The translations under genes were made by a program, and so were the position numbers. Positions 1 through 56,311 of a stretch of DNA of 56,311 bases are shown here, piece after piece. The stretch's first letter is position 1; each line of letters opens with the position of its first letter. The notes below the pieces were generated by a model. The model saw only the letters and a list, made by a program, of their open reading frames with translations, searched no databases and was not told where the DNA came from. The DNA is from a virus, in the IMG/VR virus record IMGVR_UViG_3300021420_000314, positions 1-56,311 of that record; one strand, 5' to 3'.

Positions 1-841
1 CTGTGGCACCGGTAGGACCTGTGGCACCGATGGGGCCTGTCGGCCCAGTGGCACCTGTGGCTCCTGGGGAGCCTGTAGCACCAGCTGCCCCAGCAGGGCC
101 AGCTACGCCAGCAGGACCGGCTACACCGGCAGGACCGGCGGCACCAGTGGCGCCTCCCGGGCCCTCGGGGCCGACCGCCCCAGTGGCTCCTGGGGAGCCC
201 GTTGCACCAGCGGGGCCAGCGACTCCAGCGGGACCGGCAGGGCCTTCCAGGCCGACAGCACCTTGAGGTCCAGTGGGGCCGACAGCTCCTGGGGAGCCCG
301 TTGCGCCAGCGGCGCCTGGTGCGCCATCTGTGCCTGCTGCTCCAGCGGGACCTGCAGGTCCGGCAGAACCCTGTGCACCGGTGGCGCCGGTGGGTCCAGC
401 GGGACCGATCGGACCTACATTACCTTGGGGACCTTCCGCGCCGGCGGGACCGGCCACACCAGCGGGGCCAGAAGCACCTTGAGGTCCAGTCGGACCGACA
501 GCGCCATCCGCGCCGGCGGCGCCGGGGGCACCGTCTGTGCCTGCGGCTCCCGCGGGACCGGCCACACCAGCGACGCCCTGGGGTCCGGTCGGACCGACAG
601 CGCCGACTGCTCCTGGGGAGCCTGTTGCACCAGGGGGGCCTGCTGGGCCCATATCTCCCTGTGGACCTTGAGCACCAGTGGCACCCACTGGCCCACTTGC
701 CCCTTGTGGGCCAGTGGGACCGGCAGGGCCAGTAGGTCCAGGGGTACCCCCACCGCCAGTACCAGCGGGGCCGGGAGGACCAGGAGGTCCTGCAGGGCCG
801 CGTGGGCCGATAGGGCCAGCGATGAAGGTAGTAACAGTCAT
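1..841 (-). CDS. Collagen-like fibre protein (C-terminus off the left edge)
   Basis: The reading frame is open from an ATG at 841, preceded by a GAGG ribosome site, to the left edge (280 complete codons). After a leader of about eight residues (MTVTTFIA) it is nearly pure Gly-[17 protein letters not shown], with GAT and GSP triplets. One short Gly-rich break (GTGGGGT) lies near residue 28. Phage collagen-like repeats form triple-helical stalks in tail fibres or capsid spikes. The gene sits at the end of the head block, after the DUF3494 gene. No stop is present in the window, so the protein is partial. Joining the window ends suggests that the C-terminal domain is the fragment at 55834-56311. 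Collagen-like nature is certain; the exact virion position is inferred. Confidence 0.9.
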
Positions 842-861
842 GACCACCTCACAAGAAGACT

Positions 862-883
862 GCCCCGGCTTAATCGCCGGGGC
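862..883 (-). terminator. Perfect 8-bp hairpin between DUF3494 and collagen genes
   Basis: GCCCCGGC and GCCGGGGC form a perfect 8-bp stem with a six-base loop. It lies in the 58-base gap between the stop of the DUF3494 gene and the start of the collagen-like gene. On the minus strand the stem is followed by AGTCTTCTTG, which is not a strong U tract. It could be a weak terminator that trims expression of the fibre gene, or an RNA-stabilising hairpin. Confidence 0.35.
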
Positions 884-899
884 ATTCCCCAAACTCGCC

Positions 900-2294
900 C
901 TAGTCTTCCGACACCACCGAGGGGTTGGTAGGTGCCGCCGGAGGCGCGGGCGGGGTGTTGGGCGGTGACGGAGGCAGCCCAGTGGTCACAGTCACGAGCG
1001 GCGGATCCAGCGACACCCACGTTACGCTGCCGTCCTGAGTCAGGACACCGGCAACATCGCTGAACGTGGGACGCGTGGCGCCAGTCGTACCAGCCACAGA
1101 GACCTGCTGGTAACTGTTCGTGGCGCAGTCGTAGATGATCGTGCCGAGCCTGAAGAACGTGTTGCTCGCGTAGACAGCGAGGGCCGCGGCCAGGAACATC
1201 TGGACCGTGTCGGTGTCGAGCGTGACCGCACCGGTCATCGCCAGCAGCCGGCCGTTCACGTTGACGCCTGTGCCGACCGTGATCGACGCCTGCGCCATGA
1301 TCGTTCCGACGAAGTTCGTTCCGCCATTCAGCGTGGCGCTGGAGCCGACGGCCCAGTACACGTTCTGTGCCTGTGCTCCATTCAGCAGCAGCACGTCGCT
1401 GTTGTTGACGGCAGTCGTCAGCGTTGACCCGATCTGGATTATCCAGACCGCGTCGGGATTGCCCTGCGCATCCAGCACCAGGGTGCCGGTGATGGCAAGC
1501 GAGCTGGCAGCGTTGTAGACGCCAGGACGTAGAGTCGTGCCGCCGATATCAGCCGCGAGAGTCACGGCGCCCGTGCGACCCTGTGCATCGGTGTACGCAG
1601 TGTGGAGCGCGCTCTGAGCAGCTGCGGCGACGAAGTCGTTCATGTGCAGCACGCCGCTGAACAGGGCCGGGGGACCGAAGCCAGTGATGGACGTACCCGG
1701 GGACACGCCGACGTCACCGCCGACTATGGTCGCACCGGTATTCGTGATCGTTGAGCCGGCCAGAATCTCGAAGCTGCTCGCCAGAGCAACGTCCACAGCA
1801 TCCGGTACCGGATCGAACGGAACCGGGGGACTGATGATCTCGACCGAGTCTGCGCTCGACACGCCACCGACCACTGCCGTGATCTCGTAGCTGTAGATGT
1901 GACCCGGGATCACAGCGTTGTCGATGAAGTACGGACGCGAGCGGGCGTTGGCCGATGCACTCTCAGCGGTGGCGCCGGTGTTCGCCAGCGTCAGCGAGGT
2001 GGCCGTGGAGGCCATGCACACGAACCTGCCGTTGTTGCCAGCGTTCAGGAATCCCGTGACCGTGAACGTCAGGCCGATGAAAGCGTTGCTGTCGCCACCA
2101 GTGATGGTGCCGGTATACACCGCGTTCCCGGAGACCGAAGCGGTCACGCTCGAGAGAGCCAGGAGCGGCGCATCGAGGACGTTCGTAGCGTAGGGGGTGG
2201 CGGCTTCGTTGCCGGGAGCGGTACCTCGAAAGATATTGTACGAGGCGCCGGGGGTCGGGCTGCGATCCCAAGAAATCGTGATTTCGTGCGACAT
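900..2294 (-). CDS. Virion-type protein with DUF3494 (ice-binding-like) domain
   Basis: The product is 464 residues from the ATG at 2294; a GTG 13 codons upstream lies in non-coding-looking sequence. Residues 1-165 look like a fibronectin-III-like strand domain ([20 protein letters not shown]) carrying an inserted beta-rich segment. Residues about 170-365 match the DUF3494 family: [23 protein letters not shown], then [41 protein letters not shown] and [12 protein letters not shown]. That family forms a beta-solenoid known from bacterial ice-binding proteins and adhesins. The C-terminal part (residues about 385-440) resembles a small beta module of phage fibres, followed by a Pro-rich tail. 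No signal peptide is seen. Lying between capsid and fibre genes, it is probably a virion surface protein. Domain call strong; role in the virion inferred. Confidence 0.85.
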
Positions 2295-2313
2295 GAGGAG
2301 GTACCTTGTGAAC

Positions 2314-2323
2314 GTGACGTCAC
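2314..2323. promoter_or_regulatory. Palindrome GTGACGTCAC upstream of the DUF3494 gene
   Basis: A perfect 10-bp palindrome lies 20 bases upstream of the start of the DUF3494 gene. The core TGACGTCA recurs at 14393-14402, upstream of the other long-leader minus-strand gene. An AT-rich TATATA stretch lies next to it on the minus strand. It may be an operator; no protein partner is proven. Confidence 0.3.
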
Positions 2324-2395
2324 AACCCCCCACTCACTATATACACCTTTTTTCGCCGCTATGTGCGCTGGCCCACATATAAACCTGATTTTTTT

Positions 2396-2434
2396 GTGAA
2401 AAGAAAAGGGCCGACCCCTTTCGGAGCCGGCCCT
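2396..2434 (-). terminator. Rho-independent terminator after the major capsid gene
   Basis: On the minus strand a GC-rich hairpin follows the capsid stop by 17 bases. The stem pairs AGGGCCG with CGGCCCT and continues past a mismatch to a short loop. It is followed by TTTTCTTTTC, a good U-rich tract. Placement just after the major capsid gene is usual in phages and would limit read-through into the DUF3494 and fibre genes. Confidence 0.85.
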
Positions 2435-2450
2435 AGGTTTCACTCAGCCT

Positions 2451-3629
2451 TTACAGACCGGAGTTCGAGACCACCGCATACCCGACGAGGGTCGGGTTGA
2501 TGACCTGGAATCCCCAGACCTGCAGACCGCGCATCAAGGTGCCGAAGGTGCTCTCCGAGCGGAGAGTCTCGACCTTCGTCATCTGCGACGCGAACGTCAG
2601 ACCCAGCGCGTGGCCGAAGTACACACCGTACTCACCGGCTGCGAGGGTCGCGGCAAGACCAGCCGCGGCGGCGCTCGTCGCACCAGCGGTACCCGCACCC
2701 GCGCCGCTGCCGATGGGCAGCAGGTTGGACACGTACACCGTGAAGCGATCGATCATGCCCAGGCGCCCGTTGCGCGCGATGGACACTGCGTCACCGGTCA
2801 AGTACGCCTGCTGGAACGCAGACCGCTTGACCATGGCCGCTGCCCAGGCGGGCAGAACGATCCAGCGGCCCGTCTCCGGGACGCGCTGTTCGTCGAGCGC
2901 CTGACCAGCGTCGATGATGAAGTCGAGCACAGCCTTCGCCGAGCTCTTGCTGTAGCCCACGCCCTGCGTCTCCGCGACGCCGTAGAACGTGCCGGGCGAT
3001 CCCGGGGTCTGGGTCGAACGGGCCAGCCAGAGCGGAGCTCCGACGTACTTCTGCGTGCCAGCGGCGCCGAAGAAGATGACCGAGTTCGTCGAAGCGCCGA
3101 AGTTCAGCGTCTGCGACAGACGTCCCGCCTGCGGGCCGAGGTTGGCGCTCACGCCGCCGGCGCTGACCACGATGGTCGTGGCTCCGGAGACCTGGTTGCC
3201 GATGCTCGTTGCAGCGAGGATCTGGCCGTCGACGTAAACCTTCATCTGCTCAGAGGCGTTGTCCGCCCAGTTGCTCAGCAGGTCGACGTCCGCCTGGATC
3301 TCCATCACGTCGTCGAGGACGGTGTTGAAGTAGGCGCCCTGGTTGATGAACAGCTGCACGAGGTTCGAGCTCGGCCGCTGAACGGTCAGTGCCTGGTCCG
3401 TGGTGTAGGCCAGGATGTTGATCGTCGGATGGGTACGGATGTTGACGGTGTCGCCAAAGTTCCGGATCTCACCCTCGTAGTCGGTCGAGGCGATCGCGCC
3501 GAGGACGGTCGCGTCGTAGAACTTCTCGACGAACTTGCCCGACCAGATTGTCGGGATGAAAATGCCTGAGTAGGCCGGATTGGCGCTTGAGCCAAGGTAC
3601 GGCGTACCGACGGGATATACGGTCGTCAT
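2451..3629 (-). CDS. Major capsid (coat) protein
   Basis: The product is 392 residues. The ATG is preceded by a GGAG site. It follows the scaffold gene and precedes a strong terminator, the standard place for the coat gene. The N-terminus (residues 1-60: TPYLGSSANPAYSGIFIPTIWSGKF, then YDATVLGAIASTDYEGEI) and the sentence-like pattern IRTHPTINILAY and DVMEIQADVDLLSNWADNASEQM resemble phage coat proteins of the HK97-fold group with separate scaffold (P22/T7-like). A Gly/Ala-rich loop at about 310-335 (GSGAGAGTAGATSAAAAG) may be a surface insertion. No protease is seen, so processing is unlikely. Function strong from context and sequence style. Confidence 0.9.
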   Translation of the reverse strand: MTTVYPVGTPYLGSSANPAYSGIFIPTIWSGKFVEKFYDATVLGAIASTDYEGEIRNFGDTVNIRTHPTINILAYTTDQALTVQRPSSNLVQLFINQGAYFNTVLDDVMEIQADVDLLSNWADNASEQMKVYVDGQILAATSIGNQVSGATTIVVSAGGVSANLGPQAGRLSQTLNFGASTNSVIFFGAAGTQKYVGAPLWLARSTQTPGSPGTFYGVAETQGVGYSKSSAKAVLDFIIDAGQALDEQRVPETGRWIVLPAWAAAMVKRSAFQQAYLTGDAVSIARNGRLGMIDRFTVYVSNLLPIGSGAGAGTAGATSAAAAGLAATLAAGEYGVYFGHALGLTFASQMTKVETLRSESTFGTLMRGLQVWGFQVINPTLVGYAVVSNSGL

Positions 3630-3694
3630 GTCATGCTCCTGCCGGCTTGGTGACCGGTCTTATGTCCGACGCCGTGACAGCGGCGTGGGACTGG

Positions 3695-4804
3695 TTACGC
3701 GTTGTTCAGCAAGTGCGAATTCGTGCGGTCAGGTCGGACTCGTCCGTCCTTGATGGCCGCTCTCAGGTCCGCTTCGAGAGTTGCCTTCTCTGCGGGCGAG
3801 ATGCGATTTCGCTGCACACGGGAGTAAAAGTCTCTGACCTCTTGTTCAGACCAGATTCTTCCACTGGCGTTACCAGGAGCTGCCGCGCCATCCGTCCGGC
3901 CTTGGCCGGGGGCGAGTAGTGTTGCCGGATCGAGCTGCGCGGTGCGCGGCGGATCAGCAGTTACTCGGCGCTGAGCGTCTTCCTCAGCCTTGAATGCCTT
4001 GAACATCGCGACGACCCGTGTGGAATCGCCTGATTCAAACGCATTCATCAACCCCACTTTGCGGGGTACACCAGAGAATATATCGATCTGACTGGCCCAG
4101 TCAAGGAACTCCTGACTGCCGTTGATCAGTACAGCGTCAGCTCCGAAGGCTTCATGGAGGGCTTCCCAGACACGGCCCTGTGAGTCCGCGGCAGCGCGCT
4201 GCACGGCAGCGCCGGCCAGCTGCGCGGCCTGACCAGCCTGTTGCGCGACGGGGGCAACAGCCTGCTGGGCGGCGCGAGCGGCAACGTTGCCGATCAGCTC
4301 CACCAGATCAGGACCGAAGTCAGACATCTGCTTGTCGGAAACACCGAACGAGCGCGCCATGTCGGCGGCCGTCGGCGCGGGGGCAGGGGCGGGCGCGACG
4401 GGAGCCGGCACAGAGCGCATCTGCTCGATCAGGCGAGCCTGTTCCTGGATCAGCCGATTGCGTTCGGCCATCTCCTGGTTGTACTTGCCCTGCAGCACCT
4501 TGTAGCGCTGCTCGAATTCGTTCACCGGTGCCGCGGACACGGCGGGCTGAGCTGTCGCGCTCGGGCCGGGCGCCTGGGGCGGGGGATTCGCGGGCGGTGC
4601 GGCGGCCTGCGGCGGCGCCGGAACAGCGTCGGGCGGCGGTGCAGCACCGACGTTCGGCAGGTTCGGAGGCGGCGCGGACGGCGCCTGGCCCTGCTGCGGC
4701 ATACCGGGGATCGGCTCGCCGGCGGCGAAGGCTTTGATCTGAGCGTTGGCCTGCTTCACCTGGCGGCGAGCGGCGGCGGGCATGTTCGACTGCGGAGCGT
4801 TCAT
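3695..4804 (-). CDS. Capsid scaffolding protein
   Basis: The product is 369 residues. The N-terminal third is rich in Pro, Ala and Gln (residues 30-95). A charged helical segment predicted as coiled coil follows (residues about 95-135, EFEQRYKVLQGKYNQEMAERN). A second helical region covers 160-270, and the C-terminus is basic and charged (SPAEKATLEADLRAAIKDGRVRPDRTN). This architecture, together with the position between portal and coat genes, is typical of internal scaffolds that bind coat through a helical C-terminus. The start overlaps the stop of the preceding gene (ATGA), indicating translational coupling. Confidence 0.85.
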   Translation of the reverse strand: MNAPQSNMPAAARRQVKQANAQIKAFAAGEPIPGMPQQGQAPSAPPPNLPNVGAAPPPDAVPAPPQAAAPPANPPPQAPGPSATAQPAVSAAPVNEFEQRYKVLQGKYNQEMAERNRLIQEQARLIEQMRSVPAPVAPAPAPAPTAADMARSFGVSDKQMSDFGPDLVELIGNVAARAAQQAVAPVAQQAGQAAQLAGAAVQRAAADSQGRVWEALHEAFGADAVLINGSQEFLDWASQIDIFSGVPRKVGLMNAFESGDSTRVVAMFKAFKAEEDAQRRVTADPPRTAQLDPATLLAPGQGRTDGAAAPGNASGRIWSEQEVRDFYSRVQRNRISPAEKATLEADLRAAIKDGRVRPDRTNSHLLNNA

Positions 4805-5007
4805 GAGTTCTCGTTCTTCACTAGGAGGTTGAGGAGGATATCGTATGCGCGGGCCTCGCCAATGTTGGCTTCCCGGTCGAGCGCATCGTAGAGGATCTTG
4901 TGCACAGCATCGTCACGTTTGACCTGTAACATCACCACGTAATCCCTGTAGACGGGTGTCTGTCTGAACTGCGCGACGAGGCGCACCATGTCTGTTCGGG
5001 AAGCCAT
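4801..5007 (-). CDS. Small helical protein of the head block
   Basis: The product is 68 residues, charged and apparently all helical (MVRLVAQFRQTPVYRDYVV, then LDREANIGEARAYDILLNLL). No family is recognised. The gene is coupled at both ends: its start overlaps the upstream stop (TAATG), and its stop overlaps the start of the scaffold gene (ATGA). The tight coupling between portal and scaffold suggests a structural or assembly role, which is inference. Confidence 0.75.
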   Translation of the reverse strand: MASRTDMVRLVAQFRQTPVYRDYVVMLQVKRDDAVHKILYDALDREANIGEARAYDILLNLLVKNENS

Positions 5008-5261
5008 TACCAGCGCAGCGGGTTGCCCAGGGCCTCAGTGACGGTGTCGGAATCTTCCTTGTCCGGCCCCTTCTTGAGGTAGTCCTTGGTGTAAACGCGG
5101 GAGGGCGGAGCGCCCTCGCCGCCATGACGACGCCCGAGGTCGGCAGCTTGGCCCATGCGAATGTCCTGAGTTTTCAGGACCTTTGTGCCGGCTGACTGCT
5201 CTTCTTTTGTGTGGGCGTCGGGCTTCTGAACGTGGTCTGTTGGTGCGTTGGTGAAGCTCAT
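5007..5261 (-). CDS. Small hydrophilic head-block protein
   Basis: The product is 84 residues, highly polar and rich in Lys, Asp, Gly and Thr, with few hydrophobic core residues and probably partly disordered. It contains RVYTKDYLKKGPDKED and a C-terminal EALGNPLRW. The gene lies between two coupled neighbours (ATGA and TAATG overlaps). It resembles the two genes before it in being a small basic, low-complexity protein between portal and scaffold. Function unknown; a minor head component is possible. Confidence 0.75.
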   Translation of the reverse strand: MSFTNAPTDHVQKPDAHTKEEQSAGTKVLKTQDIRMGQAADLGRRHGGEGAPPSRVYTKDYLKKGPDKEDSDTVTEALGNPLRW

Positions 5262-5560
5262 TTGCTGTTACCACGCCGGGTGTTGAGGTGGTTGGGACGG
5301 TTCGGCTTCGAGGGGCGCCCCTCGATGTGGACAGGCCCCGTGGTGCGCAGCGCGTCACGGCGCCCAGGGAAGTCCACGGCGGGAGAATTGATAATCGCGG
5401 TCGGCGCCGGCGGCAGCGGGACGATCGTGTCCTTGCTGAAGTGTTTGCCGTGCTCTTTGCCACGATGCACATCCTTGCGGAACTCGGGGATGTGCGTCGT
5501 CGAGTTCTGGAAGGTCGTGCCGAAGGAGGCACCGCTTGTCGGTGGCTTCTTGTGCTTCAT
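5258..5560 (-). CDS. Small basic head-block protein with one IVP..PT motif
   Basis: The product is 100 residues, basic, with HRGKEHGKHFSKD and a C-terminal RPSKPNRPNHLNTRRGN. Residues about 45-65 read TIVPLPPAPTAIINSPAVDFPG. This matches the repeat found twice in the next upstream protein (IVPxxxGPTxTCNDPxI) but without the cysteine. The start and stop both overlap neighbours by ATGA. Its low hydrophobic content suggests an extended or disordered protein. Function unknown; the shared motif suggests that the two proteins bind the same partner, perhaps the capsid lattice. Confidence 0.75.
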   Translation of the reverse strand: MKHKKPPTSGASFGTTFQNSTTHIPEFRKDVHRGKEHGKHFSKDTIVPLPPAPTAIINSPAVDFPGRRDALRTTGPVHIEGRPSKPNRPNHLNTRRGNSK

Positions 5561-6069
5561 TTGGTGTCGAATCCGTGATCCGGGTGGCTGTTGTTGCCCC
5601 CGCGTACCGGCTTGCCCTTCTTCTCGTAGGACTTCTTCAGGCCGTAGCCCTCGCGTCCACCGCCATCGTCGGTGTCGCCGACCGTCTTGATGCGGTCCGC
5701 CGTCAGACGCCGCATGTTCGAGGCGATGACCTTGCCAGTTGAGTCCGGCAGACCATGCTGAAGATCGTTGACCGGCTTGTGGATCGGTGACTCACCGTAC
5801 GGGAAGTCGATGGCCGGGTCATTGCAGGTGATCGTCGGGCCAGCCTTCTCGGGGACGATCGTGCGAGCGCCGACATCTTTGTGCGCGCCATGGCTGGGCT
5901 GAGTCTTGCCGCGGTTGTCCTTGCCACGCATGAGCTTGTTGTGCCCACTCGTATTGGTCTCGCCAATGACAGGATCGTTGCAGGTGAAGGTCGGGCCTTG
6001 CTTCTGCGGGACGATCTGCGCGCTACCGGAAACTTTGCCGGCGTGGGTGACGTTGCGTGGGTTGGCCAT
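5557..6069 (-). CDS. Head-block protein with duplicated IVP..TCNDP motif
   Basis: The product is 170 residues from the ATG at 6069, chosen because AGGA lies eight bases ahead; an ATG seven codons upstream has no such site. Two copies of an IVPxxxGPTxTCNDPxI segment lie about 60 residues apart, each with one cysteine. The second copy continues as DFPYGESP. The DNA of the two copies is also alike (around 5818-5850 and 5970-6005), so this is an internal duplication. The rest is polar and Gly/Lys/Asp-rich. A third, diverged copy lies in the next gene. No known family is recognised; a minor capsid or decoration role is inferred from position. Confidence 0.75.
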   Translation of the reverse strand: MANPRNVTHAGKVSGSAQIVPQKQGPTFTCNDPVIGETNTSGHNKLMRGKDNRGKTQPSHGAHKDVGARTIVPEKAGPTITCNDPAIDFPYGESPIHKPVNDLQHGLPDSTGKVIASNMRRLTADRIKTVGDTDDGGGREGYGLKKSYEKKGKPVRGGNNSHPDHGFDTK

Positions 6070-6118
6070 GTTGTTGTTCCTGGGGGGCATAGTGCCCCGT
6101 AAGCATCATACGGTGGGT

Positions 6119-8509
6119 TTACCCACCAGGCAAGTGTGTAGAGACGTTGTTCATTGGAGTGACCTGTGGCGCCACAGGTATGCCCTGCACGCCGCCAGCG
6201 CCCTGCGGCGCGGCGCCAGAGGGTGCAGGCTGATTGTTTCCAGTCGGATTCTGCCCCACGCCTGGCATGCCCAGCAGCGCACCGGTCGCACCCGGGGGCA
6301 CGTTCCCCTTGAACTGCACGTTCACACGCGGCGGCGGTGGGGGTGGCGGAGGCGGGGGTGGGGGCGGAGGCGGCGGCGGCCCGAAAACGTTCCCAGGGGG
6401 TCCCGGCTGAACACCAGGAGCCAGTCCCGGAGGCGGCGAAGTAGGCGCGTCATCCGGGTTCTTGATCTTGAGCTCGATCCCGAGGTTGTCCGCGATGGTC
6501 TGGACGAGGGTTGCGATCTCCCCTTGGCCGAGTAGCGGAGCCAGCGCAGGATTGCTGACCAGGTTGAGGAACTGGAGCTGCTTGGTGAGGTCCTGTTCTT
6601 GCTTCGCGGCATTTCGTACCCCGTCGACCACGATCTCTTCGTCACCACGGAGCATCCCCGTGTTGTCGGTGAGCATGATCATATCGTAGAGCATGTGGAG
6701 CATCGGCGTGAAGACGTCCTTGTCGATGTTATCAGCGACATTCTGGAGCGTCTTGTTGGCGTTGTTGATCAACATCGAGAGGCCGGACGCAGTGCGTCCA
6801 GCTCCGCCGGCCGGCCCCTGGCCCGTCAAATAACGCGGGATGGTCGATACGTCATCGAGCATCACCGAGAACTTATCCAGGACGGCCATTAGCTCCTGGG
6901 AGTTGGAGGTGGGCTGGTAGAACTCGACAGGCTTACGGTTAGGGTTAGCTGGATCCCCGATGTATTTCCACCGTTTCCACGGGTAAAGAGCATCAGTCTC
7001 AGTCGGCGAAATAAGGTCTTCATCGTAGATCACCTGGGGACCCGAGGCGATCGACATGTTGTTCACGAGCGCGCGCAGCGTCGCGTTGATGACGTCGGTC
7101 AGGTCATTCGCGAGCGCGGGGATGCCGTTGCCGTAGAGCGAGCCGGGCTGCTTGTCGAAACTCGTGACGTAGTACGGCACGCGCTTGCGCGGGGAGGGAT
7201 TCAGCATCACCTTGAAGATGTGTTTGTCGACCATCCACGCCGTGATCATGTACGGTTTGTAGTCGTCCTTAACACCCGGGACACCAAATTCCTTGAGATA
7301 TAGGCCCAGAACGGGACCGTGAAACTCGATAGCGTTGATGTACGTGTCATCGAGTATGTTGTTCCGTCCTTCCATGAACGCCCGCTCATAATCGAAAATC
7401 TGTATCCATTCCTTGAAACCGCGTGCCTGATAATTTTGAATGATCTGTTTGATGTCCTCGTCTCGATACCCAGGGAGACCGATGAGGTTGTAGAGGTCAT
7501 CAACAGAGAGGCGCTGACGTTCAAAAACCTCAGTCTGCGTAATATGGGTAGCGCCCGGGGAAAACCAAATATCCCACGGACTGACGCGGTCCCAGAAGAA
7601 CCGAGCCTCTTCATGTGCGGAGATGTCACCTGCTTTGCTCCACTTCAGGGCGGTGTGCCGGCGGGTGACCGGACCCTTGATGACCGCGTACTTGTAGACG
7701 GGCAGGTCGGACAGGAACTCCGACAACGCGTCGTAGAAGCGGCCCTTCTCCAAGATCTCATCCACCTTGCGCATCGCGTCGTGCGCCTCCTCGCCGGCCT
7801 TGCGGCGCTCGGAGAGCTTCACGGCCTCGTAGAGCTGCTCGAGCCGGTCCTTGATCATGTGCTGGGGAACCATCATCCCCTGCTGGTTGACCGACTGAAC
7901 CTCGGTCATTACCAACCGCTTGATTTTCAAGTCGATCGCATCGGGCACGACGGGGTCAGCGGTCGGCTCGAAGCTCCAGGGGCGGTCCGAGTTCATATAC
8001 ACATTGCGCAGAAGAGCAGTCGCTCCTCGGCACTTCATCGTCATAAGACGCGAGTACACCGCGGAACCGCCGAAGCTCTTGATCTCCTGCAACTTTGTTG
8101 CGTCATACTGGCCGTTGTATGCACGCATGTCCCGGATGAGCTCGTCATCCACCAGGATGACGCGGCGGTGTCGAACCGCCTTCTCGAAGCGCGAGCGGAT
8201 GTACCGCGCGAGCTCCGACATCGCCTCTTCGGGGAGTTCGGACAGGCTCTGCGACTTGCGCTCGGCCGCGTCCATCTCGTCGTTGCCGACCACGCGCAAC
8301 AGTCCGCGCCCCTGGTGCCTCATGGGCTGGGACTTCTCGTCACCAAAGACGCCAGGTAGCGGCGACGCGGCGCGGGCCGAGTTGCCCATGATGGCAATCT
8401 GGCCCAAACCAGGCGTCTGGCCGTTCGGGAACCCTGTTCCGCCGCGGCCGGCGTTACTCGTTCCCTGACCTGTGTCGATGGTGCCTTGCGGGATCGGCAG
8501 GACAGCCAT
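6119..8509 (-). CDS. Portal protein
   Basis: The product is 796 residues with an AAGGTG site before the ATG. The central region (about 90-640) has the pattern of large podovirus portals: an N-terminal helical clip, FWDRVSPWDIWFSPGAT, DQ..GLPGYRDED, YYVTSFDKQPGSLYGNGIPALANDLTDVINATLRALVNNMS, and QGPAGGAGRTASGLSMLINNANKTLQNV, a signature seen in portals near the tunnel loop. The portal is the dodecameric vertex ring for DNA packaging and tail attachment. The C-terminal 100 residues are unusual: a run of 17 prolines near residue 710-727, then Gly/Pro-rich sequence, probably a flexible extension. It lies between the terminase and scaffold regions, as expected. Confidence 0.92.
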   Translation of the reverse strand: MAVLPIPQGTIDTGQGTSNAGRGGTGFPNGQTPGLGQIAIMGNSARAASPLPGVFGDEKSQPMRHQGRGLLRVVGNDEMDAAERKSQSLSELPEEAMSELARYIRSRFEKAVRHRRVILVDDELIRDMRAYNGQYDATKLQEIKSFGGSAVYSRLMTMKCRGATALLRNVYMNSDRPWSFEPTADPVVPDAIDLKIKRLVMTEVQSVNQQGMMVPQHMIKDRLEQLYEAVKLSERRKAGEEAHDAMRKVDEILEKGRFYDALSEFLSDLPVYKYAVIKGPVTRRHTALKWSKAGDISAHEEARFFWDRVSPWDIWFSPGATHITQTEVFERQRLSVDDLYNLIGLPGYRDEDIKQIIQNYQARGFKEWIQIFDYERAFMEGRNNILDDTYINAIEFHGPVLGLYLKEFGVPGVKDDYKPYMITAWMVDKHIFKVMLNPSPRKRVPYYVTSFDKQPGSLYGNGIPALANDLTDVINATLRALVNNMSIASGPQVIYDEDLISPTETDALYPWKRWKYIGDPANPNRKPVEFYQPTSNSQELMAVLDKFSVMLDDVSTIPRYLTGQGPAGGAGRTASGLSMLINNANKTLQNVADNIDKDVFTPMLHMLYDMIMLTDNTGMLRGDEEIVVDGVRNAAKQEQDLTKQLQFLNLVSNPALAPLLGQGEIATLVQTIADNLGIELKIKNPDDAPTSPPPGLAPGVQPGPPGNVFGPPPPPPPPPPPPPPPPPRVNVQFKGNVPPGATGALLGMPGVGQNPTGNNQPAPSGAAPQGAGGVQGIPVAPQVTPMNNVSTHLPGG

Positions 8510-8517
8510 CTATCACC

Positions 8518-8946
8518 TTAGCTCGGAACGCGCGGCACCGTGAACCACTGGCCAGCGATGGTGCACATGAAGGACGCCGAGGTCAGCGCGCCCATCGTGA
8601 TCTTGTTGTTGGCACCAAGGGCGTTGATCGCATCACCGGAGGCCGGGAACACGTCAACCGCGTTGGAGGCCGTTGCCAGGGCAATGGTGATCGTCAGGCC
8701 GGGCTTTGACGCGGGCAGCGTTACCGCCTGCGAGGCACCGGTGGACGTCACGTGGTTGTTCATTGCCGTGATCGCCGTGCCACCGACCTGCGTGTCCGTC
8801 GCGCTTGCGGCAACTACCGCGGACGACAGGGTTTCCGAACCCGTGACGGTCAGGTTCTTGACAGTCGGAGACTCCGCGCTGGTCTGCTGCGCAAGGCGGA
8901 AGGCCAGTGCTTGAATGTCGATGTCGTCGAGTGAAACGTTAGCCAT
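8518..8946 (-). CDS. Virion-type protein, beta-rich
   Basis: The product is 142 residues from an ATG with an AAAGGA site. The N-terminal 30 residues are polar and helical. The rest is Thr/Ser/Ala/Val-rich and looks beta-structured (TVKNLTVTGSETLSS, QAVTLPASKPGLTITIALAT, SFMCTIAGQWFTVPRVPS). This style matches small phage structural or decoration proteins. Its stop overlaps the ribosome site of the portal gene. Exact role unknown. Confidence 0.75.
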   Translation of the reverse strand: MANVSLDDIDIQALAFRLAQQTSAESPTVKNLTVTGSETLSSAVVAASATDTQVGGTAITAMNNHVTSTGASQAVTLPASKPGLTITIALATASNAVDVFPASGDAINALGANNKITMGALTSASFMCTIAGQWFTVPRVPS

Positions 8947-8963
8947 GGGAAAGAGTCCTTTGT

Positions 8964-9356
8964 TTATTCGATGATGGAGCCGCCGACAGTCATCGACGTG
9001 GAGGCGCCCACGGTCGTGACCGAGATCCGCCACGTGCGTGGCAGTTGATCATTCGCTGAGACGTTCGCAGCTACGGGGGCGCCGCGGAACACAAAAAGTC
9101 GGGTGAACGCAGCCGCCGCAAGGGCCGTCGACGCGAGAATGGTGTAGTACGTACCGGAGACCGGGTCCTTACCCTGGATCGTCACAGTGGCAGATGTCGT
9201 GACCGCGGTGATGTTGATGTACAAATTCAGGCCGGCGCACGACGGATTGTCCTGATCCGGCGAGACGTACGTATTAGCCGCCGCAGCAACCAAAGTGAGC
9301 AACGCCGCCAGGTTCACGTTCTGCGTTGGGATTGTCGGATCAATGCCTGTGGCCAT
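8964..9356 (-). CDS. Virion-type protein, beta-rich
   Basis: The product is 130 residues. The ATG is preceded by GAAGGG. A short N-terminal helix (NLAALLTLVAAAANTYV) is followed by a beta-rich, Thr/Ser/Val-rich body with GLNLYINITAVTTSATVTIQGKDPVSG and a closing strand (SISVTTVGASTSMTVGGS type). It resembles generic phage structural proteins with a jelly-roll-like or Ig-like fold. It sits between the large terminase and portal genes. No specific family is recognised. Confidence 0.75.
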   Translation of the reverse strand: MATGIDPTIPTQNVNLAALLTLVAAAANTYVSPDQDNPSCAGLNLYINITAVTTSATVTIQGKDPVSGTYYTILASTALAAAAFTRLFVFRGAPVAANVSANDQLPRTWRISVTTVGASTSMTVGGSIIE

Positions 9357-9370
9357 GGGTAGCCCTTCTA

Positions 9371-10783
9371 TTATGTCCAGCCGGCGGCCGAGGGAGCGCC
9401 CTTACTATACGCATTCCGCCTGACTCGCACCAGTCTGGCGAGAACATTGCCCGAATATCCCAGGCAGGCGTACTGGAATGCGTCAGCTATGTCCGACCAC
9501 GGATGGGTCTTATCAGGGACCGGATGAAGCTCCCCATCCTTCTTACGGGTGTACCGGTACTTGGATCGGAGCGCGCGTATGAGTGTACTGCAGACGGGCG
9601 AGACGAGCACCGCGGCGGAACCATCACGCTGCTGTAATAGCCACTTCTCCACCGCGCGGAGGCGTGGATCGATGTCATTGGTCTGGGCCGGCTGTGCTGA
9701 TAGTCCCAGGCGTTTGAGAGCCGCAAATACGGACTCCTCCCCAATCTGACTGCGCGCAATCCCGGAAGGGTCACCCACCACACCAACGGGCAGGCGTTGA
9801 TACTCAGGACGAGCCAGGACAGGACGGAGTTGTGTGGACACGAATTGTTCGACACCTATGTTCTCCCCGATGACCTCGTCCAGGACCACAAGACGCCCTC
9901 TTGCATCCATTTGGCAGAGTACGCACGCAGGATGGCGTCCGAAGTCCATCCCGACAAGAACCATGGTCCCCGGTATCGGGACCAACGGCTCTTTCGCCAC
10001 ATGAAACGAGTCGCGGAAGGACGCCCTAAATACAGCCTCACCTGCAAGAGAAGGTGCAATTCTGTTATCGACGTACTGATCCACCCACGCTTGAGAGTTG
10101 TTTTCAATGAGCTCATCGTAGTATCCCCGGACCAGGTTCTCGATGTTCTCTGCGTTGGCTTCGCGGGCGCCCGGCTGTACGAAGTATCCCCAGGTAGTGG
10201 GAAGCGGCTTGTCGTCGAGAATCCTGTCCTCGAGTATCTTATTCCAAGCCGAGTCCTCGTCGAAGCTGTTGGTTTCGCCGATGAGACCATGCCACGTCGG
10301 GCCACCGTGAGCCATTGAAGGATAGCGTCCGCAACGCGAAAGCACGTCCATGAGAATGCGCGGTTGCAGCTCACGCAATTCTGACATCCACGCCATCGTG
10401 ATATCCAGGGACAGAAGCCTCTGAACATTCTCGGGGGTATCCAGGGGCATGAAGATCCACTCGGACTCGATGTCATTGAACTTGATCCAGATGGTTTTGT
10501 CGGCCTCCTTCCAGAGTACCATGGGGCCGATCAGCTCCAGGATCGTCTTGAGGCAAGTAGTCTTGAGCTGAGGCAGCGTATTACGAACAATGACCGCGCG
10601 CGTGCGCCGTATACCATCAGATGGATCGGGCGCTTGCTGCTGTGCGCGACAAAGAAGCTCCATGACCATGCCACTCGATTTGCCACTCCCAACGGGGCCT
10701 CGCACGATTCGGACACGCTGATCCGAGGCCATGAACGTTTGGATGGTTGCGGGCGCGTTGTAGGTAAAATTGCGCTCAGCCAC
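9371..10783 (-). CDS. terL: Terminase large subunit
   Basis: The product is 470 residues, starting with GTG at 10783; the start overlaps the preceding stop by eight bases. The ATPase domain shows Walker A GPVGSGKS at residues 29-36 and a Walker-B-like strand near DITMAWMSELREL. The nuclease domain shows MVLVGMDFGRHPACVL (first acidic residue), VVLDEVIGENIG and VVGDPSG in the middle, and WSDIADAFQYA near the C-terminus (last acidic residue). This is the two-domain motor that pumps DNA into the prohead and cuts concatemers. Neighbours are the small subunit upstream and portal downstream. Packaging type cannot be told from sequence alone, but the apparently circular map fits headful packaging. 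Confidence 0.95.
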   Translation of the reverse strand: MAERNFTYNAPATIQTFMASDQRVRIVRGPVGSGKSSGMVMELLCRAQQQAPDPSDGIRRTRAVIVRNTLPQLKTTCLKTILELIGPMVLWKEADKTIWIKFNDIESEWIFMPLDTPENVQRLLSLDITMAWMSELRELQPRILMDVLSRCGRYPSMAHGGPTWHGLIGETNSFDEDSAWNKILEDRILDDKPLPTTWGYFVQPGAREANAENIENLVRGYYDELIENNSQAWVDQYVDNRIAPSLAGEAVFRASFRDSFHVAKEPLVPIPGTMVLVGMDFGRHPACVLCQMDARGRLVVLDEVIGENIGVEQFVSTQLRPVLARPEYQRLPVGVVGDPSGIARSQIGEESVFAALKRLGLSAQPAQTNDIDPRLRAVEKWLLQQRDGSAAVLVSPVCSTLIRALRSKYRYTRKKDGELHPVPDKTHPWSDIADAFQYACLGYSGNVLARLVRVRRNAYSKGAPSAAGWT

Positions 10784-11039
10784 CGACCTTCCCCAGCTGC
10801 TCGCATGCTTCCTCCCAGCCGTCGTCCCCGAACGGCAGCTCGATCACATCCCCGACTGCATTCACGATCTCGTAGCAGTTGTTGCCGGTGCGCACCGTGA
10901 AGTTATACTCAGCCAACAGACTGAGTATGCGGGGCTCCTGGATCTCCGGCTTGTCGGACGGCTTGCCGCCCGGCCAGTTGATCCTGGGGCTGTCCTTGAC
11001 GCGGGGGTCCTTGAAGAAATCGTCTTTGCTGAAGGCCAT
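10776..11039 (-). CDS. Small acidic protein before terminase large subunit
   Basis: The product is 87 residues from the ATG at 11039; more upstream codons are open but look non-coding. It begins MAFSKDDFFKDPRVKDSPRI and ends with an acidic domain (NVVGDVIELPFGDDGWEEACEQLG type). No family is recognised. The stop overlaps the GTG start of the terminase large subunit by eight bases, so the two are translationally coupled. A packaging accessory role is possible but unproven. Confidence 0.7.
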   Translation of the reverse strand: MAFSKDDFFKDPRVKDSPRINWPGGKPSDKPEIQEPRILSLLAEYNFTVRTGNNCYEIVNAVGDVIELPFGDDGWEEACEQLGKVGG

Positions 11040-11157
11040 GGCGGTGTCCGCTCTTATTAGAAGCGGGGGATTTTGCCGTGCTCCCCCATACACGCCTGTT
11101 ACTTGATGGCTCGCGACAGGTGGCGCGAGTATTCAGTTCAGAGGCAGCCGATATCGC

Positions 11158-11505
11158 TTACGCAGTAGCGCCACTGTCGTTTGCGACAGCCGGTACTTCG
11201 ACAGCTCCGGCGTTATCACTCGCTTGAGTGGCGGCGCCATTTCCCCCAACCACTGCTGCAGGGCCAGCTGGGGGAGCCGTAAGAGGGAGCTTGTTCGCAT
11301 GCTCGTGCTGCTGTTCCACGGCCGACAACACGTTGTGGTCAGCGATGGAGATCTGCAGGGCGGCGATCACGGCATCGAACTTGCCGACTTCACCGCGCAT
11401 GCTCACGAGCTGCTTCTCCTGCTCGGCGATGTTCTTCACGAGACCCGCGCGGTTTGACTGGATCTGATCCAGCACGGCCACCAGGTTGTCTTTCAAAGTC
11501 ACCAT
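11158..11505 (-). CDS. Coiled-coil small protein
   Basis: The product is 115 residues. Residues 1-70 are a predicted helix or coiled coil (NLVAVLDQIQSNRAGLVKNI, then EQEKQLVSMRGEVGKFDAVIAALQ). The C-terminal 45 residues are low-complexity Ala/Gly/Val/Pro. It lies two bases after the upstream gene. The next gene downstream begins only after about 118 bases, in which I see no clear signal. Function unknown. Confidence 0.7.
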   Translation of the reverse strand: MVTLKDNLVAVLDQIQSNRAGLVKNIAEQEKQLVSMRGEVGKFDAVIAALQISIADHNVLSAVEQQHEHANKLPLTAPPAGPAAVVGGNGAATQASDNAGAVEVPAVANDSGATA

Positions 11506-11506
11506 G

Positions 11507-11974
11507 TTACTTTCCTTTGTCGAGTGAAAACCGGGTGTCCCCGGGGGTAATCAAACCTTGCTCGAGCTCCGCGCGCTTTTCCCGGCGACGGACCTCTCGC
11601 ACGTTGTTGAGACGTTGTTCAGCGTCAACGGCCGCGTGTTGAGCCACCGCGAGTTCGCCCAGCAGCTCCTTGATCCGGGCATCCTGGGACTTCGCAGTTC
11701 GACGTAGCGCTTCAGTATGTGTACCCATGACGGTCCAAGTATGAACCGTGAGGGCCACCATTTTCGCGCCAGTGTTTGGACAGTCGAAGCCATACGCCTG
11801 CATATCCTCGGGCTGCGCGTTCGGCCAACAAGCGGGAACGACGGCGGCGTCGCGTCCATCAGTATCCGACGGATTGCCTCCCAGTCCTGCGTCGTTAATT
11901 GAGGGCCCTTTTGCACCTGCCATCAAGTTCCAGTCAGGCCGGCTCGGAGGCGGCGTCGATGATTCGTCGGCCAT
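11507..11974 (-). CDS. Hypothetical protein with C-terminal coiled coil
   Basis: The product is 155 residues. The N-terminal 45 residues are polar and Pro/Gly/Asp-rich. A middle segment holds two Cys (VVPACWPN and FDCPNTGAKMVALTVH). The C-terminal 60 residues form a charged helix (KDARIKELLGELAVAQHAAV type, then RREKRAELEQG). Its start lies inside the 3' end of the putative small terminase gene (41-base overlap). No family recognised. Confidence 0.7.
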   Translation of the reverse strand: MADESSTPPPSRPDWNLMAGAKGPSINDAGLGGNPSDTDGRDAAVVPACWPNAQPEDMQAYGFDCPNTGAKMVALTVHTWTVMGTHTEALRRTAKSQDARIKELLGELAVAQHAAVDAEQRLNNVREVRRREKRAELEQGLITPGDTRFSLDKGK

Positions 11975-12398
11975 TGATCTCTACCTTTTCTGTGGGACCC
12001 TTGTTGATTGTCAGGTTGAACTGTACACCCATCTGGTTGCCAGTGTCTTTCGGCTTGCCCATGCCGCCGAGTTGCTTGAACGCTTCCAGCTTGTTGCTGT
12101 CGCCGGTGCTGTCGCGCTGCGCGATCTGGAAGATCGTCGGCAGCAGCTCCTCGGTCAGCATCGCGGACTTGAACCTGATCCGCTCATGCACGTTCATGTC
12201 GGAGTTCCAGAATTTCTTGACCTCTTTGTACATCGTGCGGAACATCGGGTTCTTGAGCTTCTGCCGCAGCATGTCCTCGGTCAGGTTATGCCGCTCGAGG
12301 ATTTCCGACGCGGGCCGCGCGGCGGCGATCAGGTCCACGATAAGGAGTCCGTCCGTTCCCCGGTCGATGAGCTGCTGTGTGATCTCCGGCGGGAACAT
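11934..12398 (-). CDS. Putative terminase small subunit
   Basis: The product is 154 residues. The N-terminal 60 residues contain a helix-turn-helix-like stretch (LIVDLIAAARPASEILERHN, then LTEDMLRQKLKN). A helical region follows (FRTMYKEVKKFWNSDMNVHERIRFKSAML), then a segment ending in LEAFKQLGGMGKP and a beta-like tail. Phage small terminases have this plan: DNA-binding N-terminus, oligomerising helices, tail contacting the large subunit. Its place two genes upstream of the large subunit agrees. Its start overlaps the previous stop (TGATG). Called by architecture and context, not by a strong signature. Confidence 0.6.
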   Translation of the reverse strand: MFPPEITQQLIDRGTDGLLIVDLIAAARPASEILERHNLTEDMLRQKLKNPMFRTMYKEVKKFWNSDMNVHERIRFKSAMLTEELLPTIFQIAQRDSTGDSNKLEAFKQLGGMGKPKDTGNQMGVQFNLTINKGPTEKVEINGRRIIDAASEPA

Positions 12399-12658
12399 CA
12401 GACGACCGTCCGGGTGATGAGGAGGTGCTTCGCGACCTCGCAGAGGGCTATTACGCTCCCACGGCTATCAGCCCGGTACGTAACGGAGATCTTGCCCTCG
12501 TCGCACTCGCAGATGAACACGGCCGAGTGCGGCTTCTGCGCCAGACCCTCGGTGACGTTCTTCAGGAACATCTCGAACGTGTCTTCCTGCTTCTCGGCGT
12601 TGAGCTCCGCCTTGGTCTTGAAGACCGTGATCTTGGCATCGGGACTTTCCTCGGTCAC
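12398..12658 (-). CDS. Small protein, GTG start coupled to the RHH gene
   Basis: The product is 86 residues, starting with GTG at 12658 in a GTGA overlap with the stop of the ribbon-helix-helix gene. The N-terminal half is charged (KTKAELNAEKQEDTFEMFLK). The second half has VFICECDEGKISVTYRAD and a final LCEVAKHLLITR. No family is recognised. Coupling with a regulator upstream and the small terminase downstream suggests one polycistronic message. Confidence 0.65.
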   Translation of the reverse strand: MTEESPDAKITVFKTKAELNAEKQEDTFEMFLKNVTEGLAQKPHSAVFICECDEGKISVTYRADSRGSVIALCEVAKHLLITRTVV

Positions 12659-12852
12659 TGGTTCATCTCCTTCAGCGCGCGCTCCTCGGCGAGGATTTCG
12701 CGCCCCTTGGTGAGAACGTACTCCCGACAGGCGTCGCGGAGCAACTCTGAGTACGCGCACCCGCGGCGCAGTGCCAGGCGCTTGATGGCGTCCAGCACCT
12801 GCCGATTCAGGTACACGTTGACCTTGACGGAGTCTGTGTCGGTTCGAGACAT
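12655..12852 (-). CDS. Ribbon-helix-helix (CopG/Arc-type) DNA-binding protein
   Basis: The product is 65 residues. It begins with a polar beta strand (SVKVNVYLNRQ), then helix A (VLDAIKRLALRRG), a turn and helix B (AYSELLRDACREYVLTKG). This is the classic RHH plan, in which two strands of a dimer lie in the major groove. It is probably a transcriptional regulator of the phage. The ATG at 12852 has no Shine-Dalgarno site, whereas a TATAAT box lies only six bases upstream, so a leaderless message is likely. The stop overlaps the next gene (GTGA). Fold call strong; target sites unknown. Confidence 0.8.
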   Translation of the reverse strand: MSRTDTDSVKVNVYLNRQVLDAIKRLALRRGCAYSELLRDACREYVLTKGREILAEERALKEMNQ

Positions 12853-12888
12853 GGTGATATTATAGGCTGTAATGACGCACAACGTCTA
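12852..12888 (-). promoter_or_regulatory. Candidate sigma-70-type promoter giving a leaderless RHH transcript
   Basis: On the minus strand TAGACG (12888-12883) and a perfect TATAAT (12864-12859) are 18 bases apart. The expected transcription start falls at the A of the RHH start codon. An inverted pair GACG-N5-CGTC (12874-12886) overlaps the spacer and -35 box and could be an operator for the RHH protein itself. The boxes lie in the 3' end of the preceding gene. Confidence 0.5.
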
Positions 12889-13210
12889 CAGCTTTCTTCC
12901 ACTCATCCATCCCGGCGAAGTACCCAACGATGATCAGTATGTGCTCGCGGTTCGGCGCCTCGCCCTTGCTCGTGATCACGTAGCCACCAGCCGACTGGTT
13001 CCAGTGGACGTCGACGTTGGCGATGTTCGCGAACGCCATGACCTCTTCCTTGGGCACGATCTCCCACTTCTTCTGCCAGTCCTCCGGCGTGCGGCGCCCC
13101 TTGACGCGGAACGTCTTCCAGTCCTCGAACCAGACGGTTACGAAGATGAAGGCCAGCGTGAGGATGATACCGGCGAGTATCCAGAGCCCGGGGACAAGTA
13201 TGTGGTGCAT
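12860..13210 (-). CDS. Small membrane-anchored protein
   Basis: The product is 116 residues with an AAAGGGAAG site before the ATG. One hydrophobic segment (residues 4-26, LVPGLWILAGIILTLAFIFV) anchors the N-terminus in the membrane. The remaining 90 residues are soluble and charged, with WFEDWKTFRVKGRRTPEDW, VDVHWNQSAGGYVITSKGE and EWKKAVDVVRHYS. No family recognised. Its stop lies on the -10 box of the RHH promoter. Placed early in the late operon with an unknown role, perhaps at the host envelope. Confidence 0.7.
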   Translation of the reverse strand: MHHILVPGLWILAGIILTLAFIFVTVWFEDWKTFRVKGRRTPEDWQKKWEIVPKEEVMAFANIANVDVHWNQSAGGYVITSKGEAPNREHILIIVGYFAGMDEWKKAVDVVRHYSL

Positions 13211-13323
13211 TCGGCTTCCCTTTCAATGTCATAGATGCGCTGTACGAGCGCGCGATACTCGGGCGACCATTGGATTATGTCACCCGAGCGTATCAAATCT
13301 CTCTCTGCCTGAGCCAGTGTCAC
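13138..13323 (-). CDS. Small overlapping protein with GTG start
   Basis: The product is 61 residues, with GTG at 13323 overlapping the upstream stop (GTGA). Residues 1-40 are charged and helix-like (VTLAQAERDLIRSGDIIQWS, then RALVQRIYDIEREAEC). The last 20 residues overlap the membrane-anchored gene by 73 bases in another frame and are Ser-rich. The coupling supports translation. Function unknown. Confidence 0.5.
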   Translation of the reverse strand: MTLAQAERDLIRSGDIIQWSPEYRALVQRIYDIEREAECTTYLSPGSGYSPVSSSRWPSSS

Positions 13324-13565
13324 ACTGCGCGTCCCTGTCGCTTCGGGCGCTTCTTCTCGCGGGTCTTCATGAACGTGTCCGGGTCGCTCACGTATTTCTG
13401 GAGCACCAGGATGAACTCATCGATCCCGATCTCCTCTGGGAAGGTCAGCTGGATCGACCCCCGGATCGTCTGGATCATGCCACCCATGTGGTTCAACGCA
13501 AAGCCCGCGATGCCCGCGACGGCTTGCAGCGAGTTGATGTGATCAGCGAGCTCTGCCTTGTTCAT
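13320..13565 (-). CDS. Hypothetical small protein
   Basis: The product is 81 residues from the ATG at 13565, coupled to the upstream stop by ATGA. It is helical with a mildly hydrophobic centre (SLQAVAGIAGFALNHMGGMI), then IGIDEFILVLQKYVSDPDTFMK and a basic C-terminus (REKKRPKRQGRAV). No family recognised. It belongs to the chain of coupled genes that leads into the terminase block. Confidence 0.7.
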   Translation of the reverse strand: MNKAELADHINSLQAVAGIAGFALNHMGGMIQTIRGSIQLTFPEEIGIDEFILVLQKYVSDPDTFMKTREKKRPKRQGRAV

Positions 13566-13858
13566 GCCGGTCTCCCCTTCAGGATCCACTCCAGGTGCGC
13601 GCGCCAGTGCTCGAGCGGCGCATCGGCATCCACGAACGTCACACGTTCGGCCTTATCCCCGAACGTCTGCCCATGACCGTCTTCTAGTATGCACATCCTT
13701 CTGATGATGTACTGCCACTTCTTCCCCGCGGGCTTGGCGGGCATGTCGAACGGTCCGGTAAGATTCACGTCCTCGGGTATGAGCTTCAGGAGCTCGAGCA
13801 GCCCGTCGGGCACGGCGCCGTGCACGGTCAGCTGTCCGGTGGTCTTGTCGGTGATCAT
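13562..13858 (-). CDS. Hypothetical small protein
   Basis: The product is 98 residues from the ATG at 13858, which forms an ATGA overlap with the DUF4329-like gene. It begins MITDKTTGQLTVHGAVPDGL and continues with a beta/alpha mix (PEDVNLTGPFDMPAKPAGKK, then WQYIIRRMCILEDGHGQ and DADAPLEHWRAHLEWILKG). No family recognised. Translational coupling with both neighbours is clear. Confidence 0.7.
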   Translation of the reverse strand: MITDKTTGQLTVHGAVPDGLLELLKLIPEDVNLTGPFDMPAKPAGKKWQYIIRRMCILEDGHGQTFGDKAERVTFVDADAPLEHWRAHLEWILKGRPA

Positions 13859-14337
13859 GACCGCGGCGCGATCTGTCCTATGATCCGGCCCTGGGTCAGC
13901 CACAGGCCGTCCATCACCGCCTCGTTGCTCGGCGGATCTATCGTCCAGTCGAACTCGTGGACCTTGCCGGTGCACAGGTCGACCATGACGGACACCAGGT
14001 GCTGGGTGATCGCGGTGGCGAGATCGATGTCGGAGAAGTACGCGTTCAGGTGAAACGGCTGGCACGGATGGGTGTGGTAGATCCCGATGAGCTTCCAGTC
14101 GAACGGCACGGTGACGTCGAGCTCAATCCCGTCGGTCTGCCCGCTCGTCTTGGGATCACTGACGATGTACCGGCCATTCGGCATCAGGGCGATGTTCCCG
14201 CCGTACTCGAGCTTGGCCGATTTCCTGGCCGATATCTCGGCCGCGTGCACCGCCGCCTCGTTGAACGTCTCATATCCTAACTGCGCCGGTATCGGCGTGT
14301 TCGCGGTCAGTAGAATTGAGGCGATGAGAGCGAGCAT
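13855..14337 (-). CDS. Secreted DUF4329/JAB-like protein
   Basis: The product is 160 residues from the ATG at 14337. This start is preferred over one 50 codons upstream because it begins with a signal-like segment (MLALIASILLTANTPIPA) and the upstream codons run through the promoter region. The body reads KSAKLEYGGNIALMPNGRYI, then IELDVTVPFDWKLIGIYHTHP and YFSDIDLATAI. HTHP followed by SDxD is the metal-binding signature of JAB/MPN-type and DUF4329 domains, which include metallo-isopeptidases and toxin-linked domains. It is the first gene of the leftward block. Activity and the need for export are inferred. Confidence 0.7.
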   Translation of the reverse strand: MLALIASILLTANTPIPAQLGYETFNEAAVHAAEISARKSAKLEYGGNIALMPNGRYIVSDPKTSGQTDGIELDVTVPFDWKLIGIYHTHPCQPFHLNAYFSDIDLATAITQHLVSVMVDLCTGKVHEFDWTIDPPSNEAVMDGLWLTQGRIIGQIAPRS

Positions 14338-14351
14338 GCCCCACTCTACGA

Positions 14352-14405
14352 TTGAAGCGGGCCTCACGTCAATGTTTATTGGGCTATAAATGTTGACGTC
14401 AAAAA
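14352..14405 (-). promoter_or_regulatory. Candidate promoter and TGACGTCA palindrome for the leftward block
   Basis: The minus strand carries TTGACG (14402-14397) inside the perfect palindrome TTGACGTCAA (14393-14402). About 17 bases further is an AT-rich stretch (ATAAAC) that is only a weak -10 match. A second ACGTCAA lies at 14366-14372. The start codon of the first leftward gene is 30-60 bases downstream. The palindrome is shared with 2314-2323. Confidence 0.35.
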
Positions 14406-14868
14406 TTTTCCAGGAACTATTTGCGAAGGGGATAGGCGCCCGCGCCGGGGGGTACCCCCCTTGTCCATGTGCCCATGGGGTGGTCATAACGTATTAACAT
14501 AATGGGCCAAAAACCCCTATGTTTGAGGCGAACCGCCGCACGTCGAGCCCGCAAGGCCCGCCCGGTCACTAACCTCTAGGTGCAAGCCTACCGCGTGAAT
14601 GCGCACAGGGTATCTGACATAAGTCGTTACGAGCCTAACGGGCTGGTCCGCCTCAGAGAGAGTAAGCGCGGCGAAGTAGCGCGGCTTAAGCGCCGAACAT
14701 AGCAGCGGGTCCGCACGCGCCGCTATCCGGGTACCCGCGCACGGTTGCGCGTAGGTGGTACGCTGGTCTCGCCGTACATGTCTGCCTCGTTTGGCATTCT
14801 ATCGGGAGAACGGTAATACGTGCACATACTGGCGTGTGATAGCAGTATGAGGGGCAGATTATTTAGAA

Positions 14869-14926
14869 TAGGCCTGCGTGGTATGTAAGGTTGTGAACGA
14901 TAGTACCTTAGTGCCTCGCAGGCCTA
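14869..14926 (+). ncRNA. Nested stem-loop, possible structured RNA
   Basis: TAGGCCTGCG and CGCAGGCCTA form a perfect 10-bp outer stem. Inside it TAAGGT and ACCTTA form a 6-bp inner stem with a 13-base loop. On the plus strand it is followed by GATTTTGG. It may be a small RNA, an attenuator or terminator, or a hairpin element of the origin. The perfect stems in non-coding DNA argue against chance. Confidence 0.45.
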
Positions 14927-14938
14927 GATTTTGGCGAG

Positions 14939-15047
14939 TAAGCGTCACATGTGGAACGCAAGCGTCACGTCCAAGCCCATGAAAGCTAAGACTAATGACT
15001 CTTATGACTCTTGTGACTCTTATAAACCAATTGTAGATAGACTCTTA
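14939..15047. repeat. Iteron array 1 (TGACNCTTR, both orientations)
   Basis: Two inverted copies, TAAGCGTCA (14939) and CAAGCGTCA (14959), are 20 bases apart. They are followed by three head-to-tail direct copies TGACTCTTA, TGACTCTTG and TGACTCTTA at 14996, 15005 and 15014. A one-mismatch copy AGACTCTTA lies at 15039. The 9-bp tandem spacing and neighbouring AT-rich DNA are typical of iterons bound by replication initiators or cooperative regulators. Confidence 0.75.
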
Positions 15048-15118
15048 AAGTAGATTGAGGACAAGAGAGGCCAAGCGGGCCTTCCCCCCGCCTCTGGAGA
15101 ATTGACTTTCTGCTGTCT

Positions 15119-15191
15119 CAAGCGTCGCATGAGTCATTCGTCAATGTTTTCAATAACATGGCGGTGACGCTTATGACCCTTGTGACGCTTG
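15119..15191. repeat. Iteron array 2 (TGACNCTTR)
   Basis: Three direct 9-bp copies TGACGCTTA, TGACCCTTG and TGACGCTTG lie at 15165, 15174 and 15183, the same tandem plan as array 1. Degenerate inverted copies CAAGCGTCG and CATGAGTCA lie at 15119 and 15128. The array ends about 45 bases before the first rightward start codon, so it could also act as an operator for the early unit. Confidence 0.75.
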
Positions 15192-15236
15192 TCTGTAAGC
15201 CCGCGAGGCCCGCATCTACCATACATGGAGACGTTC

Positions 15237-15410
15237 ATGCTTATCCGCGTGCAAGCGCCAAGCTCGCGCAAGGGTAAAGCGTTGATTATCAAGCGTAATC
15301 GGAAGCATAACGCGGTTATGCGCCGGATGCGCGCGATCATGGCAATCTGGGGCCGGGGCGATTCGCCCGGCGTCCGATGCCTGTCAACGCATTACAGGCC
15401 GAGAGCGTAG
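15237..15410 (+). CDS. Small basic protein, first gene of the rightward block
   Basis: The product is 57 residues from the ATG at 15237, preceded by GGAG at a good distance. It is strongly basic (SSRKGKALIIKRNRKHNAVM, then RRMRAIMAIWGRG). No family recognised; binding to nucleic acid is possible from charge alone. It begins about 45 bases after iteron array 2. A moderate call, since the C-terminal part is ordinary and there is no overlap with a neighbour. Confidence 0.5.
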   Translation: MLIRVQAPSSRKGKALIIKRNRKHNAVMRRMRAIMAIWGRGDSPGVRCLSTHYRPRA

Positions 15411-15413
15411 CGC

Positions 15414-15461
15414 GACTGTGCAGCCCGCGAGAGGCTGTGCAGTCCGATGCACTCTCGCATC
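15414..15461 (+). promoter_or_regulatory. Two consecutive hairpins in the leader of the next gene
   Basis: GACTGTGCAGCC and GGCTGTGCAGTC pair over 12 bp (two G-U pairs) with a 7-base loop at 15414-15444. A second small hairpin, GATGC-N6-GCATC, is at 15446-15461, followed by ATTTCTGTCC. They start four bases after the stop of the previous gene and lie upstream of the start at 15488. They could be an attenuator or weak terminator. Confidence 0.4.
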
Positions 15462-15487
15462 ATTTCTGTCCTATAGGGGTTAGTCAC

Positions 15488-16027
15488 ATGACTATCGTTA
15501 GAAAGTCGATCGAAGCCATCGTAGAGGCGATTGGACAGGTGGCGGCCACGGGTGCGGCATTTCAGGTGCTCGTCCATGAGACCGCTGTCCAGACGCTCTT
15601 GCTCGTTCGCGAGGAGGGCGATTGGGGTCCGGCACGGGATCTCATGAACGCGATGCCCAAGGGCGCGCGCCGTGAGGCTCTGGCGATCTGGTTCAAGCGC
15701 TTCTCGAACGACAAGCTGCGATTCAGCACGGTCAAGGAGACCGGCCTGTACAAGGGTCATCTCTCCAGCGACCGCGCGTTGTCGGATTTCGACGTTGACG
15801 GCGCTGCCGCTGTCAACTTCGCTGATCTGACCACGGAGCCGAAGGCGAGCACGTTCACCTTGGAGCAGCTCATAAAGACGCTGCAAGCGAAAGCGACCAA
15901 TACCAAGGTCAACGACGATGGCACGCCGAAAGTCGATGAGCGCGCGCGGGCAATGGCCAGCAAGCTCCTCGCGGCGATCTATGGCGGCGGCATCCCCGCC
16001 CCGGTCGCGGCACCCACGGTTCAGTAG
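15488..16027 (+). CDS. Hypothetical early protein
   Basis: The product is 179 residues from the ATG at 15488. The first 110 residues are helical (KSIEAIVEAIGQVAATGAAF, then HETAVQTLLLVREEGDWGPA and MPKGARREALAIWFKRFSND). Then come GLYKGHLSSDRALSDFDVDG and a C-terminal charged helix with an Ala/Pro tail. The segment AIWFKRFSNDKLRF is reminiscent of phage proteins of unknown function from replication regions. It is the first sizeable gene of the rightward unit, so likely early expressed. Role unknown. Confidence 0.8.
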   Translation: MTIVRKSIEAIVEAIGQVAATGAAFQVLVHETAVQTLLLVREEGDWGPARDLMNAMPKGARREALAIWFKRFSNDKLRFSTVKETGLYKGHLSSDRALSDFDVDGAAAVNFADLTTEPKASTFTLEQLIKTLQAKATNTKVNDDGTPKVDERARAMASKLLAAIYGGGIPAPVAAPTVQ

Positions 16028-16091
16028 TCCGAAGCTGAGCCTTCCACAGAGCCCCGGAGACCGATCCGGGGCTCGATGGAGGGTTTACACA

Positions 16092-16259
16092 ATGACCATT
16101 CCGATTGCAAACCCGCATGGGCGGCCGTACAACCATCGCTACGCCGAGCAGGTGAGCGAGTTGCGCTGGCACGTATTCATCCGTCGATTCTGGGTAGCTC
16201 TGGGCATGGACGACAAGAGTCGCGAGGCCCGTGCTGCCCGCTGGCACGCAGGAGAGTGA
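16092..16259 (+). CDS. Hypothetical small protein
   Basis: The product is 55 residues. The ATG at 16092 follows a strong GGAGGG site. It is rich in aromatic and Arg residues (PHGRPYNHRYAEQVSELRWH, then VFIRRFWVALGMDDKSREAR). No family recognised. One base separates its stop from the next start. Confidence 0.65.
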   Translation: MTIPIANPHGRPYNHRYAEQVSELRWHVFIRRFWVALGMDDKSREARAARWHAGE

Positions 16260-16260
16260 G

Positions 16261-16470
16261 ATGCCGAATCCTGACCTGATCGACGCGCCGCCCGAGTGGC
16301 GCGTATGGGAGCAAATCACAGGCGATGAGCCGCGTGAGCACGCAGCCCGCGTGGCCCGTGAATCCCGCGCGTATCGCGCAGGTGAGCCGCTGAGCCGTTC
16401 TTTGCCACAACACATGCCGGGCTCGCAGCGTGGCCGGTGTTACTGGTGTACGCTGCCGCAAGGAGAGTAA
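16261..16470 (+). CDS. Hypothetical small protein
   Basis: The product is 69 residues, with a GGAGAG site just ahead of the ATG at 16261. It begins MPNPDLIDAPPEWRVWEQIT, has an Arg/Ala-rich middle (HAARVARESRAYRAGE), and ends with a CYWC pair that may bind metal only if joined by others. No family recognised. Confidence 0.6.
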   Translation: MPNPDLIDAPPEWRVWEQITGDEPREHAARVARESRAYRAGEPLSRSLPQHMPGSQRGRCYWCTLPQGE

Positions 16471-16472
16471 CC

Positions 16473-16610
16473 ATGATCCCGCTGAGTGTCTTGCTCTGCT
16501 GGTGGCTGGCAGCGCACCGAAACCGTTCATGGTGGTTCGCATGGTGGGGTCTGTTAGGCCCGCTTGCGCTCATTTGGATGTTGTTCTTCCTTGAGAGGAA
16601 AGTAAAATGA
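16473..16610 (+). CDS. Tiny membrane protein
   Basis: The product is 45 residues, preceded by AGGAGAG. It is very rich in Trp and Leu: MIPLSVLLCWWLAAHRNRSW, then WFAWWGLLGPLALIWMLFFL and a basic end (ERKVK). Two short membrane spans are predicted. The stop overlaps the next start (ATGA). Tiny early membrane proteins often affect host envelope functions; the function here is unknown. Confidence 0.6.
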   Translation: MIPLSVLLCWWLAAHRNRSWWFAWWGLLGPLALIWMLFFLERKVK

Positions 16611-16768
16611 CAATCTATCTTCTGGTCCTGATGCTGCAAGGGCAGCTTGCCCTGACAACCGAGCCCGTGGGGTATTCAAGCGCGTCTGAGTGCATCAAGA
16701 CTGCGGACAAGCTGAATGCGAATCTAGGCCATCACTCGGCCGTGTGCGTGGCCGTGAAGGTGCTGTGA
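16607..16768 (+). CDS. Small exported protein with two cysteines
   Basis: The product is 53 residues, coupled to the previous gene by ATGA. A short hydrophobic N-terminus (MTIYLLVLMLQGQLALT) looks like a signal segment. It is followed by ASECIKTADKLNANLGHHSA and VCVAVKVL. The two Cys could form a disulphide in the periplasm. Small phage proteins of this pattern are common but uncharacterised. Confidence 0.55.
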   Translation: MTIYLLVLMLQGQLALTTEPVGYSSASECIKTADKLNANLGHHSAVCVAVKVL

Positions 16769-16875
16769 TGTTCACACTGAATATCATGCTCGCCATGTCG
16801 TGTGCGAGCGTGCTTGTTGGTGGCTGGCGATGCTACCGCTGGTGGGTGAACTATGGACACCTGTTCCGGGTCTGA
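16768..16875 (+). CDS. Tiny membrane protein
   Basis: The product is 35 residues, starting in a TGATG overlap. One hydrophobic segment (FTLNIMLAMSCASVLVGGW) is followed by a basic aromatic tail (RCYRWWVNYGHLFRV). No ribosome site of its own is clear, so it may rely on coupling. Function unknown. Confidence 0.5.
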   Translation: MFTLNIMLAMSCASVLVGGWRCYRWWVNYGHLFRV

Positions 16876-17113
16876 GGTCTTAAGCTGGACGCCCGCGGTG
16901 GTTGCGAACTACCTGATCGTGTCTCACTACGGTTACGTGCGAGACACGTTTTTGGTCAACAGCGTGAGGCCGTTGCCGCCGCGAGGTGCTGCGCACTTCG
17001 GACACATGGCGAAGCTCCTTGGCCTTTCTCCTAACAACCACGACGAGTTCCTGTTCGATGTGTGGTGCGCGCTCGCGGCCAAGCTGGACGTGACGCTGCA
17101 TACCGTGGATTGA
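16853..17113 (+). CDS. Hypothetical protein
   Basis: The product is 86 residues, overlapping the previous gene by 23 bases in another frame. It reads as a compact soluble helical protein (SWTPAVVANYLIVSHYGYVR, then PPRGAAHFGHMAKLLGLSPN and DEFLFDVWCALAAKLDV). No family recognised. The next gene starts after a 43-base gap holding a copy of the GGCCCGCGAGGCCCG motif. Confidence 0.65.
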   Translation: MDTCSGSEVLSWTPAVVANYLIVSHYGYVRDTFLVNSVRPLPPRGAAHFGHMAKLLGLSPNNHDEFLFDVWCALAAKLDVTLHTVD

Positions 17114-17156
17114 TTAACTGATTTTTTGGCCCGCGAGGCCCGATTAGGGAGAGTCT

Positions 17157-17486
17157 ATGACAGACATAACGCGCGCCACGGAGGATTCGCAGCCCGATAG
17201 CCCAGAGCCTGACAGCTCCACGAAAGCACTGCGACCCTTACCTGTGTGGTTGGTGACGCTGAACGCGCTGCACTCCATTGAGTGGCGCTTCGAGCGAGAG
17301 TGCCTTGATAGCACCAGCGCCGACTGCTATTACAGTCTTCGCTGCACCCAATGTGGTGCAGTGTTGAATACCTCTTTCTGGCACCCGGATTACTCGAATT
17401 GGAGCGTGCCCGATGAGTACATCGAAGCCTATGAGAACATGCGCAAGCGGCATGAACACCACGCGCACAAGAAGTCCAACACCTAA
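17157..17486 (+). CDS. Hypothetical protein with a CxxC pair
   Basis: The product is 109 residues with a GGGAGAG site before the ATG. The first 35 residues are polar and probably flexible. The core has WRFERECLDSTSADCYYSLR, CTQCGAVLNTSFWHPD and a C-terminal His/Lys-rich helix (MRKRHEHHAHKKSN). The CTQC pair with an upstream Cys/His could make a zinc site. Role unknown. Confidence 0.65.
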   Translation: MTDITRATEDSQPDSPEPDSSTKALRPLPVWLVTLNALHSIEWRFERECLDSTSADCYYSLRCTQCGAVLNTSFWHPDYSNWSVPDEYIEAYENMRKRHEHHAHKKSNT

Positions 17487-17568
17487 GCAACGAGCCCGCG
17501 CAGCCCGTGAGGCTGCTAGACTCGCGTACTTCAAGTCGCTGCCCAATGCGCCGAGGGACCGTGTATGA
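17452..17568 (+). CDS. Possible tiny basic protein overlapping the previous gene
   Basis: The frame gives 38 residues (TRSPTPKQRARAAREAARLA, then YFKSLPNAPRDRV), very basic. It overlaps the end of the previous gene by 35 bases and its stop overlaps the next start (ATGA). Part of it encodes a variant of the dispersed CCCGCG.GCCCG repeat. The coupling supports it, but composition alone does not. Confidence 0.4.
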   Translation: MNTTRTRSPTPKQRARAAREAARLAYFKSLPNAPRDRV

Positions 17569-17891
17569 ACGAGCGTGAGCTAGTGGCGTTTGTCGCGCTG
17601 TACGGCATAGAGGTGCGCAGGAAGCGCGAGGGTGTTCGCTACGACGCAGACTATATTCTGGTCAAGAGACTGAAGCGATACCGAGGCCACAAGAAAGACT
17701 GGTGGCCCAAAGAGCCATACATGCCCGGCGAGAAAGACCGCGAATGGCGTTGTCGGTATATCCACGACGGCACGAAGTGGAGCTTGGAAAGCCTGAAGCA
17801 CGTATGCGAGACCATACTGGAGAGCGGCTGGCAGTCGATCAACCACGCCGATATCCAGTTCGATCTTGTGGAGCCAACACATGAAGACTGA
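17565..17891 (+). CDS. Hypothetical protein
   Basis: The product is 108 residues, rich in charged and aromatic residues: FVALYGIEVRRKREGVRYDA, LVKRLKRYRGHKKDWWPKEP, then WRCRYIHDGTKWSLESLKHV and SINHADIQFDLVEPTHED. It is soluble with no recognised family. It overlaps its neighbours slightly at both ends, as do most genes in this block. Confidence 0.7.
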   Translation: MNERELVAFVALYGIEVRRKREGVRYDADYILVKRLKRYRGHKKDWWPKEPYMPGEKDREWRCRYIHDGTKWSLESLKHVCETILESGWQSINHADIQFDLVEPTHED

Positions 17892-18177
17892 TCCGTGGAC
17901 AGCGCGTGAGCTAGCGCTGACGCTGCTGTTGTTTCCCGGAGTGCCGCGTGTTCCACCGAGCTCCCAGACGCTGGCCGACTGGTGGAATGACCGCACAGCG
18001 ACCAGATCGCGTAAGTGGTGGGCTAAGCGTTTTAACCAGTCCCATGCTAGGACGTTCGCGCTGTCGAACTTTGGCAAGGCAATCGCGCGCGCCGGCATCG
18101 AGCCGACGCTTGAGAATTACCGGCACTTGGTCAACGCGGCGCGTAAGAGGCACATGCCGAGGAGCAAGCCGATATGA
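17881..18177 (+). CDS. Hypothetical basic protein
   Basis: The product is 98 residues from the ATG at 17881. It is rich in Trp, Arg and Lys (DWWNDRTATRSRKWWAKRFN) and ends HLVNAARKRHMPRSKPI. No family recognised. Its stop overlaps the next start by four bases (ATGA). Confidence 0.7.
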   Translation: MKTDPWTARELALTLLLFPGVPRVPPSSQTLADWWNDRTATRSRKWWAKRFNQSHARTFALSNFGKAIARAGIEPTLENYRHLVNAARKRHMPRSKPI

Positions 18178-18542
18178 AGCAGCAGCCATACTTGCCGCCT
18201 GTCACAGTCCAAGAAGAGGCTGGCGACCACGCCGACGAAGAGTTCGTGCGTTGCGCGCATGTGGATTGGCGCGTAAATTGCTGCCGCGAGGCAACGTGCG
18301 AGCAGGAGCGCCTGTTATTCGCGATGCTGTGTCTCGACCATGAGATGGCATTCTGGGCCGCATACGGCGTGAGCAGCGCACTGTCAGATCGGTTTAATGA
18401 TGTAGCCGATGTGTGGGACGAAGAGAGTTACCAGCAGAGGAGCGCCCGAGATGAGGAAGCACGATCCAAGCGACGCGATGCGTACGCCCGAAGCAAGCGC
18501 GCTGCTAAAAGCCGAGCGCGCAAAGGCCCGCGCAGCCCGTAA
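18174..18542 (+). CDS. Hypothetical Cys-containing protein with basic tail
   Basis: The product is 122 residues. The middle has several Cys (CAHVDWRVNCCREATCEQER, then LLFAMLCLDHEMAF) that could bind metal. The C-terminal 40 residues are a highly basic, Arg/Ala-rich helix that shares DNA with the next small gene in another frame. No family recognised. Confidence 0.65.
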   Translation: MKQQPYLPPVTVQEEAGDHADEEFVRCAHVDWRVNCCREATCEQERLLFAMLCLDHEMAFWAAYGVSSALSDRFNDVADVWDEESYQQRSARDEEARSKRRDAYARSKRAAKSRARKGPRSP

Positions 18543-18594
18543 GGAGATAAACCGTGAGCGTTACAAGCGGCGGTACAAAGCTCGCATGGTCTAA
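18451..18594 (+). CDS. Small basic protein nested in the end of the previous gene
   Basis: The product is 47 residues, with a good GAGGAG site seven bases before the ATG. It is strongly basic and helical (LLKAERAKARAARKEINRER, then YKRRYKARMV). It overlaps the previous gene by 92 bases and the next by 41. The ribosome site argues for translation; function unknown. Confidence 0.5.
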   Translation: MRKHDPSDAMRTPEASALLKAERAKARAARKEINRERYKRRYKARMV

Positions 18595-18769
18595 GAGCGA
18601 GATGGCGAAGCCCGCGGGGCCTGAGCGGCTGGCGCAGATCGACACCGCATGGTCGTATTACACTCCCAAACATCCGCAGTACAAACACTGGAGGGTTGTC
18701 CCATGGAAGTCCGAATCGATACTCGCTGCTACCGTGAACGCCGCAAAGTCCGGAGAATCACATGGCTAG
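18554..18769 (+). CDS. Hypothetical protein, GTG start
   Basis: The product is 71 residues. GTG at 18554 follows a near-perfect AAGGAGAT site. The sequence is soluble with several Trp/Tyr (AQIDTAWSYYTPKHPQYKHW). No family recognised. Its last 67 bases overlap the next gene in another frame. Confidence 0.6.
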   Translation: MSVTSGGTKLAWSKSEMAKPAGPERLAQIDTAWSYYTPKHPQYKHWRVVPWKSESILAATVNAAKSGESHG

Positions 18770-18861
18770 GAGTCGCGCTAAGCGTATTCGTGATCCTGTA
18801 CGGCTGCCTGATGGGGTGGCTGTTGCACACGGCGTGGCTGTACGTAAGCCTCGTAAAGTAA
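18703..18861 (+). CDS. Small membrane protein
   Basis: The product is 52 residues from the ATG at 18703 with a GGAGGG site. The N-terminus is basic (RYRERRKVRRITW type), followed by a long hydrophobic segment (LGVALSVFVILYGCLMGWLL). The positive-inside rule puts the N-terminus in the cytoplasm. Function unknown; another tiny early membrane protein. Confidence 0.6.
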   Translation: MEVRIDTRCYRERRKVRRITWLGVALSVFVILYGCLMGWLLHTAWLYVSLVK

Positions 18862-19148
18862 AGCCCGACTATGAGGCACTGGCGAACGCATTCTCGTTCA
18901 CCAACCCACAGGTCTTCATGCGGTGGGGCAGCAAAGAGACACTGCGCGTGCTGGCAGTAAACAGCAAGGGCAAATCGCCGCGCGTGAACAGGGCCTTCAA
19001 CGAGGATGGCATCTACGCCATGTTCCTGCGCGACGCTGGTGTGACCACGACATTCGGCAGCCAGTGTCTGCTGGACGATGAAATTTGCGCGCTGTATCAC
19101 AAGCTCAAGCGCGAAGGGCAGCTTCCGGGTCCGGAGGAGTCGAAATGA
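18762..19148 (+). CDS. Hypothetical basic protein
   Basis: The product is 128 residues. The N-terminus is basic (MARSRAKRIRDPVRLPDGVA). The body has ALANAFSFTNPQVFMRWGSK, SPRVNRAFNEDGIYAMFLRD and DDEICALYHKLKREGQL. No family recognised. The stop overlaps the next start by ATGA. Confidence 0.7.
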   Translation: MARSRAKRIRDPVRLPDGVAVAHGVAVRKPRKVKPDYEALANAFSFTNPQVFMRWGSKETLRVLAVNSKGKSPRVNRAFNEDGIYAMFLRDAGVTTTFGSQCLLDDEICALYHKLKREGQLPGPEESK

Positions 19149-19420
19149 AGCGCAGATACCCGGCGCTCCCAATCAAGATCAAGACACTGCTGCTGCTGCA
19201 CGGCCTTGAGTGGGACGTGCACTATCCGTACGGGCGCAACAAAAAGCCCAAGTTTCGTGGCTCACCGCCGCAGTTTGTAGGCTGGGAAGATATTCCTTGG
19301 CGCGCAGACCATAACTGGACGTGGCTCGTGAAGCGCAACGACAAGGCACAGTTCACGATGGAACGTAACGCTGCACTCGAACAGTGGGTGGAGGTAGTGA
19401 GGAATTATGAAGCATGGTGA
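19145..19420 (+). CDS. Hypothetical protein
   Basis: The product is 91 residues, coupled by ATGA to the previous gene. It is basic and Trp-rich (IKIKTLLLLHGLEWDVHYPY, then GWEDIPWRADHNWTWLVKRN). No family recognised. It overlaps the next gene by 14 bases. Confidence 0.65.
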   Translation: MKRRYPALPIKIKTLLLLHGLEWDVHYPYGRNKKPKFRGSPPQFVGWEDIPWRADHNWTWLVKRNDKAQFTMERNAALEQWVEVVRNYEAW

Positions 19421-19751
19421 CACGTACTACATTCGCAACTACAGCTTTCCCGACGGCGAGTCGGCGCAAGTGTTCGTGTACTCGCTTCCGGCATCTCCTC
19501 CTGCGACGCGAAAGGAAATCAGGACACTCTGTAACCTGTATAGTTACGCGCTGCACCAGCCCAAGCACACAGTGCTTTATGAGCTGCGCAAGCGCGGCGA
19601 GTATCGCGATTACCGGGTTCTGTATGCCTCTCCTGAGTGGACAGCCGAGCAGTGGGCATATTTTCTCAAGGAGACTGAACGCAATGGGCACCCCCCGCAG
19701 ATGCCCGGACCTGCCTATGACCGTGGACGGCTTCCGGGCCTTCATGCTTAG
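19407..19751 (+). CDS. Hypothetical protein
   Basis: The product is 114 residues with an AGGAA-type site. It begins MKHGDTYYIRNYSFPDGESA and reads as a small alpha/beta protein (VFVYSLPASPPATRKEIRTL, then YELRKRGEYRDYRVLYASPE and EQWAYFLKETERNG). No family recognised. The last 68 bases overlap the next gene. Confidence 0.7.
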   Translation: MKHGDTYYIRNYSFPDGESAQVFVYSLPASPPATRKEIRTLCNLYSYALHQPKHTVLYELRKRGEYRDYRVLYASPEWTAEQWAYFLKETERNGHPPQMPGPAYDRGRLPGLHA

Positions 19752-19941
19752 CCTCAAGATCATGCTGCGGCAAGATTCGCACCGTTACGCCACTCTGGAG
19801 CAGATCCGCGCAGCACGGTTGCATGAGCAGCGTGGGTGGCGTAGGCTCAAGCACCGATGGGGCTACACCTTGAGGATCAACCATGCTCGCATATCTCAAC
19901 AAAGCAAAGGCACTCGTCCAGTCGAACTGGAAGCCCGTTAG
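19684..19941 (+). CDS. Hypothetical basic protein
   Basis: The product is 85 residues from the ATG at 19684 with AAGGAG at a fair distance; an ATG at 19717 is an alternative. The sequence is basic (LKIMLRQDSHRYATLEQIRA, then RLHEQRGWRRLKHRWGYTLR). The last 59 bases overlap the next tiny gene. Role unknown. Confidence 0.6.
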   Translation: MGTPRRCPDLPMTVDGFRAFMLSLKIMLRQDSHRYATLEQIRAARLHEQRGWRRLKHRWGYTLRINHARISQQSKGTRPVELEAR

Positions 19942-19996
19942 CGTCGGCTACGCGCTGGCCTATGTCGTCCCGTTCGTGCTCAAGCACGTTCTGTGA
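19883..19996 (+). CDS. Tiny membrane-associated protein
   Basis: The product is 37 residues: MLAYLNKAKALVQSNWKPVS, then VGYALAYVVPFVLKHVL. The second half is one hydrophobic helix. GAGG lies eight bases ahead of the ATG. The stop overlaps the next start (GTGA). Function unknown. Confidence 0.55.
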   Translation: MLAYLNKAKALVQSNWKPVSVGYALAYVVPFVLKHVL

Positions 19997-20316
19997 CACC
20001 TCCCTTCAAGTGGACGCTCTGGGCGCTGGCGCTAGTCGCTGGCGCCCTGTATGCGTGCGTGACGTACGCAGATGATGTGAAGTTCCCGCACTGGGAATTG
20101 CACGCTGTCTCCACCAAGGACGGCGAGATAGTGAAGGATGTCCGCATCTCAGACACTGATTACCCAGACGATGAAGCGTGCATACGCTTCGCGTTGCTTC
20201 TCCCGGCGCCGCCCGCCGCGCACGATGGATACATCTATTCGTACGCCTGCGAGACGGTGATGCCAATCAAGCCCGGCAAGCCCGGTCCGAATTGGCACCC
20301 AACCAACAAATCGTAA
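19993..20316 (+). CDS. Exported small protein, GTG start
   Basis: The product is 107 residues, with GTG at 19993 overlapping the upstream stop. An N-terminal hydrophobic segment (WTLWALALVAGALYACVTYA) looks like a signal peptide or anchor. The mature part has three further Cys and a beta-like body (WELHAVSTKDGEIVKDVRIS, then EACIRFALLLPAPPAA and YSYACETVMPIKPG). Probably periplasmic; no family recognised. Confidence 0.65.
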   Translation: MTPPFKWTLWALALVAGALYACVTYADDVKFPHWELHAVSTKDGEIVKDVRISDTDYPDDEACIRFALLLPAPPAAHDGYIYSYACETVMPIKPGKPGPNWHPTNKS

Positions 20317-20317
20317 G

Positions 20318-20521
20318 ATGGCAAGCCTGATCCGGTGTTACGCGTGCGGCAACTATGTCTGCATCGGGCCGGATTGTCCGTATTGCAAAAGGAGGCACGA
20401 TGACCAGACGCATCGGCGCACCGATAGGCCCGCGAGGCCCGAACAAGGGCGTCACGTCCGAGATCAAGAAGACCTACAACCACAGGTCGTACGCCCGCCG
20501 GCATCTCCGGCAGAGTGCTGA
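20318..20521 (+). CDS. Possible zinc-ribbon micro-protein
   Basis: The product is 67 residues. The first 25 carry CYACGNYVCIGPDCPYC, a spacing typical of a small zinc ribbon. The rest overlaps the next gene by 122 bases in another frame and looks like its shadow. The ribosome site is weak. Either a short zinc-ribbon gene with a long overlapping tail, or a non-coding stretch; the Cys pattern favours the former. Confidence 0.45.
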   Translation: MASLIRCYACGNYVCIGPDCPYCKRRHDDQTHRRTDRPARPEQGRHVRDQEDLQPQVVRPPASPAEC

Positions 20522-20579
20522 AGCCGAACTAAGGAGCGCACTGGTCAAGTTCTGCGCGATGCCGGTGGTTCATGAATGA
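20400..20579 (+). CDS. Small basic protein
   Basis: The product is 59 residues. The ATG at 20400 has a perfect AAAGGAGG site four bases ahead. It is basic (MTRRIGAPIGPRGPNKGVTS, then YNHRSYARRHLRQSAEAELR) and ends near the start of the next gene. Part of it is encoded by a copy of the dispersed GGCCCGCGAGGCCCG repeat. Confidence 0.6.
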   Translation: MTRRIGAPIGPRGPNKGVTSEIKKTYNHRSYARRHLRQSAEAELRSALVKFCAMPVVHE

Positions 20580-20856
20580 CTGGAAGGAAGCGACCGACCA
20601 AGACGTGCTCATGCTGGTATCCAAGCTCGTGCTGCTGCGGCCGGACTACATCAGGGACGTGCCGCGCTTCGATCTAGGAGTCAAGGAATTCAACATCACC
20701 GCTGAAGCTCTGCAGTCTATTGGCGTGAATGTAGGCCAGCTGCACCCGCTATGCAGGCGCGTGCGAGCGGCAATTCAAGAGGAGTTCCCCGATGACGAAA
20801 GGTTCGGCTTCGGCTGTCAAGAGGGCAAACGCAAACTATTACCGATCCCACGCTGA
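20572..20856 (+). CDS. Hypothetical protein
   Basis: The product is 94 residues, overlapping the previous gene by eight bases. It is helical and soluble (DQDVLMLVSKLVLLRPDYIR, then LGVKEFNITAEALQSIGVNV and VRAAIQEEFPDDERFGFG). No family recognised; the pattern resembles small helical adaptors, but no function can be assigned. Confidence 0.65.
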   Translation: MNDWKEATDQDVLMLVSKLVLLRPDYIRDVPRFDLGVKEFNITAEALQSIGVNVGQLHPLCRRVRAAIQEEFPDDERFGFGCQEGKRKLLPIPR

Positions 20857-20944
20857 GCAGATCAAGGCTGCACAGCGGAAGCGATGGCACAGGAGTAAAT
20901 GCAAATGCTGCCGACCAAACCCCGCGGCGCCGGTGGTCGTGTAA
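20792..20944 (+). CDS. Small basic protein overlapping two genes
   Basis: The product is 50 residues from the ATG at 20792 with a GAGGAG site. It is basic (AVKRANANYYRSHAEQIKAA, then QRKRWHRSKCKCCRPNP) with a CKCC cluster. It overlaps the previous gene by 65 bases and the next by 46. The NYYRSHAEQIKA segment is reminiscent of HNH-adjacent phage peptides, but no catalytic motif is present. Confidence 0.5.
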   Translation: MTKGSASAVKRANANYYRSHAEQIKAAQRKRWHRSKCKCCRPNPAAPVVV

Positions 20945-21153
20945 TCAACGATCCGTGCGGCTGCCAGCACTGGGAACACATGTGGCTGCGGCTGTGTCCG
21001 CAGCACCAAGCCGAAGTAGACGCGCGCCACAAGCGCGCGATGGAGGACTACCGTGCCGACCAGCAAGCAAAGAAAGGCGACAAAGAACCTGCGCAAGCGC
21101 CGTCGCAAGGAGTTCCAGCTGCTGGCAGCGAAAGCGATCCTGCTGCATCCTGA
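20899..21153 (+). CDS. Hypothetical protein with Cys/His cluster
   Basis: The product is 84 residues. AGGAG precedes two possible ATGs (20899 and 20905). It contains NDPCGCQHWEHMWLRLCPQH, a Cys/His cluster that could bind zinc. An acidic, disordered tail follows (KKGDKEPAQAPSQGVP). No family recognised. Confidence 0.6.
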   Translation: MQMLPTKPRGAGGRVINDPCGCQHWEHMWLRLCPQHQAEVDARHKRAMEDYRADQQAKKGDKEPAQAPSQGVPAAGSESDPAAS

Positions 21154-21325
21154 GTGGGCGCGGCAGATAGCGTTTCCAACGCTGATCTCACCTTGGCACA
21201 AGGCTTATCAGGACACTGACTTCGTGCTTGCCATGATTGGCTACACAGGCCGACGCAACAGCAAGGCAAAGACCCGACTTCGAGATTACGTTCACGATGC
21301 ACTGAGAGAAAAGGAGACAGGATGA
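21053..21325 (+). CDS. Hypothetical basic protein, GTG start
   Basis: The product is 90 residues, with GTG at 21053 after a GGAG site. The first 25 residues are very basic (KQRKATKNLRKRRRKEF). The rest is helical (LLAAKAILLHPEWARQIAFP, then RRNSKAKTRLRDYVHDALRE). It overlaps the previous gene by 101 bases, and its stop overlaps the ATPase start by ATGA. Confidence 0.6.
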   Translation: MPTSKQRKATKNLRKRRRKEFQLLAAKAILLHPEWARQIAFPTLISPWHKAYQDTDFVLAMIGYTGRRNSKAKTRLRDYVHDALREKETG

Positions 21326-22419
21326 AACTGATTGATTTCCAGAAGAGCGCGCTCATGATGTACAAACAGCGCAAGGCTGTGCATCTGGTCGGTCCGCCCG
21401 GTGTGGGCAAGACCGACGTGATCAAGCACGACGTGCGCGCGCTCCTGTCGGAGGCGCACAAGTGTACGTTCGGCTATGCCGACGTGCTCTTGCCGACCAT
21501 CGACGCCCCGGACCTTCGCGGTTTCTTGGTTCCGACCAAAGACGCGGACGGACACCCGACGAGCTTCTTCACTCGTTCAGCGGTGCTCCCGTCCAAGGCG
21601 TACCTGGCGGAGCACCCGCGAGGGATCATGTTCCTCGACGAGCGCAGTCAGGCTGATATGCTGACGCAGAAGGCTGTCGCTCCAATCGTGCTGGACAAGC
21701 GCTTCGGTGAAGAGTACCTGCCGGAAGGCTGGTGGGTGCTGTCTGCCAGCAACAGGCTGGAAGACAAGGCCGGAACGATTCGTCCCCCGACTCACCTCGT
21801 GAATCGGGAGCGCACGATCTATATCGATCCGGACATCACAAGCTGGGCGATCTGGGCTGAGGCGCACGACGTTCACCCGATGATGGTGGCGTTTGCGAAG
21901 CAGTTCCCCGGCGTGGTGTTCCAAGACCATGTGCCGAAGTCTGCCGGTGACGGCAGCCCCTTCTGCACACCGAGGTCATTCGTGTCCGCGGCCGAGATGG
22001 TCGCAGATGCGGCTGGCGTGGACGACAAGGGCCGTCCCAACATGAGCATCCCGGTCTCATCGCTCCTGTCGCAGATTGTGCAGGGAGACATCGGTGAGGG
22101 CGCGTGTGCCCAGTTGTTCGGGTTCCTGAAGGTTGGCGACCAGTTGCCGACCATCGACCAGATCGAGAAAGATCCCATGAAGGCGAAGTGTCCCGAAGAC
22201 CTGTCCGCGGCGTATGCAGCGATGCAGCTGTGCATCCATCACGCTCAGCCGGTCAACGTGGACAAGCTCTGGACGTACACCGAACGGCTGCCCAAGGAGC
22301 TGCAGGTGTCGGCCGCCAAGTCCCTCGTGGACAAGGGCAAGGGCGTACTGCTGAACTCGCAGGCGCTCAACAAGTGGATCATGAACAACCGGGCGCTGAT
22401 CAACGCGAGCAACAAGTGA
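21322..22419 (+). CDS. MoxR-type AAA+ ATPase
   Basis: The product is 365 residues, coupled by ATGA to the previous gene. Walker A is GPPGVGKT (residues 24-31), Walker B GIMFLDE (101-107), and a sensor-1-like SASN lies near 140. A helical C-terminal part (about 190-365) ends the protein. MoxR-type ATPases act as chaperones or activators and are usually paired with a VWA-domain partner. Here a VWA/metallopeptidase protein follows three to five genes later. The segment TIDAPDLRGF after Walker A is common in phage members. The ATPase call is strong; the substrate is unknown. Confidence 0.9.
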   Translation: MKLIDFQKSALMMYKQRKAVHLVGPPGVGKTDVIKHDVRALLSEAHKCTFGYADVLLPTIDAPDLRGFLVPTKDADGHPTSFFTRSAVLPSKAYLAEHPRGIMFLDERSQADMLTQKAVAPIVLDKRFGEEYLPEGWWVLSASNRLEDKAGTIRPPTHLVNRERTIYIDPDITSWAIWAEAHDVHPMMVAFAKQFPGVVFQDHVPKSAGDGSPFCTPRSFVSAAEMVADAAGVDDKGRPNMSIPVSSLLSQIVQGDIGEGACAQLFGFLKVGDQLPTIDQIEKDPMKAKCPEDLSAAYAAMQLCIHHAQPVNVDKLWTYTERLPKELQVSAAKSLVDKGKGVLLNSQALNKWIMNNRALINASNK

Positions 22420-22496
22420 GCGCGGTACTGATAGGGATGATTGTGGCGCTGTCACCAGTCGTGGTGCTCGCCATTATCCTAGCAGTGCGCTCATGA
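22416..22496 (+). CDS. Membrane micro-peptide 1
   Basis: The product is 26 residues, with GTG start overlapping the ATPase stop (GTGA). It is almost wholly hydrophobic (VSAVLIGMIVALSPVVVLAI, then ILAVRS), one membrane span. The stop overlaps the next start (ATGA), making a continuous coupled chain. Short, so only moderately supported. Confidence 0.45.
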   Translation: MSAVLIGMIVALSPVVVLAIILAVRS

Positions 22497-22567
22497 TGCT
22501 GCTCGTGACGGCAGCGTTCCTGATGTGCGTGATCTTGGTTTCCAAAGCGAAAGGAGGACGAAGATGA
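22493..22567 (+). CDS. Membrane micro-peptide 2
   Basis: The product is 24 residues (MMLLVTAAFLMCVILVSKAK, then GGRR): one hydrophobic span with a basic end. It is coupled at both ends by ATGA overlaps. The GGAGGACG that encodes its tail is also the ribosome site of the next gene, so the frame may exist for translational coupling as much as for the peptide. Confidence 0.4.
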   Translation: MMLLVTAAFLMCVILVSKAKGGRR

Positions 22568-23475
22568 CAGAAAGCAGCGATCTAGGCGCTGCGCTGTCCA
22601 GCAACTACCTCTTGGTCGATGTGCAGATCCACTCGTGGTCTGGCAAGAAGACCGATCAAGAGGCATCGTCTGAACTGCTTGTGTCCAAGCAGGCGACCCG
22701 CGACGGTGGGGCGTTCGTGAAGAACCTTTTGGCATCGGCGAATGCCGAGCTGAAAGCGGTGCAGACGCACCAAGGCGCCTTGCGCCGGTTCGTTTACGAG
22801 CGCACACTGCCGTGGTCAACCTCAGCAGGACTCAAGCGCGGGGACCGTATCTTGGCGACCACAGCCACGATGCAGTTCCTGACCGATCTCAAGCCGTACA
22901 TTCAGGACACCCGAAATGCGGTCAAGGATCTCCAGACGGTCTGGCAGCAGCGCGTGGCGCAGGCAATGTGCAATCTCGGCACTTTGGCTGACGCAAGCGA
23001 TTACCCCGATGCAAGTACCCTCCCCGAACTTTTCGGCGTCTCAGTCGATCTCAAGCCGTTACCTGCGATTACTGACTTTGGCAGGCTCAACGTCCCAGGG
23101 GATCTCGCCGCAAGGCTCGGCCAAAGGTATGAGCAAAGGGCACAGGAGCAGTTCAAAGTCGCGATGGGCGACCTGCGGGACAGATTCATCGCAGAGCTAG
23201 AGCGGATGCACGGCCAGCTGGCTAAGCATGCTAGCGGTGAGAAGACCCGGCTCCACGAATCCATGGCAACCAATCTCCAGATGCTCGTCGATCTGGCGCA
23301 CAGCATGGACCTCGGCAACAACCCCCAGTTCACCGAACTCGTCGCGATCATCGAGCATGAGCTCCTGCGGACACCCGTGGGCGCGCTCAAGCAGGATCTC
23401 CGCCGGGCCGGGGAAGTGGCAGATGCGGCCAAGACCATCGCGGTCAAGGCTGCGGAAGAGGCAATCTGGCAATGA
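22564..23475 (+). CDS. DUF3150-like helical protein of the MoxR cassette
   Basis: The product is 303 residues from the ATG at 22564 with an AAAGGAGG site. It begins LVDVQIHSWSGKKTDQEASS, a pattern I associate with DUF3150 proteins next to MoxR ATPases in phages. The remainder is helical (NLLASANAELKAVQTHQGAL, then GLKRGDRILATTATMQFLTD and ELERMHGQLAKHASGEKTRL) with probable coiled coils at 195-240 and 270-300. No enzyme motif is visible. It is likely a partner or adaptor linking the ATPase and the VWA protein. The family name is moderately sure; the role is inferred from linkage. Confidence 0.7.
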   Translation: MTESSDLGAALSSNYLLVDVQIHSWSGKKTDQEASSELLVSKQATRDGGAFVKNLLASANAELKAVQTHQGALRRFVYERTLPWSTSAGLKRGDRILATTATMQFLTDLKPYIQDTRNAVKDLQTVWQQRVAQAMCNLGTLADASDYPDASTLPELFGVSVDLKPLPAITDFGRLNVPGDLAARLGQRYEQRAQEQFKVAMGDLRDRFIAELERMHGQLAKHASGEKTRLHESMATNLQMLVDLAHSMDLGNNPQFTELVAIIEHELLRTPVGALKQDLRRAGEVADAAKTIAVKAAEEAIWQ

Positions 23476-23648
23476 ACATCATCGACCGAATTGGGCGGGT
23501 ACCCAACTGGGTGAATCTGGCTTTCTCGGCCATCAACTTCACAATGTTCGTACTGAATCTTGCTGTGGGCAACTACAAGATGGCGGCCCTAAGCTGGTTC
23601 TGCTCCGCATTCTGTGGAGCTGTGTGGTACATTCGCCGGAATGGCTAA
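23472..23648 (+). CDS. Small membrane protein within the MoxR cassette
   Basis: The product is 58 residues, coupled by ATGA to the previous gene. It has two hydrophobic segments (WVNLAFSAINFTMFVLNLAV, then ALSWFCSAFCGAVWYI). The ends are basic (NIIDRIGR and RRNG). It overlaps the next gene by eight bases. It could anchor the cassette at the membrane; no family recognised. Confidence 0.6.
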   Translation: MNIIDRIGRVPNWVNLAFSAINFTMFVLNLAVGNYKMAALSWFCSAFCGAVWYIRRNG

Positions 23649-23832
23649 TCCACTGATCGCACCAAGCTCGAGGGCGTACGGGCCGCCCTCGAAGGCGAAG
23701 ATGTCCGAGCCCGAGACACGAATCGTCGCCAGCTACGGTTATGGAGACTTCAAGTTCAACCATCCAAAGCTGGCCGACATCATCGAGCGAGACCAAAGGA
23801 AACAGCGAAATGAGCAAACCGAGGTCGAATGA
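23641..23832 (+). CDS. Small polar protein within the MoxR cassette
   Basis: The product is 63 residues from the ATG at 23641. It is polar and probably extended (IAPSSRAYGPPSKAKMSEPE, then FNHPKLADIIERDQRKQRNE). The last 23 bases overlap the start of the VWA gene. No family recognised. Confidence 0.6.
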   Translation: MANPLIAPSSRAYGPPSKAKMSEPETRIVASYGYGDFKFNHPKLADIIERDQRKQRNEQTEVE

Positions 23833-24961
23833 ACTGACCGAGGCTATCTCAGCGCTGATTGTGCAGCAGCCGTTCTTTGCGAGCCTGCTGTTCGACATGT
23901 TGACCATCGAAGAGACCGAAGCGCTGCCCACGGCAGCGACGGACGGGCGCCGGATCATGGTCAACCCCAAGTTCTTCAAGAAACTGGACGTGAAGGAGCG
24001 CATCTTCGTGCTCGCGCACGAAATCACCCACGTCATCCTCCAGCATCCGGCCCGCATGAAGGGGTACATGGATCTGGGGTATGGCCCGGACTTGAAGAAG
24101 TGGTCGAACAATCGGTACAACAAGGCGGCTGACTACGTGATCAATGCCTACCTCACCGAACTCGCGGTGGGTAAGCAACCGCTGAATAGCCTCTCGAACC
24201 CGCACATCACCTCGAAGGATCTGGTGGATGAAGTCTACCTGAAGATCCCCGAGGACGAGGACGACCCCAAGGGACAAGGCTGGGACCAGCACATGCCTCA
24301 AGCGGGGGACGAGATCGATAAGGCCACCATACAGCGTAGCGTGGCTCAGGCGGCGACGGCCCAGAAAATGATGGGCAAGCTGCCGGGGAGCCTCCAGCGC
24401 CTCGTAGACGAGATCTGCGAGCCCCAGGTGACGTGGCAGGACTATCTCCGGAGGGTCATCGTGACCACCCAGGGGTCCGACCAGTCCACCTGGAATCGCC
24501 CGAACCGGCGCCGGCTGGCCGCGCCGCCGCACATCTACTGGCCGGGGCGCTGTGGCAGCCGGTCTGGTGCGGTCGCAGTCGAGCTGGACACGTCGGGGTC
24601 CATCTCGGACGCCGAGCTGAAGACGTTCCTGAGCGAGCTGTCTGGCATCTTGTCGGACGTGCAGCCTGAGTGCGTCTATGCGATGTTCGTGGATGCCACC
24701 CTGCAAGGGGACGTCCATGAGATCCATGACGTGGCTGAGCTGCTGGATCTGGGCAAGAAGGCAGCCGGTGGCGGCGGCACCGATATGACCGTGGTCTTCA
24801 GGGTCATCGAGGAGCAGCAGCTGCCGGTCGAGTACGTGGTCGTGCTCACGGATGGGTACACCCCGTTCGGCGAGGACTGCGGCATCCCGACCGTCTGGTG
24901 CATCACGTCTGACCAGAAGGCGCCGTGGGGCGTGACGGTCAACGTGAAGATCGCGAAGTAA
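23810..24961 (+). CDS. VWA-domain putative metallopeptidase (DUF2201-like)
   Basis: The product is 383 residues from the ATG at 23810. The N-terminal half has LAHEITHVILQHPAR (HEITH at 70-74), a zinc-metallopeptidase HExxH motif, preceded by RIMVNPKFFKKLDVKERIFV. The C-terminal half (about 250-383) is a VWA-like domain: VAVELDTSGSISDAELKTFL, where DTSGS starting near residue 260 is the metal-ion-dependent adhesion site, then CVYAMFVDATL and GGGGTDMTVVF. This order is that of DUF2201-type proteins that partner MoxR ATPases. All key residues are present, so an active peptidase is plausible. It closes the ATPase cassette. Confidence 0.85.
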   Translation: MSKPRSNELTEAISALIVQQPFFASLLFDMLTIEETEALPTAATDGRRIMVNPKFFKKLDVKERIFVLAHEITHVILQHPARMKGYMDLGYGPDLKKWSNNRYNKAADYVINAYLTELAVGKQPLNSLSNPHITSKDLVDEVYLKIPEDEDDPKGQGWDQHMPQAGDEIDKATIQRSVAQAATAQKMMGKLPGSLQRLVDEICEPQVTWQDYLRRVIVTTQGSDQSTWNRPNRRRLAAPPHIYWPGRCGSRSGAVAVELDTSGSISDAELKTFLSELSGILSDVQPECVYAMFVDATLQGDVHEIHDVAELLDLGKKAAGGGGTDMTVVFRVIEEQQLPVEYVVVLTDGYTPFGEDCGIPTVWCITSDQKAPWGVTVNVKIAK

Positions 24962-24976
24962 ACCAACGGAGGTCAA

Positions 24977-25243
24977 ATGCAACCCCATAAAGAACATGGG
25001 TTCATCAGCTTTTATATGGATGGATGGTCGCGGTGGGGCGATGTCAGGCCAAGTGAAGAGGATCAGAAGCGCCACGCGAGCCTGTGGATCAAGCTGCGCA
25101 AGGCGATGCCCGCGCCGCCCGGCTGGAAGCTGAAACGCCAACACGCGTACATCACAGTGAGCTGCAGGCACGTCGAGTACTTCGGCAACCTCACACCCGA
25201 GTGGGTCGAGATGTTCGCCGCGAAACTCAACCTGATCAAGTAA
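24977..25243 (+). CDS. Hypothetical protein
   Basis: The product is 88 residues with a strong GGAGGT site. It has an alpha/beta pattern with many Trp/Lys (GFISFYMDGWSRWGDVRPSE, then LWIKLRKAMPAPPGWKLKRQ and EWVEMFAAKLNLIK). No family recognised. It lies just after the MoxR/VWA cassette and may or may not belong to it. Confidence 0.7.
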   Translation: MQPHKEHGFISFYMDGWSRWGDVRPSEEDQKRHASLWIKLRKAMPAPPGWKLKRQHAYITVSCRHVEYFGNLTPEWVEMFAAKLNLIK

Positions 25244-25249
25244 GGAGGG

Positions 25250-26035
25250 ATGATGGCGTCGAATCAAATGACCGGCGTCGAGCGCCGGGAGATCACCAGC
25301 GCAGTCGAGGAGCTGTTGGGCCGCGGCGTGCTGTTCTACCGCTGCCCACTTGTCAGCCGACAGGAGCTGGATGATGTTTGGATGTCCATGCTGCGTCCTG
25401 ACGTCGCAGCCGCCATACGCACGATGCGCAGGGCAGGCTACGGTCTTCGCGGAGACGTTCAGGAGTACTCCGAGTTCACGTGGGACGAGATGGGCGCGTG
25501 TATCGGTTTCCACATCCGAAACTGGCCCGATCCGGGGCCACTATACTTCGTCGAGTCACCCCGAAACAGCCGTATGCACATGCAAAAGTCGCAGCACGAG
25601 CTGGAGGTTCTGTTCCAGACATTCAAGGGCGACGGCACCGACACCCATCCCCTGAAGCTGTTCCGCACATGGGTCAAGGATTCAATGGCCTTCCACAACG
25701 AGGCTACCCGCGCGCTGAGCTGCTTTGGCGACATCATGAAGCTCGCCAGCACGCCGGGGCAGGTGTTCCGGATGGTCCCGGACCTCGTGCAGTACATGAC
25801 CCCCAGCATGAAGAACAAGGTCGGGGACAGGTCCAGCCCGGTCCCGGTCCGAATACTGGACTCGGACGGTACAGTTAGGCGGGAAGGTTGGGCAGAATAT
25901 GACAAGGACAAGGTGCTAGCTATGTGCCATACTTTGGCGAAGTGCTATCTCCTACCCAAACCGGACTCAGCCATTGAGTTCACCAACGCCCTCGGCTGGA
26001 ACCCATGGTGCAGCCCTCGTCGATCTGGGACTTGA
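25250..26035 (+). CDS. Hypothetical protein upstream of DNA polymerase
   Basis: The product is 261 residues; AAGGAGGG lies directly before tandem ATGs (25250 or 25253). It is a soluble protein with ITSAVEELLGRGVLFYRCPL, SEFTWDEMGACIGFHIRNWP, QVFRMVPDLVQYMTPSMKNK and SSPVPVRILDSDGTVRREGW. No family recognised. The last 62 bases overlap the DNA polymerase gene in another frame. Confidence 0.75.
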   Translation: MMASNQMTGVERREITSAVEELLGRGVLFYRCPLVSRQELDDVWMSMLRPDVAAAIRTMRRAGYGLRGDVQEYSEFTWDEMGACIGFHIRNWPDPGPLYFVESPRNSRMHMQKSQHELEVLFQTFKGDGTDTHPLKLFRTWVKDSMAFHNEATRALSCFGDIMKLASTPGQVFRMVPDLVQYMTPSMKNKVGDRSSPVPVRILDSDGTVRREGWAEYDKDKVLAMCHTLAKCYLLPKPDSAIEFTNALGWNPWCSPRRSGT

Positions 26036-27872
26036 CTTCGAGACGTACTACGACTCGGATTACACCCTCAAGAAGTTCACCACCACCGAGTACCTGTTAG
26101 ACCCGCGCTTCGAGATCATCGGCGTAGGGTTAGTCTCGGGCAAACAAAAAGTCTGGTTTAGCGGCCCGCTGGATTACATCCGGCTCATGCTCAACCCGCT
26201 CCCCTGGCACCGCATTCGTGTGGTAGCGCACAACGCGATTTTCGATGGCGGTATCTTAGAGTGGAAGCTCGGCATCAAGCCCGCGAAGTATATGTGCACG
26301 ATGATGGGAGTGCGCCCCTATGTCACGCCGTACACGGGTCGTTCCGACTTGGGTTCCACCCTTAAATTCCTTGATCTTGGCGAAAAAGGAACTGACGTCC
26401 AGAACCATGTCGGGCGTAAGCGAGCAGATTTTACTGTTGAGCAGCTTGCCTCCTACGGTGAGTATTGCAAAGGTGACGCACTGGGCTCGCTGCGCATTGC
26501 GCAGTGGCTGTCTAGCAAACTTCCGGAGGACGAGCAGGAGCTGATCGACCTGACCATCAAGAAGTTCCTGCATCCGAAGCTACATGTCAACACTGACATA
26601 ATCGACCACCACCTGAACCGGATCAATCTCTCGAAGGCCGCCCTGGTTGGCGCGCTTGCGAAGTGCAACATCACCGCCGAGCAGATCCGTTCAAGACCCC
26701 AGTTCAGGAAGCTGCTAGAGAGCAAGGGCGTCGCGGCGCCGCTCAAGACCAGCATACGGACCGGACAACTCACTGAGGCGTTCTCCAAGCAGGACGCGCC
26801 GTTCCTTGCGCTGCAGAACGACCCCAAGGTAGGGTGGCTGATCGAGGCCCGCTTGGCGCTAGCCTCGAACATGGAAGAGACGCGTCTAACCAGGGTCCGT
26901 GCAGTCGCGAAGGCGACCGGCGGGTCTCTGCCGGTGCCGTTACTGTACTATGGCGCACATCCCGGCCGATTCTCGGGGCTGGACAAGATCAACTTACAGA
27001 ACCTGCCGCGGCTCAAGAAGCTCCCTGATGACACGATTGACCCAAACAGCGGCTCGTTGCGCCGCGCGCTGGTGGCTCCTCCCGGAAGTACGGTTATCGC
27101 AGCTGACCTCGCTCAGATCGAGGCGCGGATCACCGCCGTACTGGCAGGATGCGTTGAACTCATTACTGCATTCCGGGAAAATCGTGACGTCTACAGCGCG
27201 TTCGCGAGTGAGATCTACGGACGACGAATCACTAAGGCCGACCTCATTGAGAGGTTCGTTGGCAAGACGTGCATCCTTGGCCTTGGGTTCGGTATGGGCT
27301 GGGGGAAATTTCACAAGCAGATGGCGCTCGCCAAGGTAGCGATGTCGCCGAAGAAAGCTGCTGACGTCGTGTATCTATACCGGCGCATGTACGCCAAGAT
27401 CCCGGACCTCTGGGCGATGATGGAGTTCTACGTCAACCAGATGCGCGACCCGCGTTGCCTTGAGATCCGCGGCCCGCTGACGCTCATGCATGAACGTATC
27501 GTGTTGCCCAACGGGATGCCGATCATCTATCCCGAGCTGGATGTGACACCCGGTCAAGGGTTCACATTCAAAGACAGGAGAGCCTATGACGGAGAAACAC
27601 GAGTACATCTTTGGGGCGGTGCGGTTACGGAAAACGTCGTGCAAGCTCTTGCTCGAATCATTCTCACGCGAGCCGAGCTGCGACTGGCGAAGGCTGGTCT
27701 GCGAGCTGCTCTGCAGGTCCACGATGAGCTGGTATTTGTGGTGCGCGACAAGAAGGTGGGGATCGCGACTCAAGCCATCCGCCTTGCAATGGAAGCGCCG
27801 GTGGACTTCCTCCCAGAACTGCCGGTCAAAGTTGAGATAAGCCACGGTAAGTCATACGGAGAAGCGAAATGA
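25974..27872 (+). CDS. Family A DNA polymerase with 3'-5' exonuclease domain
   Basis: The product is 632 residues if it starts at TTG 25974; no in-frame ATG or GTG precedes the exonuclease motif. The exonuclease domain shows DFETYYD (D21, E23), HNAIFDGG and YCKGDALGS, the DEDDy set. The polymerase domain shows motif A IAADLAQIEAR (D378), motif B with R427, K431, L435 and F439 (RFVGKTCILGLGFGMGWG), and motif C QVHDELV (H583-D584-E585). L435 corresponds to F762 of E. coli Pol I, a residue that affects nucleotide selection; Leu there is a known viral variant. It probably replicates the phage genome with the nearby primase-helicase. The stop overlaps the next gene by ATGA. Confidence 0.93.
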   Translation: MSSPTPSAGTHGAALVDLGLDFETYYDSDYTLKKFTTTEYLLDPRFEIIGVGLVSGKQKVWFSGPLDYIRLMLNPLPWHRIRVVAHNAIFDGGILEWKLGIKPAKYMCTMMGVRPYVTPYTGRSDLGSTLKFLDLGEKGTDVQNHVGRKRADFTVEQLASYGEYCKGDALGSLRIAQWLSSKLPEDEQELIDLTIKKFLHPKLHVNTDIIDHHLNRINLSKAALVGALAKCNITAEQIRSRPQFRKLLESKGVAAPLKTSIRTGQLTEAFSKQDAPFLALQNDPKVGWLIEARLALASNMEETRLTRVRAVAKATGGSLPVPLLYYGAHPGRFSGLDKINLQNLPRLKKLPDDTIDPNSGSLRRALVAPPGSTVIAADLAQIEARITAVLAGCVELITAFRENRDVYSAFASEIYGRRITKADLIERFVGKTCILGLGFGMGWGKFHKQMALAKVAMSPKKAADVVYLYRRMYAKIPDLWAMMEFYVNQMRDPRCLEIRGPLTLMHERIVLPNGMPIIYPELDVTPGQGFTFKDRRAYDGETRVHLWGGAVTENVVQALARIILTRAELRLAKAGLRAALQVHDELVFVVRDKKVGIATQAIRLAMEAPVDFLPELPVKVEISHGKSYGEAK

Positions 27873-28522
27873 CACCCTGGTCTTACAGTCGGCTGACCAA
27901 GTTTGAGACGTGCCCGAAGCAGCACTGGGCGCTGAACATTAGCAAGACCGTCAAGGAGACGCCGAATGAGAAGACGAATTATGGCAACGATCTCCACCTT
28001 GCGTTCGCGGCCAACCTGCGCTCTGGGAAGGCCCTGCCCCTGGCAATGCGCCAGTATCAGAGCATGCTTGATCCGATACGTGCACAACCTGGAGAGCACG
28101 TCATCGAACAGAAAATTGCAATCACACAGGGACTACAACCCACAGACTGGTTCGCCCATGACGTCTGGCTTCGAGTCATCTCGGACCTGACCATCCTCAA
28201 GGACACCCGCGCCGCAATCTTCGACTGGAAAACGGGCAAGATGTATGACGACTTCACGCAGCTGCGCCTCACTGGCGCGGTACTTTTCCTCCTCGCTCCT
28301 GAAGTGGAGCAGGTTTCTCTCTCGTACGTATGGACCCAGACAAAAAAGGTTACATCTGAGCGACTTGTGAAGGCCGACGTACTGAAGGTCTGGACAGGGC
28401 TTGCGCCGCGGATCAGGGCATACCAGAATGCTCACGACCTCGAAGCGTTCCCCGTCAGGCCCGGCGTCCACTGCAAGTGGTGCCCGCTCAAGTCGTGTCC
28501 CTACAATGAGAACAAACGATGA
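27869..28522 (+). CDS. Cas4/RecB-like PD-(D/E)XK nuclease with iron-sulphur cysteines
   Basis: The product is 217 residues. YSRLTKFETCPKQHW at the start gives the first cysteine (C15). H43 in NDLHLAFAANL, D106, D119-W-K121 (FDWKTGK) and QLRLTGAVL (131-139) are the RecB-family nuclease motifs. CKWCPLKSC (C202, C205, C210) completes a four-cysteine set typical of an iron-sulphur cluster. Cas4/AddB-like enzymes resect DNA ends; in phages they accompany the polymerase and help recombination. The start overlaps the polymerase stop by ATGA. Confidence 0.88.
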   Translation: MTPWSYSRLTKFETCPKQHWALNISKTVKETPNEKTNYGNDLHLAFAANLRSGKALPLAMRQYQSMLDPIRAQPGEHVIEQKIAITQGLQPTDWFAHDVWLRVISDLTILKDTRAAIFDWKTGKMYDDFTQLRLTGAVLFLLAPEVEQVSLSYVWTQTKKVTSERLVKADVLKVWTGLAPRIRAYQNAHDLEAFPVRPGVHCKWCPLKSCPYNENKR

Positions 28523-28628
28523 CGACTACTGGCGAGAGTTCGCGCTGGCTCTGTGGGATACGCTCATGCTCGCGGCCGGTGTGCTCGCGTTCTTCATCTG
28601 GGTGATGACCCTGGCAGGTATGGGATGA
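28506..28628 (+). CDS. Tiny membrane protein
   Basis: The product is 40 residues from the ATG at 28506, inside the 3' end of the nuclease gene. An acidic N-terminus (MRTNDDDYWREFALALW) leads into one hydrophobic span (DTLMLAAGVLAFFIWVMTLA). The stop overlaps the GNAT start (ATGA). No ribosome site is clear. Function unknown. Confidence 0.5.
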   Translation: MRTNDDDYWREFALALWDTLMLAAGVLAFFIWVMTLAGMG

Positions 28629-29086
28629 TTCGCATCGCCCGCTCCGAAGACATCGACGAGTCGCGCGAGATTCACTCACTGGCGTTTGAAGGTGACCCAT
28701 GGGTTGGAGACGACCACGAATACTGGTTCGCTTACGATGGCACTACGCCCGTCGGGTGGGCGTCCGCCATCTACTGGCCGTCGATCAGTACAGTGTTTCT
28801 GTCGCGGGCAGCAGTTGCCAAGTGCGCAACCGGGAAGGGACTACATCGACGCCTTATCCAGGCTCGTATCCGTTGGGCGCAGAAATGCGGAGCAACGCAC
28901 GTTATTACATACACCGCGCCCTACAACTACGAGTCGTTCATCAACCTCCTCAAGTGCGGGTTCCGGTTCAGTGACTACCGATTCCGGTTGGGCGGACGTC
29001 GTTGGCACGTGTTGCTGAAGTCGAGCCCGCCACTAGCCGCGCCGGCTCAGCGTAAGTTGTTGCGTGCCGCCGCGAAGCTCATGTAG
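28625..29086 (+). CDS. GNAT-family acetyltransferase
   Basis: The product is 153 residues. MIRIARSEDIDESREIHSLA is a typical GNAT opening. The acetyl-CoA-binding strand-helix corresponds to SRAAVAKCATGKGLHRRLIQ, and YNYESFINLLKCGFRFSDYR is the N..S...L...GF block. The protein ends in a basic Ala/Pro-rich tail. The substrate is unknown; phage GNATs can modify host proteins, small molecules or toxins. It is coupled upstream by ATGA. Confidence 0.8.
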   Translation: MIRIARSEDIDESREIHSLAFEGDPWVGDDHEYWFAYDGTTPVGWASAIYWPSISTVFLSRAAVAKCATGKGLHRRLIQARIRWAQKCGATHVITYTAPYNYESFINLLKCGFRFSDYRFRLGGRRWHVLLKSSPPLAAPAQRKLLRAAAKLM

Positions 29087-29095
29087 GATCGCCGC

Positions 29096-30691
29096 GTGTC
29101 AGCTTTCCAGACAACCGATGGACCTATTTGCCCGCGCTGTAAGACGCGCCGCATGACCAAAGCCAACAAGACCAAGGCCGGCAAGCAGCGTTGGGAGTGC
29201 AAGAAGCTGCATGGCAGGGGCAAGGGCTCTACCTACTGCTACTCCACAGTGAACCCGGCCCTACCGTCACGCTCGCGGTCCAACCAGACTACTGAACAGC
29301 TCGTCTTCAAGCGAAAGCTCGAAGAGACCAAGCGGTACATCATCACGGCCGCGCAGAACGCGACGCCCGTACATCTCCATTTTATGGAGACGTTAAAAAA
29401 CGCATCAAAAAAATTAAGCGCAAATTTGGTCATCATTCCTCTGCGCTACCAGAATCCGACCTCGGTCTGGTCTAAGCGCATGGACAACCAGGAGTGGTGG
29501 GCGCCCGAGGTGCTGCCGTACCTGCACAACCAGCGGCTGGTGATCAATGAAAACCTCATGGTGCTGGGTGATATCAAAACGGTTCCTACGGCTAGCAGCC
29601 CCCTCACTGGGTTCGATGTTATCTCCGGGCTTAGGAGCGCCATACTTGGGCATGCCAAAGTACAGCTGCGTACAATTGCGACACCCCAGAACAAGATGGC
29701 AAAGATTCTTACGACGACCGGGGTCTGTACGAAAGCAAACTACACAGACAGTCGAGCCGGCAAGCTGGGTGAGTTCCACCACTCCCTCTCGGCTGTCATC
29801 GTGGAAGTCCAGGGCAAGATCTTTCACCTACGTCATGTGCACGCCGATAAGACGACTGGTGAGTTCACTGACTTGGAAACTCGCTATGCGCCGGATGGGT
29901 CGCGCCGCGCTGAGCGTCCCCTGGCATTGGTGATGGGAGATACGCATGTTGACTTCATCGATCCTAAAGTGGAGCGCGCAACCTTTGCTGATGGCGGGAT
30001 GGTGGATGTCCTTCGGCCTAAGACCCTCGTGTGGCACGACCTACTTGATGCGTACTCTGTCAACCCGCATCACTACGGAAATCCGTTTGCGTCGGTCGCC
30101 AAGCGAACGTCTGGACGTGACAATGCAAGAGCCGAGGTCCTGCGCGCGATCCGGTTTGTCGAAGCGCATGCTCCTCGGGGTACTGATTCGGTAATAGTCG
30201 CGAGCAACCACGATGACTTCCTGCGCCGCTGGATCTGCTCGGCCGACTGGAAACAGGACCCAACCAATGCAGAGTTCTACCTTGAGACGGCACTGGCGAT
30301 GGTTCGTGGGACGCGCCTTGGTCCTGGCGGTACGGAATACCCGTCACCATTCCCTTACTGGGTGTCCCGACTCAGCCGATCTGGCATTCGATGTCTGGCT
30401 GGCCGGGAGCCGTACGTGCTCGGTCAAGTCGAGCTGGGAATGCACGGAGACCGAGGGCCAAATGGCGCTCGGGGGTCCATCCGAAACCTACGGAGGATTG
30501 GGGTCCGGAGTATTATCGGGCACACTCATTCACCGGGCATTGACGAGGGCTGCTACCAGGTTGGCACGTCTACGGCCCTATCACTAGAGTACAACTCTGG
30601 TCCTAGCGGCTGGCTCAATACACACTGTATACTGCACGCCGATGGGAAGCGGCAGCTGATCAACATCATCAACGGAGAGTGGCGACTATGA
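29096..30691 (+). CDS. Metallophosphoesterase (Mre11/calcineurin-like) with zinc ribbon
   Basis: The product is 531 residues, starting with GTG at 29096. The N-terminus carries a zinc-ribbon-like CPRCKTRRMTK..WECKKLHG..YC. The C-terminal half has the metallophosphoesterase motifs in order: GDTHVDF (D282, H284), a hydrophobic VWHDLLDA, NHD (371-373), GMHGDRG (H450) and GHTH (475-478). Such two-metal enzymes are nucleases (Mre11/SbcD) or phosphatases. With an N-terminal zinc ribbon and polymerase and nuclease neighbours, a DNA-degrading or DNA-processing role is more likely. The stop overlaps the next start by ATGA. Confidence 0.85.
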   Translation: MSAFQTTDGPICPRCKTRRMTKANKTKAGKQRWECKKLHGRGKGSTYCYSTVNPALPSRSRSNQTTEQLVFKRKLEETKRYIITAAQNATPVHLHFMETLKNASKKLSANLVIIPLRYQNPTSVWSKRMDNQEWWAPEVLPYLHNQRLVINENLMVLGDIKTVPTASSPLTGFDVISGLRSAILGHAKVQLRTIATPQNKMAKILTTTGVCTKANYTDSRAGKLGEFHHSLSAVIVEVQGKIFHLRHVHADKTTGEFTDLETRYAPDGSRRAERPLALVMGDTHVDFIDPKVERATFADGGMVDVLRPKTLVWHDLLDAYSVNPHHYGNPFASVAKRTSGRDNARAEVLRAIRFVEAHAPRGTDSVIVASNHDDFLRRWICSADWKQDPTNAEFYLETALAMVRGTRLGPGGTEYPSPFPYWVSRLSRSGIRCLAGREPYVLGQVELGMHGDRGPNGARGSIRNLRRIGVRSIIGHTHSPGIDEGCYQVGTSTALSLEYNSGPSGWLNTHCILHADGKRQLINIINGEWRL

Positions 30692-30873
30692 AATCGGATG
30701 TGATTATCGGGACTGTACTGCTTACCTTGTTCGCAGCTGCGGTCTTGGGTATGGTCATACTCATGACCAACATCGTGACGCTGAATGCCGTCAGACACGA
30801 GTGCAATCTCTACGGCAAGACTGACCTCAGCGGCTACGTCTTCAACTGCAAGGCAGCCGATGCCGTACATTGA
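30688..30873 (+). CDS. Small membrane protein
   Basis: The product is 61 residues, coupled to the phosphoesterase stop (ATGA). One long hydrophobic segment (VIIGTVLLTLFAAAVLGMVI, then LMTNIV) is followed by a short polar domain with two Cys (RHECNLYGKTDLSGYVFNCK). It overlaps the next gene by 14 bases. Probably inner-membrane with an outside-facing tail; unknown. Confidence 0.65.
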   Translation: MKSDVIIGTVLLTLFAAAVLGMVILMTNIVTLNAVRHECNLYGKTDLSGYVFNCKAADAVH

Positions 30874-31111
30874 CAAAGCCGCGCGTGAGCGGGTGGCCCG
30901 CGAGGGTCCTTCGTCCGCTGGCGAACTGAACTACGAGATCACCCAGCTGCTGAACCGTTACGTCGGGCCCGCGCAGTCGTACGCCAAGTACAACGAGGTG
31001 ATTGGTGTGCTGGAGTGCGCGAAGATGGAGTTCTATCGCCGCGCCGTGGCGCCCTACGAGAACCTGAAGTGCAAGGAGAACGGTGATGTCTATCGTCCCA
31101 CTCGGAAATAA
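30860..31111 (+). CDS. DUF6899-like phage protein
   Basis: The product is 83 residues from the ATG at 30860. MPYIDKAARERVAREGPSSA, then GELNYEITQLLNRYVG, and YNEVIGVLECAKMEFYRRAV followed by PYENLKCKENGDVY, is a pattern widely seen in phage genomes and listed as DUF6899. The function is not known. Its genome setting here is the replication/nucleotide block. Confidence 0.8.
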   Translation: MPYIDKAARERVAREGPSSAGELNYEITQLLNRYVGPAQSYAKYNEVIGVLECAKMEFYRRAVAPYENLKCKENGDVYRPTRK

Positions 31112-31589
31112 GAGCAAGGTCAAGCTCGTCCTGCTCATCGCAGTCGCCGTGTTCCTCGGCGGCTTCTTCATCAAGAAGTGCCAGGGCGCAGAGCGCATGG
31201 ACTTCGTAGCCGGCAGCGCCGTGGTGCGAGGCCCGGCAGGCGCGTTCGGTCTGAACGTATGCGAGGTGAAAGCCATCGCAAATTTCGCCGATCTGTGTGG
31301 CGGATTCCTGCTCGTCGGAGACTCAACATGGCAGGGCGCGTACAGTGGGTACCAAGCCATCGTCCACGGTCAGGTAGTAGCCCACACGTGGGGCGGCTTC
31401 GAGCTTGGCATCGGCGTGGCCCACCTGCAGCACGCTGATGCATACAACAGCGGGGACATCGACTTCTCGCTGTCCCTGCAGCGCCGCGTCTACAAGAACT
31501 TTTACCTGCGGTACCAGCACTTCTCAAACGCAGGGACCAGCTCGCCCAACCAAGGGCGAGACATCATCGGAGGCGCGTGGCGATGGTAA
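31086..31589 (+). CDS. PagL-like lipid A 3-O-deacylase (acyloxyacyl hydrolase family)
   Basis: The product is 167 residues from the ATG at 31086, after an AAGGAG site. A hydrophobic signal (LVLLIAVAVFLGGFF) precedes an amphipathic beta-rich domain of about 130 residues. Near the end it has LRYQHFSNAGTSSPNQGRD, the PagL signature in which His145 and Ser147 match the catalytic His and Ser. An acidic residue 12 positions after the Ser is Asp here where the family has Glu. PagL removes a fatty acid chain from lipid A in the outer membrane. Phage use could be to change LPS and block superinfection. The family is probable; the activity is inferred. Confidence 0.75.
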   Translation: MSIVPLGNKSKVKLVLLIAVAVFLGGFFIKKCQGAERMDFVAGSAVVRGPAGAFGLNVCEVKAIANFADLCGGFLLVGDSTWQGAYSGYQAIVHGQVVAHTWGGFELGIGVAHLQHADAYNSGDIDFSLSLQRRVYKNFYLRYQHFSNAGTSSPNQGRDIIGGAWRW

Positions 31590-32035
31590 CCAAGTACTAT
31601 CTGGCCGGCCCGATGTCGGGCATTCCTCAGTACAACTTCCCGCTGTTCCACGAGGTGGCTCGGCTGCTTCGTGGGCAGGGCTTCACGATCGTAAGTCCCG
31701 CGGAGCAGGACTCCCCCGCCGTGCAGAAGGCTGCGATGGCGAGCAAGGACGGCAAGCTGGTTGGCAAGGACAACCGCGTCGAGGGCACCAAGGAAACCTG
31801 GGGCGACATCCTGTCCAAGGACGTGAAGCTCGTCGCCGATGGGGTGGATGGGATCATCCTCCTTCCCGGGTGGCAGAGCTCGAGGGGCGCGTGCCTCGAA
31901 GTGACGGTCGGCCTGCTCGTGGACAAGCGGCCGTTCAGGTTCTTCCGATGGGACACCGATGACAGCGAGGCAGTCCCGATGTCCAAGCTGACGATCACCC
32001 TGCAGGTTCACGACGCGCTGGTGAACAGGCTGTGA
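31583..32035 (+). CDS. DUF4406 / nucleoside deoxyribosyltransferase-like protein
   Basis: The product is 150 residues from the ATG at 31583. YYLAGPMSGIPQYNFPLFHE, then LRGQGFTIVSPAEQD, is the DUF4406 opening. GVDGIILLPGWQSSRGACLE and VTVGLLVDKR match the second half of nucleoside 2-deoxyribosyltransferase-like folds, where the Glu after the GA.C segment is catalytic in related enzymes. It overlaps the PagL-like gene by seven bases. Its neighbour is a dATP/dGTP diphosphohydrolase-like gene, so a role in nucleotide pools is plausible. Confidence 0.8.
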   Translation: MVTKYYLAGPMSGIPQYNFPLFHEVARLLRGQGFTIVSPAEQDSPAVQKAAMASKDGKLVGKDNRVEGTKETWGDILSKDVKLVADGVDGIILLPGWQSSRGACLEVTVGLLVDKRPFRFFRWDTDDSEAVPMSKLTITLQVHDALVNRL

Positions 32036-32697
32036 AACCTCGTGACAGTAAACTTACGAACCCCAAGGATGCGATTGGATCCGATAAGCTCCCGCTGCAT
32101 CTCGTGCCAGACACCCTCGTGGTGTTCGCGTCACTTGGATTCCTTGAGGGTGCGCTTAAGTACGGTCAGTACAACTGGCGTGTGGCGGGGGTCAGGCTGT
32201 CCATATATTGGTCTGCTCTCGAACGTCATCGGATCAAGTTCTGTGCAGGCGAATGGTGCGACCCAACAACTCAGGTACCTCACCTTGCTTCCATGGTGGC
32301 TTGCCTGGCGATTATCCTGGATGCACACGTCAAGGGTAAGCTACGCGATGATCGCCCGCCCGCAAACCTTGCGCTGTCGAAGCTGATCGACGGCCTTACA
32401 CAGCAGGTTAAGGACCTCAAGGTGCTCTTTAAGGATCACCATCCGCACCAGTACACAAGGGATGACGACGATGGCACTGACACCCGAAGGGCGCGTAAAG
32501 GAACAGGTAGACGGCCTGCTAAAGCAGCACGACGCGTACTACCTAAAGCCCGTGCAGAACGGGATGGGCTCTCCAGCGCTGGACTATCACGGGTGTCACA
32601 AGGGCTTCGCGTTCGTCGTCGAGACGAAGAAGCCGGGCGGTCTACCCACGACACGACAAACCGCCACCGCCCGGGCGATACACGCTCGTGGTGGTAG
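32032..32697 (+). CDS. dATP/dGTP diphosphohydrolase-like protein (DUF5664 type) with long overlapping tail
   Basis: The frame encodes 221 residues from GTG at 32032 (GTGA overlap). Residues about 8-115 match the dATP/dGTP diphosphohydrolase N-terminal family: LTNPKDAIGSDKLPLHLVPD, LKYGQYNWRVAGVRLSIYWS, ALERHRIKFCAGEWCDPTT and HLASMVACLAIILDA. The His/Glu/Asp pattern suggests a metal-dependent pyrophosphohydrolase of dNTPs. The tail after about residue 143 runs for 236 bases over the next gene in another frame and is Arg-rich, unlike the family. The family is usually near 150 residues, so the tail is either a true overlap or due to a lost stop. Confidence 0.75.
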   Translation: MKPRDSKLTNPKDAIGSDKLPLHLVPDTLVVFASLGFLEGALKYGQYNWRVAGVRLSIYWSALERHRIKFCAGEWCDPTTQVPHLASMVACLAIILDAHVKGKLRDDRPPANLALSKLIDGLTQQVKDLKVLFKDHHPHQYTRDDDDGTDTRRARKGTGRRPAKAARRVLPKARAERDGLSSAGLSRVSQGLRVRRRDEEAGRSTHDTTNRHRPGDTRSWW

Positions 32698-32800
32698 CAT
32701 CTTCCTGGTCAACAGCTTCGATAGCCTGATGCGGCTTCAGAACTGGCTGCACTTTCCTGTGATCGGCTTCGACGGTTGGATATGGATGGAGGATAAGTAA
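32462..32800 (+). CDS. VRR-NUC-type nuclease
   Basis: The product is 112 residues. GMGSPALDYHGCHKGFAFVV, then ETKKPGGLPTTRQTATARAI, carries the PD-(D/E)XK core of VRR-NUC domains (Asp, then Glu-Thr-Lys). The Q of TTRQ is the family helix residue. HARGGSIFLVNSFDSLM completes the fold. VRR-NUC phage enzymes are small standalone nucleases acting on branched or joint DNA. An internal ATG at 32471 is an alternative start. The last base overlaps the next start. Confidence 0.82.
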   Translation: MTTMALTPEGRVKEQVDGLLKQHDAYYLKPVQNGMGSPALDYHGCHKGFAFVVETKKPGGLPTTRQTATARAIHARGGSIFLVNSFDSLMRLQNWLHFPVIGFDGWIWMEDK

Positions 32801-33177
32801 TGTCAGTGCCACCGCCTGATTGGAACCTGTATCCAGCCGTGCTCCAGAGATACGAGGACATGAAGCGAGGACAAATGCCAGCACCAGCACCAGCACCTCC
32901 GCCTCCATGGACAAGAGCCATGGAGGATCTGATGCGGGCACAGGACGTGAGCATGTACGACATGAACTACGACCGGCCGAAATCCATCGAGAAGATCGCC
33001 GAAGAGCTGCGCTCCGCGGCCGAGTGGCACGCGGCCATGATGAAGGTCGTTGACTACGTGACCGCGCAGATGTCGCTCGATATGTTCAAAGACGATCCCA
33101 AGGCGAAGGCGCTCTACGAGCGCATCCTGCGTTACGGGGTCACACACGTTCTCAAGAAAGAAAAGGACGCGAAGTGA
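32800..33177 (+). CDS. Hypothetical protein
   Basis: The product is 125 residues. It has a Pro-rich linker (MPAPAPAPPPPW) at 26-37, a helical domain (MEDLMRAQDVSMYDMNYDRP, then IEKIAEELRSAAEWHAAMMK and VTAQMSLDMFKDDPKAKALY), and a basic end. No family recognised. It is coupled to the next gene by ATGA. Confidence 0.7.
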   Translation: MSVPPPDWNLYPAVLQRYEDMKRGQMPAPAPAPPPPWTRAMEDLMRAQDVSMYDMNYDRPKSIEKIAEELRSAAEWHAAMMKVVDYVTAQMSLDMFKDDPKAKALYERILRYGVTHVLKKEKDAK

Positions 33178-33410
33178 AATATATTTTGCTCGTTAGCACT
33201 CTGGCCCTGGCCGGTTGTGCATCGAGTGGTCTCTACACCATGTCGGATGACTGGTGCAGTGCGCACCCCGAGGCGTCGCCCGCGAGGTGTAACCGCAATC
33301 CGCTGCATGAGGTTGACGTTCAGGGTCATCAGCAATCGTGCGGCGACAACATCATGTACTACGCAGGGGGTACTCCCATCCTCTGCATGCCCATCAGGAG
33401 AGGTGAATGA
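33174..33410 (+). CDS. Small lipoprotein
   Basis: The product is 78 residues. MKYILLVSTLALAGCAS is a clear signal with lipobox LAGC, so the Cys would be lipidated in a Gram-negative envelope. The mature part has four more Cys (DDWCSAHP, ARCNRNP, QSCGDN and ILCMPI), perhaps two disulphides. It could be a superinfection-exclusion lipoprotein, as in other phages. It is not next to the lysis genes, so an outer-membrane spanin is less likely. Confidence 0.75.
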   Translation: MKYILLVSTLALAGCASSGLYTMSDDWCSAHPEASPARCNRNPLHEVDVQGHQQSCGDNIMYYAGGTPILCMPIRRGE

Positions 33411-33949
33411 AGTCTGTAATGATCGACATCGAGACGTTGAGCACGCAGAAGGACGCGATGGTGATCTCCATCGGCGCCGCCGTGTTCGACATGGTTCGGG
33501 GCGTGAGCGACACGTTCCACTGGCGGCTGAAGTTCGGTTGCTGGGAAGGCCACGTGGACCCCAAGACCATCCGCTGGTGGATGGAGCAGTCGCAGGAGGC
33601 CCGCGAGGCGACCTTCCTCGGAGACGATGACCTGCGTGTCGCCTCGCATGAGGTGGCGATCCAGCTGCATGCGCTGACCAAGAACGCCGACGAGGTATGG
33701 GCGAACGATCCGACGTTCGACATAGTGATCCTCCGGGCGTGGTGGGAGAGGCTTGGAGTGCAGGCGCCGTTCCCGATACACTACCGCGCCGAGCGCTCGT
33801 GCCGGACGCTGTTCGCGCTCGCCCGCGAGCGGCAGATTGATCTCACTCCTGCCTTCGTGGGGGTGACTTCACATAACGCAGTCGAGGATGCAGCCGCCCA
33901 AGCACGCGCCGTGATCCTCGCCAAGAAAGGACTGTGGCCGACGTCATGA
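33407..33949 (+). CDS. DnaQ-like 3'-5' exonuclease (Rv2179c type)
   Basis: The product is 180 residues. MIDIETLSTQKDAMVISIGA gives the first acidic pair (D7, E9). WANDPTFDIVILRAWWERLG gives the second Asp, and HNAVEDAAAQA (H156, D161) the third motif, so the DEDDh set is present. The segments FHWRLKFGCWEGHVDPKTIR and WWMEQSQEAR resemble the family of Rv2179c-like exoribonucleases common in phages. It could be an RNase T-like trimming enzyme or a DNA exonuclease. Its stop overlaps the next start by ATGA. Confidence 0.85.
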   Translation: MKSVMIDIETLSTQKDAMVISIGAAVFDMVRGVSDTFHWRLKFGCWEGHVDPKTIRWWMEQSQEAREATFLGDDDLRVASHEVAIQLHALTKNADEVWANDPTFDIVILRAWWERLGVQAPFPIHYRAERSCRTLFALARERQIDLTPAFVGVTSHNAVEDAAAQARAVILAKKGLWPTS

Positions 33950-34503
33950 AGTGGAAGTCCCGGAAGACTCGTCGCGCTGAGCGACGAGTTGCATTAGCCA
34001 AGTGGCACATACTTGACTGCCCCAAGTGGCCGGTCGAGGCCACTGCTGCGCGCACCGGGACGCACCCCATGGGCACCGTGATCTGGCTGGAGCCAGTGGC
34101 GTGCCGCATCGATGACGATGGCCTGTACCTCGCGCCGCTCACGATCCTGCTGACGGACCCGTGGGTAGCGGAAGAGGCCGAGCGATACCAGCAGCGGATG
34201 CGAATGGCGCAGGGCTTCGGACAGGCTGGAATCCCAGGGCCGCCCGGCCCGATGGGCCCGATGGGCCCGCCCGGTCAGGCTGGATGGACAATCGGTATGG
34301 GCCATCAGGGTATCGCCGGCAACATGCAGCAGTACGCTCAGCACCAGGCGGCGCAAGCAGGACTCTTCAATCCATTAGGAGGAATCGGTGGTCAAATTTC
34401 CAACCAAGGAACCTGTGCCCCGATGGGAACCCTTCACGGTCCCCTGGTACAGAACAATCAAAACGCGAAGCCACTATCCGTCACTGTACCCAAAACTCCA
34501 TGA
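33946..34503 (+). CDS. Hypothetical protein with short collagen-like stretch
   Basis: The product is 185 residues from the ATG at 33946 (ATGA overlap). The N-terminus is basic (KWKSRKTRRAERRVALAKWH). Mid-protein there are six Gly-X-Y triplets (GIPGPPGPMGPMGPPGQAG), and the C-terminal 60 residues are Gln/Gly-rich (GNMQQYAQHQAAQAGLFNPL). It is placed among enzymes of nucleic acid metabolism rather than virion genes, which is odd for a collagen-like segment. The last 116 bases overlap the next gene. Function unknown. Confidence 0.65.
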   Translation: MKWKSRKTRRAERRVALAKWHILDCPKWPVEATAARTGTHPMGTVIWLEPVACRIDDDGLYLAPLTILLTDPWVAEEAERYQQRMRMAQGFGQAGIPGPPGPMGPMGPPGQAGWTIGMGHQGIAGNMQQYAQHQAAQAGLFNPLGGIGGQISNQGTCAPMGTLHGPLVQNNQNAKPLSVTVPKTP

Positions 34504-34675
34504 CGACCCAGGTGTCATAATCTATCCTGCCGGGACGCTGATCCGCGGCGAACGTGTGGCCCGCGTCCGCATGTGCTACATCAGCGGCGGCGAAGTGATG
34601 CACCAGAACTACTACGGTCCCCTGGCCAACGTGGTGACACAGCAACCGGGCGGCTATGAGCCGTTGATACGATGA
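34388..34675 (+). CDS. Hypothetical protein, GTG start within the previous gene
   Basis: The product is 95 residues. GTG at 34388 is preceded by TAGGAGG at the right distance. The sequence is soluble, Pro/Tyr-rich (FPTKEPVPRWEPFTVPWYRT, then SLYPKLHDDPGVIIYPAGTL and ERVARVRMCYISGGEVMHQN). No family recognised. It overlaps the previous gene by 116 bases and the helicase start by ATGA. Confidence 0.65.
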   Translation: MVKFPTKEPVPRWEPFTVPWYRTIKTRSHYPSLYPKLHDDPGVIIYPAGTLIRGERVARVRMCYISGGEVMHQNYYGPLANVVTQQPGGYEPLIR

Positions 34676-36216
34676 AGATCTACCCGGACCACAGAGCTAT
34701 CGTCCTACCCTTCCGGCCAGACATAGAGCAGATCGCGCCCAAGGCGAAGCGCTTCGAGGCGGACGGGCAGTGGTGGCTAGCGCTCCCGCACCGGCTCGAG
34801 ATCGTGCAGCTGCTGCGGAACATGGGCATCGAGGCACCGTCGCCGATCCTGAACTACTACGACTGGAACAAGGGGCACCCGTTTGAATCCCAGAAGATCA
34901 CTGCTGACCTGCTTACAGTCAGCAAGCGTGCGTATGTTCTTTCGGAGATGGGCGTGGGGAAGACTCGGGCAGTGCTATACGCATATGACTACTTGCGATC
35001 CCTGGGAGTGCTCACTCGGCTGCTTGTCGCAGCACCCCTCTCTACTCTCACGACTGTATGGGAGAATGAGATCTTCGAGAACTTTCCTCACCTGGTAACC
35101 GGAGTGTTGTATGGCGATAGGAAAAAAAGAACTCGAGTCCTTGCTCAGCCGGCTGACGTCTACATCATTAACCATGATGGAGTGCAGGTACTTCATAAAG
35201 AATTGTTTGAGCGATCCGATATCAATGGACTTGTTGTCGACGAGCTTGCCGTCTATCGGAATTCGCGTTCTGCTCGCTGGCGCTTCATGCGGCCAATTGT
35301 CGAACGATCTGAATATGCTTGGGGCCTTACTGGCGCACCAACTCCCAACGCTCCAACCGATGCCTACGGGCAAGTCAAGCTGCTCACTCCCCGGCGTGTT
35401 GGCTTCACGTTCAAGTCCTTCCGAGACGCCACCATGCGGCAGGTCACTACATTTAAGTGGGTACCCCGTAAGGACGCCCTCGATCACGTCCACACCGCTA
35501 TGCAGCCAGCCGTTAGATTCACACGTGAGGAGTGCTTCGACCTCCCTGAGACTACATACTCCACCCGAGCAGTCGCCCTTGGAGCTGCAACTCAAGCAGC
35601 GTACAAAAAGATGCTCAATGAATTCCAAGTCCAGATCCGACGGAAAGAAATCACGGCCGCGAACGAAGGCGTGAAGCTCGGCAAGCTACTCCAGCTCAGC
35701 GCCGGCTTCGCATACGACTCGCAGGGGCAGGGGCAGTACATCGGCGGCGTGGAACGGATCAAGGAGATAGTCGCGTGCATCGAGCAGACAGAGCACAAGG
35801 TAATCATCTTCGCTGGCTACAGGTACTTGGTAGAGCTGCTCGGCGGTGTGCTTGGCAAACTCTATACCGTTGGGATGGTGCACGGCGACGTGCCCAAAGG
35901 GCAACGCGACCAGATCTTTATGGCTTTCCAGAAATCTTCAGCTCCGCGGTTGTTGGTCGCACATCCCGGGACCATGGCTCACGGACTGACGCTCACCGAG
36001 GCCGCGACCATTATCTGGGCGTCTCCTCTACCGTCACTGGAAATCTACGAGCAGGCGAACGCCCGCATCACTCGTAGCGGACAGAAGAATAAGACTCACA
36101 TCATTCACATTCAGGCAACCGACGCGGAGAAGCAGGTCTATGACCGACTCAGACGGAAAGCAAAGCTCCAAGGCGCGCTCCTTGAACTCTTCGAGGAAGA
36201 CGGATCCAAACTGTAA
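34672..36216 (+). CDS. SNF2/DEAD-type helicase
   Basis: The product is 514 residues. Motif I is SEMGVGKTR (K97, T98), motif II VVDELAVY (D190-E191), motif III LTGAPTPN, and motif VI-like text near 455-480 reads YEQANARITRSGQKNKTHII, where Q-x-x-x-R-x-x-R is typical. SNF2-like phage helicases of this size move along duplex DNA and help replication, recombination or repair. An N-terminal domain of about 75 residues precedes the ATPase core. It is followed by a 190-base gap with a terminator. Confidence 0.88.
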   Translation: MKIYPDHRAIVLPFRPDIEQIAPKAKRFEADGQWWLALPHRLEIVQLLRNMGIEAPSPILNYYDWNKGHPFESQKITADLLTVSKRAYVLSEMGVGKTRAVLYAYDYLRSLGVLTRLLVAAPLSTLTTVWENEIFENFPHLVTGVLYGDRKKRTRVLAQPADVYIINHDGVQVLHKELFERSDINGLVVDELAVYRNSRSARWRFMRPIVERSEYAWGLTGAPTPNAPTDAYGQVKLLTPRRVGFTFKSFRDATMRQVTTFKWVPRKDALDHVHTAMQPAVRFTREECFDLPETTYSTRAVALGAATQAAYKKMLNEFQVQIRRKEITAANEGVKLGKLLQLSAGFAYDSQGQGQYIGGVERIKEIVACIEQTEHKVIIFAGYRYLVELLGGVLGKLYTVGMVHGDVPKGQRDQIFMAFQKSSAPRLLVAHPGTMAHGLTLTEAATIIWASPLPSLEIYEQANARITRSGQKNKTHIIHIQATDAEKQVYDRLRRKAKLQGALLELFEEDGSKL

Positions 36217-36360
36217 CTCACCCCCGCTGGCGGGGCCCGCTCAGTCGGGATAGCCAGATGTGGATCAGCCGGCCAGTACCACAATCGCGATAAACCCCGG
36301 CAGTCGGAGCTCGTCGTACTTGCGCTCGCGGCAAAACCTCCCGGCGGGTGATCCGTCCGG

Positions 36361-36387
36361 CGGGGTCGAAAGGCCCCGTTGTTTCTT
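36361..36387 (+). terminator. Terminator-like hairpin upstream of the replication-protein genes
   Basis: CGGGGTC and GGCCCCG pair over seven bases around a GAAA tetraloop, followed by TTGTTTCTT. It lies in the 190-base gap after the helicase gene, which also holds a 5-bp GC hairpin just after its stop (36222-36235). I see no clear promoter in the gap, so read-through to the next gene is likely. Confidence 0.6.
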
Positions 36388-36406
36388 ACATCAACATAGG
36401 AGATAG

Positions 36407-36799
36407 ATGATGGCTATAAAGATGGATGACGCAATCGGTGCGTACCTGAAGCTGCGCACTGCACTGGCGGCACTCAAGGACCAGCACAAGGTCTCTGAGG
36501 GAGAGCTGCAGAGCAAGCTCAATAAGCTCGAAGCGTTCTTTCTGGACTTCCTAAACAAGTCAGGTACTGATAACATCGCCGTCCGCGATGTCGGTACCGT
36601 CTTCAAACAGGATGTGCATAGTGTCAAGATCAACGACTGGGATGCTGCCCTCACCTGGATCAAAGACAACGGCGCCTGGGAATTCCTAGAGAAACGCCTC
36701 GCCAAATCAGCCGTGCAAGACTTCGCTCAATCAACCAACGAACTGCCTCCCGGCGTGGAACTGTCCACGACCGTAGAGGTTCGCATTCGTAAATCGTAG
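36407..36799 (+). CDS. Hypothetical helical protein before ssDNA-binding-like gene
   Basis: The product is 130 residues with an AGGAGA site. Residues 1-50 form a helix or coiled coil (LKLRTALAALKDQHKVSEGE, then LQSKLNKLEAFFLDFLNKSG). VGTVFKQDVHSVKINDWDAA and WIKDNGAWEFLEKRLAKSAV follow. This layout is common in phage proteins lying just upstream of ssDNA-binding-like genes. Function not known. Confidence 0.75.
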   Translation: MMAIKMDDAIGAYLKLRTALAALKDQHKVSEGELQSKLNKLEAFFLDFLNKSGTDNIAVRDVGTVFKQDVHSVKINDWDAALTWIKDNGAWEFLEKRLAKSAVQDFAQSTNELPPGVELSTTVEVRIRKS

Positions 36800-36808
36800 G
36801 AGTATTCA

Positions 36809-37873
36809 ATGTCTCAGGAAGTCCAGGTGTTTCAAGAGAACACCTCACTCGCGCCCACCGAAGCGATGAAGGCCCTCGCGGCCACGCAGATGGTGGACGA
36901 TCTCGCCGGCGGTATGTCCGGCAACTACGCCATCGTCTCCATACGTGGGGGCAAGTGGCGCATCAAGTTCCACGGCGACGAGAACCCCATCGTGGATCGC
37001 AACGGCGAGCCGGTGCCCAGTCTCGAGGCTGTGATCATCAAAGCCAACCCGTTCCTCACCAAGCAGTACTTCAAGGGCGGTTACGAAGATGGCGACGCCT
37101 CTGCGCCGGTATGCTACTCGACTGATGGCAAGGTGCCGGCGGCTGGCGCACCTGAGAAGCAACATACCAATTGCGCTCTATGCCCTCAGAACAAGTTCGG
37201 CAGCCGGGTCACAGACACTGGTGTGGAAGTTAAGGCGTGTCAGGACAACCGTAAACTGGCTGTCGTCCCCCTGGCCGACATCGAGAACACCGCGTTTGGT
37301 GGCCCTATGCTGTTCCGTGTCCCCGCCTCGGCCCTCAAGGGCCTGGTTACGCTGGGGCAAACGATGAAGTCCCGCGGCTACCCGTACAACGGCGTGGCTG
37401 TGCGGCTCGGGTTCGACATGGACGTGAGCTACCCCAAGCCGACTTTCAAGGCGATTAGACCGCTGACTGAGGCTGAATTCGCCAAGGTAGCCGAGTTGTA
37501 CAGCTCGGCGGCAGTCGAGCAGGTGCTCGGCGGCGAGGCGGCGGCTTCGGGGGCAACTGCTACTACACCGACTGCCCCGGAACAGGCCAAGGTCGACCCG
37601 GACTTCGAGCAGCCGGTGGCTACTCCCATCCCGGTAGCGACTGCTCCCGCTCCGGTAGCAGCCGCAGCGCCCGCGAAGCCCGCGAAGCCGGCCTCCAAGC
37701 CACGTACGAAGCCCGAGGCGCCCAAGACGAATGGGATCACCCTTGGTGCCGCGGCTCCTGCAGCGACCTCCCAGCCGGCTCCTGTGCAGCCTGTGGCAGC
37801 AGCAAGTCCGGCAGCGACACCGAACCTGCAGGACGACATCTCAAGCATCCTGGCCGAACTCAATGCTGAGTAA
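36809..37873 (+). CDS. Single-stranded-DNA-binding-like phage protein
   Basis: The product is 354 residues. Residues 1-220 form the ordered part: GNYAIVSIRGGKWRIKFHGD, then AVIIKANPFLTKQYFKGGYE, CALCPQNKFGSRV with three Cys (a possible zinc site), and LAVVPLADIENT. Phage proteins with this opening lie beside primase-helicase genes and are often annotated as ssDNA-binding proteins. The C-terminal 110 residues are a Pro/Ala/Lys-rich linker ending in an acidic tip (DDISSILAELNAE), a usual interaction tail of such proteins. Function likely but not certain. Confidence 0.7.
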   Translation: MSQEVQVFQENTSLAPTEAMKALAATQMVDDLAGGMSGNYAIVSIRGGKWRIKFHGDENPIVDRNGEPVPSLEAVIIKANPFLTKQYFKGGYEDGDASAPVCYSTDGKVPAAGAPEKQHTNCALCPQNKFGSRVTDTGVEVKACQDNRKLAVVPLADIENTAFGGPMLFRVPASALKGLVTLGQTMKSRGYPYNGVAVRLGFDMDVSYPKPTFKAIRPLTEAEFAKVAELYSSAAVEQVLGGEAAASGATATTPTAPEQAKVDPDFEQPVATPIPVATAPAPVAAAAPAKPAKPASKPRTKPEAPKTNGITLGAAAPAATSQPAPVQPVAAASPAATPNLQDDISSILAELNAE

Positions 37874-37875
37874 CA

Positions 37876-40245
37876 ATGAAAAAGTTCTTCGAGCGGGTCC
37901 TGCCAGATGGGGGGTCGTATAGCCTACTCGCGCTGAGCAAGGGGTCACCGCCGCTAGAGCTGAACGGGATACCCACGTTCGATGCCCTGGTGCACCGGGC
38001 TACCCAGGCCAGCACGAGTCCGCTAGACGTCTACTATGCGGTTGGTTCCTACAAGCCATCTGGACGGCGGGGTGAAGAGGCGCTTGCGAAACGCGCCCTC
38101 TTTCTCGATCTCGATGCTAAGGACTTCGGTTCTAAAGCTGGCACCCTTACGGCACTTAACACATTCGTACGCAGTGTGGGCCTACCAGCTCCGGCCATCG
38201 TGGTCGATTCGGGTGGTGGATACCATGTCTACTGGCCGTTTGCGGAACCTCTGGAGGTGGCCGCTTGGCGAGCTCTGGCCCTGGCGCTCAAAGCGGCATG
38301 TAAGTCAACTGGCTTCGACGCCGATCCTACCGCTACCGCAGACGCTGCGCGCGTTCTACGGATACCCGGGACCCTTAATCACAAATACATACCGCCGCGT
38401 CCTGTTCAAGTGCTACAGGATACTGGCGCGGTGTTTGAACCCGCGGATCTTTTTCGTGCCCTCCAGCCCCAACAAGTTGCCCTGGCCGATACCGCCCTCC
38501 CCGTACCAAAGAGTGCACTCGATACAAGTATCAACGACGACCTCGCAGGGGGGACATCGTATGACCCGCTTACTAGCACCGAAGTAGAGTCGATGCTGAA
38601 GGCGATCGTTATCCCCTCGACGGGTAACGAGCGCCGCAATACGTGGACTCTGGTGCTCGCGGCCCTGAAAGACTGGGACCAGGGCGAGGAAGGTTTCAAG
38701 CTGGCAGACGCTTGGAGTTCGTCCCAGGCTGCGTACCGCGGCACCGCCGACGTGCGCAAGACCTGGGACTCTTTTGTCCGTTCCGATGGACCCAAGGTCA
38801 CGATTGGAACCATCGTCAAGATGGCGAAGGACGCTGGCTGGTCGGGACCTGTCGCGGAGGATGATCATGACGTCGTCGATGTCAGCTCTCAAGGGTTCAT
38901 TGCGGAGGCTGTACGCGCTGATGTTCGCGCGCAGGAGTCTCTGGCGCGAGGCCGCAATCGCCTTACGATTGAAGAAGCCCGATCAACTCTCACCTCCGAT
39001 TTTATATATGTCGAAAACCAAGGAACTTATTACTCTATCGGCAGACGGAACTGTCTGGGTAAGGAAGTCATCGACGACCTCAACGCCTGGCGCATGCCAC
39101 GAAGCAGCAACGGAGCATCGCTCTCTGCGGTCACCATCCTCAAGAATTCTCCCAACACTCGGCAGGTGGACTCACTGGGCTTCGCGCCTGGTCAGAGCTT
39201 TGTGTTCTCTGAGAACAACCGTCGTTACGTCAATCGGTATGTGGATCCGCCACCTGAAGTGGTCCCGGCAAAAGCAGAGGCTGAACTGTTTCGAGATCTC
39301 TGCGATTACCTTTTTCCCCGCCCGGGGGATCAAGCCTTCAAGCGCTATTGGCTGCAGTATATGGGGCACGTCGTACAGAAACCGCAGACCAAGATCGCTA
39401 CGGCGCTTCTTTTCATCTCTGAGAAGGAAGGTATCGGCAAGACCCTCGCCCTCTACGACATCCCCCGTCTCCTGGTGGGAGTAGACAATGCTACGAAGGT
39501 TACAAATGATGACCTTGAAGGTCGTTTTACAGGCTACCTGGGAAACGCCCACCTCCTCCATCTTGAGGAGATCCACGTCAACGGTCACTGGAGCTCTTCT
39601 AAGATTGCCAACAAGCTCAAGGCTGTTATTACAGACGCTACTGTGCGAGTTGAGCAGAAGGGACTCGACGTGTACAACATACCGAATCGTCTTGTCGTTA
39701 CTGCCACGTCGAACTATAACGATGCTATGTTCATCTCCTCCAGACAGGAGCGACGATGGGGAATCTATGAGCTTTCACCCGATCGCGCCTATAGTGAATC
39801 CCAGCACCGCAAATACTTTGACCTCATCCACCGTTTCCTGGCGAGCGACCGGGCGGCAGGAGTTCTACGTTTCATCTTTGGACGTATCAACCTCGCTGGC
39901 TTCAACCCACAAACCCCCCCACCGATGACGCTGGCCAAGCAGCGCATGAGCGTGCTGTCGATGTCAGAGGAATGCCAGGTGATTCATGATGCTATGGCAA
40001 ATGGTCTCACACCGTTTCATCGTGACCTATTTCAAATCGATGAGGTGCGCGGACTGCTTAAGACGGAACTCAATAAAGTTGTTTCCTCCAAGTGGGCCGC
40101 CCAGCAGCTTCTGCGAGTCGTGCCGGATGCAACGATGACACGTACACGAATTGGCCAGGGAGTAGTTCGAGTCTGGTGCTGGAAGAATCAGTCCCAGTGG
40201 AGGGGCGTTATCGGTGACACCATTAAGAAAGAGCTCGAGCGTTAG
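37876..40245 (+). CDS. Primase-helicase (AEP-like primase fused to superfamily 3-type helicase)
   Basis: The product is 789 residues. The N-terminal part shows primase-polymerase motifs: FLDLDAKD (D78, D80), SGGGYHVYW (H117) and ADAARVLRIPGTLNHK (about 154-169). A central linker with PriCT-like helices covers 240-330. The C-terminal helicase shows EKEGIGKT (516-523) as Walker A, HLLHLEEIHVNG as Walker B, and VVTATSNYNDAMFIS as motif C. This makes primers and unwinds DNA for the family A polymerase. It is the last rightward gene; its stop codon overlaps that of the convergent giant gene. Confidence 0.88.
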   Translation: MKKFFERVLPDGGSYSLLALSKGSPPLELNGIPTFDALVHRATQASTSPLDVYYAVGSYKPSGRRGEEALAKRALFLDLDAKDFGSKAGTLTALNTFVRSVGLPAPAIVVDSGGGYHVYWPFAEPLEVAAWRALALALKAACKSTGFDADPTATADAARVLRIPGTLNHKYIPPRPVQVLQDTGAVFEPADLFRALQPQQVALADTALPVPKSALDTSINDDLAGGTSYDPLTSTEVESMLKAIVIPSTGNERRNTWTLVLAALKDWDQGEEGFKLADAWSSSQAAYRGTADVRKTWDSFVRSDGPKVTIGTIVKMAKDAGWSGPVAEDDHDVVDVSSQGFIAEAVRADVRAQESLARGRNRLTIEEARSTLTSDFIYVENQGTYYSIGRRNCLGKEVIDDLNAWRMPRSSNGASLSAVTILKNSPNTRQVDSLGFAPGQSFVFSENNRRYVNRYVDPPPEVVPAKAEAELFRDLCDYLFPRPGDQAFKRYWLQYMGHVVQKPQTKIATALLFISEKEGIGKTLALYDIPRLLVGVDNATKVTNDDLEGRFTGYLGNAHLLHLEEIHVNGHWSSSKIANKLKAVITDATVRVEQKGLDVYNIPNRLVVTATSNYNDAMFISSRQERRWGIYELSPDRAYSESQHRKYFDLIHRFLASDRAAGVLRFIFGRINLAGFNPQTPPPMTLAKQRMSVLSMSEECQVIHDAMANGLTPFHRDLFQIDEVRGLLKTELNKVVSSKWAAQQLLRVVPDATMTRTRIGQGVVRVWCWKNQSQWRGVIGDTIKKELER

Positions 40246-40259
40246 TAGTTCACGAGCTC
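40231..40259. terminator. Hairpin over the convergent stop codons
   Basis: GAGCTCG (40231-40237) and CGAGCTC (40253-40259) form a 7-bp stem with a 15-base loop that contains both stop codons of the convergent genes. On the minus strand it is followed by TTTCTT; on the plus strand by TTTG only. It probably serves mainly the leftward transcripts. Confidence 0.55.
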
Positions 40260-43200
40260 GTTTGCGCGCGGATCCCGCGTAGGCTGTCCGGTCGCAACTG
40301 CTTCCTGTCCCTTCACTCCCACCTGGGCCCGGCGGAAATCCGAGTAGGAGATCTTGTGACCCGGGTTCAACGTGTTGAAGTGTTGTATCCGATCCATGAT
40401 CGAACCCTTCTGACCCTCGGGCGAAGTCATGTACTGGCTGATCAGCTCGAACTTGCGCTGATCCTCCCATGCCTTGTACCCGCGCACTGTCCCCTCACGC
40501 TCCTGCACATTGGCCACACCCGATGGCTTGAGGCCGAGCGCCTGCCACACCGCGGCGCCGGCTGACGGCGGCGTGAGCTGCGCACCCAGGGTAGATTGAC
40601 GTCCGCTGGAGTAGAGCTGCCAGGCTTTCTGCACGTCGTGCATCGCCTTGATGGGCACCATGTGCATGAAGCCGCCGAGCATGTCGCCACGCTCAAAGGC
40701 GTCCCGCGCACTGGTGTACTGATCGGCAACCATCTGAGGCATCGGGCCCAGCATGGTGCCGGCGAACGCCATCAGCTTGTCCTTCGTCGAGCCTAGGAGG
40801 TCAGGAGGATCATGTAGGAACAGATCCGATAGACCCATGCGTGACGAAAGATCGAAGCCAAGCAGACGAGGTAGGCCGCCAGTGATTGCTTGTACCGCAG
40901 CTGGGCCCACCAGATCAGAGACGAAGTGACGAATCGAAGTGTCGAGGTCAAAGTAGTTATCGGGGTCATTGAAGAGCTTGTTGTATGCGTAGACAGCCAG
41001 GCGCACCGGCTCGAGTACTGCACCCTTGATCACGCCGGCGAAGATCGACGTGCCGAGCACCATGCCCGCCACAGTCTTCGCCGCCTCAGCGCGCGACTTG
41101 GTCTCAGCATACACCATGTTCTTGATGTTGGAGTACAGCAGGTGCGCCATGCCCTGGGTGTAGGTCCGGAACATCGTGATCGAGTTGAAGTTGCGCCCCA
41201 CCATCTTGAAGACCCGGCTCTTGTTCCCCTGGCCGTAGTCCATGTGGGTCTCCTTTACGAAGTCCAGCGCCTTACTGAGGTCACCACCAGTAAGCTCAAG
41301 ACCCGCCAGACCCGTGGAGATGCGATTGAATACATCCGCCATGTGAGGTAGTAGGCGGGCATAGTCGAACGCACGCGTTCCCACATTGCCAAAGAGTCCC
41401 TTACCCTGAGCCATGTTTCCAAGCTCAGCGTAGAACGAGGACTGTAGGAGGCCCCGGTCCATGAGTTGCGCGAGATGGGAATTCTCACCCTTGGCCCACT
41501 TAGCCAGGCGCGGATCTTTCTGAACTGCACGGAGCACCGCCTCTTCAATCCGATTACCGTTGAAGTGCGCGTCAGTTCCCGGAAGCCCATAGAGGTGCTC
41601 CATAAAAGCCTGGTGGAATGCAGGGCCCGAGACTACTCGCATCGCGTGTCCGAAGGAACTGAACGTCTTGCCGTAGCCCCAGCGGGCGCCTGCCACAGGC
41701 ATGGCGGTTGTAAAATTCTGCGTCATCCAGATCCCTGCGTGGGACGGACTCGCGAGGAAGTTCATGAACCCCAGCTTCGCCATGGCACTGTTGAGCGCCG
41801 ACTTCGGCTGGCCGTACTGCGAGATGTCCTGGGTGAGCCGCTTGTTGAGCTCGTCCATCACCTGGCCGCGGCGGGTAACGGTCTTCTGATCGACGCCGCC
41901 CTCCGGGTTCTTCGCCATGTCGCGGATCTTGCCGAGCGCCTCGCCGGCCTTGAACATGGTCGACAGGTGGCTGGTGTTCCATGCCAGTGACTGGGCATGC
42001 TCCGCGAAGTTGCGTCCCATCTCCTCGGGTTTCACACCACCGCTACCCTTGCGGGCGAGCTTGGAGGCTGCGTAGGCAGACCGGCTGGCCAGGATAGACG
42101 TGTAGGTCTTCTTCAGCGCGGCCACCAGGGCGTCAGTCTCCGGGCCAGCGCCATTGCGAGTGAGCCGGCGGGTGGCTTCGGCAACAACGTTCTGGACTCC
42201 ACCAGCAAGTGGGGTGGAATTCTCTGAAAGAACTTTCTGTGTGACGGGGCCAACATCGAAGCCCTGACGGCGCAGTGCCTCAGCGTGCTCCTGAGCCTCC
42301 ACAGCGTTCGAGTGCATGCTGACGTAATCAGCCTTGTAGTTGACATTGAACTTGCCTCCGAGCTCCTCGATCTTGGCGGTGCTCTTTGGCGACAGCGCGC
42401 GGATCTTATCAGAGAACGCCTGGGCCTCGGCCTTGGTACCGAATGACCGGTCACCTTCTGGCTTGACCTGCACTACGAGATCTCCGTGCCGCCCCAGGTG
42501 GAAGTACGGCCCGTCGATCTGGTGGAGACTCGCGGTGTTGTTGAGCGAGTCGATCAGCCCCTTGTTGCGGTCGCCAACATCAATCAGCTTGCCCGTGCCT
42601 ACCAGCGACTCATAGTCACCCGGGCTGCGCGCAGAATACAGGAGCGCGCGTTGCGCCTGAGTAACATCCCGGTCACTGTAGCTGTCCAGCGATACGTCAA
42701 TAGCAGCGCGACGCATCTGTTTCGTAGCCCATTCATTCCAGTCGCGCTCCTTCGTGTAGACGCCCTGCGCCTCGGGCGAGAGCTTGTTCCACCGCGCCGT
42801 GAAGTCGTCGTAGCGAGCCTGGAACTTCGGCTCAGCCTGGATGCTCACAGACTGCAGATGCGGTGCCTTGGTGGGATCGATCCCCCAGATGGTGGTGTCC
42901 CGCTGTAGTGCGCCAAGGCGGCTGTCCTCGTCCTTTCCCAGGAAAGAACGGTCCCTGGAAATTTCACCGGCACGACCCAGCATCTTGCCCGAGATAACGG
43001 CCTTCTGCTGCTCGGTGTTAGCCAGTTGGTTCATCGGATTCAGGTGGTCGTCGCTGCCGAACCAGTGCGAGTTGGTTCTCAGGATCTGGTCGTGAGTCTC
43101 ATCCGCAAGGACGACACGGCGGACCGCAGCCGGCACCCGGCCGCGTACAGAGCGATTGAAGTCCCGTGCAGTATCTGCGGCCCTGTCTCCAACCGTGCGA

Positions 43201-46200
43201 CGTAGCTCCCCTTCATGAGGTAGCGCCCTCTGAGGTTTATCAGCCATCGCATGCTGAATGACCTGGAGCGCAGCTGCCGTACGACTCGGATGATTGAGTG
43301 GGATTGCTTCACCGTTGAACTCCTTGTCGGCGCCCATAATCTTCCCGGTGACATCCAGGATGTTGTCGAACAGCTGTCCCTGGCGGCCAGACTTCATACC
43401 GAACAGGCCGCGGATCGCATCCGCCAGCTGGTGCAATATCGGACGCAGCTTCTCTCCGGGCTGCCGATAGTTCTCGGAGTCCATCAGGAACTTTTTGAAG
43501 CTCGGGTTCGTCAGCGCCTCGGACATAAACTCGTACGGATTCTCCATGCCGTACATGTCATAGATCTTTTCCAGGGGTCCCTGCTCGAGATGCATGTAGA
43601 CCTCGCGCTCCTTCGCGATCTGATGTAGACGCTCGATCTCCTTGGTGAATGGATGATTCGGGTTGGCGCGCATGAAGCGTACGGTTGCGCCGTGCACTGC
43701 TTCATGCAGGAGGATTTGGTACGGCGGTATGCCCTTGCTATTCTCGCCGGCGCGGATCTGAATTTCTTGTCGTCCATCGCCGGGAAAGTACGAGTGCATA
43801 CCCAGGTCTTCGGTGGGACCTGCCTGCGCATCCAGGACGCGGCTTCGCGAGTAAACCGCCATGTCAGGTACGACATTGCGTATCGCCTTCGCGATGCTGC
43901 CAATGATGGCGCTATCCTGGTGCCCCTCCGCAGTGCCGATGATCTGGTCCAGCAGGCGGTGCAGGCTCATCGGCGTGTTGAGATCCATCACGTCGTGCAG
44001 CATCCCGTGGAACCCTGATTGATCCAGACGCGTGGCGAGCGGAGTCACCAGGCGCTGTGCGGAGGCAGGTGCCGTGCGCATCGGATTGTCATATCGTTGA
44101 TCGTTGAATTCTTCGTCGACTTCTTCGTCTCGAGTCTTCGGCCGAGCGCGATCGCGGGCCTCTCCTTCATGATAGGCAACCATGGTCTCGACGTCGTCGG
44201 TGCTCAGGTGCGGCTGCACTTCCTGTATGAGCTTCGTCAGACGATCACGCGCCACCTTGCGTGCAGGCTCATCTTCAGCCTTGACCAGTGCATCGCCGGC
44301 AGCCTTGAGCTTCACCACCTCGCCGGCGGTAACTTTGCGCGGCTTGGTCTCATCGGGGACATCCTCGATGACCTTGACCTTCGGCTCATTTGATTTTGTT
44401 TCTGATTTCGTAGCTGCACTACGATTCTCGCGTTCTTTCAAAACGCGCGCCTTGATCTTCTCGCTCTTGTTGGGCAGCTCCGGAGGCGACGGTGTGTGCT
44501 TGGGGTTCATCAACCCCTCAGCGGCATCCAACATATTCTTGGCATGCCAGTCCATCATGGAGTGGCCGATGCCCTGCCCCTTACCCATGGCCTCTTCGGA
44601 CTTCAGGTCGAGCCGCGCCACTGCGCGCGCAGCGTCGGCCGCTGCCTGCACACGCGACTCATCGGCGAGACCGCCCTCGTGCGCGGCCTTGGCAGCAGCC
44701 ATGAGCTGCCGCGCGAACGCTGCGATGTTGCCAGCGCGATCTTTCACCGAGCCTGCGCGCTTCTTTCCTTCAGGCGGGACTTCGCTCTGCTTGAACTCTG
44801 CGCGCACCTGGTCAAGGTGTTGGAACGCAACTGGTATGTTGTTAGTATTTTCGGTATTGCTCGCGGGCTGCTCTCGTATATCTTCGTGCCCACGAACGGA
44901 TTCGGCTTGTGGTGCAGAAGCCACAGGCTCAGCCGGGGATTGTCGCACGGGCTCGGGAGCAGGTGCAGTCTTGACGGGCGCTTCGGGGGGCGCCTCTTCC
45001 TTGACAGTCTGCCCACGAACGATAGCTTCCTCCGGAACGTGTACCACAGTGCCGGTAGGCTCCCCCTCGTGATCGACCAGCATCACCGGCCGCTTCCCTT
45101 CCTTGGCCTCGCCCTGGACTATGGCCGCGCGCTCGCCGCCGCCCGTCCGGATGATCACCCGTTCTGGGCCTGCAGCTGGCTTTTGTAACTCTTCTGGTGC
45201 GGCCGTAACCGGTTTGGGCTTCTCAGCGGCCTCTGGCGCCACCGGAACGGCCCCCTCACTCGGCCCCGGAGCGACGCCGATCTCGGCAGGTGGGGCTTCT
45301 GGTGAAGCAACTCCAGCCTCCCGACGGGCCAAAGCCTCTGGCATGGTCGTGACTACGGGGGTCTTGCCCTCCTGAGCCATCTCCTGGGCGCGAGCCTGGA
45401 CCTCCTCGGGCTTGACCAGGCTCTCGGACGCCACGGCGCCCTCGGGCGTCTTGCCCTGCACAACCATGGTCGCTTCGTTCGTCTTGCCGCCACCAGCGCC
45501 GGTGAGCTCACCCAGCACGGCCTGCATGTCGGGGTTGGACTTCTTCAGCGCGCGAGCCGCCTTGGCGCCTTCAGGTCCATCGACCAGGAGCACGCCGCCC
45601 TTGCCGTCGAAGTTCCGCATCTGCTGGGTGCCCTGAGCCAGGTCAGCCAGACCGTCGGGGCCGAGCGCCACCCTGTTCTCTGGGCTCAGGTACACCGCCT
45701 TGCGCGCGGTCTTCGGATCTTTCATGTCCGCGACCTGAGCCTTGAGGTCAGCTATCGGTTCCGCAGTCGGATGGTCGGCGGGGCGCGCGCCGGTGAACTG
45801 CACCGGGCTCCCCGTATTGTCGATGGCAATGCCACCACCAATATCAGCGGGCGGCGGTGGCTCCGCGCCCACCTTGCCAGGCTCGCCCTCCGGGGGAGGC
45901 ATGAGCTCGGGCGGCAGCGTGCCGCCACGATCAATGAATCCTTTGGAGTTCTTCGGCTTAGCGAGCCAGCCGAAGATACCGCCCATCAAGCCAGAGGTGA
46001 TCAGGCTCGCAGGATCAGTCGGGTCGATCTTGTCAGCTGCATCTCGATATCCACCGCTACGCAGGATTCCCTGTGCGGCCCACTCGGACGCTGCACTCAC
46101 GCCCGCGGCGAATGTCCCGTTGGCGAGCACACGCTTGATTACGCTGGGGCTCTTGAACGGCACGGACATGCCGGCCGCGTTCGCGATAAGATTGGTCGCC

Positions 46201-46934
46201 ACCAAGGCATAGGTCGTCTTGAGGTCCTGCCCAGCGTCCACCGATTCGGTGCCGGCATTCATCGCCGCCTGGCCCATGTAGGCTTCCGGGCCTAGGGCCA
46301 GGGGCGCGAGGCCGGCGATACCACCGGCAACAATCTTCGCACCCTCACTCGTCTGCTCCGCGTTGCGTGCGGAGTTCTCCTGGTAGTATTTGATCGCAGG
46401 ATCGTACGTGTCGGCGATGGCCTTGAAGCCGGCGTCGGCGCGCGCGTCTGAGTCACCGGGGAGCAGGCGGTTGCCGGTGTTGGCAAACACACCCCAGCCG
46501 AGATTGCTCAGACCCTTGCCAGTGGCGGCCAGACCCTCGCCGAGCTTGTTGCCGAACTCATCCCAGAAGCCCTGCATGGTGCCGGGTGTCTTCTGCTCGG
46601 TCTTCGTCTTTACCGGGCCATGCCACTGCATCTCCTGAGCGTTAGCTGATGGGCCTTCGTCACCAGGCGCTTGAGCGGTCGGGGACGGCCCCGCACCCAT
46701 GACGCCAACCACAGAGGCGTTGGGACTCGGACCCATGGTCGGGGGAGCGAGCTGGGCATCGGTGAATCCTTCGGATTTGAGGTCGCTGACGGAACGGGCT
46801 CGAGCCTCGCCGGTCGTCTTCGGACCGCCCGTAAGAGCCTGGTGGGCTACCGCCTCAGCACCGCTCAGGAGCTGCTGCGAGCCTTCGTCAGGGAGAGGGA
46901 CTGCTACCACTTGACCCACCTTGATCAGCGGCAT
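40242..46934 (-). CDS. Giant internal virion (polyvalent) protein with HExxH and PLxRFG-like motifs
   Basis: The product is 2230 residues, the largest in the window. Residues about 100-330 contain hydrophobic, Gly-rich stretches. Residues about 350-950 are Pro/Ala/Glu-rich and probably flexible. QILLHEAVHGATV holds HEAVH at 1077-1081, the zinc-metallopeptidase motif. DGPYFHLGRHGDLVV at about 1473-1487 resembles the PLxRFG motif of large phage polyvalent proteins, with His replacing Phe. The C-terminal 500 residues are helical with hydrophobic segments. Such proteins are packed in the head and ejected into the host with DNA. A peptidase role inside the host or envelope is possible. It overlaps the previous gene by 47 bases. 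Confidence 0.82.
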   Translation of the reverse strand: MPLIKVGQVVAVPLPDEGSQQLLSGAEAVAHQALTGGPKTTGEARARSVSDLKSEGFTDAQLAPPTMGPSPNASVVGVMGAGPSPTAQAPGDEGPSANAQEMQWHGPVKTKTEQKTPGTMQGFWDEFGNKLGEGLAATGKGLSNLGWGVFANTGNRLLPGDSDARADAGFKAIADTYDPAIKYYQENSARNAEQTSEGAKIVAGGIAGLAPLALGPEAYMGQAAMNAGTESVDAGQDLKTTYALVATNLIANAAGMSVPFKSPSVIKRVLANGTFAAGVSAASEWAAQGILRSGGYRDAADKIDPTDPASLITSGLMGGIFGWLAKPKNSKGFIDRGGTLPPELMPPPEGEPGKVGAEPPPPADIGGGIAIDNTGSPVQFTGARPADHPTAEPIADLKAQVADMKDPKTARKAVYLSPENRVALGPDGLADLAQGTQQMRNFDGKGGVLLVDGPEGAKAARALKKSNPDMQAVLGELTGAGGGKTNEATMVVQGKTPEGAVASESLVKPEEVQARAQEMAQEGKTPVVTTMPEALARREAGVASPEAPPAEIGVAPGPSEGAVPVAPEAAEKPKPVTAAPEELQKPAAGPERVIIRTGGGERAAIVQGEAKEGKRPVMLVDHEGEPTGTVVHVPEEAIVRGQTVKEEAPPEAPVKTAPAPEPVRQSPAEPVASAPQAESVRGHEDIREQPASNTENTNNIPVAFQHLDQVRAEFKQSEVPPEGKKRAGSVKDRAGNIAAFARQLMAAAKAAHEGGLADESRVQAAADAARAVARLDLKSEEAMGKGQGIGHSMMDWHAKNMLDAAEGLMNPKHTPSPPELPNKSEKIKARVLKERENRSAATKSETKSNEPKVKVIEDVPDETKPRKVTAGEVVKLKAAGDALVKAEDEPARKVARDRLTKLIQEVQPHLSTDDVETMVAYHEGEARDRARPKTRDEEVDEEFNDQRYDNPMRTAPASAQRLVTPLATRLDQSGFHGMLHDVMDLNTPMSLHRLLDQIIGTAEGHQDSAIIGSIAKAIRNVVPDMAVYSRSRVLDAQAGPTEDLGMHSYFPGDGRQEIQIRAGENSKGIPPYQILLHEAVHGATVRFMRANPNHPFTKEIERLHQIAKEREVYMHLEQGPLEKIYDMYGMENPYEFMSEALTNPSFKKFLMDSENYRQPGEKLRPILHQLADAIRGLFGMKSGRQGQLFDNILDVTGKIMGADKEFNGEAIPLNHPSRTAAALQVIQHAMADKPQRALPHEGELRRTVGDRAADTARDFNRSVRGRVPAAVRRVVLADETHDQILRTNSHWFGSDDHLNPMNQLANTEQQKAVISGKMLGRAGEISRDRSFLGKDEDSRLGALQRDTTIWGIDPTKAPHLQSVSIQAEPKFQARYDDFTARWNKLSPEAQGVYTKERDWNEWATKQMRRAAIDVSLDSYSDRDVTQAQRALLYSARSPGDYESLVGTGKLIDVGDRNKGLIDSLNNTASLHQIDGPYFHLGRHGDLVVQVKPEGDRSFGTKAEAQAFSDKIRALSPKSTAKIEELGGKFNVNYKADYVSMHSNAVEAQEHAEALRRQGFDVGPVTQKVLSENSTPLAGGVQNVVAEATRRLTRNGAGPETDALVAALKKTYTSILASRSAYAASKLARKGSGGVKPEEMGRNFAEHAQSLAWNTSHLSTMFKAGEALGKIRDMAKNPEGGVDQKTVTRRGQVMDELNKRLTQDISQYGQPKSALNSAMAKLGFMNFLASPSHAGIWMTQNFTTAMPVAGARWGYGKTFSSFGHAMRVVSGPAFHQAFMEHLYGLPGTDAHFNGNRIEEAVLRAVQKDPRLAKWAKGENSHLAQLMDRGLLQSSFYAELGNMAQGKGLFGNVGTRAFDYARLLPHMADVFNRISTGLAGLELTGGDLSKALDFVKETHMDYGQGNKSRVFKMVGRNFNSITMFRTYTQGMAHLLYSNIKNMVYAETKSRAEAAKTVAGMVLGTSIFAGVIKGAVLEPVRLAVYAYNKLFNDPDNYFDLDTSIRHFVSDLVGPAAVQAITGGLPRLLGFDLSSRMGLSDLFLHDPPDLLGSTKDKLMAFAGTMLGPMPQMVADQYTSARDAFERGDMLGGFMHMVPIKAMHDVQKAWQLYSSGRQSTLGAQLTPPSAGAAVWQALGLKPSGVANVQEREGTVRGYKAWEDQRKFELISQYMTSPEGQKGSIMDRIQHFNTLNPGHKISYSDFRRAQVGVKGQEAVATGQPTRDPRANELVNY

Positions 46935-49395
46935 CCATCGCAGCCGTCTGGTCAGGTGCGCCGCCAGGGAGAACTTGATTCGGCTGTGATCCGCCGCCCA
47001 TTGTCGCGCCTAGGACAGCCAGCCACTGCTGCTTCGCGCGCTCGCCGCCAGCGAGAGCAGCACCGGAACCTTCATCCATCGGATAGGTCTGCCAGCCGCC
47101 GCCCTTCTCACCGCGGTTGATGACGCCGCCCTTGCCGCCTGACGGGCTGCCCGTCCAGATGTGCAGCACGCCGTTGCCCTGCGCGTCCCGGTCGACGAAC
47201 ACGTTCGGTACGTTGCCCTTGCCCTGCGCGCGTGCGGCGGGGCTCGGGTCGCCCTCGGCCGGATGCGTCTGGCCGGTGGCCTTGTATGCCTGCCACGCGA
47301 TCAGCGCAGCCTGCCGCGCGGGCACGCCCTTCGCGGCGAGGCCGGTTGCAGTCGCCTGCAGCTTGGCGTAGTCCTCACCGCTCACCTGCTGCGAGCCTTC
47401 CATCGCGCGCGTGTTATCGCGGACGTTCTTGCCAGCGGCAGGGCTGAGCGAATTCGGGTCCTGGGTCTTCAGCGGCCCGAGCAGGATGTCGTCCATGGCA
47501 GGACCGACCTGCTTCACGTTGGCCGACAGTGCCGGATCGAGGTTCTGACCGCGGAGCATCCTGATCGAGAACTGTGCCGCCGCAGCCTTGGCACGATCCA
47601 TATCGCCGGCAGCCAGGTCCTTGTAGTTCTGTGAGCTGACACGCTGGAGCTCGGCCTGCCCACGCTCGAGAGCTCCCTGACCGGAAGCCGCGATGCCTTG
47701 TCCGCGGTACAGCTGACCCTGCGCAGTCATCTTCTCGGCGGTCATCTTTGCGTATGCCGCACGCGAGTCCATGATGAGCCTGCCGATCGACAGCGGGTCG
47801 AGCGCGGCCTGTCCGATCATCGCTATGTGCTGTGCATCCACAGGCTGCATGTTGGGTTGCGCGCCAGCGCCGCCCTGATCAGTCGGCTGCCCGTTCTTGT
47901 CGAGGTACGGGAAGATCGGGTTCTGGTACATCAGCTGACCGCCGACCTTCTGAGTCTTCAACTCCTGGCCGTCGGGGATGTAGTAGTACATGTTCTTGAG
48001 GGCCTTCTCGACCGCAGGCATGTTGCCATTCTGCATGGCCACTGCCGCGGCGCCGGCCTCACGCATGATGTGCGTCTGGAGAAAGCTCGTCGTCATGTTG
48101 TTCATGGCGGCATAGACCGCCTGCGGATCGTGTCCGGCCATCGCAGCATGCGACGCTGCCAGGCTCGCGAGCTGATCCTGGTTGTCGTACCAGCTGGCCG
48201 ACAGTGAGTGCGCCGGCTTACCAGACTCCTCGGGGCTGTCCGACGGAACGCCCTTCATCGCAGCCGGGTTGTTCTGCGCATCCTGCATAGCAACGTTCGG
48301 GTTCGCTTGCGCCGACGGGACTGCCTCGCGCCCCTGCGGCTCGCCCTTGTCGTTCAGCGATGCACTCGCAAGTCCCTGGTAGTACTTCACACCGGCCGGG
48401 CCGAGGCCCATCATCATTTCCCGAGGGTCGACCTGTGGCGGCAGAGACCCGGGCGCACCGGCCATCCCGGGTGGAGTTCCCGGAGTGGCTTGTCCTTGCG
48501 GGGGTCCAGCCATGGGTTGGGGCGGAGCGACCTGACCGCCCGGCGGACCAACTCCAACCGAACCGCCATCGGCAAATCCACGCCAGCCGCCGCCCGCAGC
48601 AATATTAGGAGGCTGCTGACCCTGGGTGCCTGCGGAAGTGACTTGACCCAACGCTGGGTAAGCCGCGCTAGGAATGACTGGTCCGCCTTGAGCATAGCCA
48701 TGTCCCTGAGTGAACGTGTGTTCGTTGAAGGCGTTCGTCGGCACCGGGTCAATACCTGCCGGGCCGCCCATCTCAAGTCCCTGCGGCTGAGAGCCGGGAG
48801 CGCCTACTGCACCGGGTGTGCCAGGTGCGCCGCCAGTGGGTTCTTGTACCGGAGGTGCCTGCGGTCCCTGCGGCGCGGCCTGCGGCGCCTGCGGGGTGGG
48901 TATCGGTGCTCCAGGAAGCACGGTCTGTCCAGGATGACCGCTGAGGTGATGCACTGCCTCACCGATCTTGCTGAAGAAGCCAGCCAGACCCTGCGGTTGG
49001 CTGAGCGTGTTGAGCTGCTGCTGTGCGTCAGCGCGGTTCTGTTGGTCCTCTCCGTACCCTGGATCGCCACGATCCTTGGGGGCAACGGCTAGTACATGGC
49101 TCGCAGCTTGCCGCGCCTGGAGCCGCTTCTGCTGCTGACCCGCCTGGTATTCTTTGTCGACACGATACGCGCCCTTGATCTGCTGACCCGTGTTGAAGCC
49201 TCCCGATATGCCGGACATGAAGCCACCACTCGGGGTGCCGGTGTAACCAGCCTGTCCCAGGAGTGCATTGGGCTGTGTCTGGGCCGGCGGGAGTACGCCG
49301 TACTGCGTGTAGGTGTTGGGCGGAACATAGCCTGCCCACTGCGACGCATTCTGTTGCGCCAGAACTTGATTCGGTTCGGGAAGAGCGCCAGCCAT
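46888..49395 (-). CDS. Large internal virion protein
   Basis: The product is 835 residues, rich in Gln, Gly, Ala and Pro. The N-terminal 130 residues contain GGFMSGISGGFNTGQQIKGA and a charged helix (YQAGQQQKRLQARQAASHVL). A long Pro/Gly/Gln linker covers 170-340. The remainder is helical (SASWYDNQDQLASLAASHAA, then AMNNMTTSFLQTHIMREAGA and SAANVKQVGPAMDDILLGPL type). This matches internal core or ejection proteins of podoviruses, encoded just upstream of the giant polyvalent protein. No enzyme motif is visible. Confidence 0.75.
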   Translation of the reverse strand: MAGALPEPNQVLAQQNASQWAGYVPPNTYTQYGVLPPAQTQPNALLGQAGYTGTPSGGFMSGISGGFNTGQQIKGAYRVDKEYQAGQQQKRLQARQAASHVLAVAPKDRGDPGYGEDQQNRADAQQQLNTLSQPQGLAGFFSKIGEAVHHLSGHPGQTVLPGAPIPTPQAPQAAPQGPQAPPVQEPTGGAPGTPGAVGAPGSQPQGLEMGGPAGIDPVPTNAFNEHTFTQGHGYAQGGPVIPSAAYPALGQVTSAGTQGQQPPNIAAGGGWRGFADGGSVGVGPPGGQVAPPQPMAGPPQGQATPGTPPGMAGAPGSLPPQVDPREMMMGLGPAGVKYYQGLASASLNDKGEPQGREAVPSAQANPNVAMQDAQNNPAAMKGVPSDSPEESGKPAHSLSASWYDNQDQLASLAASHAAMAGHDPQAVYAAMNNMTTSFLQTHIMREAGAAAVAMQNGNMPAVEKALKNMYYYIPDGQELKTQKVGGQLMYQNPIFPYLDKNGQPTDQGGAGAQPNMQPVDAQHIAMIGQAALDPLSIGRLIMDSRAAYAKMTAEKMTAQGQLYRGQGIAASGQGALERGQAELQRVSSQNYKDLAAGDMDRAKAAAAQFSIRMLRGQNLDPALSANVKQVGPAMDDILLGPLKTQDPNSLSPAAGKNVRDNTRAMEGSQQVSGEDYAKLQATATGLAAKGVPARQAALIAWQAYKATGQTHPAEGDPSPAARAQGKGNVPNVFVDRDAQGNGVLHIWTGSPSGGKGGVINRGEKGGGWQTYPMDEGSGAALAGGERAKQQWLAVLGATMGGGSQPNQVLPGGAPDQTAAMDAADQGGSSGSSPSP

Positions 49396-49396
49396 C

Positions 49397-51004
49397 TCAG
49401 TGTCCTCGCGTCGTCATCGCCATGGGCGGAGGCGGCAGAGCACCGTGCTGCGCATGCATGTCGGCGCGGGCCTTGTCCATCTGCTTGTACCAGTACTCGT
49501 GGCCCTTCCACGCGGCGACGTCGTGCGGGATGACGAACTCACCCGGCGTGAGCCACGCGGGCTTGGTGTCGGTCGAGCCAGGGATTGGCGAATTCGGGAG
49601 CGCGCCCTGCTGAGCGACCGGGCCGCCGCGAGCCATCATGCCTGACATCATTCCGGCAGCAGCACCGCCGCCTCCGCCGCCGCCCTTGCCGGCGCCGAAT
49701 CCCTGGACGAAGTCCTGGTTGACGGCAGCCATGGGCGAACCCTGGAAGTTACCCAGCTGAGCGCCGCCGGCGCCCGGTGAGTTACCGCCGCCACCGCCGC
49801 CCTGCGACGGAGCGTTCGGAACCGCGTTCACTGGCATCGCGCCGCCATCCCAGTTACCAGATGCCTGATTGACCATCGGGTTGGCGTAGTTGCCTGCAAG
49901 CGGGCTGGGCGCGGAGCCGGGACTACCGATCGCGCCGGGCATCCCCGGAGCGTTGCCATACCCTGCGTTCGCGACGCCGGTCATGTCCATCATCGTGGGG
50001 CCCTGCATCCCGTAGTAGCCGCCCACGGGGCCGCCCATATCGTAGTTGTTGGGCAGCTGTCGCGGTAGAACTCCGCCACCCGAGAACGGTGCCACAGGAG
50101 GCTGCTGTGCCATACCCAGATGCTGAGATGGGTGGCCCACAGGGCCGCCGCGCGCGTAGCCGGGGACCACCCCGCCTCGCTGGAAGTTGCTCGCGAAGCC
50201 GCCCGCCATACCCAGGGCGGTACCGACCGCCGACCACTTGCCGTTGTCGCGGGCGGCGTTCGCCTGCTGCTCGGTGAGCTGCTCGTTGTACTGCTGGCCG
50301 GCGATACCTGCCGAAGACTGGTTGGCGTTGTTCGCGGTGCCAAGGTACGTGTTGGCTGCTGTGAGGTTGTTTATCCCAGCGGCGTTTGTCTGGTTCTGGT
50401 TGCCCACCATCTGGGTACCGATGCCCGAGCCCGCCTGCGCGCCGGTCGTGCCCGCCTGCCCGACCTGGAGGCCGAGCTGGTTCGCACCCTGTACTAGCCC
50501 TCGTCCGGTGGCCTGAGTCTGCAGGTAGGACTGGTTAGCCGCATTAGCATTGTTGGCAGCTCCCTGAATTCCCGCTTGCGTAGTGAGTGCGGAGCCGTGT
50601 ACGGATGCAGGATCCACACCCTCAGAGGCCAGAGCCGAGCGCTGATTCGCCAGCGAACTCTGCAGAGAAGCGTTCTGATCTGCGACCGCCATCCCCTGGA
50701 GCTGCTGGACATTCTGGTCATTGGTGTAGTCCTTCGCCTGCTGCACCTGCTGTTGCTGCAGGGGCATGAAGTTCTGGTTGTAGCTGTTGAGGTTAGCGCC
50801 AGCCGTCTGGTTGACCTGGTTCATCATCGGCGTGTTGGCGCCGTTGACCTGGCTCAGAGTGTTCTGAGCGTTCTGGTTGTAAGCCTGAGCGGTGTTGAAC
50901 GTCTGCCCGGCGTTGCTCGTGGCAGTGTTGAACGTCTGGTTGGCGTTCCCTATGTTCTTGGAAAGATCAGGTGCGCCCGGTGATTGGTTGCCGCTGCCGC
51001 TCAT
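49397..51004 (-). CDS. Internal virion protein with PGEFVIP motif
   Basis: The product is 535 residues. The first 240 are Asn/Gln/Ala-rich and helical, with repeated QTFNTA and QNAQNTLSQVNGANTPMM patterns. A membrane-active-looking Gly/Ala segment follows (KWSAVGTALGMAGGFASNF). The middle is Gly/Pro/Met-rich and low in complexity. Near the C-terminus KPAWLTPGEFVIPHDVAAWK is a motif repeated in many phage internal or tail proteins. It probably forms part of the ejection machinery together with the two genes after it. One base separates its stop from the next start. Confidence 0.75.
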   Translation of the reverse strand: MSGSGNQSPGAPDLSKNIGNANQTFNTATSNAGQTFNTAQAYNQNAQNTLSQVNGANTPMMNQVNQTAGANLNSYNQNFMPLQQQQVQQAKDYTNDQNVQQLQGMAVADQNASLQSSLANQRSALASEGVDPASVHGSALTTQAGIQGAANNANAANQSYLQTQATGRGLVQGANQLGLQVGQAGTTGAQAGSGIGTQMVGNQNQTNAAGINNLTAANTYLGTANNANQSSAGIAGQQYNEQLTEQQANAARDNGKWSAVGTALGMAGGFASNFQRGGVVPGYARGGPVGHPSQHLGMAQQPPVAPFSGGGVLPRQLPNNYDMGGPVGGYYGMQGPTMMDMTGVANAGYGNAPGMPGAIGSPGSAPSPLAGNYANPMVNQASGNWDGGAMPVNAVPNAPSQGGGGGGNSPGAGGAQLGNFQGSPMAAVNQDFVQGFGAGKGGGGGGGAAAGMMSGMMARGGPVAQQGALPNSPIPGSTDTKPAWLTPGEFVIPHDVAAWKGHEYWYKQMDKARADMHAQHGALPPPPMAMTTRGH

Positions 51005-51422
51005 TATTTTTGTTCTCGAAGAGCCAGGGACATTCGTTCCGGTACATCACGTACCAGTGCAGCGCACCACTAGGATGCGCGCCAGGGACGGCTAGACGTT
51101 CCGTGAAACCCAGTCTACCAGCGATTTCAAGGGACTGCACGTTCTTGGACTGGATGACACCGATGAGGCAGTTGTAGCCCCACTGGCAGTACGGAACCCA
51201 GAAGCCGCGGCGCAGGAGAGTCAGGTTGATCCCACCGGGCTCAGAGGCCACGTGGAACATGCAGCTCGAGTCTTGGTGGAAGTCGTAGCCGAAGGCTGCA
51301 ACCAGCTCACCATCGACCTCACGGGCAATCCCGTGGAAGTCCGCCACACGAACAAGCCCCGAGCGCGCCGCCATCCAGGTGTAGACGCGCTCGGGGTCTG
51401 CGATCAGTCGATCAGAAGCCAA
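50967..51422 (-). CDS. GNAT-like acetyltransferase in the structural region
   Basis: The product is 151 residues. FHGIAREVDGELVAAFGYDF and CQWGYNCLIGVIQSKNVQSL, then EIAGRLGFTERLA, match the GNAT core, with N..S..IA..LGF as the conserved block. This group is common in phages next to internal virion genes. The substrate is unknown. It overlaps the next gene by 38 bases and the previous by 11. Confidence 0.78.
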   Translation of the reverse strand: MASDRLIADPERVYTWMAARSGLVRVADFHGIAREVDGELVAAFGYDFHQDSSCMFHVASEPGGINLTLLRRGFWVPYCQWGYNCLIGVIQSKNVQSLEIAGRLGFTERLAVPGAHPSGALHWYVMYRNECPWLFENKNNERQRQPITGRT

Positions 51423-51816
51423 CGGCCATGAACGACACAGTGTCGCCTGAAACTACGGTGGCCGCATTCGAGCTGCAGCTGGTCGTAGTCGATGACGCCT
51501 GTCCGATATGGTCAGCCGGCGTGGTCAGGTCCTCGAACTCGCAGTGATACCCGTTCGGGGCAGCGACAGCGAATGTGAGTACCGTGGTGCACGTGGTCAC
51601 AGCACCGCCAACGATAGTGCCCGTAAAGGCGCCGCTGACGATGGTACCGCGCGTACCGCACGATCCAGAGACAACCGGGCCTGCCACGGCACCGCCGTCG
51701 ATCAGAACACCGTGGAGGGCTTCGCCGCCCGTCGCCGGGTTCCAGCCGAAGTACGAAGCAGCGCCGAAGGCCGACATGGCAATCAGGGCGGTGAGAGCAA
51801 GCAGGAAGCGTTTCAT
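51412..51816 (-). CDS. Exported Cys-containing beta protein
   Basis: The product is 134 residues from the ATG at 51816, choosing the start that opens a signal peptide (MKRFLLALTALIAMSAFGAA). The mature part is Thr/Ser/Val/Gly-rich with four Cys (GSCGTRG, TTCTTVL, YHCEFED and TSCSSNA) and looks like a beta solenoid or sandwich (TIVSGAFTGTIVGGAVTTC). Similar small phage proteins accompany tail genes. Whether it is in the virion or in the host periplasm is unknown. Confidence 0.7.
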   Translation of the reverse strand: MKRFLLALTALIAMSAFGAASYFGWNPATGGEALHGVLIDGGAVAGPVVSGSCGTRGTIVSGAFTGTIVGGAVTTCTTVLTFAVAAPNGYHCEFEDLTTPADHIGQASSTTTSCSSNAATVVSGDTVSFMAVGF

Positions 51817-51870
51817 GGTCGAGTACCTTTGCAAAGGGGAATGGGGGTGTACGTACCGGTCAACTATACA

Positions 51871-52140
51871 TCAACGCATGAACGGAGGTCGAGACGGATA
51901 TGCCGGCTTGATCCCGGCGTCCTTAACTGCATGAGCCCGGGCCATATCCACGGGCGGGAGGTGGGCGCGGTCGGGAAGAACTGGGCCGCCCCGCTCGTAG
52001 CCGGCGGTGCTTCTTCCGTGGGCGCGGGCGATGTCCGCGGCGGCGAACTTCTTGCCCACGCTCTGGGGGATGCCCAGGGTGGAGTGCCCGCTGGCGGCGG
52101 CGAACATGGCCTTCTGCTGTTCTCGGCTGACGGTAGGCAT
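51871..52140 (-). CDS. Small protein resembling DUF3008-type phage proteins
   Basis: The product is 89 residues from the ATG at 52140, which overlaps the holin stop (TGATG). [20 protein letters not shown], then [20 protein letters not shown], resembles a widespread phage motif (VSKxQQ..M..A....S..LGIP.SVGKEF...D). The C-terminus has a [16 protein letters not shown] stretch typical of phage low-complexity proteins. Function unknown; it often lies near lysis or structural genes. Confidence 0.65.
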
Positions 52141-52571
52141 CAGTGGTTCCCGGCAACGTTTTGTGATTTTTCGTACGTGCGCAAACTGAACCCCAGTCCC
52201 AGCATACCCGACATCGTCGCCTGCATCCATGGGTTGTTCAGGGCCGGCAGATCGACAGGGTGCCCGGAGAGGGCCGCTACCCAGTTGACCAGGGGACGAA
52301 CGATACAGTCCATCCCGAGCGCAGTCCCGCAGATCCAGCCGACGTAGGGACGCCAGCCGGCAACGAACAGCGACGTGCTCGCGGCCTCAACCTTGTTGAT
52401 GTCGGTCTGCGCCGAGGTGACAGCCTGGATCTGTGCCAGCTCTTCAGCGACAGCTCCCTGAGTGACCATCAACTGCAGTTGCGCCTGCGCAGCAGCCGCT
52501 GCCGCCTTGTCCGGGATCAGCTTGTTGATCATGCTGAGGATCGGACCGGCGATTATGTTCCAGATTGGCAC
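52140..52571 (-). CDS. 3TM holin
   Basis: The product is 143 residues, using a GTG at 52571 with AGGA upstream; open sequence further upstream lies over the lysozyme gene. The N-terminal [20 protein letters not shown], then an Ala/Gln-rich helix and [20 protein letters not shown], is the pattern of the 3TM (GTA-type) holin family. [16 protein letters not shown] and [14 protein letters not shown] give the remaining hydrophobic segments. Holins make the inner-membrane lesion that releases the lysozyme. It lies next to the lysozyme and overlaps it. Confidence 0.8.
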
Positions 52572-53008
52572 GGGTATTGTCCTGTGAGTAGATAGTTCGA
52601 GAGACGAAGAGAACGGCGGGCGCCGACTTCGACAGCCCACTTGCTGGTGATTAGTTGGTCGGAGGCTTCCTTCCAATCTTGATTCGCGATAGCGGCCCGG
52701 CATAGGCGAAAGCCGAGCCAGTGCTTGACGCCCATATTGAACACAAGCTCGACCACCGCGTTTTGCCGGCAAGGGGTGTCAAGAAGCGACCAATCACTAA
52801 GGAGCTGCGTCTCTGCTTGTGCCTGCTCAAGATCCTGCGCGAGCAGTGCGTCAGCAGTAACCTGAGTGATCTCGTGTCCAGACCAGTCGATCGTCTGGTC
52901 AAGCTCGTGGCCATATCCAATGGTCCACAGGCCGAGCGAGTCTCTATACGCAACAAGACGGCAGCCCTCCGCACCCTTAACGTCCGTGATTAGCCGCGCG
53001 TCGATCAT
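52553..53008 (-). CDS. GH24 lysozyme (endolysin)
   Basis: The product is 151 residues. GAEGCRLVAYRDSLGLWTIG, then YGHELD, aligns with T4 lysozyme: E14, D23 and T29 match its catalytic E11, D20 and T26 with equal spacing. The rest of the fold includes ALLAQDLEQAQAETQLL and QNAVVELVFNMGVKHWLGFR, typical of the family. It cuts peptidoglycan during host lysis. No signal peptide is seen, so it needs the adjacent holin. It overlaps both neighbours by 19-32 bases. Confidence 0.93.
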   Translation of the reverse strand: MIDARLITDVKGAEGCRLVAYRDSLGLWTIGYGHELDQTIDWSGHEITQVTADALLAQDLEQAQAETQLLSDWSLLDTPCRQNAVVELVFNMGVKHWLGFRLCRAAIANQDWKEASDQLITSKWAVEVGARRSLRLSNYLLTGQYPCQSGT

Positions 53009-53261
53009 CGTCTATCTTCTGGTTGAGGACGTCGATCTTGCCGTCGATGCGAGTGACGGTGTTGACGACAGTCTGGATGTCGTTGTGAGTCTGACGCTGG
53101 CTGTCCCACAGAGCCTTGAGTTGCTGGGTGTGATTGTCCACTTCGATCCCGACGCTGTACGCCGAGAGCAAAGTATGACCGCCCCATCCGAGCAGTCCCA
53201 TGACGACCGGTATGATCAACCCCTTCACAGTGATCCTTTCGAGTGCCTTCTGCAGGTTCAT
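52977..53261 (-). CDS. Spanin-like membrane-anchored coiled-coil protein
   Basis: The product is 94 residues from the ATG at 53261. One hydrophobic segment (VKGLIIPVVMGLLGWGGHTL) is followed by a coiled coil (EVDNHTQQLKALWDSQRQTH, then NDIQTVVNTVTRIDGKIDVL). This topology and the place directly ahead of lysozyme fit an inner-membrane spanin. No matching outer-membrane lipoprotein was found in the overlapping frames. A different membrane-anchored accessory is possible. Confidence 0.55.
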   Translation of the reverse strand: MNLQKALERITVKGLIIPVVMGLLGWGGHTLLSAYSVGIEVDNHTQQLKALWDSQRQTHNDIQTVVNTVTRIDGKIDVLNQKIDDDRRAANHGR

Positions 53262-53265
53262 GTTC

Positions 53266-55182
53266 TTATGTCTGTGTCGGCTGGACCATATCACGTCGAA
53301 GCTCATCGGCTGTCTCCGCCATCGTGAACGAGTAGACGGGGACGTTCCCTACAAGCCTCACCTGCCAGGCGTCGCTCTTGAAGCCGCTCGGCAGACGAAT
53401 GATCTGTTCCGTAGAGATAGTGTACTGGAAAAGGGTGTACCACGTCGAAGTCAAATCTCTGGCTTGAATCAATACGTTGACGCCGCCGGCGGAGTTCGAG
53501 TACTGGCCAAGATTGTAGAGCTCCGATCCACCCAAGGGGTTACGGATCTCGGGCGGCGGGATATACCCCGAAATAGGTGGGAAGGCAGGCTGCGCGAGCG
53601 TGCGCACACCGTTGATCGGGAATGAGTCGATCGGGCTCAGCTTCTTGAGGATGCGCCGGCCATTGTAGTTCGTGTAATCGCTCAGCTGTGAGGCCGAGAT
53701 CGTGATCGTGCTCGGCTGGAACTTCAGGCGGAACGCGCCGAAGTTCACTGGTTTCATCAGGTCGAACTGCTTCGACTGCCAGGTGTACGTATACGGAATG
53801 CTGGCTGGCGGGTCCCACAGACGCACCTGGTTCGACTGGAGCAGATACACATCTCCCGAGTACGCATCCTGTTGGATAGCCGTGACATTAGAGAACCGAT
53901 CAAGTTGCGTAAGTGGCGTAGAGCTGTCAGTCGGCGAAAAGATGAACCCTGTCGAAGTCGTGCTGAATCCGATGTACTCCACACCATAGGGCACCGCATA
54001 GACAGTCGTTGGGCTGAACAGGTTCTGCCACTCTTCGCGGGTGAACAGCTGCCGGGTCACCAGCTGGGTCTGTCCACCGGTATTCAGGATGATGCCCTGC
54101 GGACTGGCATAGTAGACACCGCTGATGGTGGTGACGATGCTGCGCCGGCTGACGCAAGGGTCCACAGAATCCAGCTTCTGGAGCGTGATATTGAGTGGGT
54201 TCATGCCTTCCGCGAAGTACGGATGGCTCGTCGTCATAACGAGAATGCAGTTCTGGTATACCGCCAGCCCAACGATTTCAGTTTGGCACGTCTGGATATA
54301 CTGCACAGGCCAGGCGTGCGGTTGGAACGGCTGCGACATCCATAGATCCCGGCCGGAGAAACCGACCAGAAATCCCCCTGGGTGCGCCACGAGACCTTGG
54401 AGCGTAGTCGGCGGACCGGTCCAAGTAAGTGACTGCATCGTGAAATTATTCGCCACAGTGACGTCAGTGTTGTTGTCATTGTAGGTTGTCGTCCCTATAG
54501 CAATGTCCGCAACGTGGAAGTACTGGTTCGTGGTGTTGCCAGTCACTGTCCGGTAGATGCGGATCGTGGTGACGTTCGTATTCGCAGGAACCGCCGTGTC
54601 AAAGTTTCCCAACACCCAAGTCCCGTTTTGCCCGGTGGCAACCGTTGCCGCACCAGGGGGGCCCTCCTCGCCGTAGGCAGACACAAACGTGTATGTATAT
54701 GAACGGGTCGTCGCAACTCCAGGAGGCGGAGTGACAGAGATCTGATTGACGGGGGCCGGAATGCCCAGAAGGAACGGCGCGTTGCCGCCGGTATTTCCAG
54801 CATTGATACGAGCGCGAGTGTTGTATTGAGGCGCCCCGCCAAGATTGAAGCTGTCGCCAGTCCAGTAGTACCGCTCGAAGCTATCCTGAAGAACCGGTGT
54901 ACGAACGAAGTCCACGTTTGCATCGAAGAATCCTAGCCAGGTGTCAGCGCCCCCGATCGGGATCGGCGCGTTGACACTCTGGGGCAGCCGGAACGCCCGG
55001 AGGATGGGATGCGCCGGGATGCTGGGGTTGAAATCGAAGAGCAGCTGGGTCTCATGGAAGCCGCGTAGCTCCCCGGAGAGGAGCTTTGCGTTTGCAGCCG
55101 TCGTCGCAGCGTTCGGAGGTAGCAGCCGCGCGGACCAGCGCGGCATGATACCGGTGAAGTTTTCAATCTTGAGGATGGTCAT
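53266..55182 (-). CDS. Tail hub/nozzle-type protein (beta-propeller-like)
   Basis: The product is 638 residues with a GGGGTGG site. It opens ILKIENFTGIMPRWSARLLP, then NAATTAANAKLLSGELRGFH, a sentence shared by many podovirus tail proteins. The body is beta-rich with repeated blade-like units (LVAHPGGFLVGFSGRDLWMS, EIVGLAVYQNCILVMTTSHP, SGVYYASPQGIILNTGG, SGDVYLLQSNQVRLWDP). T7 gp12-like nozzles have this plan. It is the last tail gene before the lysis cassette. The exact counterpart is uncertain. Confidence 0.75.
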   Translation of the reverse strand: MTILKIENFTGIMPRWSARLLPPNAATTAANAKLLSGELRGFHETQLLFDFNPSIPAHPILRAFRLPQSVNAPIPIGGADTWLGFFDANVDFVRTPVLQDSFERYYWTGDSFNLGGAPQYNTRARINAGNTGGNAPFLLGIPAPVNQISVTPPPGVATTRSYTYTFVSAYGEEGPPGAATVATGQNGTWVLGNFDTAVPANTNVTTIRIYRTVTGNTTNQYFHVADIAIGTTTYNDNNTDVTVANNFTMQSLTWTGPPTTLQGLVAHPGGFLVGFSGRDLWMSQPFQPHAWPVQYIQTCQTEIVGLAVYQNCILVMTTSHPYFAEGMNPLNITLQKLDSVDPCVSRRSIVTTISGVYYASPQGIILNTGGQTQLVTRQLFTREEWQNLFSPTTVYAVPYGVEYIGFSTTSTGFIFSPTDSSTPLTQLDRFSNVTAIQQDAYSGDVYLLQSNQVRLWDPPASIPYTYTWQSKQFDLMKPVNFGAFRLKFQPSTITISASQLSDYTNYNGRRILKKLSPIDSFPINGVRTLAQPAFPPISGYIPPPEIRNPLGGSELYNLGQYSNSAGGVNVLIQARDLTSTWYTLFQYTISTEQIIRLPSGFKSDAWQVRLVGNVPVYSFTMAETADELRRDMVQPTQT

Positions 55183-55193
55183 TCGACCACCCC

Positions 55194-55565
55194 TTATGCG
55201 AAGCCGACTTCGCCTTCAGCCTCGAAGCTGAGCGCGGTCGTCGTTCCGGCTCCGCCGACCAGGAAGTCCGTCGAGTCCAGACGCAGCGCGCCGTACCAGT
55301 CGACGTAGGAGTTCGCTGGGATGATGGTCCCCTGGAACGCGAACTCGGTACCCGCGGTATTGGCGCCGGTGGCACCGACCCACATCGAACACGTCACGGC
55401 GCCAGCCGTCTTGTTCACGACGCGGATGTGCTTGAGCAGGAAGTACGGCTGCGTCAGCGTGAAGCCGACAGGTCCCGAGAGAGACGTGACCGTCGGATTG
55501 AGGATGTTCGTGGTGAGGGTAGTCGTCAGAGCGACCGGGCCAAACCGAACCGGTTTATTGAGCAT
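55194..55565 (-). CDS. Virion-type protein, beta-rich
   Basis: The product is 123 residues. It is beta-rich: RFGPVALTTTLTTNILNPTV, then YFLLKHIRVVNKTAGAVTCS, MWVGATGANTAGTEFAFQGT and DSTDFLVGGAGTTTALSFEA. This style is seen in small phage tail or head proteins. It sits between the fibre fragment and the tail hub. No specific family recognised. Confidence 0.75.
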   Translation of the reverse strand: MLNKPVRFGPVALTTTLTTNILNPTVTSLSGPVGFTLTQPYFLLKHIRVVNKTAGAVTCSMWVGATGANTAGTEFAFQGTIIPANSYVDWYGALRLDSTDFLVGGAGTTTALSFEAEGEVGFA

Positions 55566-55611
55566 TGTTTTTCTCCGGACCGCTCTGTGGCGGCTACTTA
55601 GGCATCATACA

Positions 55612-55830
55612 TCAAGAAGGTGGGTCAGTGACAGCCGGGTCTTTATCAGGAACCGAGGCAGCTGGAGGCGGCGTAGGTCCCTGCTGGGAGGCCATCTGGA
55701 CCATCCCGAAACTTACCGCGAGCTCGAGTCGCTGGATCAATTGGCCGACGCCGACCGCGTCGTCGACATCGATCTTCGCAGTCTTGGCGATACCGATGAT
55801 CGCCTGGAGATCTTCGATTTGCAGTTGCAT
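55612..55830 (-). CDS. Small helical protein
   Basis: The product is 72 residues. The first 50 form a helix pair (MQLQIEDLQAIIGIAKTAKI, then DVDDAVGVGQLIQRLELAVS), and the last 22 are Pro-rich and disordered. It starts four bases after the stop of the fibre fragment. Unknown; it may be a chaperone-like or assembly protein for the fibre. Confidence 0.65.
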   Translation of the reverse strand: MQLQIEDLQAIIGIAKTAKIDVDDAVGVGQLIQRLELAVSFGMVQMASQQGPTPPPAASVPDKDPAVTDPPS

Positions 55831-55833
55831 GAC

Positions 55834-56311
55834 TTAACCTATGTGGTAGCAAAGAACAATGGGATTGGCGATACCTTTCTGGCTGGTAGTAGTGAAGCCA
55901 GCAGTGTTGCCGGCTATATCAAATGTGATCGTACCGCTTGCAGCAGCAAATCGAGCAGTGACGTTCGCTACTCCGGTGGTGCCGCCATTCTCCATAGCGC
56001 CATCGGAAACTGGAACAAACTGCGCCCTGGCAGGCTGGATGGCAGCCGGAAGCCCAGTGATAGTGAACGTGCCTCCGGTGCTGGTGATATTGCATGCTGG
56101 TATAACCAGCATCACCAGAGCACCGATGCGACGCCATACCGCCGTGGCGGTGATAGGAGTCGTGCCACCCGTCGGTGTCGCAGTAAATGTCCCTGAGTCC
56201 GGGGTCATATCCACGAGTGCAGCAGCCGTCGGGCCTCGCCCTTGCAGCTTCGGTGCGGCGTTGTTAGACCATTGAAAGACTGGCGTGCCCAGTGTTGCTA
56301 GTGCGTTGTTA
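55834..56311 (-). CDS. Tail-fibre C-terminal domain (N-terminus off the right edge)
   Basis: The frame is open from the right edge to the stop at 55834 (158 codons visible). It reads NALATLGTPVFQWSNNAAPK, then GPTAAALVDMTPDSGTFTAT, TGGTTPITATAVWRRIGALV and TFTITGLPAAIQPA. The GTFTxTxTG..V.W.R.G..V.L.IP pattern recurs at the C-terminus of many phage fibres. An internal ATG (56214) would skip about 32 conserved residues, so the gene most likely begins beyond the window. It may be the end of the collagen-like gene at 1-841. Confidence 0.75.
   Translation of the reverse strand, partial: NNALATLGTPVFQWSNNAAPKLQGRGPTAAALVDMTPDSGTFTATPTGGTTPITATAVWRRIGALVMLVIPACNITSTGGTFTITGLPAAIQPARAQFVPVSDGAMENGGTTGVANVTARFAAASGTITFDIAGNTAGFTTTSQKGIANPIVLCYHIG

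Follow-up and report, generated by a model that had tools for sequence, protein, structure and literature searches.

Comparison with described phages

Bcep22-like podoviruses have been reported to be circularly permuted (PMC9144972). The genomes of the Burkholderia phages JC1, BcepIL02, and DC1, which are of this kind, measure 61-63 kb, a size similar to that of the genome from which the stretch analyzed here derives (hereafter the window, a virus record of 56,311 bases), and encode a homologue of its internal virion protein p511 at 28-29% identity; they are distant from it, their terminase being absent among the best matches listed. By analogy with Bcep22-like phages (PMC9144972), headful packaging of the window phage is likely. 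Rhizobium phage RHph_TM3_14A (MN988472), a circular record of 60,889 bp, shares 46.6% identity with the window in the terminase and 34% in p511, and its capsid gene, small genes, and p511 gene are consecutive across the record origin, as we propose for the window. On the other hand, its annotation shows neither a collagen nor an ice-binding gene behind the capsid gene, unlike in the window, and its terminase gene runs in the opposite direction. A near-identity search among phages gave no match. Collagen-like proteins of phages have been described before. For example, E. coli O157:H7 prophages encode collagen-like phage side-tail proteins (PMC3368898), which, like the proteins discussed here, have both a collagen stalk and a C-terminal domain and are products of phage structural genes, the likeness being one of description, and SPP1 gp12 is a collagen-like capsid accessory protein of 64 amino acids, the gene of which lies before the capsid gene (PMC6316719).

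Gene content of the window

The window encodes, on the minus strand, a terminase large subunit (9371..10783; phrog_2, 1.8e-19), an SU10-type portal protein (6119..8509; PF23899, 1.2e-12; phrog_332 and phrog_1216), a major capsid protein (2451..3629; phrog_267, 3.4e-40), and p511 (53266..55182; phrog_511, 3.3e-124), the landmark behind the gap discussed below. An SU10-type portal, an adaptor, and a gp77-type fibre adaptor, by which SU10/GP4-type podoviruses are recognized, were all found once the sequence adjoining the window was included. We consider it very probable that the window is an incomplete contig from a circularly mapped podovirus genome of ~62 kb, opened in its structural module, and that its two ends belong to separate fibre genes. 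As such it is an ordinary podovirus genome in fragments, and its two collagen-stalk genes, gene A and fibre B, are of a known kind: both belong to the virion module and contain a long Gly-X-Y stretch with PF01391 above its cut-off. The left end cuts gene A, and what comes next, from the adaptor and tail genes through the collar-fibre gene to the beginning of fibre B, is missing from the window.

Reading frames at the two ends

On the minus strand, an open collagen frame runs from an ATG at 841 to base 1, comprising 280 codons and a lone G, with a Pfam Collagen match of 1.1e-38 and Gly at 84 of the 280 residues in a single register; this is the 5' part of gene A (1..841, 280 of about 407 codons), which continues past base 1 in two other contigs, L015 and L075. 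At the other end, the minus-strand fragment 55834-56311 starts with one T, which precedes 158 open codons (NNALATLG...CYHIG); the stop that closes them ends at 55834. The earlier note had read these letters correctly and had interpreted the ends as one collagen-stalk fibre gene cut open with the loss of one (or 3n+1) base, arguing that direct joining gives a stop after four codons, as we also found (V-T-T-H-stop), and that a missing base would make GGT (Gly) and fuse the frames. The two ends do lie on the same strand, both within fibre-type genes, and one offset fits; the fit is, however, uninformative. Insertion of A, C, G, or T at the junction produces the same open 439-codon frame each time, so that all four bases serve equally well and Gly is not singled out, and because one of three offsets always works for two unrelated frames, the frame fit is no evidence. 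Contig ends in collagen repeats can thus mimic one cut gene, since no more than two added bases are ever needed to bring two frames into register.

Sequence beyond the left end

A search with the window capsid protein identified L015 (IMGVR_UViG_3300050821_006228, 7,840 bp), which encodes an identical capsid protein, matches window positions 6195..1 at 99.5% identity, and extends 1,618 bp past base 1 through a C-terminal domain, a stop, and adaptor genes. Outside the collagen gene, L015 and the window are identical over 5,354 bp. The differences between them (1-841 versus L015:5355-6222) are five substitutions, four of which are synonymous, and a 27-bp in-frame indel, all in the collagen gene, where they may represent either true repeat variation or an assembly effect. 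The last bases of L015 led to L075 (IMGVR_UViG_3300021420_000235), from another metagenome. Across base 1, the two contigs align over 1,788 bp at 99.7% identity; L075 shows one difference from window positions 170..1, and the sequence that it adds past base 1 amounts to 5,322 bp. It is of note that its overlap with the window itself is 170 bp only, which, like the other metagenome, counts against our explanation. In both contigs, gene A leaves the Gly-X-Y pattern soon past base 1 and continues into its own C-terminal domain of ~105 amino acids (PYSVFTTFVV...STWHRIG) before a stop, giving a complete protein of about 407 amino acids. Behind collagen A, L075 carries two adaptor-type genes and a small tail gene. 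These are followed by genes for a BNR-like protein of about 490 amino acids, a gp77-like fibre adaptor (PF23148, 3.8e-8), and a collar-type tail fibre (phrog_8469), after which fibre B, the second collagen-stalked gene, begins; a match to PF24175 (1e-5) lay just under its cut-off.

These contigs decide against a single gene spanning both ends. The separate stop ending the collagen gene, which the earlier note had itself named as a result that would refute it, is present in L015, L075 agrees, and in neither contig does the open frame of collagen A lead into the domain of the right end. In place of the loss of one (or 3n+1) base, there is a gap of at least 5,322 bp in which adaptor, tail, and collar-fibre genes lie between the window ends. 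A cut single gene would also leave a phage devoid of adaptor and tail genes, which occur nowhere else in the window. L015 and L075 refute this reading for the population that they sample, its sole rescue being a private deletion in the strain of the window, and we regard it as very improbable. In practical terms, a one-base joining of the ends would create a chimaeric fibre and conceal the adaptor and tail genes that lie in this stretch of 5.3 kb or more.

Circular gene order in relatives

Six long relatives, from 54.1 to 64.7 kb, were compared with the window at the level of individual genes. All seven contigs follow a single circular order of genes and have seven different cut points, in line with the circular map that had been suggested from the window ends. 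The circular maps are supported by end repeats in G003 (127 bp, exact), G007 (123 bp, exact), and G004 (194 bp at 99.5%), whereas the window itself, as an incomplete contig, has none. The absence of an end repeat would suit a complete linear genome with physical ends, but genes are cut at both ends of the window, the near-identical L015 and L075 continue past its left end and so refute that end as physical, the relatives have the same circular order with other cut points, and the Bcep22-like podoviruses introduced above by their p511 homologue (28-29%) are reported as circularly permuted (PMC9144972); we therefore find a linear genome hardly credible. Between capsid and p511 genes, the order in the relatives is adaptors, small tail gene, gp77-like gene, collar fibre, and fibre B, a set present in all six and entirely lacking from the window, so that a directly fused phage would miss its adaptors. 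From capsid to p511, the relatives measure 4.8-8.0 kb and the window 3.6 kb, a value that rises to 8.9 kb when the 5,322 bp beyond base 1 are added, which brings the genome to at least 61.6 kb. A search of genome_contigs with the capsid protein returned no relative and hence no host or prophage hint.

Identity of the right-end fragment

The right fragment (55834..56311, minus strand) is the C-terminal part, or knob, of a fibre gene, as anticipated from the letters, since the same domain forms the C-terminus of intact fibre proteins in eight other viral contigs at 37-53% identity. Based on gene order, homologues, and fold, fibre B is the gene to which this knob most likely belongs, because the six long relatives place fibre B just before the right-end genes. 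Searching viral_contigs with the exact right-end sequence gave no bridging contig, and the fibre B N-terminus as a query returned only the contig L075, which carries both this N-terminus and the collagen stalk. As no contig spans the stretch from stalk to right fragment, the link between knob and fibre B is one of order and homology. The view of the right end as the head of a collagen-stalked fibre is thus probably correct, the fibre being fibre B and not gene A. The fragment is followed by a small gene of 123 amino acids (55194..55565, minus strand), which lies between fibre B and p511 in the relatives G003 and G008, and a homologue of which directly follows the knob domain in L005.

Two of the eight intact proteins (L004 and L005) have collagen stalks, with long other sequence separating stalk from knob, and their N-termini are unlike that of fibre B. 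The fibre B of L034 contains a middle module common to L002 and L003, both of which end in the knob domain. Among close relatives, fibre B proteins have hardly anything but the N-terminus in common, and none carries the knob domain, which fits exchangeable knobs and is no proof of a link between knob and fibre B. Because the stretch from stalk to knob is unseen, the map could also be circular with the right fragment belonging to a further fibre gene, located between fibre B and the 72-aa gene, and G003 does have about 700 bp from the end of fibre B to the 123-aa gene. However, fibre B nearly reaches p511 in G007, L010, and L013, where there is no further gene, and the intact homologues L004 and L005 join collagen and knob in one frame, so that we consider a separate fibre gene unlikely.

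The knob profile found no match among PDB sequences, nor did the right-end domain among named phages. A structural model of the knob (pLDDT 82) resembles Zamilon Zav_19, the reovirus sigma1 head, and the TP901-1 receptor-binding protein, with TM-scores to viral fibre heads of 0.4-0.57, values that limit the claim to the general kind of fold. The fibre B knob is probably a beta-sandwich that would bind a receptor. Taken with the knob as its head, fibre B would most likely be a tail fibre in which the attachment end is conserved, the collagen stalk varies in length, and the knob can be exchanged.

Gene A and the slot behind the capsid gene

Gene A probably encodes a predicted trimeric collagen stalk on the virion, which may be mounted on the head, as the gene lies behind the capsid gene. 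SPP1 gp12 offers a possible precedent for such a location, both proteins being collagen-like and encoded next to the major capsid gene, although gene A differs in length (about 407 versus 64 amino acids) and in lying behind and not before the capsid gene. The collagen A C-terminal domain as a query matched only L015 and L075, and its fold prediction (pLDDT 36) gave no usable model. The slot behind the capsid gene spans 69-912 bp in every other related locus that was measured, compared with 2,884 bp in the window, where it is filled by gene A and, between it and the capsid gene, a gene for an ice-binding-like protein (900..2333, minus strand; Pfam PF11999, 1.3e-61). One may speculate, with some doubt, that the ice-binding-like protein and the ~407-aa collagen protein together form a head-mounted adhesive fibre, the second collagen fibre serving the tail. 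A partial homologue of the ice-binding-like protein is encoded elsewhere in G004 (47794-48294). Frames resembling HNH homing endonucleases by eye occupy the slot in G004, G008, and L050, and by the same inspection the interval between the capsid and first-adaptor genes looks like an insertion hot spot.

Cause of the contig break

The suggestion that the contig was opened inside a repeat is borne out at the left end, where base 1 falls in a tandem array of the collagen gene with a 36-bp period (L015:6147-6259, Tandem Repeats Finder), of which positions 1..76 (minus strand) are the part within the window, as placed by alignment. Within that stretch, moreover, near-identical contigs vary in the collagen gene only, and the assembly probably stopped here because the edge lies in a strain-variable tandem repeat. 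No exact repeat of at least 22 bp was found in gene A; a break due to a long exact repeat was therefore rejected, and strain variation in the imperfect tandem array is the likelier cause. No repeat is visible at the right window end.

Several further features of the window were recorded. A Proteo-phage-1 RNA lies at 36221-36305, behind the helicase gene (RF03044, 66 bits). An N-acyltransferase-like gene (50967-51422; phrog_4470) is located inside the structural module and is kept in RHph_TM3_14A as well as in most relatives. At its end, the structural module encodes a giant protein of 2,230 amino acids (40242-46934), which has almost no family matches and is kept in all long relatives.

Follow-up and report, generated by a model that had tools for sequence, protein, structure and literature searches.

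A two-set iteron array in the divergent gap of a 56-kb podovirus-like phage as its putative origin of DNA replication

An array of 9-bp iterons (consensus TGACNCTTR) is the putative origin of DNA replication of a 56-kb podovirus-like phage, a reading to which a probability of about 0.7 is given. The window, that is, the whole stretch of DNA analysed, comprises all 56,311 bases of one IMG/VR virus record. This interpretation, already proposed as a candidate in a preliminary description of the same DNA, is the best-supported one; it is based on the anatomy and clustering of the array, its recurrence with phage-specific words in related phages, the association of the word with primase-helicase genes and the AT-rich context. 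From these comparisons we infer a replication start at the array and every step that would follow the binding of a protein to it.

The portal protein of the phage shares 44% identity with its counterpart in Rhizobium phage RHph_TM3_14A, and its own terminase, portal, capsid and other structural genes are encoded in the genome, which separates it from satellites that depend on helper packaging. Structural and packaging genes form a leftward block from 14487 and replication genes a rightward block from 15488 to 40245, beyond which a convergent block is found. The gap between the two former blocks is the longest real non-coding stretch (1,150 bp if measured to the start given by the gene caller) and the only divergent gap. 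The preliminary description was right in placing the array in the only long non-coding stretch and in ascribing to the phage its own primase-helicase and DNA polymerase; an RHH gene is also present. The features of this context are as follows:

14488..15487, no strand: sole divergent intergenic gap, structural and packaging genes leftward, replication genes rightward (gene calls)
15488..16027, + strand: first rightward gene, phrog_1448, function not assigned
12655..12852, - strand: ribbon-helix-helix (RHH) protein of the leftward operon
25974..27872, + strand: family A DNA polymerase
37876..40245, + strand: primase-helicase, proposed iteron reader (Pfam domains, structure match)

Other elements of the genome were observed as well: i) a Proteo-phage-1 RNA (RF03044; 36221-36305, + strand, 66.2 bits) between the gene of a SNF2-like helicase and the one that follows it, ii) a protein of 2,230 residues, the largest of the genome by far (40242-46934, - strand), whose convergent gene overlaps the primase-helicase gene by 4 bases, and iii) the first gene of the leftward operon (13855-14337, - strand), with a DUF4329/Prok-JAB likeness just under the cut-offs. 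When DNA-level similarity to positions 13500-17500 was sought in named phages, none was found.

The genome-wide motif search proposed in the preliminary description shows clear clustering. There are 9 exact copies of TGACNCTTR in the whole window (mean of 2.66 and maximum of 6 in shuffled sequences), 8 of them within 14939-15191 and only one elsewhere; the Poisson probability of at least 8 exact copies in that interval is about 1e-20, and 2,000 local shuffles never gave more than one. Three further copies (15039, 15119 and 15128) carry one mismatch each, and when up to one mismatch is allowed the 1-kb gap contains 14 sites, compared with about 1.1 per kb elsewhere. The copies are organised in two sets (14939-15047 and 15119-15191), each consisting of inverted copies followed by a perfect head-to-tail triplet, and the starts of the two triplets (14996 and 15165) are 169 bp apart. 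The two arrays described previously are thus confirmed; as for the inverted copies listed with them, those at 14939 and 14959 are exact, whereas those at 15119 and 15128 have a mismatch each that had gone unmentioned. The components of the array region are:

14939..14947, - strand: inverted iteron TGACGCTTA, exact, set 1 (motif count)
14959..14967, - strand: inverted iteron TGACGCTTG, exact, set 1 (motif count)
14996..15022, + strand: head-to-tail iteron triplet TGACTCTTA/TGACTCTTG/TGACTCTTA, set 1
15039..15047, + strand: degenerate iteron AGACTCTTA, one mismatch, set 1
15119..15127, - strand: inverted iteron CGACGCTTG, one mismatch, set 2
15128..15136, - strand: inverted iteron TGACTCATG, one mismatch, set 2
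15165..15191, + strand: head-to-tail iteron triplet TGACGCTTA/TGACCCTTG/TGACGCTTG, set 2
14980..15060, no strand: AT-rich stretch, candidate unwinding element (AT content of 40-mers and 60-mers)
15066..15097, no strand: G+C-rich stretch between the sets, possible imperfect hairpin AGAGGC...GCCTCT (by eye, from the sequence alone)

AT-rich DNA had been reported between the arrays, and the best 40-mer (15020-15059, 72% AT compared with 40% for the genome) does lie between the triplets; the 60-mer at 14996-15055 is tied for the most AT-rich of the genome, whereas 15060-15100 is G+C-rich instead. The detrended cumulative AT and purine skews have their extremes near the array (14.3-17.1 kb) and near the convergent point (38-41.8 kb); this change follows the direction of transcription and is therefore confounded as a sign of an origin. 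On the other hand, the minimum of the detrended GC skew, at 50.2 kb, is away from the array, which counts against an origin at this place.

The position of the array in the divergent gap could also correspond to an operator, where the RHH protein, or another repressor or activator with cooperative binding, would switch the divergent early and late promoters. The preliminary description had left open the binding of a cooperative repressor. The phage encodes an RHH_1 protein according to Pfam, and known RHH proteins (omega, MetJ, ParR) recognise short repeats, direct and inverted, that follow one another with no spacer. Nevertheless, the promoter-like sites of the region are just two weak ones, a number close to that expected by chance, and the comparison with relatives described below makes this explanation unlikely.

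A terminase scan provided 57 relative loci, among which no TGACNCTTR array was found, so repeated words were searched for with no assumed sequence. This blind word counting revealed, in 8 relatives, arrays close to where the early block begins; they are made of phage-specific words of 8-9 bp with a unit spacing of 8 or 9 bp and mostly mixed orientations (as a control, a similar word-cluster finder gave 6 hits in 5.5 Mb of Markov-randomised sequence). Five more arrays were recognised by reading the matching gap of L006, L019, L031 (a weak one), L033 and L035, and they weigh less because AT-rich DNA guided the eye. The words are:

L005: GGGACAAA (blind)
L014: GTAACAGT (blind)
L018: ACATACGT (blind)
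L023: CTGTAAG (blind)
L041: TAATTGGCA (blind)
L042: TAATTGTC (blind)
L044: ATTTGTAT (blind)
L050: TGAACACC (blind)
L006: GATACAAA (by eye)
L019: GACACTTA-like (by eye)
L033: GGCCACTT (by eye)
L035: ATAACAGA (by eye)

The most AT-rich 40-mer of the locus is located inside the array or up to 100 bp from it in 7 of the 8 relatives with blind arrays. If the window and 12 relatives are considered together, it is at the array in 11 of 13 cases (0.5 expected), a count that includes by-eye arrays, which are not blind to AT content. Judging from these sequences, the layout is kept at one place across relatives while the word changes. RHph_TM3_14A itself (L060), considered as a carrier, was discarded: it has an AT-rich gap and no clear iteron array.

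Two other short sequences were noticed in this group of phages. An element, ATCAATGNNTTAG, is conserved within or beside the arrays of L005 (4280), L006 (3029), L014 (3832) and L042 (6828) and is also present in the matching gap of RHph_TM3_14A (19443 and 19759); the window contains only a loose form of it, GCTAAGACTAATGAC, near 14983-14997. The heptamer AGCCCGC is over-represented in the noncoding DNA of L005, L006, L014, L018, L023, L031 and L035 (12 of the 21 copies of L031 are within the noncoding 22% of the sequence), and a few copies are present in the window.

These relatives bear directly on the operator explanation. The array is located 3' of the first rightward gene, instead of in the divergent gap, in L005, L006, L041, L042, L044 and L050; being inside the rightward block in these six phages, it is not tied to divergent promoters, which argues against a pure promoter-operator role. 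Besides, the RHH strand residues K/R-N-Y, at DNA-contact positions predicted by analogy with Arc, are constant in the window, L003, L005, L006, L014, L019 and L031, whereas the words differ where arrays are known, so the word does not vary with the residues that would recognise it. No member of the RHH family was detected in the array-bearing L041, L042, L044 and L050, which are partial contigs covering the region from array to terminase. The constancy of the contact residues in spite of the changing word, together with the failure to detect the family in four distant relatives, makes the RHH protein an unlikely reader, and its proposed role as a cooperative repressor on the array is not upheld.

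Another protein that might read the array is the product of the adjacent first rightward gene (phrog_1448), acting as initiator or regulator. In most relatives the array is flanked by a homologue of this gene or else by one of similar size that looks unrelated; yet the neighbour gene of L041, L042, L044 and L050 has no detectable similarity to phrog_1448. The structural model of the protein (mostly helical, pLDDT 83) matched no solved DNA-binding protein significantly, and among its structural relatives are proteins of T7-like phages (e.g. Caulobacter phage Percy and Ralstonia phage RSB3), which replicate with a T7-type primase-helicase. It is quite improbable that this protein is the reader.

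The reading of the array as an origin is further supported by the distribution of the word in other viruses. An IMG/VR pattern scan for two adjacent units of the window's word gave at least 119 stretches, a number of the order that chance alone would give according to a rough estimate, so that single pairs mean little. Among the matches listed, mixed-orientation arrays, defined by 4 or more copies of TGACNCTT in a stretch of up to 330 bp and by the use of both strands, were found at 25 loci (23 distinct). Also among the matches listed, a primase-helicase-like ORF lies up to 500 bp away from 18 of the 23 distinct arrays and from 5 of the 94 array-less hits (Fisher p about 1e-12), a comparison to be read knowing that the seeds for this count were partly drawn from array loci and that about half of the 18 primase-adjacent arrays come from a single group of related primases. 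At least one of the 5 array-less hits with such a neighbour, L161, is in fact a weaker array. For most of these neighbouring ORFs, among the matches listed, the array touches the 3' end or is within 180 bp of it.

Pfam, run independently, identified primase or helicase domains in 16 of the 20 neighbouring genes tested among the matches listed: 10 of 10 in a first batch of large neighbours, and 6 of 10 in a second one, in which some entries were fragments or ORFs predicted on the wrong strand. The domain types beside the arrays vary (Prim-Pol with D5_N, Toprim with D5, DUF3987, AAA_25 with Prim-Pol, and DUF7146 with Toprim). Repeats 3' of the primase are also present in Arthrobacter phage ChuckDuck, Achromobacter phage phiAxp-2 and Pseudomonas phage vB_Pae-SS2019XI, those of the last two phages having been recognised mainly by eye. 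Seven candidates from other phages (L091, L095, L115, L131, L144, L146 and L164) were rejected as arrays, as their copies, all on one strand and spaced by multiples of 9 bp, are likely coding repeats. In L128 the array (3090-3275) overlaps the 3' coding end of a primase-like gene (2964-5918, - strand) and its repeats are also translated (VTLVT).

The likeliest candidate for iteron reader in the window is the primase-helicase, and sequence comparisons make this assignment fairly probable. The protein contains DUF5906 (PF19263, E 1.2e-14) and PriCT_2 (PF08707, E 7.6e-12) domains above Pfam cut-offs, and a RepB_primase-like N-terminus below the cut-off. The closest solved relative of its helicase part is 6k9c/6lrb (E 5.5e-14), which we take to be entries of the NrS-1 polymerase. 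The C-terminal 90 residues of this protein and its relatives are 27-40% conserved, compared with 41-65% for the helicase core, in a set of only four or five proteins where such divergence would be expected even without a role in word recognition. The C-terminal model has the strand-helix-helix-strand-strand order of a winged helix with a poor pLDDT of 58; a structure search with it gave no significant match, winged-helix proteins and regulators being most of the top of the list, and the winged-helix nature of this region is suggestive only. For a shared domain specific to TGACNCTTR readers, an all-against-all comparison of C-terminal domains yielded nothing beyond weak matches (L092 the best, E 0.01) and showed no correspondence between word and domain. 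Scanning the viral contigs with the window protein and with its relative L182 provided no new relatives. The distance of 22.7 kb between the array and the primase-helicase gene, which are adjacent in unrelated viruses and in PICIs, counts against the assignment.

The kinship with the NrS-1 polymerase brings in a different function for the repeats, which might be primase start sites read in the single-stranded template by an archaeo-eukaryotic-type primase domain. The NrS-1 polymerase, from a deep-sea phage, starts at the 8-nt template sequence TTTGGTTA and at GTGA/GTGG (PMC8718748, PMC7102993). GTGA is found at three + strand unit starts of the window triplets, and other viruses have it in their GTGACACTT arrays, whereas many words of the relatives (ACATACGT, GGGACAAA, TAATTGTC and ATAACAGA) have no GTG on either strand; besides, AT-rich DNA surrounded by paired sets of inverted and direct copies fits double-strand binding and melting better. 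As GTGA is absent from many of those words, priming at the repeats is a lesser rival, highly improbable as their whole function, or an added step with which the origin reading would be compatible.

If the array is an origin, the primase-helicase would bind the iterons via its C-terminal domain and would assemble on both sides, where the two sets of 9-bp iterons flank or overlap the AT-rich DNA to be melted. Once this stretch is opened, the same protein would be loaded as helicase and would lay primers, which the family A polymerase would extend, probably bidirectionally. A wider proposal, tentative and rather doubtful, is that, under a constant layout, changes in the origin word go along with changes in the part of the primase-helicase that reads it, conferring replication specificity on each lineage from an origin distant from the initiator gene.

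If this wider proposal is true, lineage-specific words could provide replicon immunity towards relatives or satellites that co-infect the cell. If the array is an origin, mixed-orientation iterons of 8-10 bp around AT-rich DNA, together with such a primase-helicase, would be an origin signature in many phage genomes. An origin design reported as exclusive to satellites would then also be extended to full-size phages, and the difference in word between relatives makes origin-initiator coevolution directly testable. To our knowledge, most phage origins are unmapped, and the open-licence literature searched yielded no description of such arrays for full-size phages.

Several known systems share part of these features. 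The origins of iteron plasmids have, like the window, direct repeats adjoining AT-rich DNA; however, they use a dedicated Rep protein, whereas none of plasmid type was seen in the window, where helicase and primase are phage-encoded. The NrS-1 system is similar in that a primase-polymerase is fused to a helicase domain and its sequence-specific initiation has been discussed as an origin (PMC7102993, PMC8718748). It differs in having two single 8-nt sites in the genome, with no iteron array described, and in that its polymerase is the sole DNA polymerase of the phage, whereas the window phage adds one of family A.

The alpha protein of phage P4, a satellite, has its iterons at ori and crr. As in the window, primase and helicase are combined in one protein and the iterons are short, direct and inverted; PMC6092414 refers both to P4 alpha and to its origin site. 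On the other hand, the window protein gave no match at E 0.01 to the P4-family C-terminal model TIGR01613 (19.4 bits for its relative L182, with a cut-off of 108.7), unlike the array-adjacent primases of L139 and L076, which reach it.

A close parallel in design is the pri-rep-ori module of PICIs, including SaPIs, where the initiator has primase and helicase functions (PMC6092414). Two sets of short iterons are also found in the window (14939-15047 and 15119-15191), as is the AT-rich region that they flank (15020-15059, not 15060-15100). The PICI origin is immediately 3' of the initiator gene, whereas the array lies at 14.9-15.2 kb and the primase-helicase gene at 37.9-40.2 kb; moreover, PICIs are satellites, whereas the phage of the window is full-size and encodes terminase, portal and capsid. 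Having the iteron and AT features without the adjacency and the satellite lifestyle, the array would work like a PICI origin and is not classified as one. As far as sequence comparison reaches, comparable arrays beside primase-helicase genes are found in several named phages and IMG/VR contigs.
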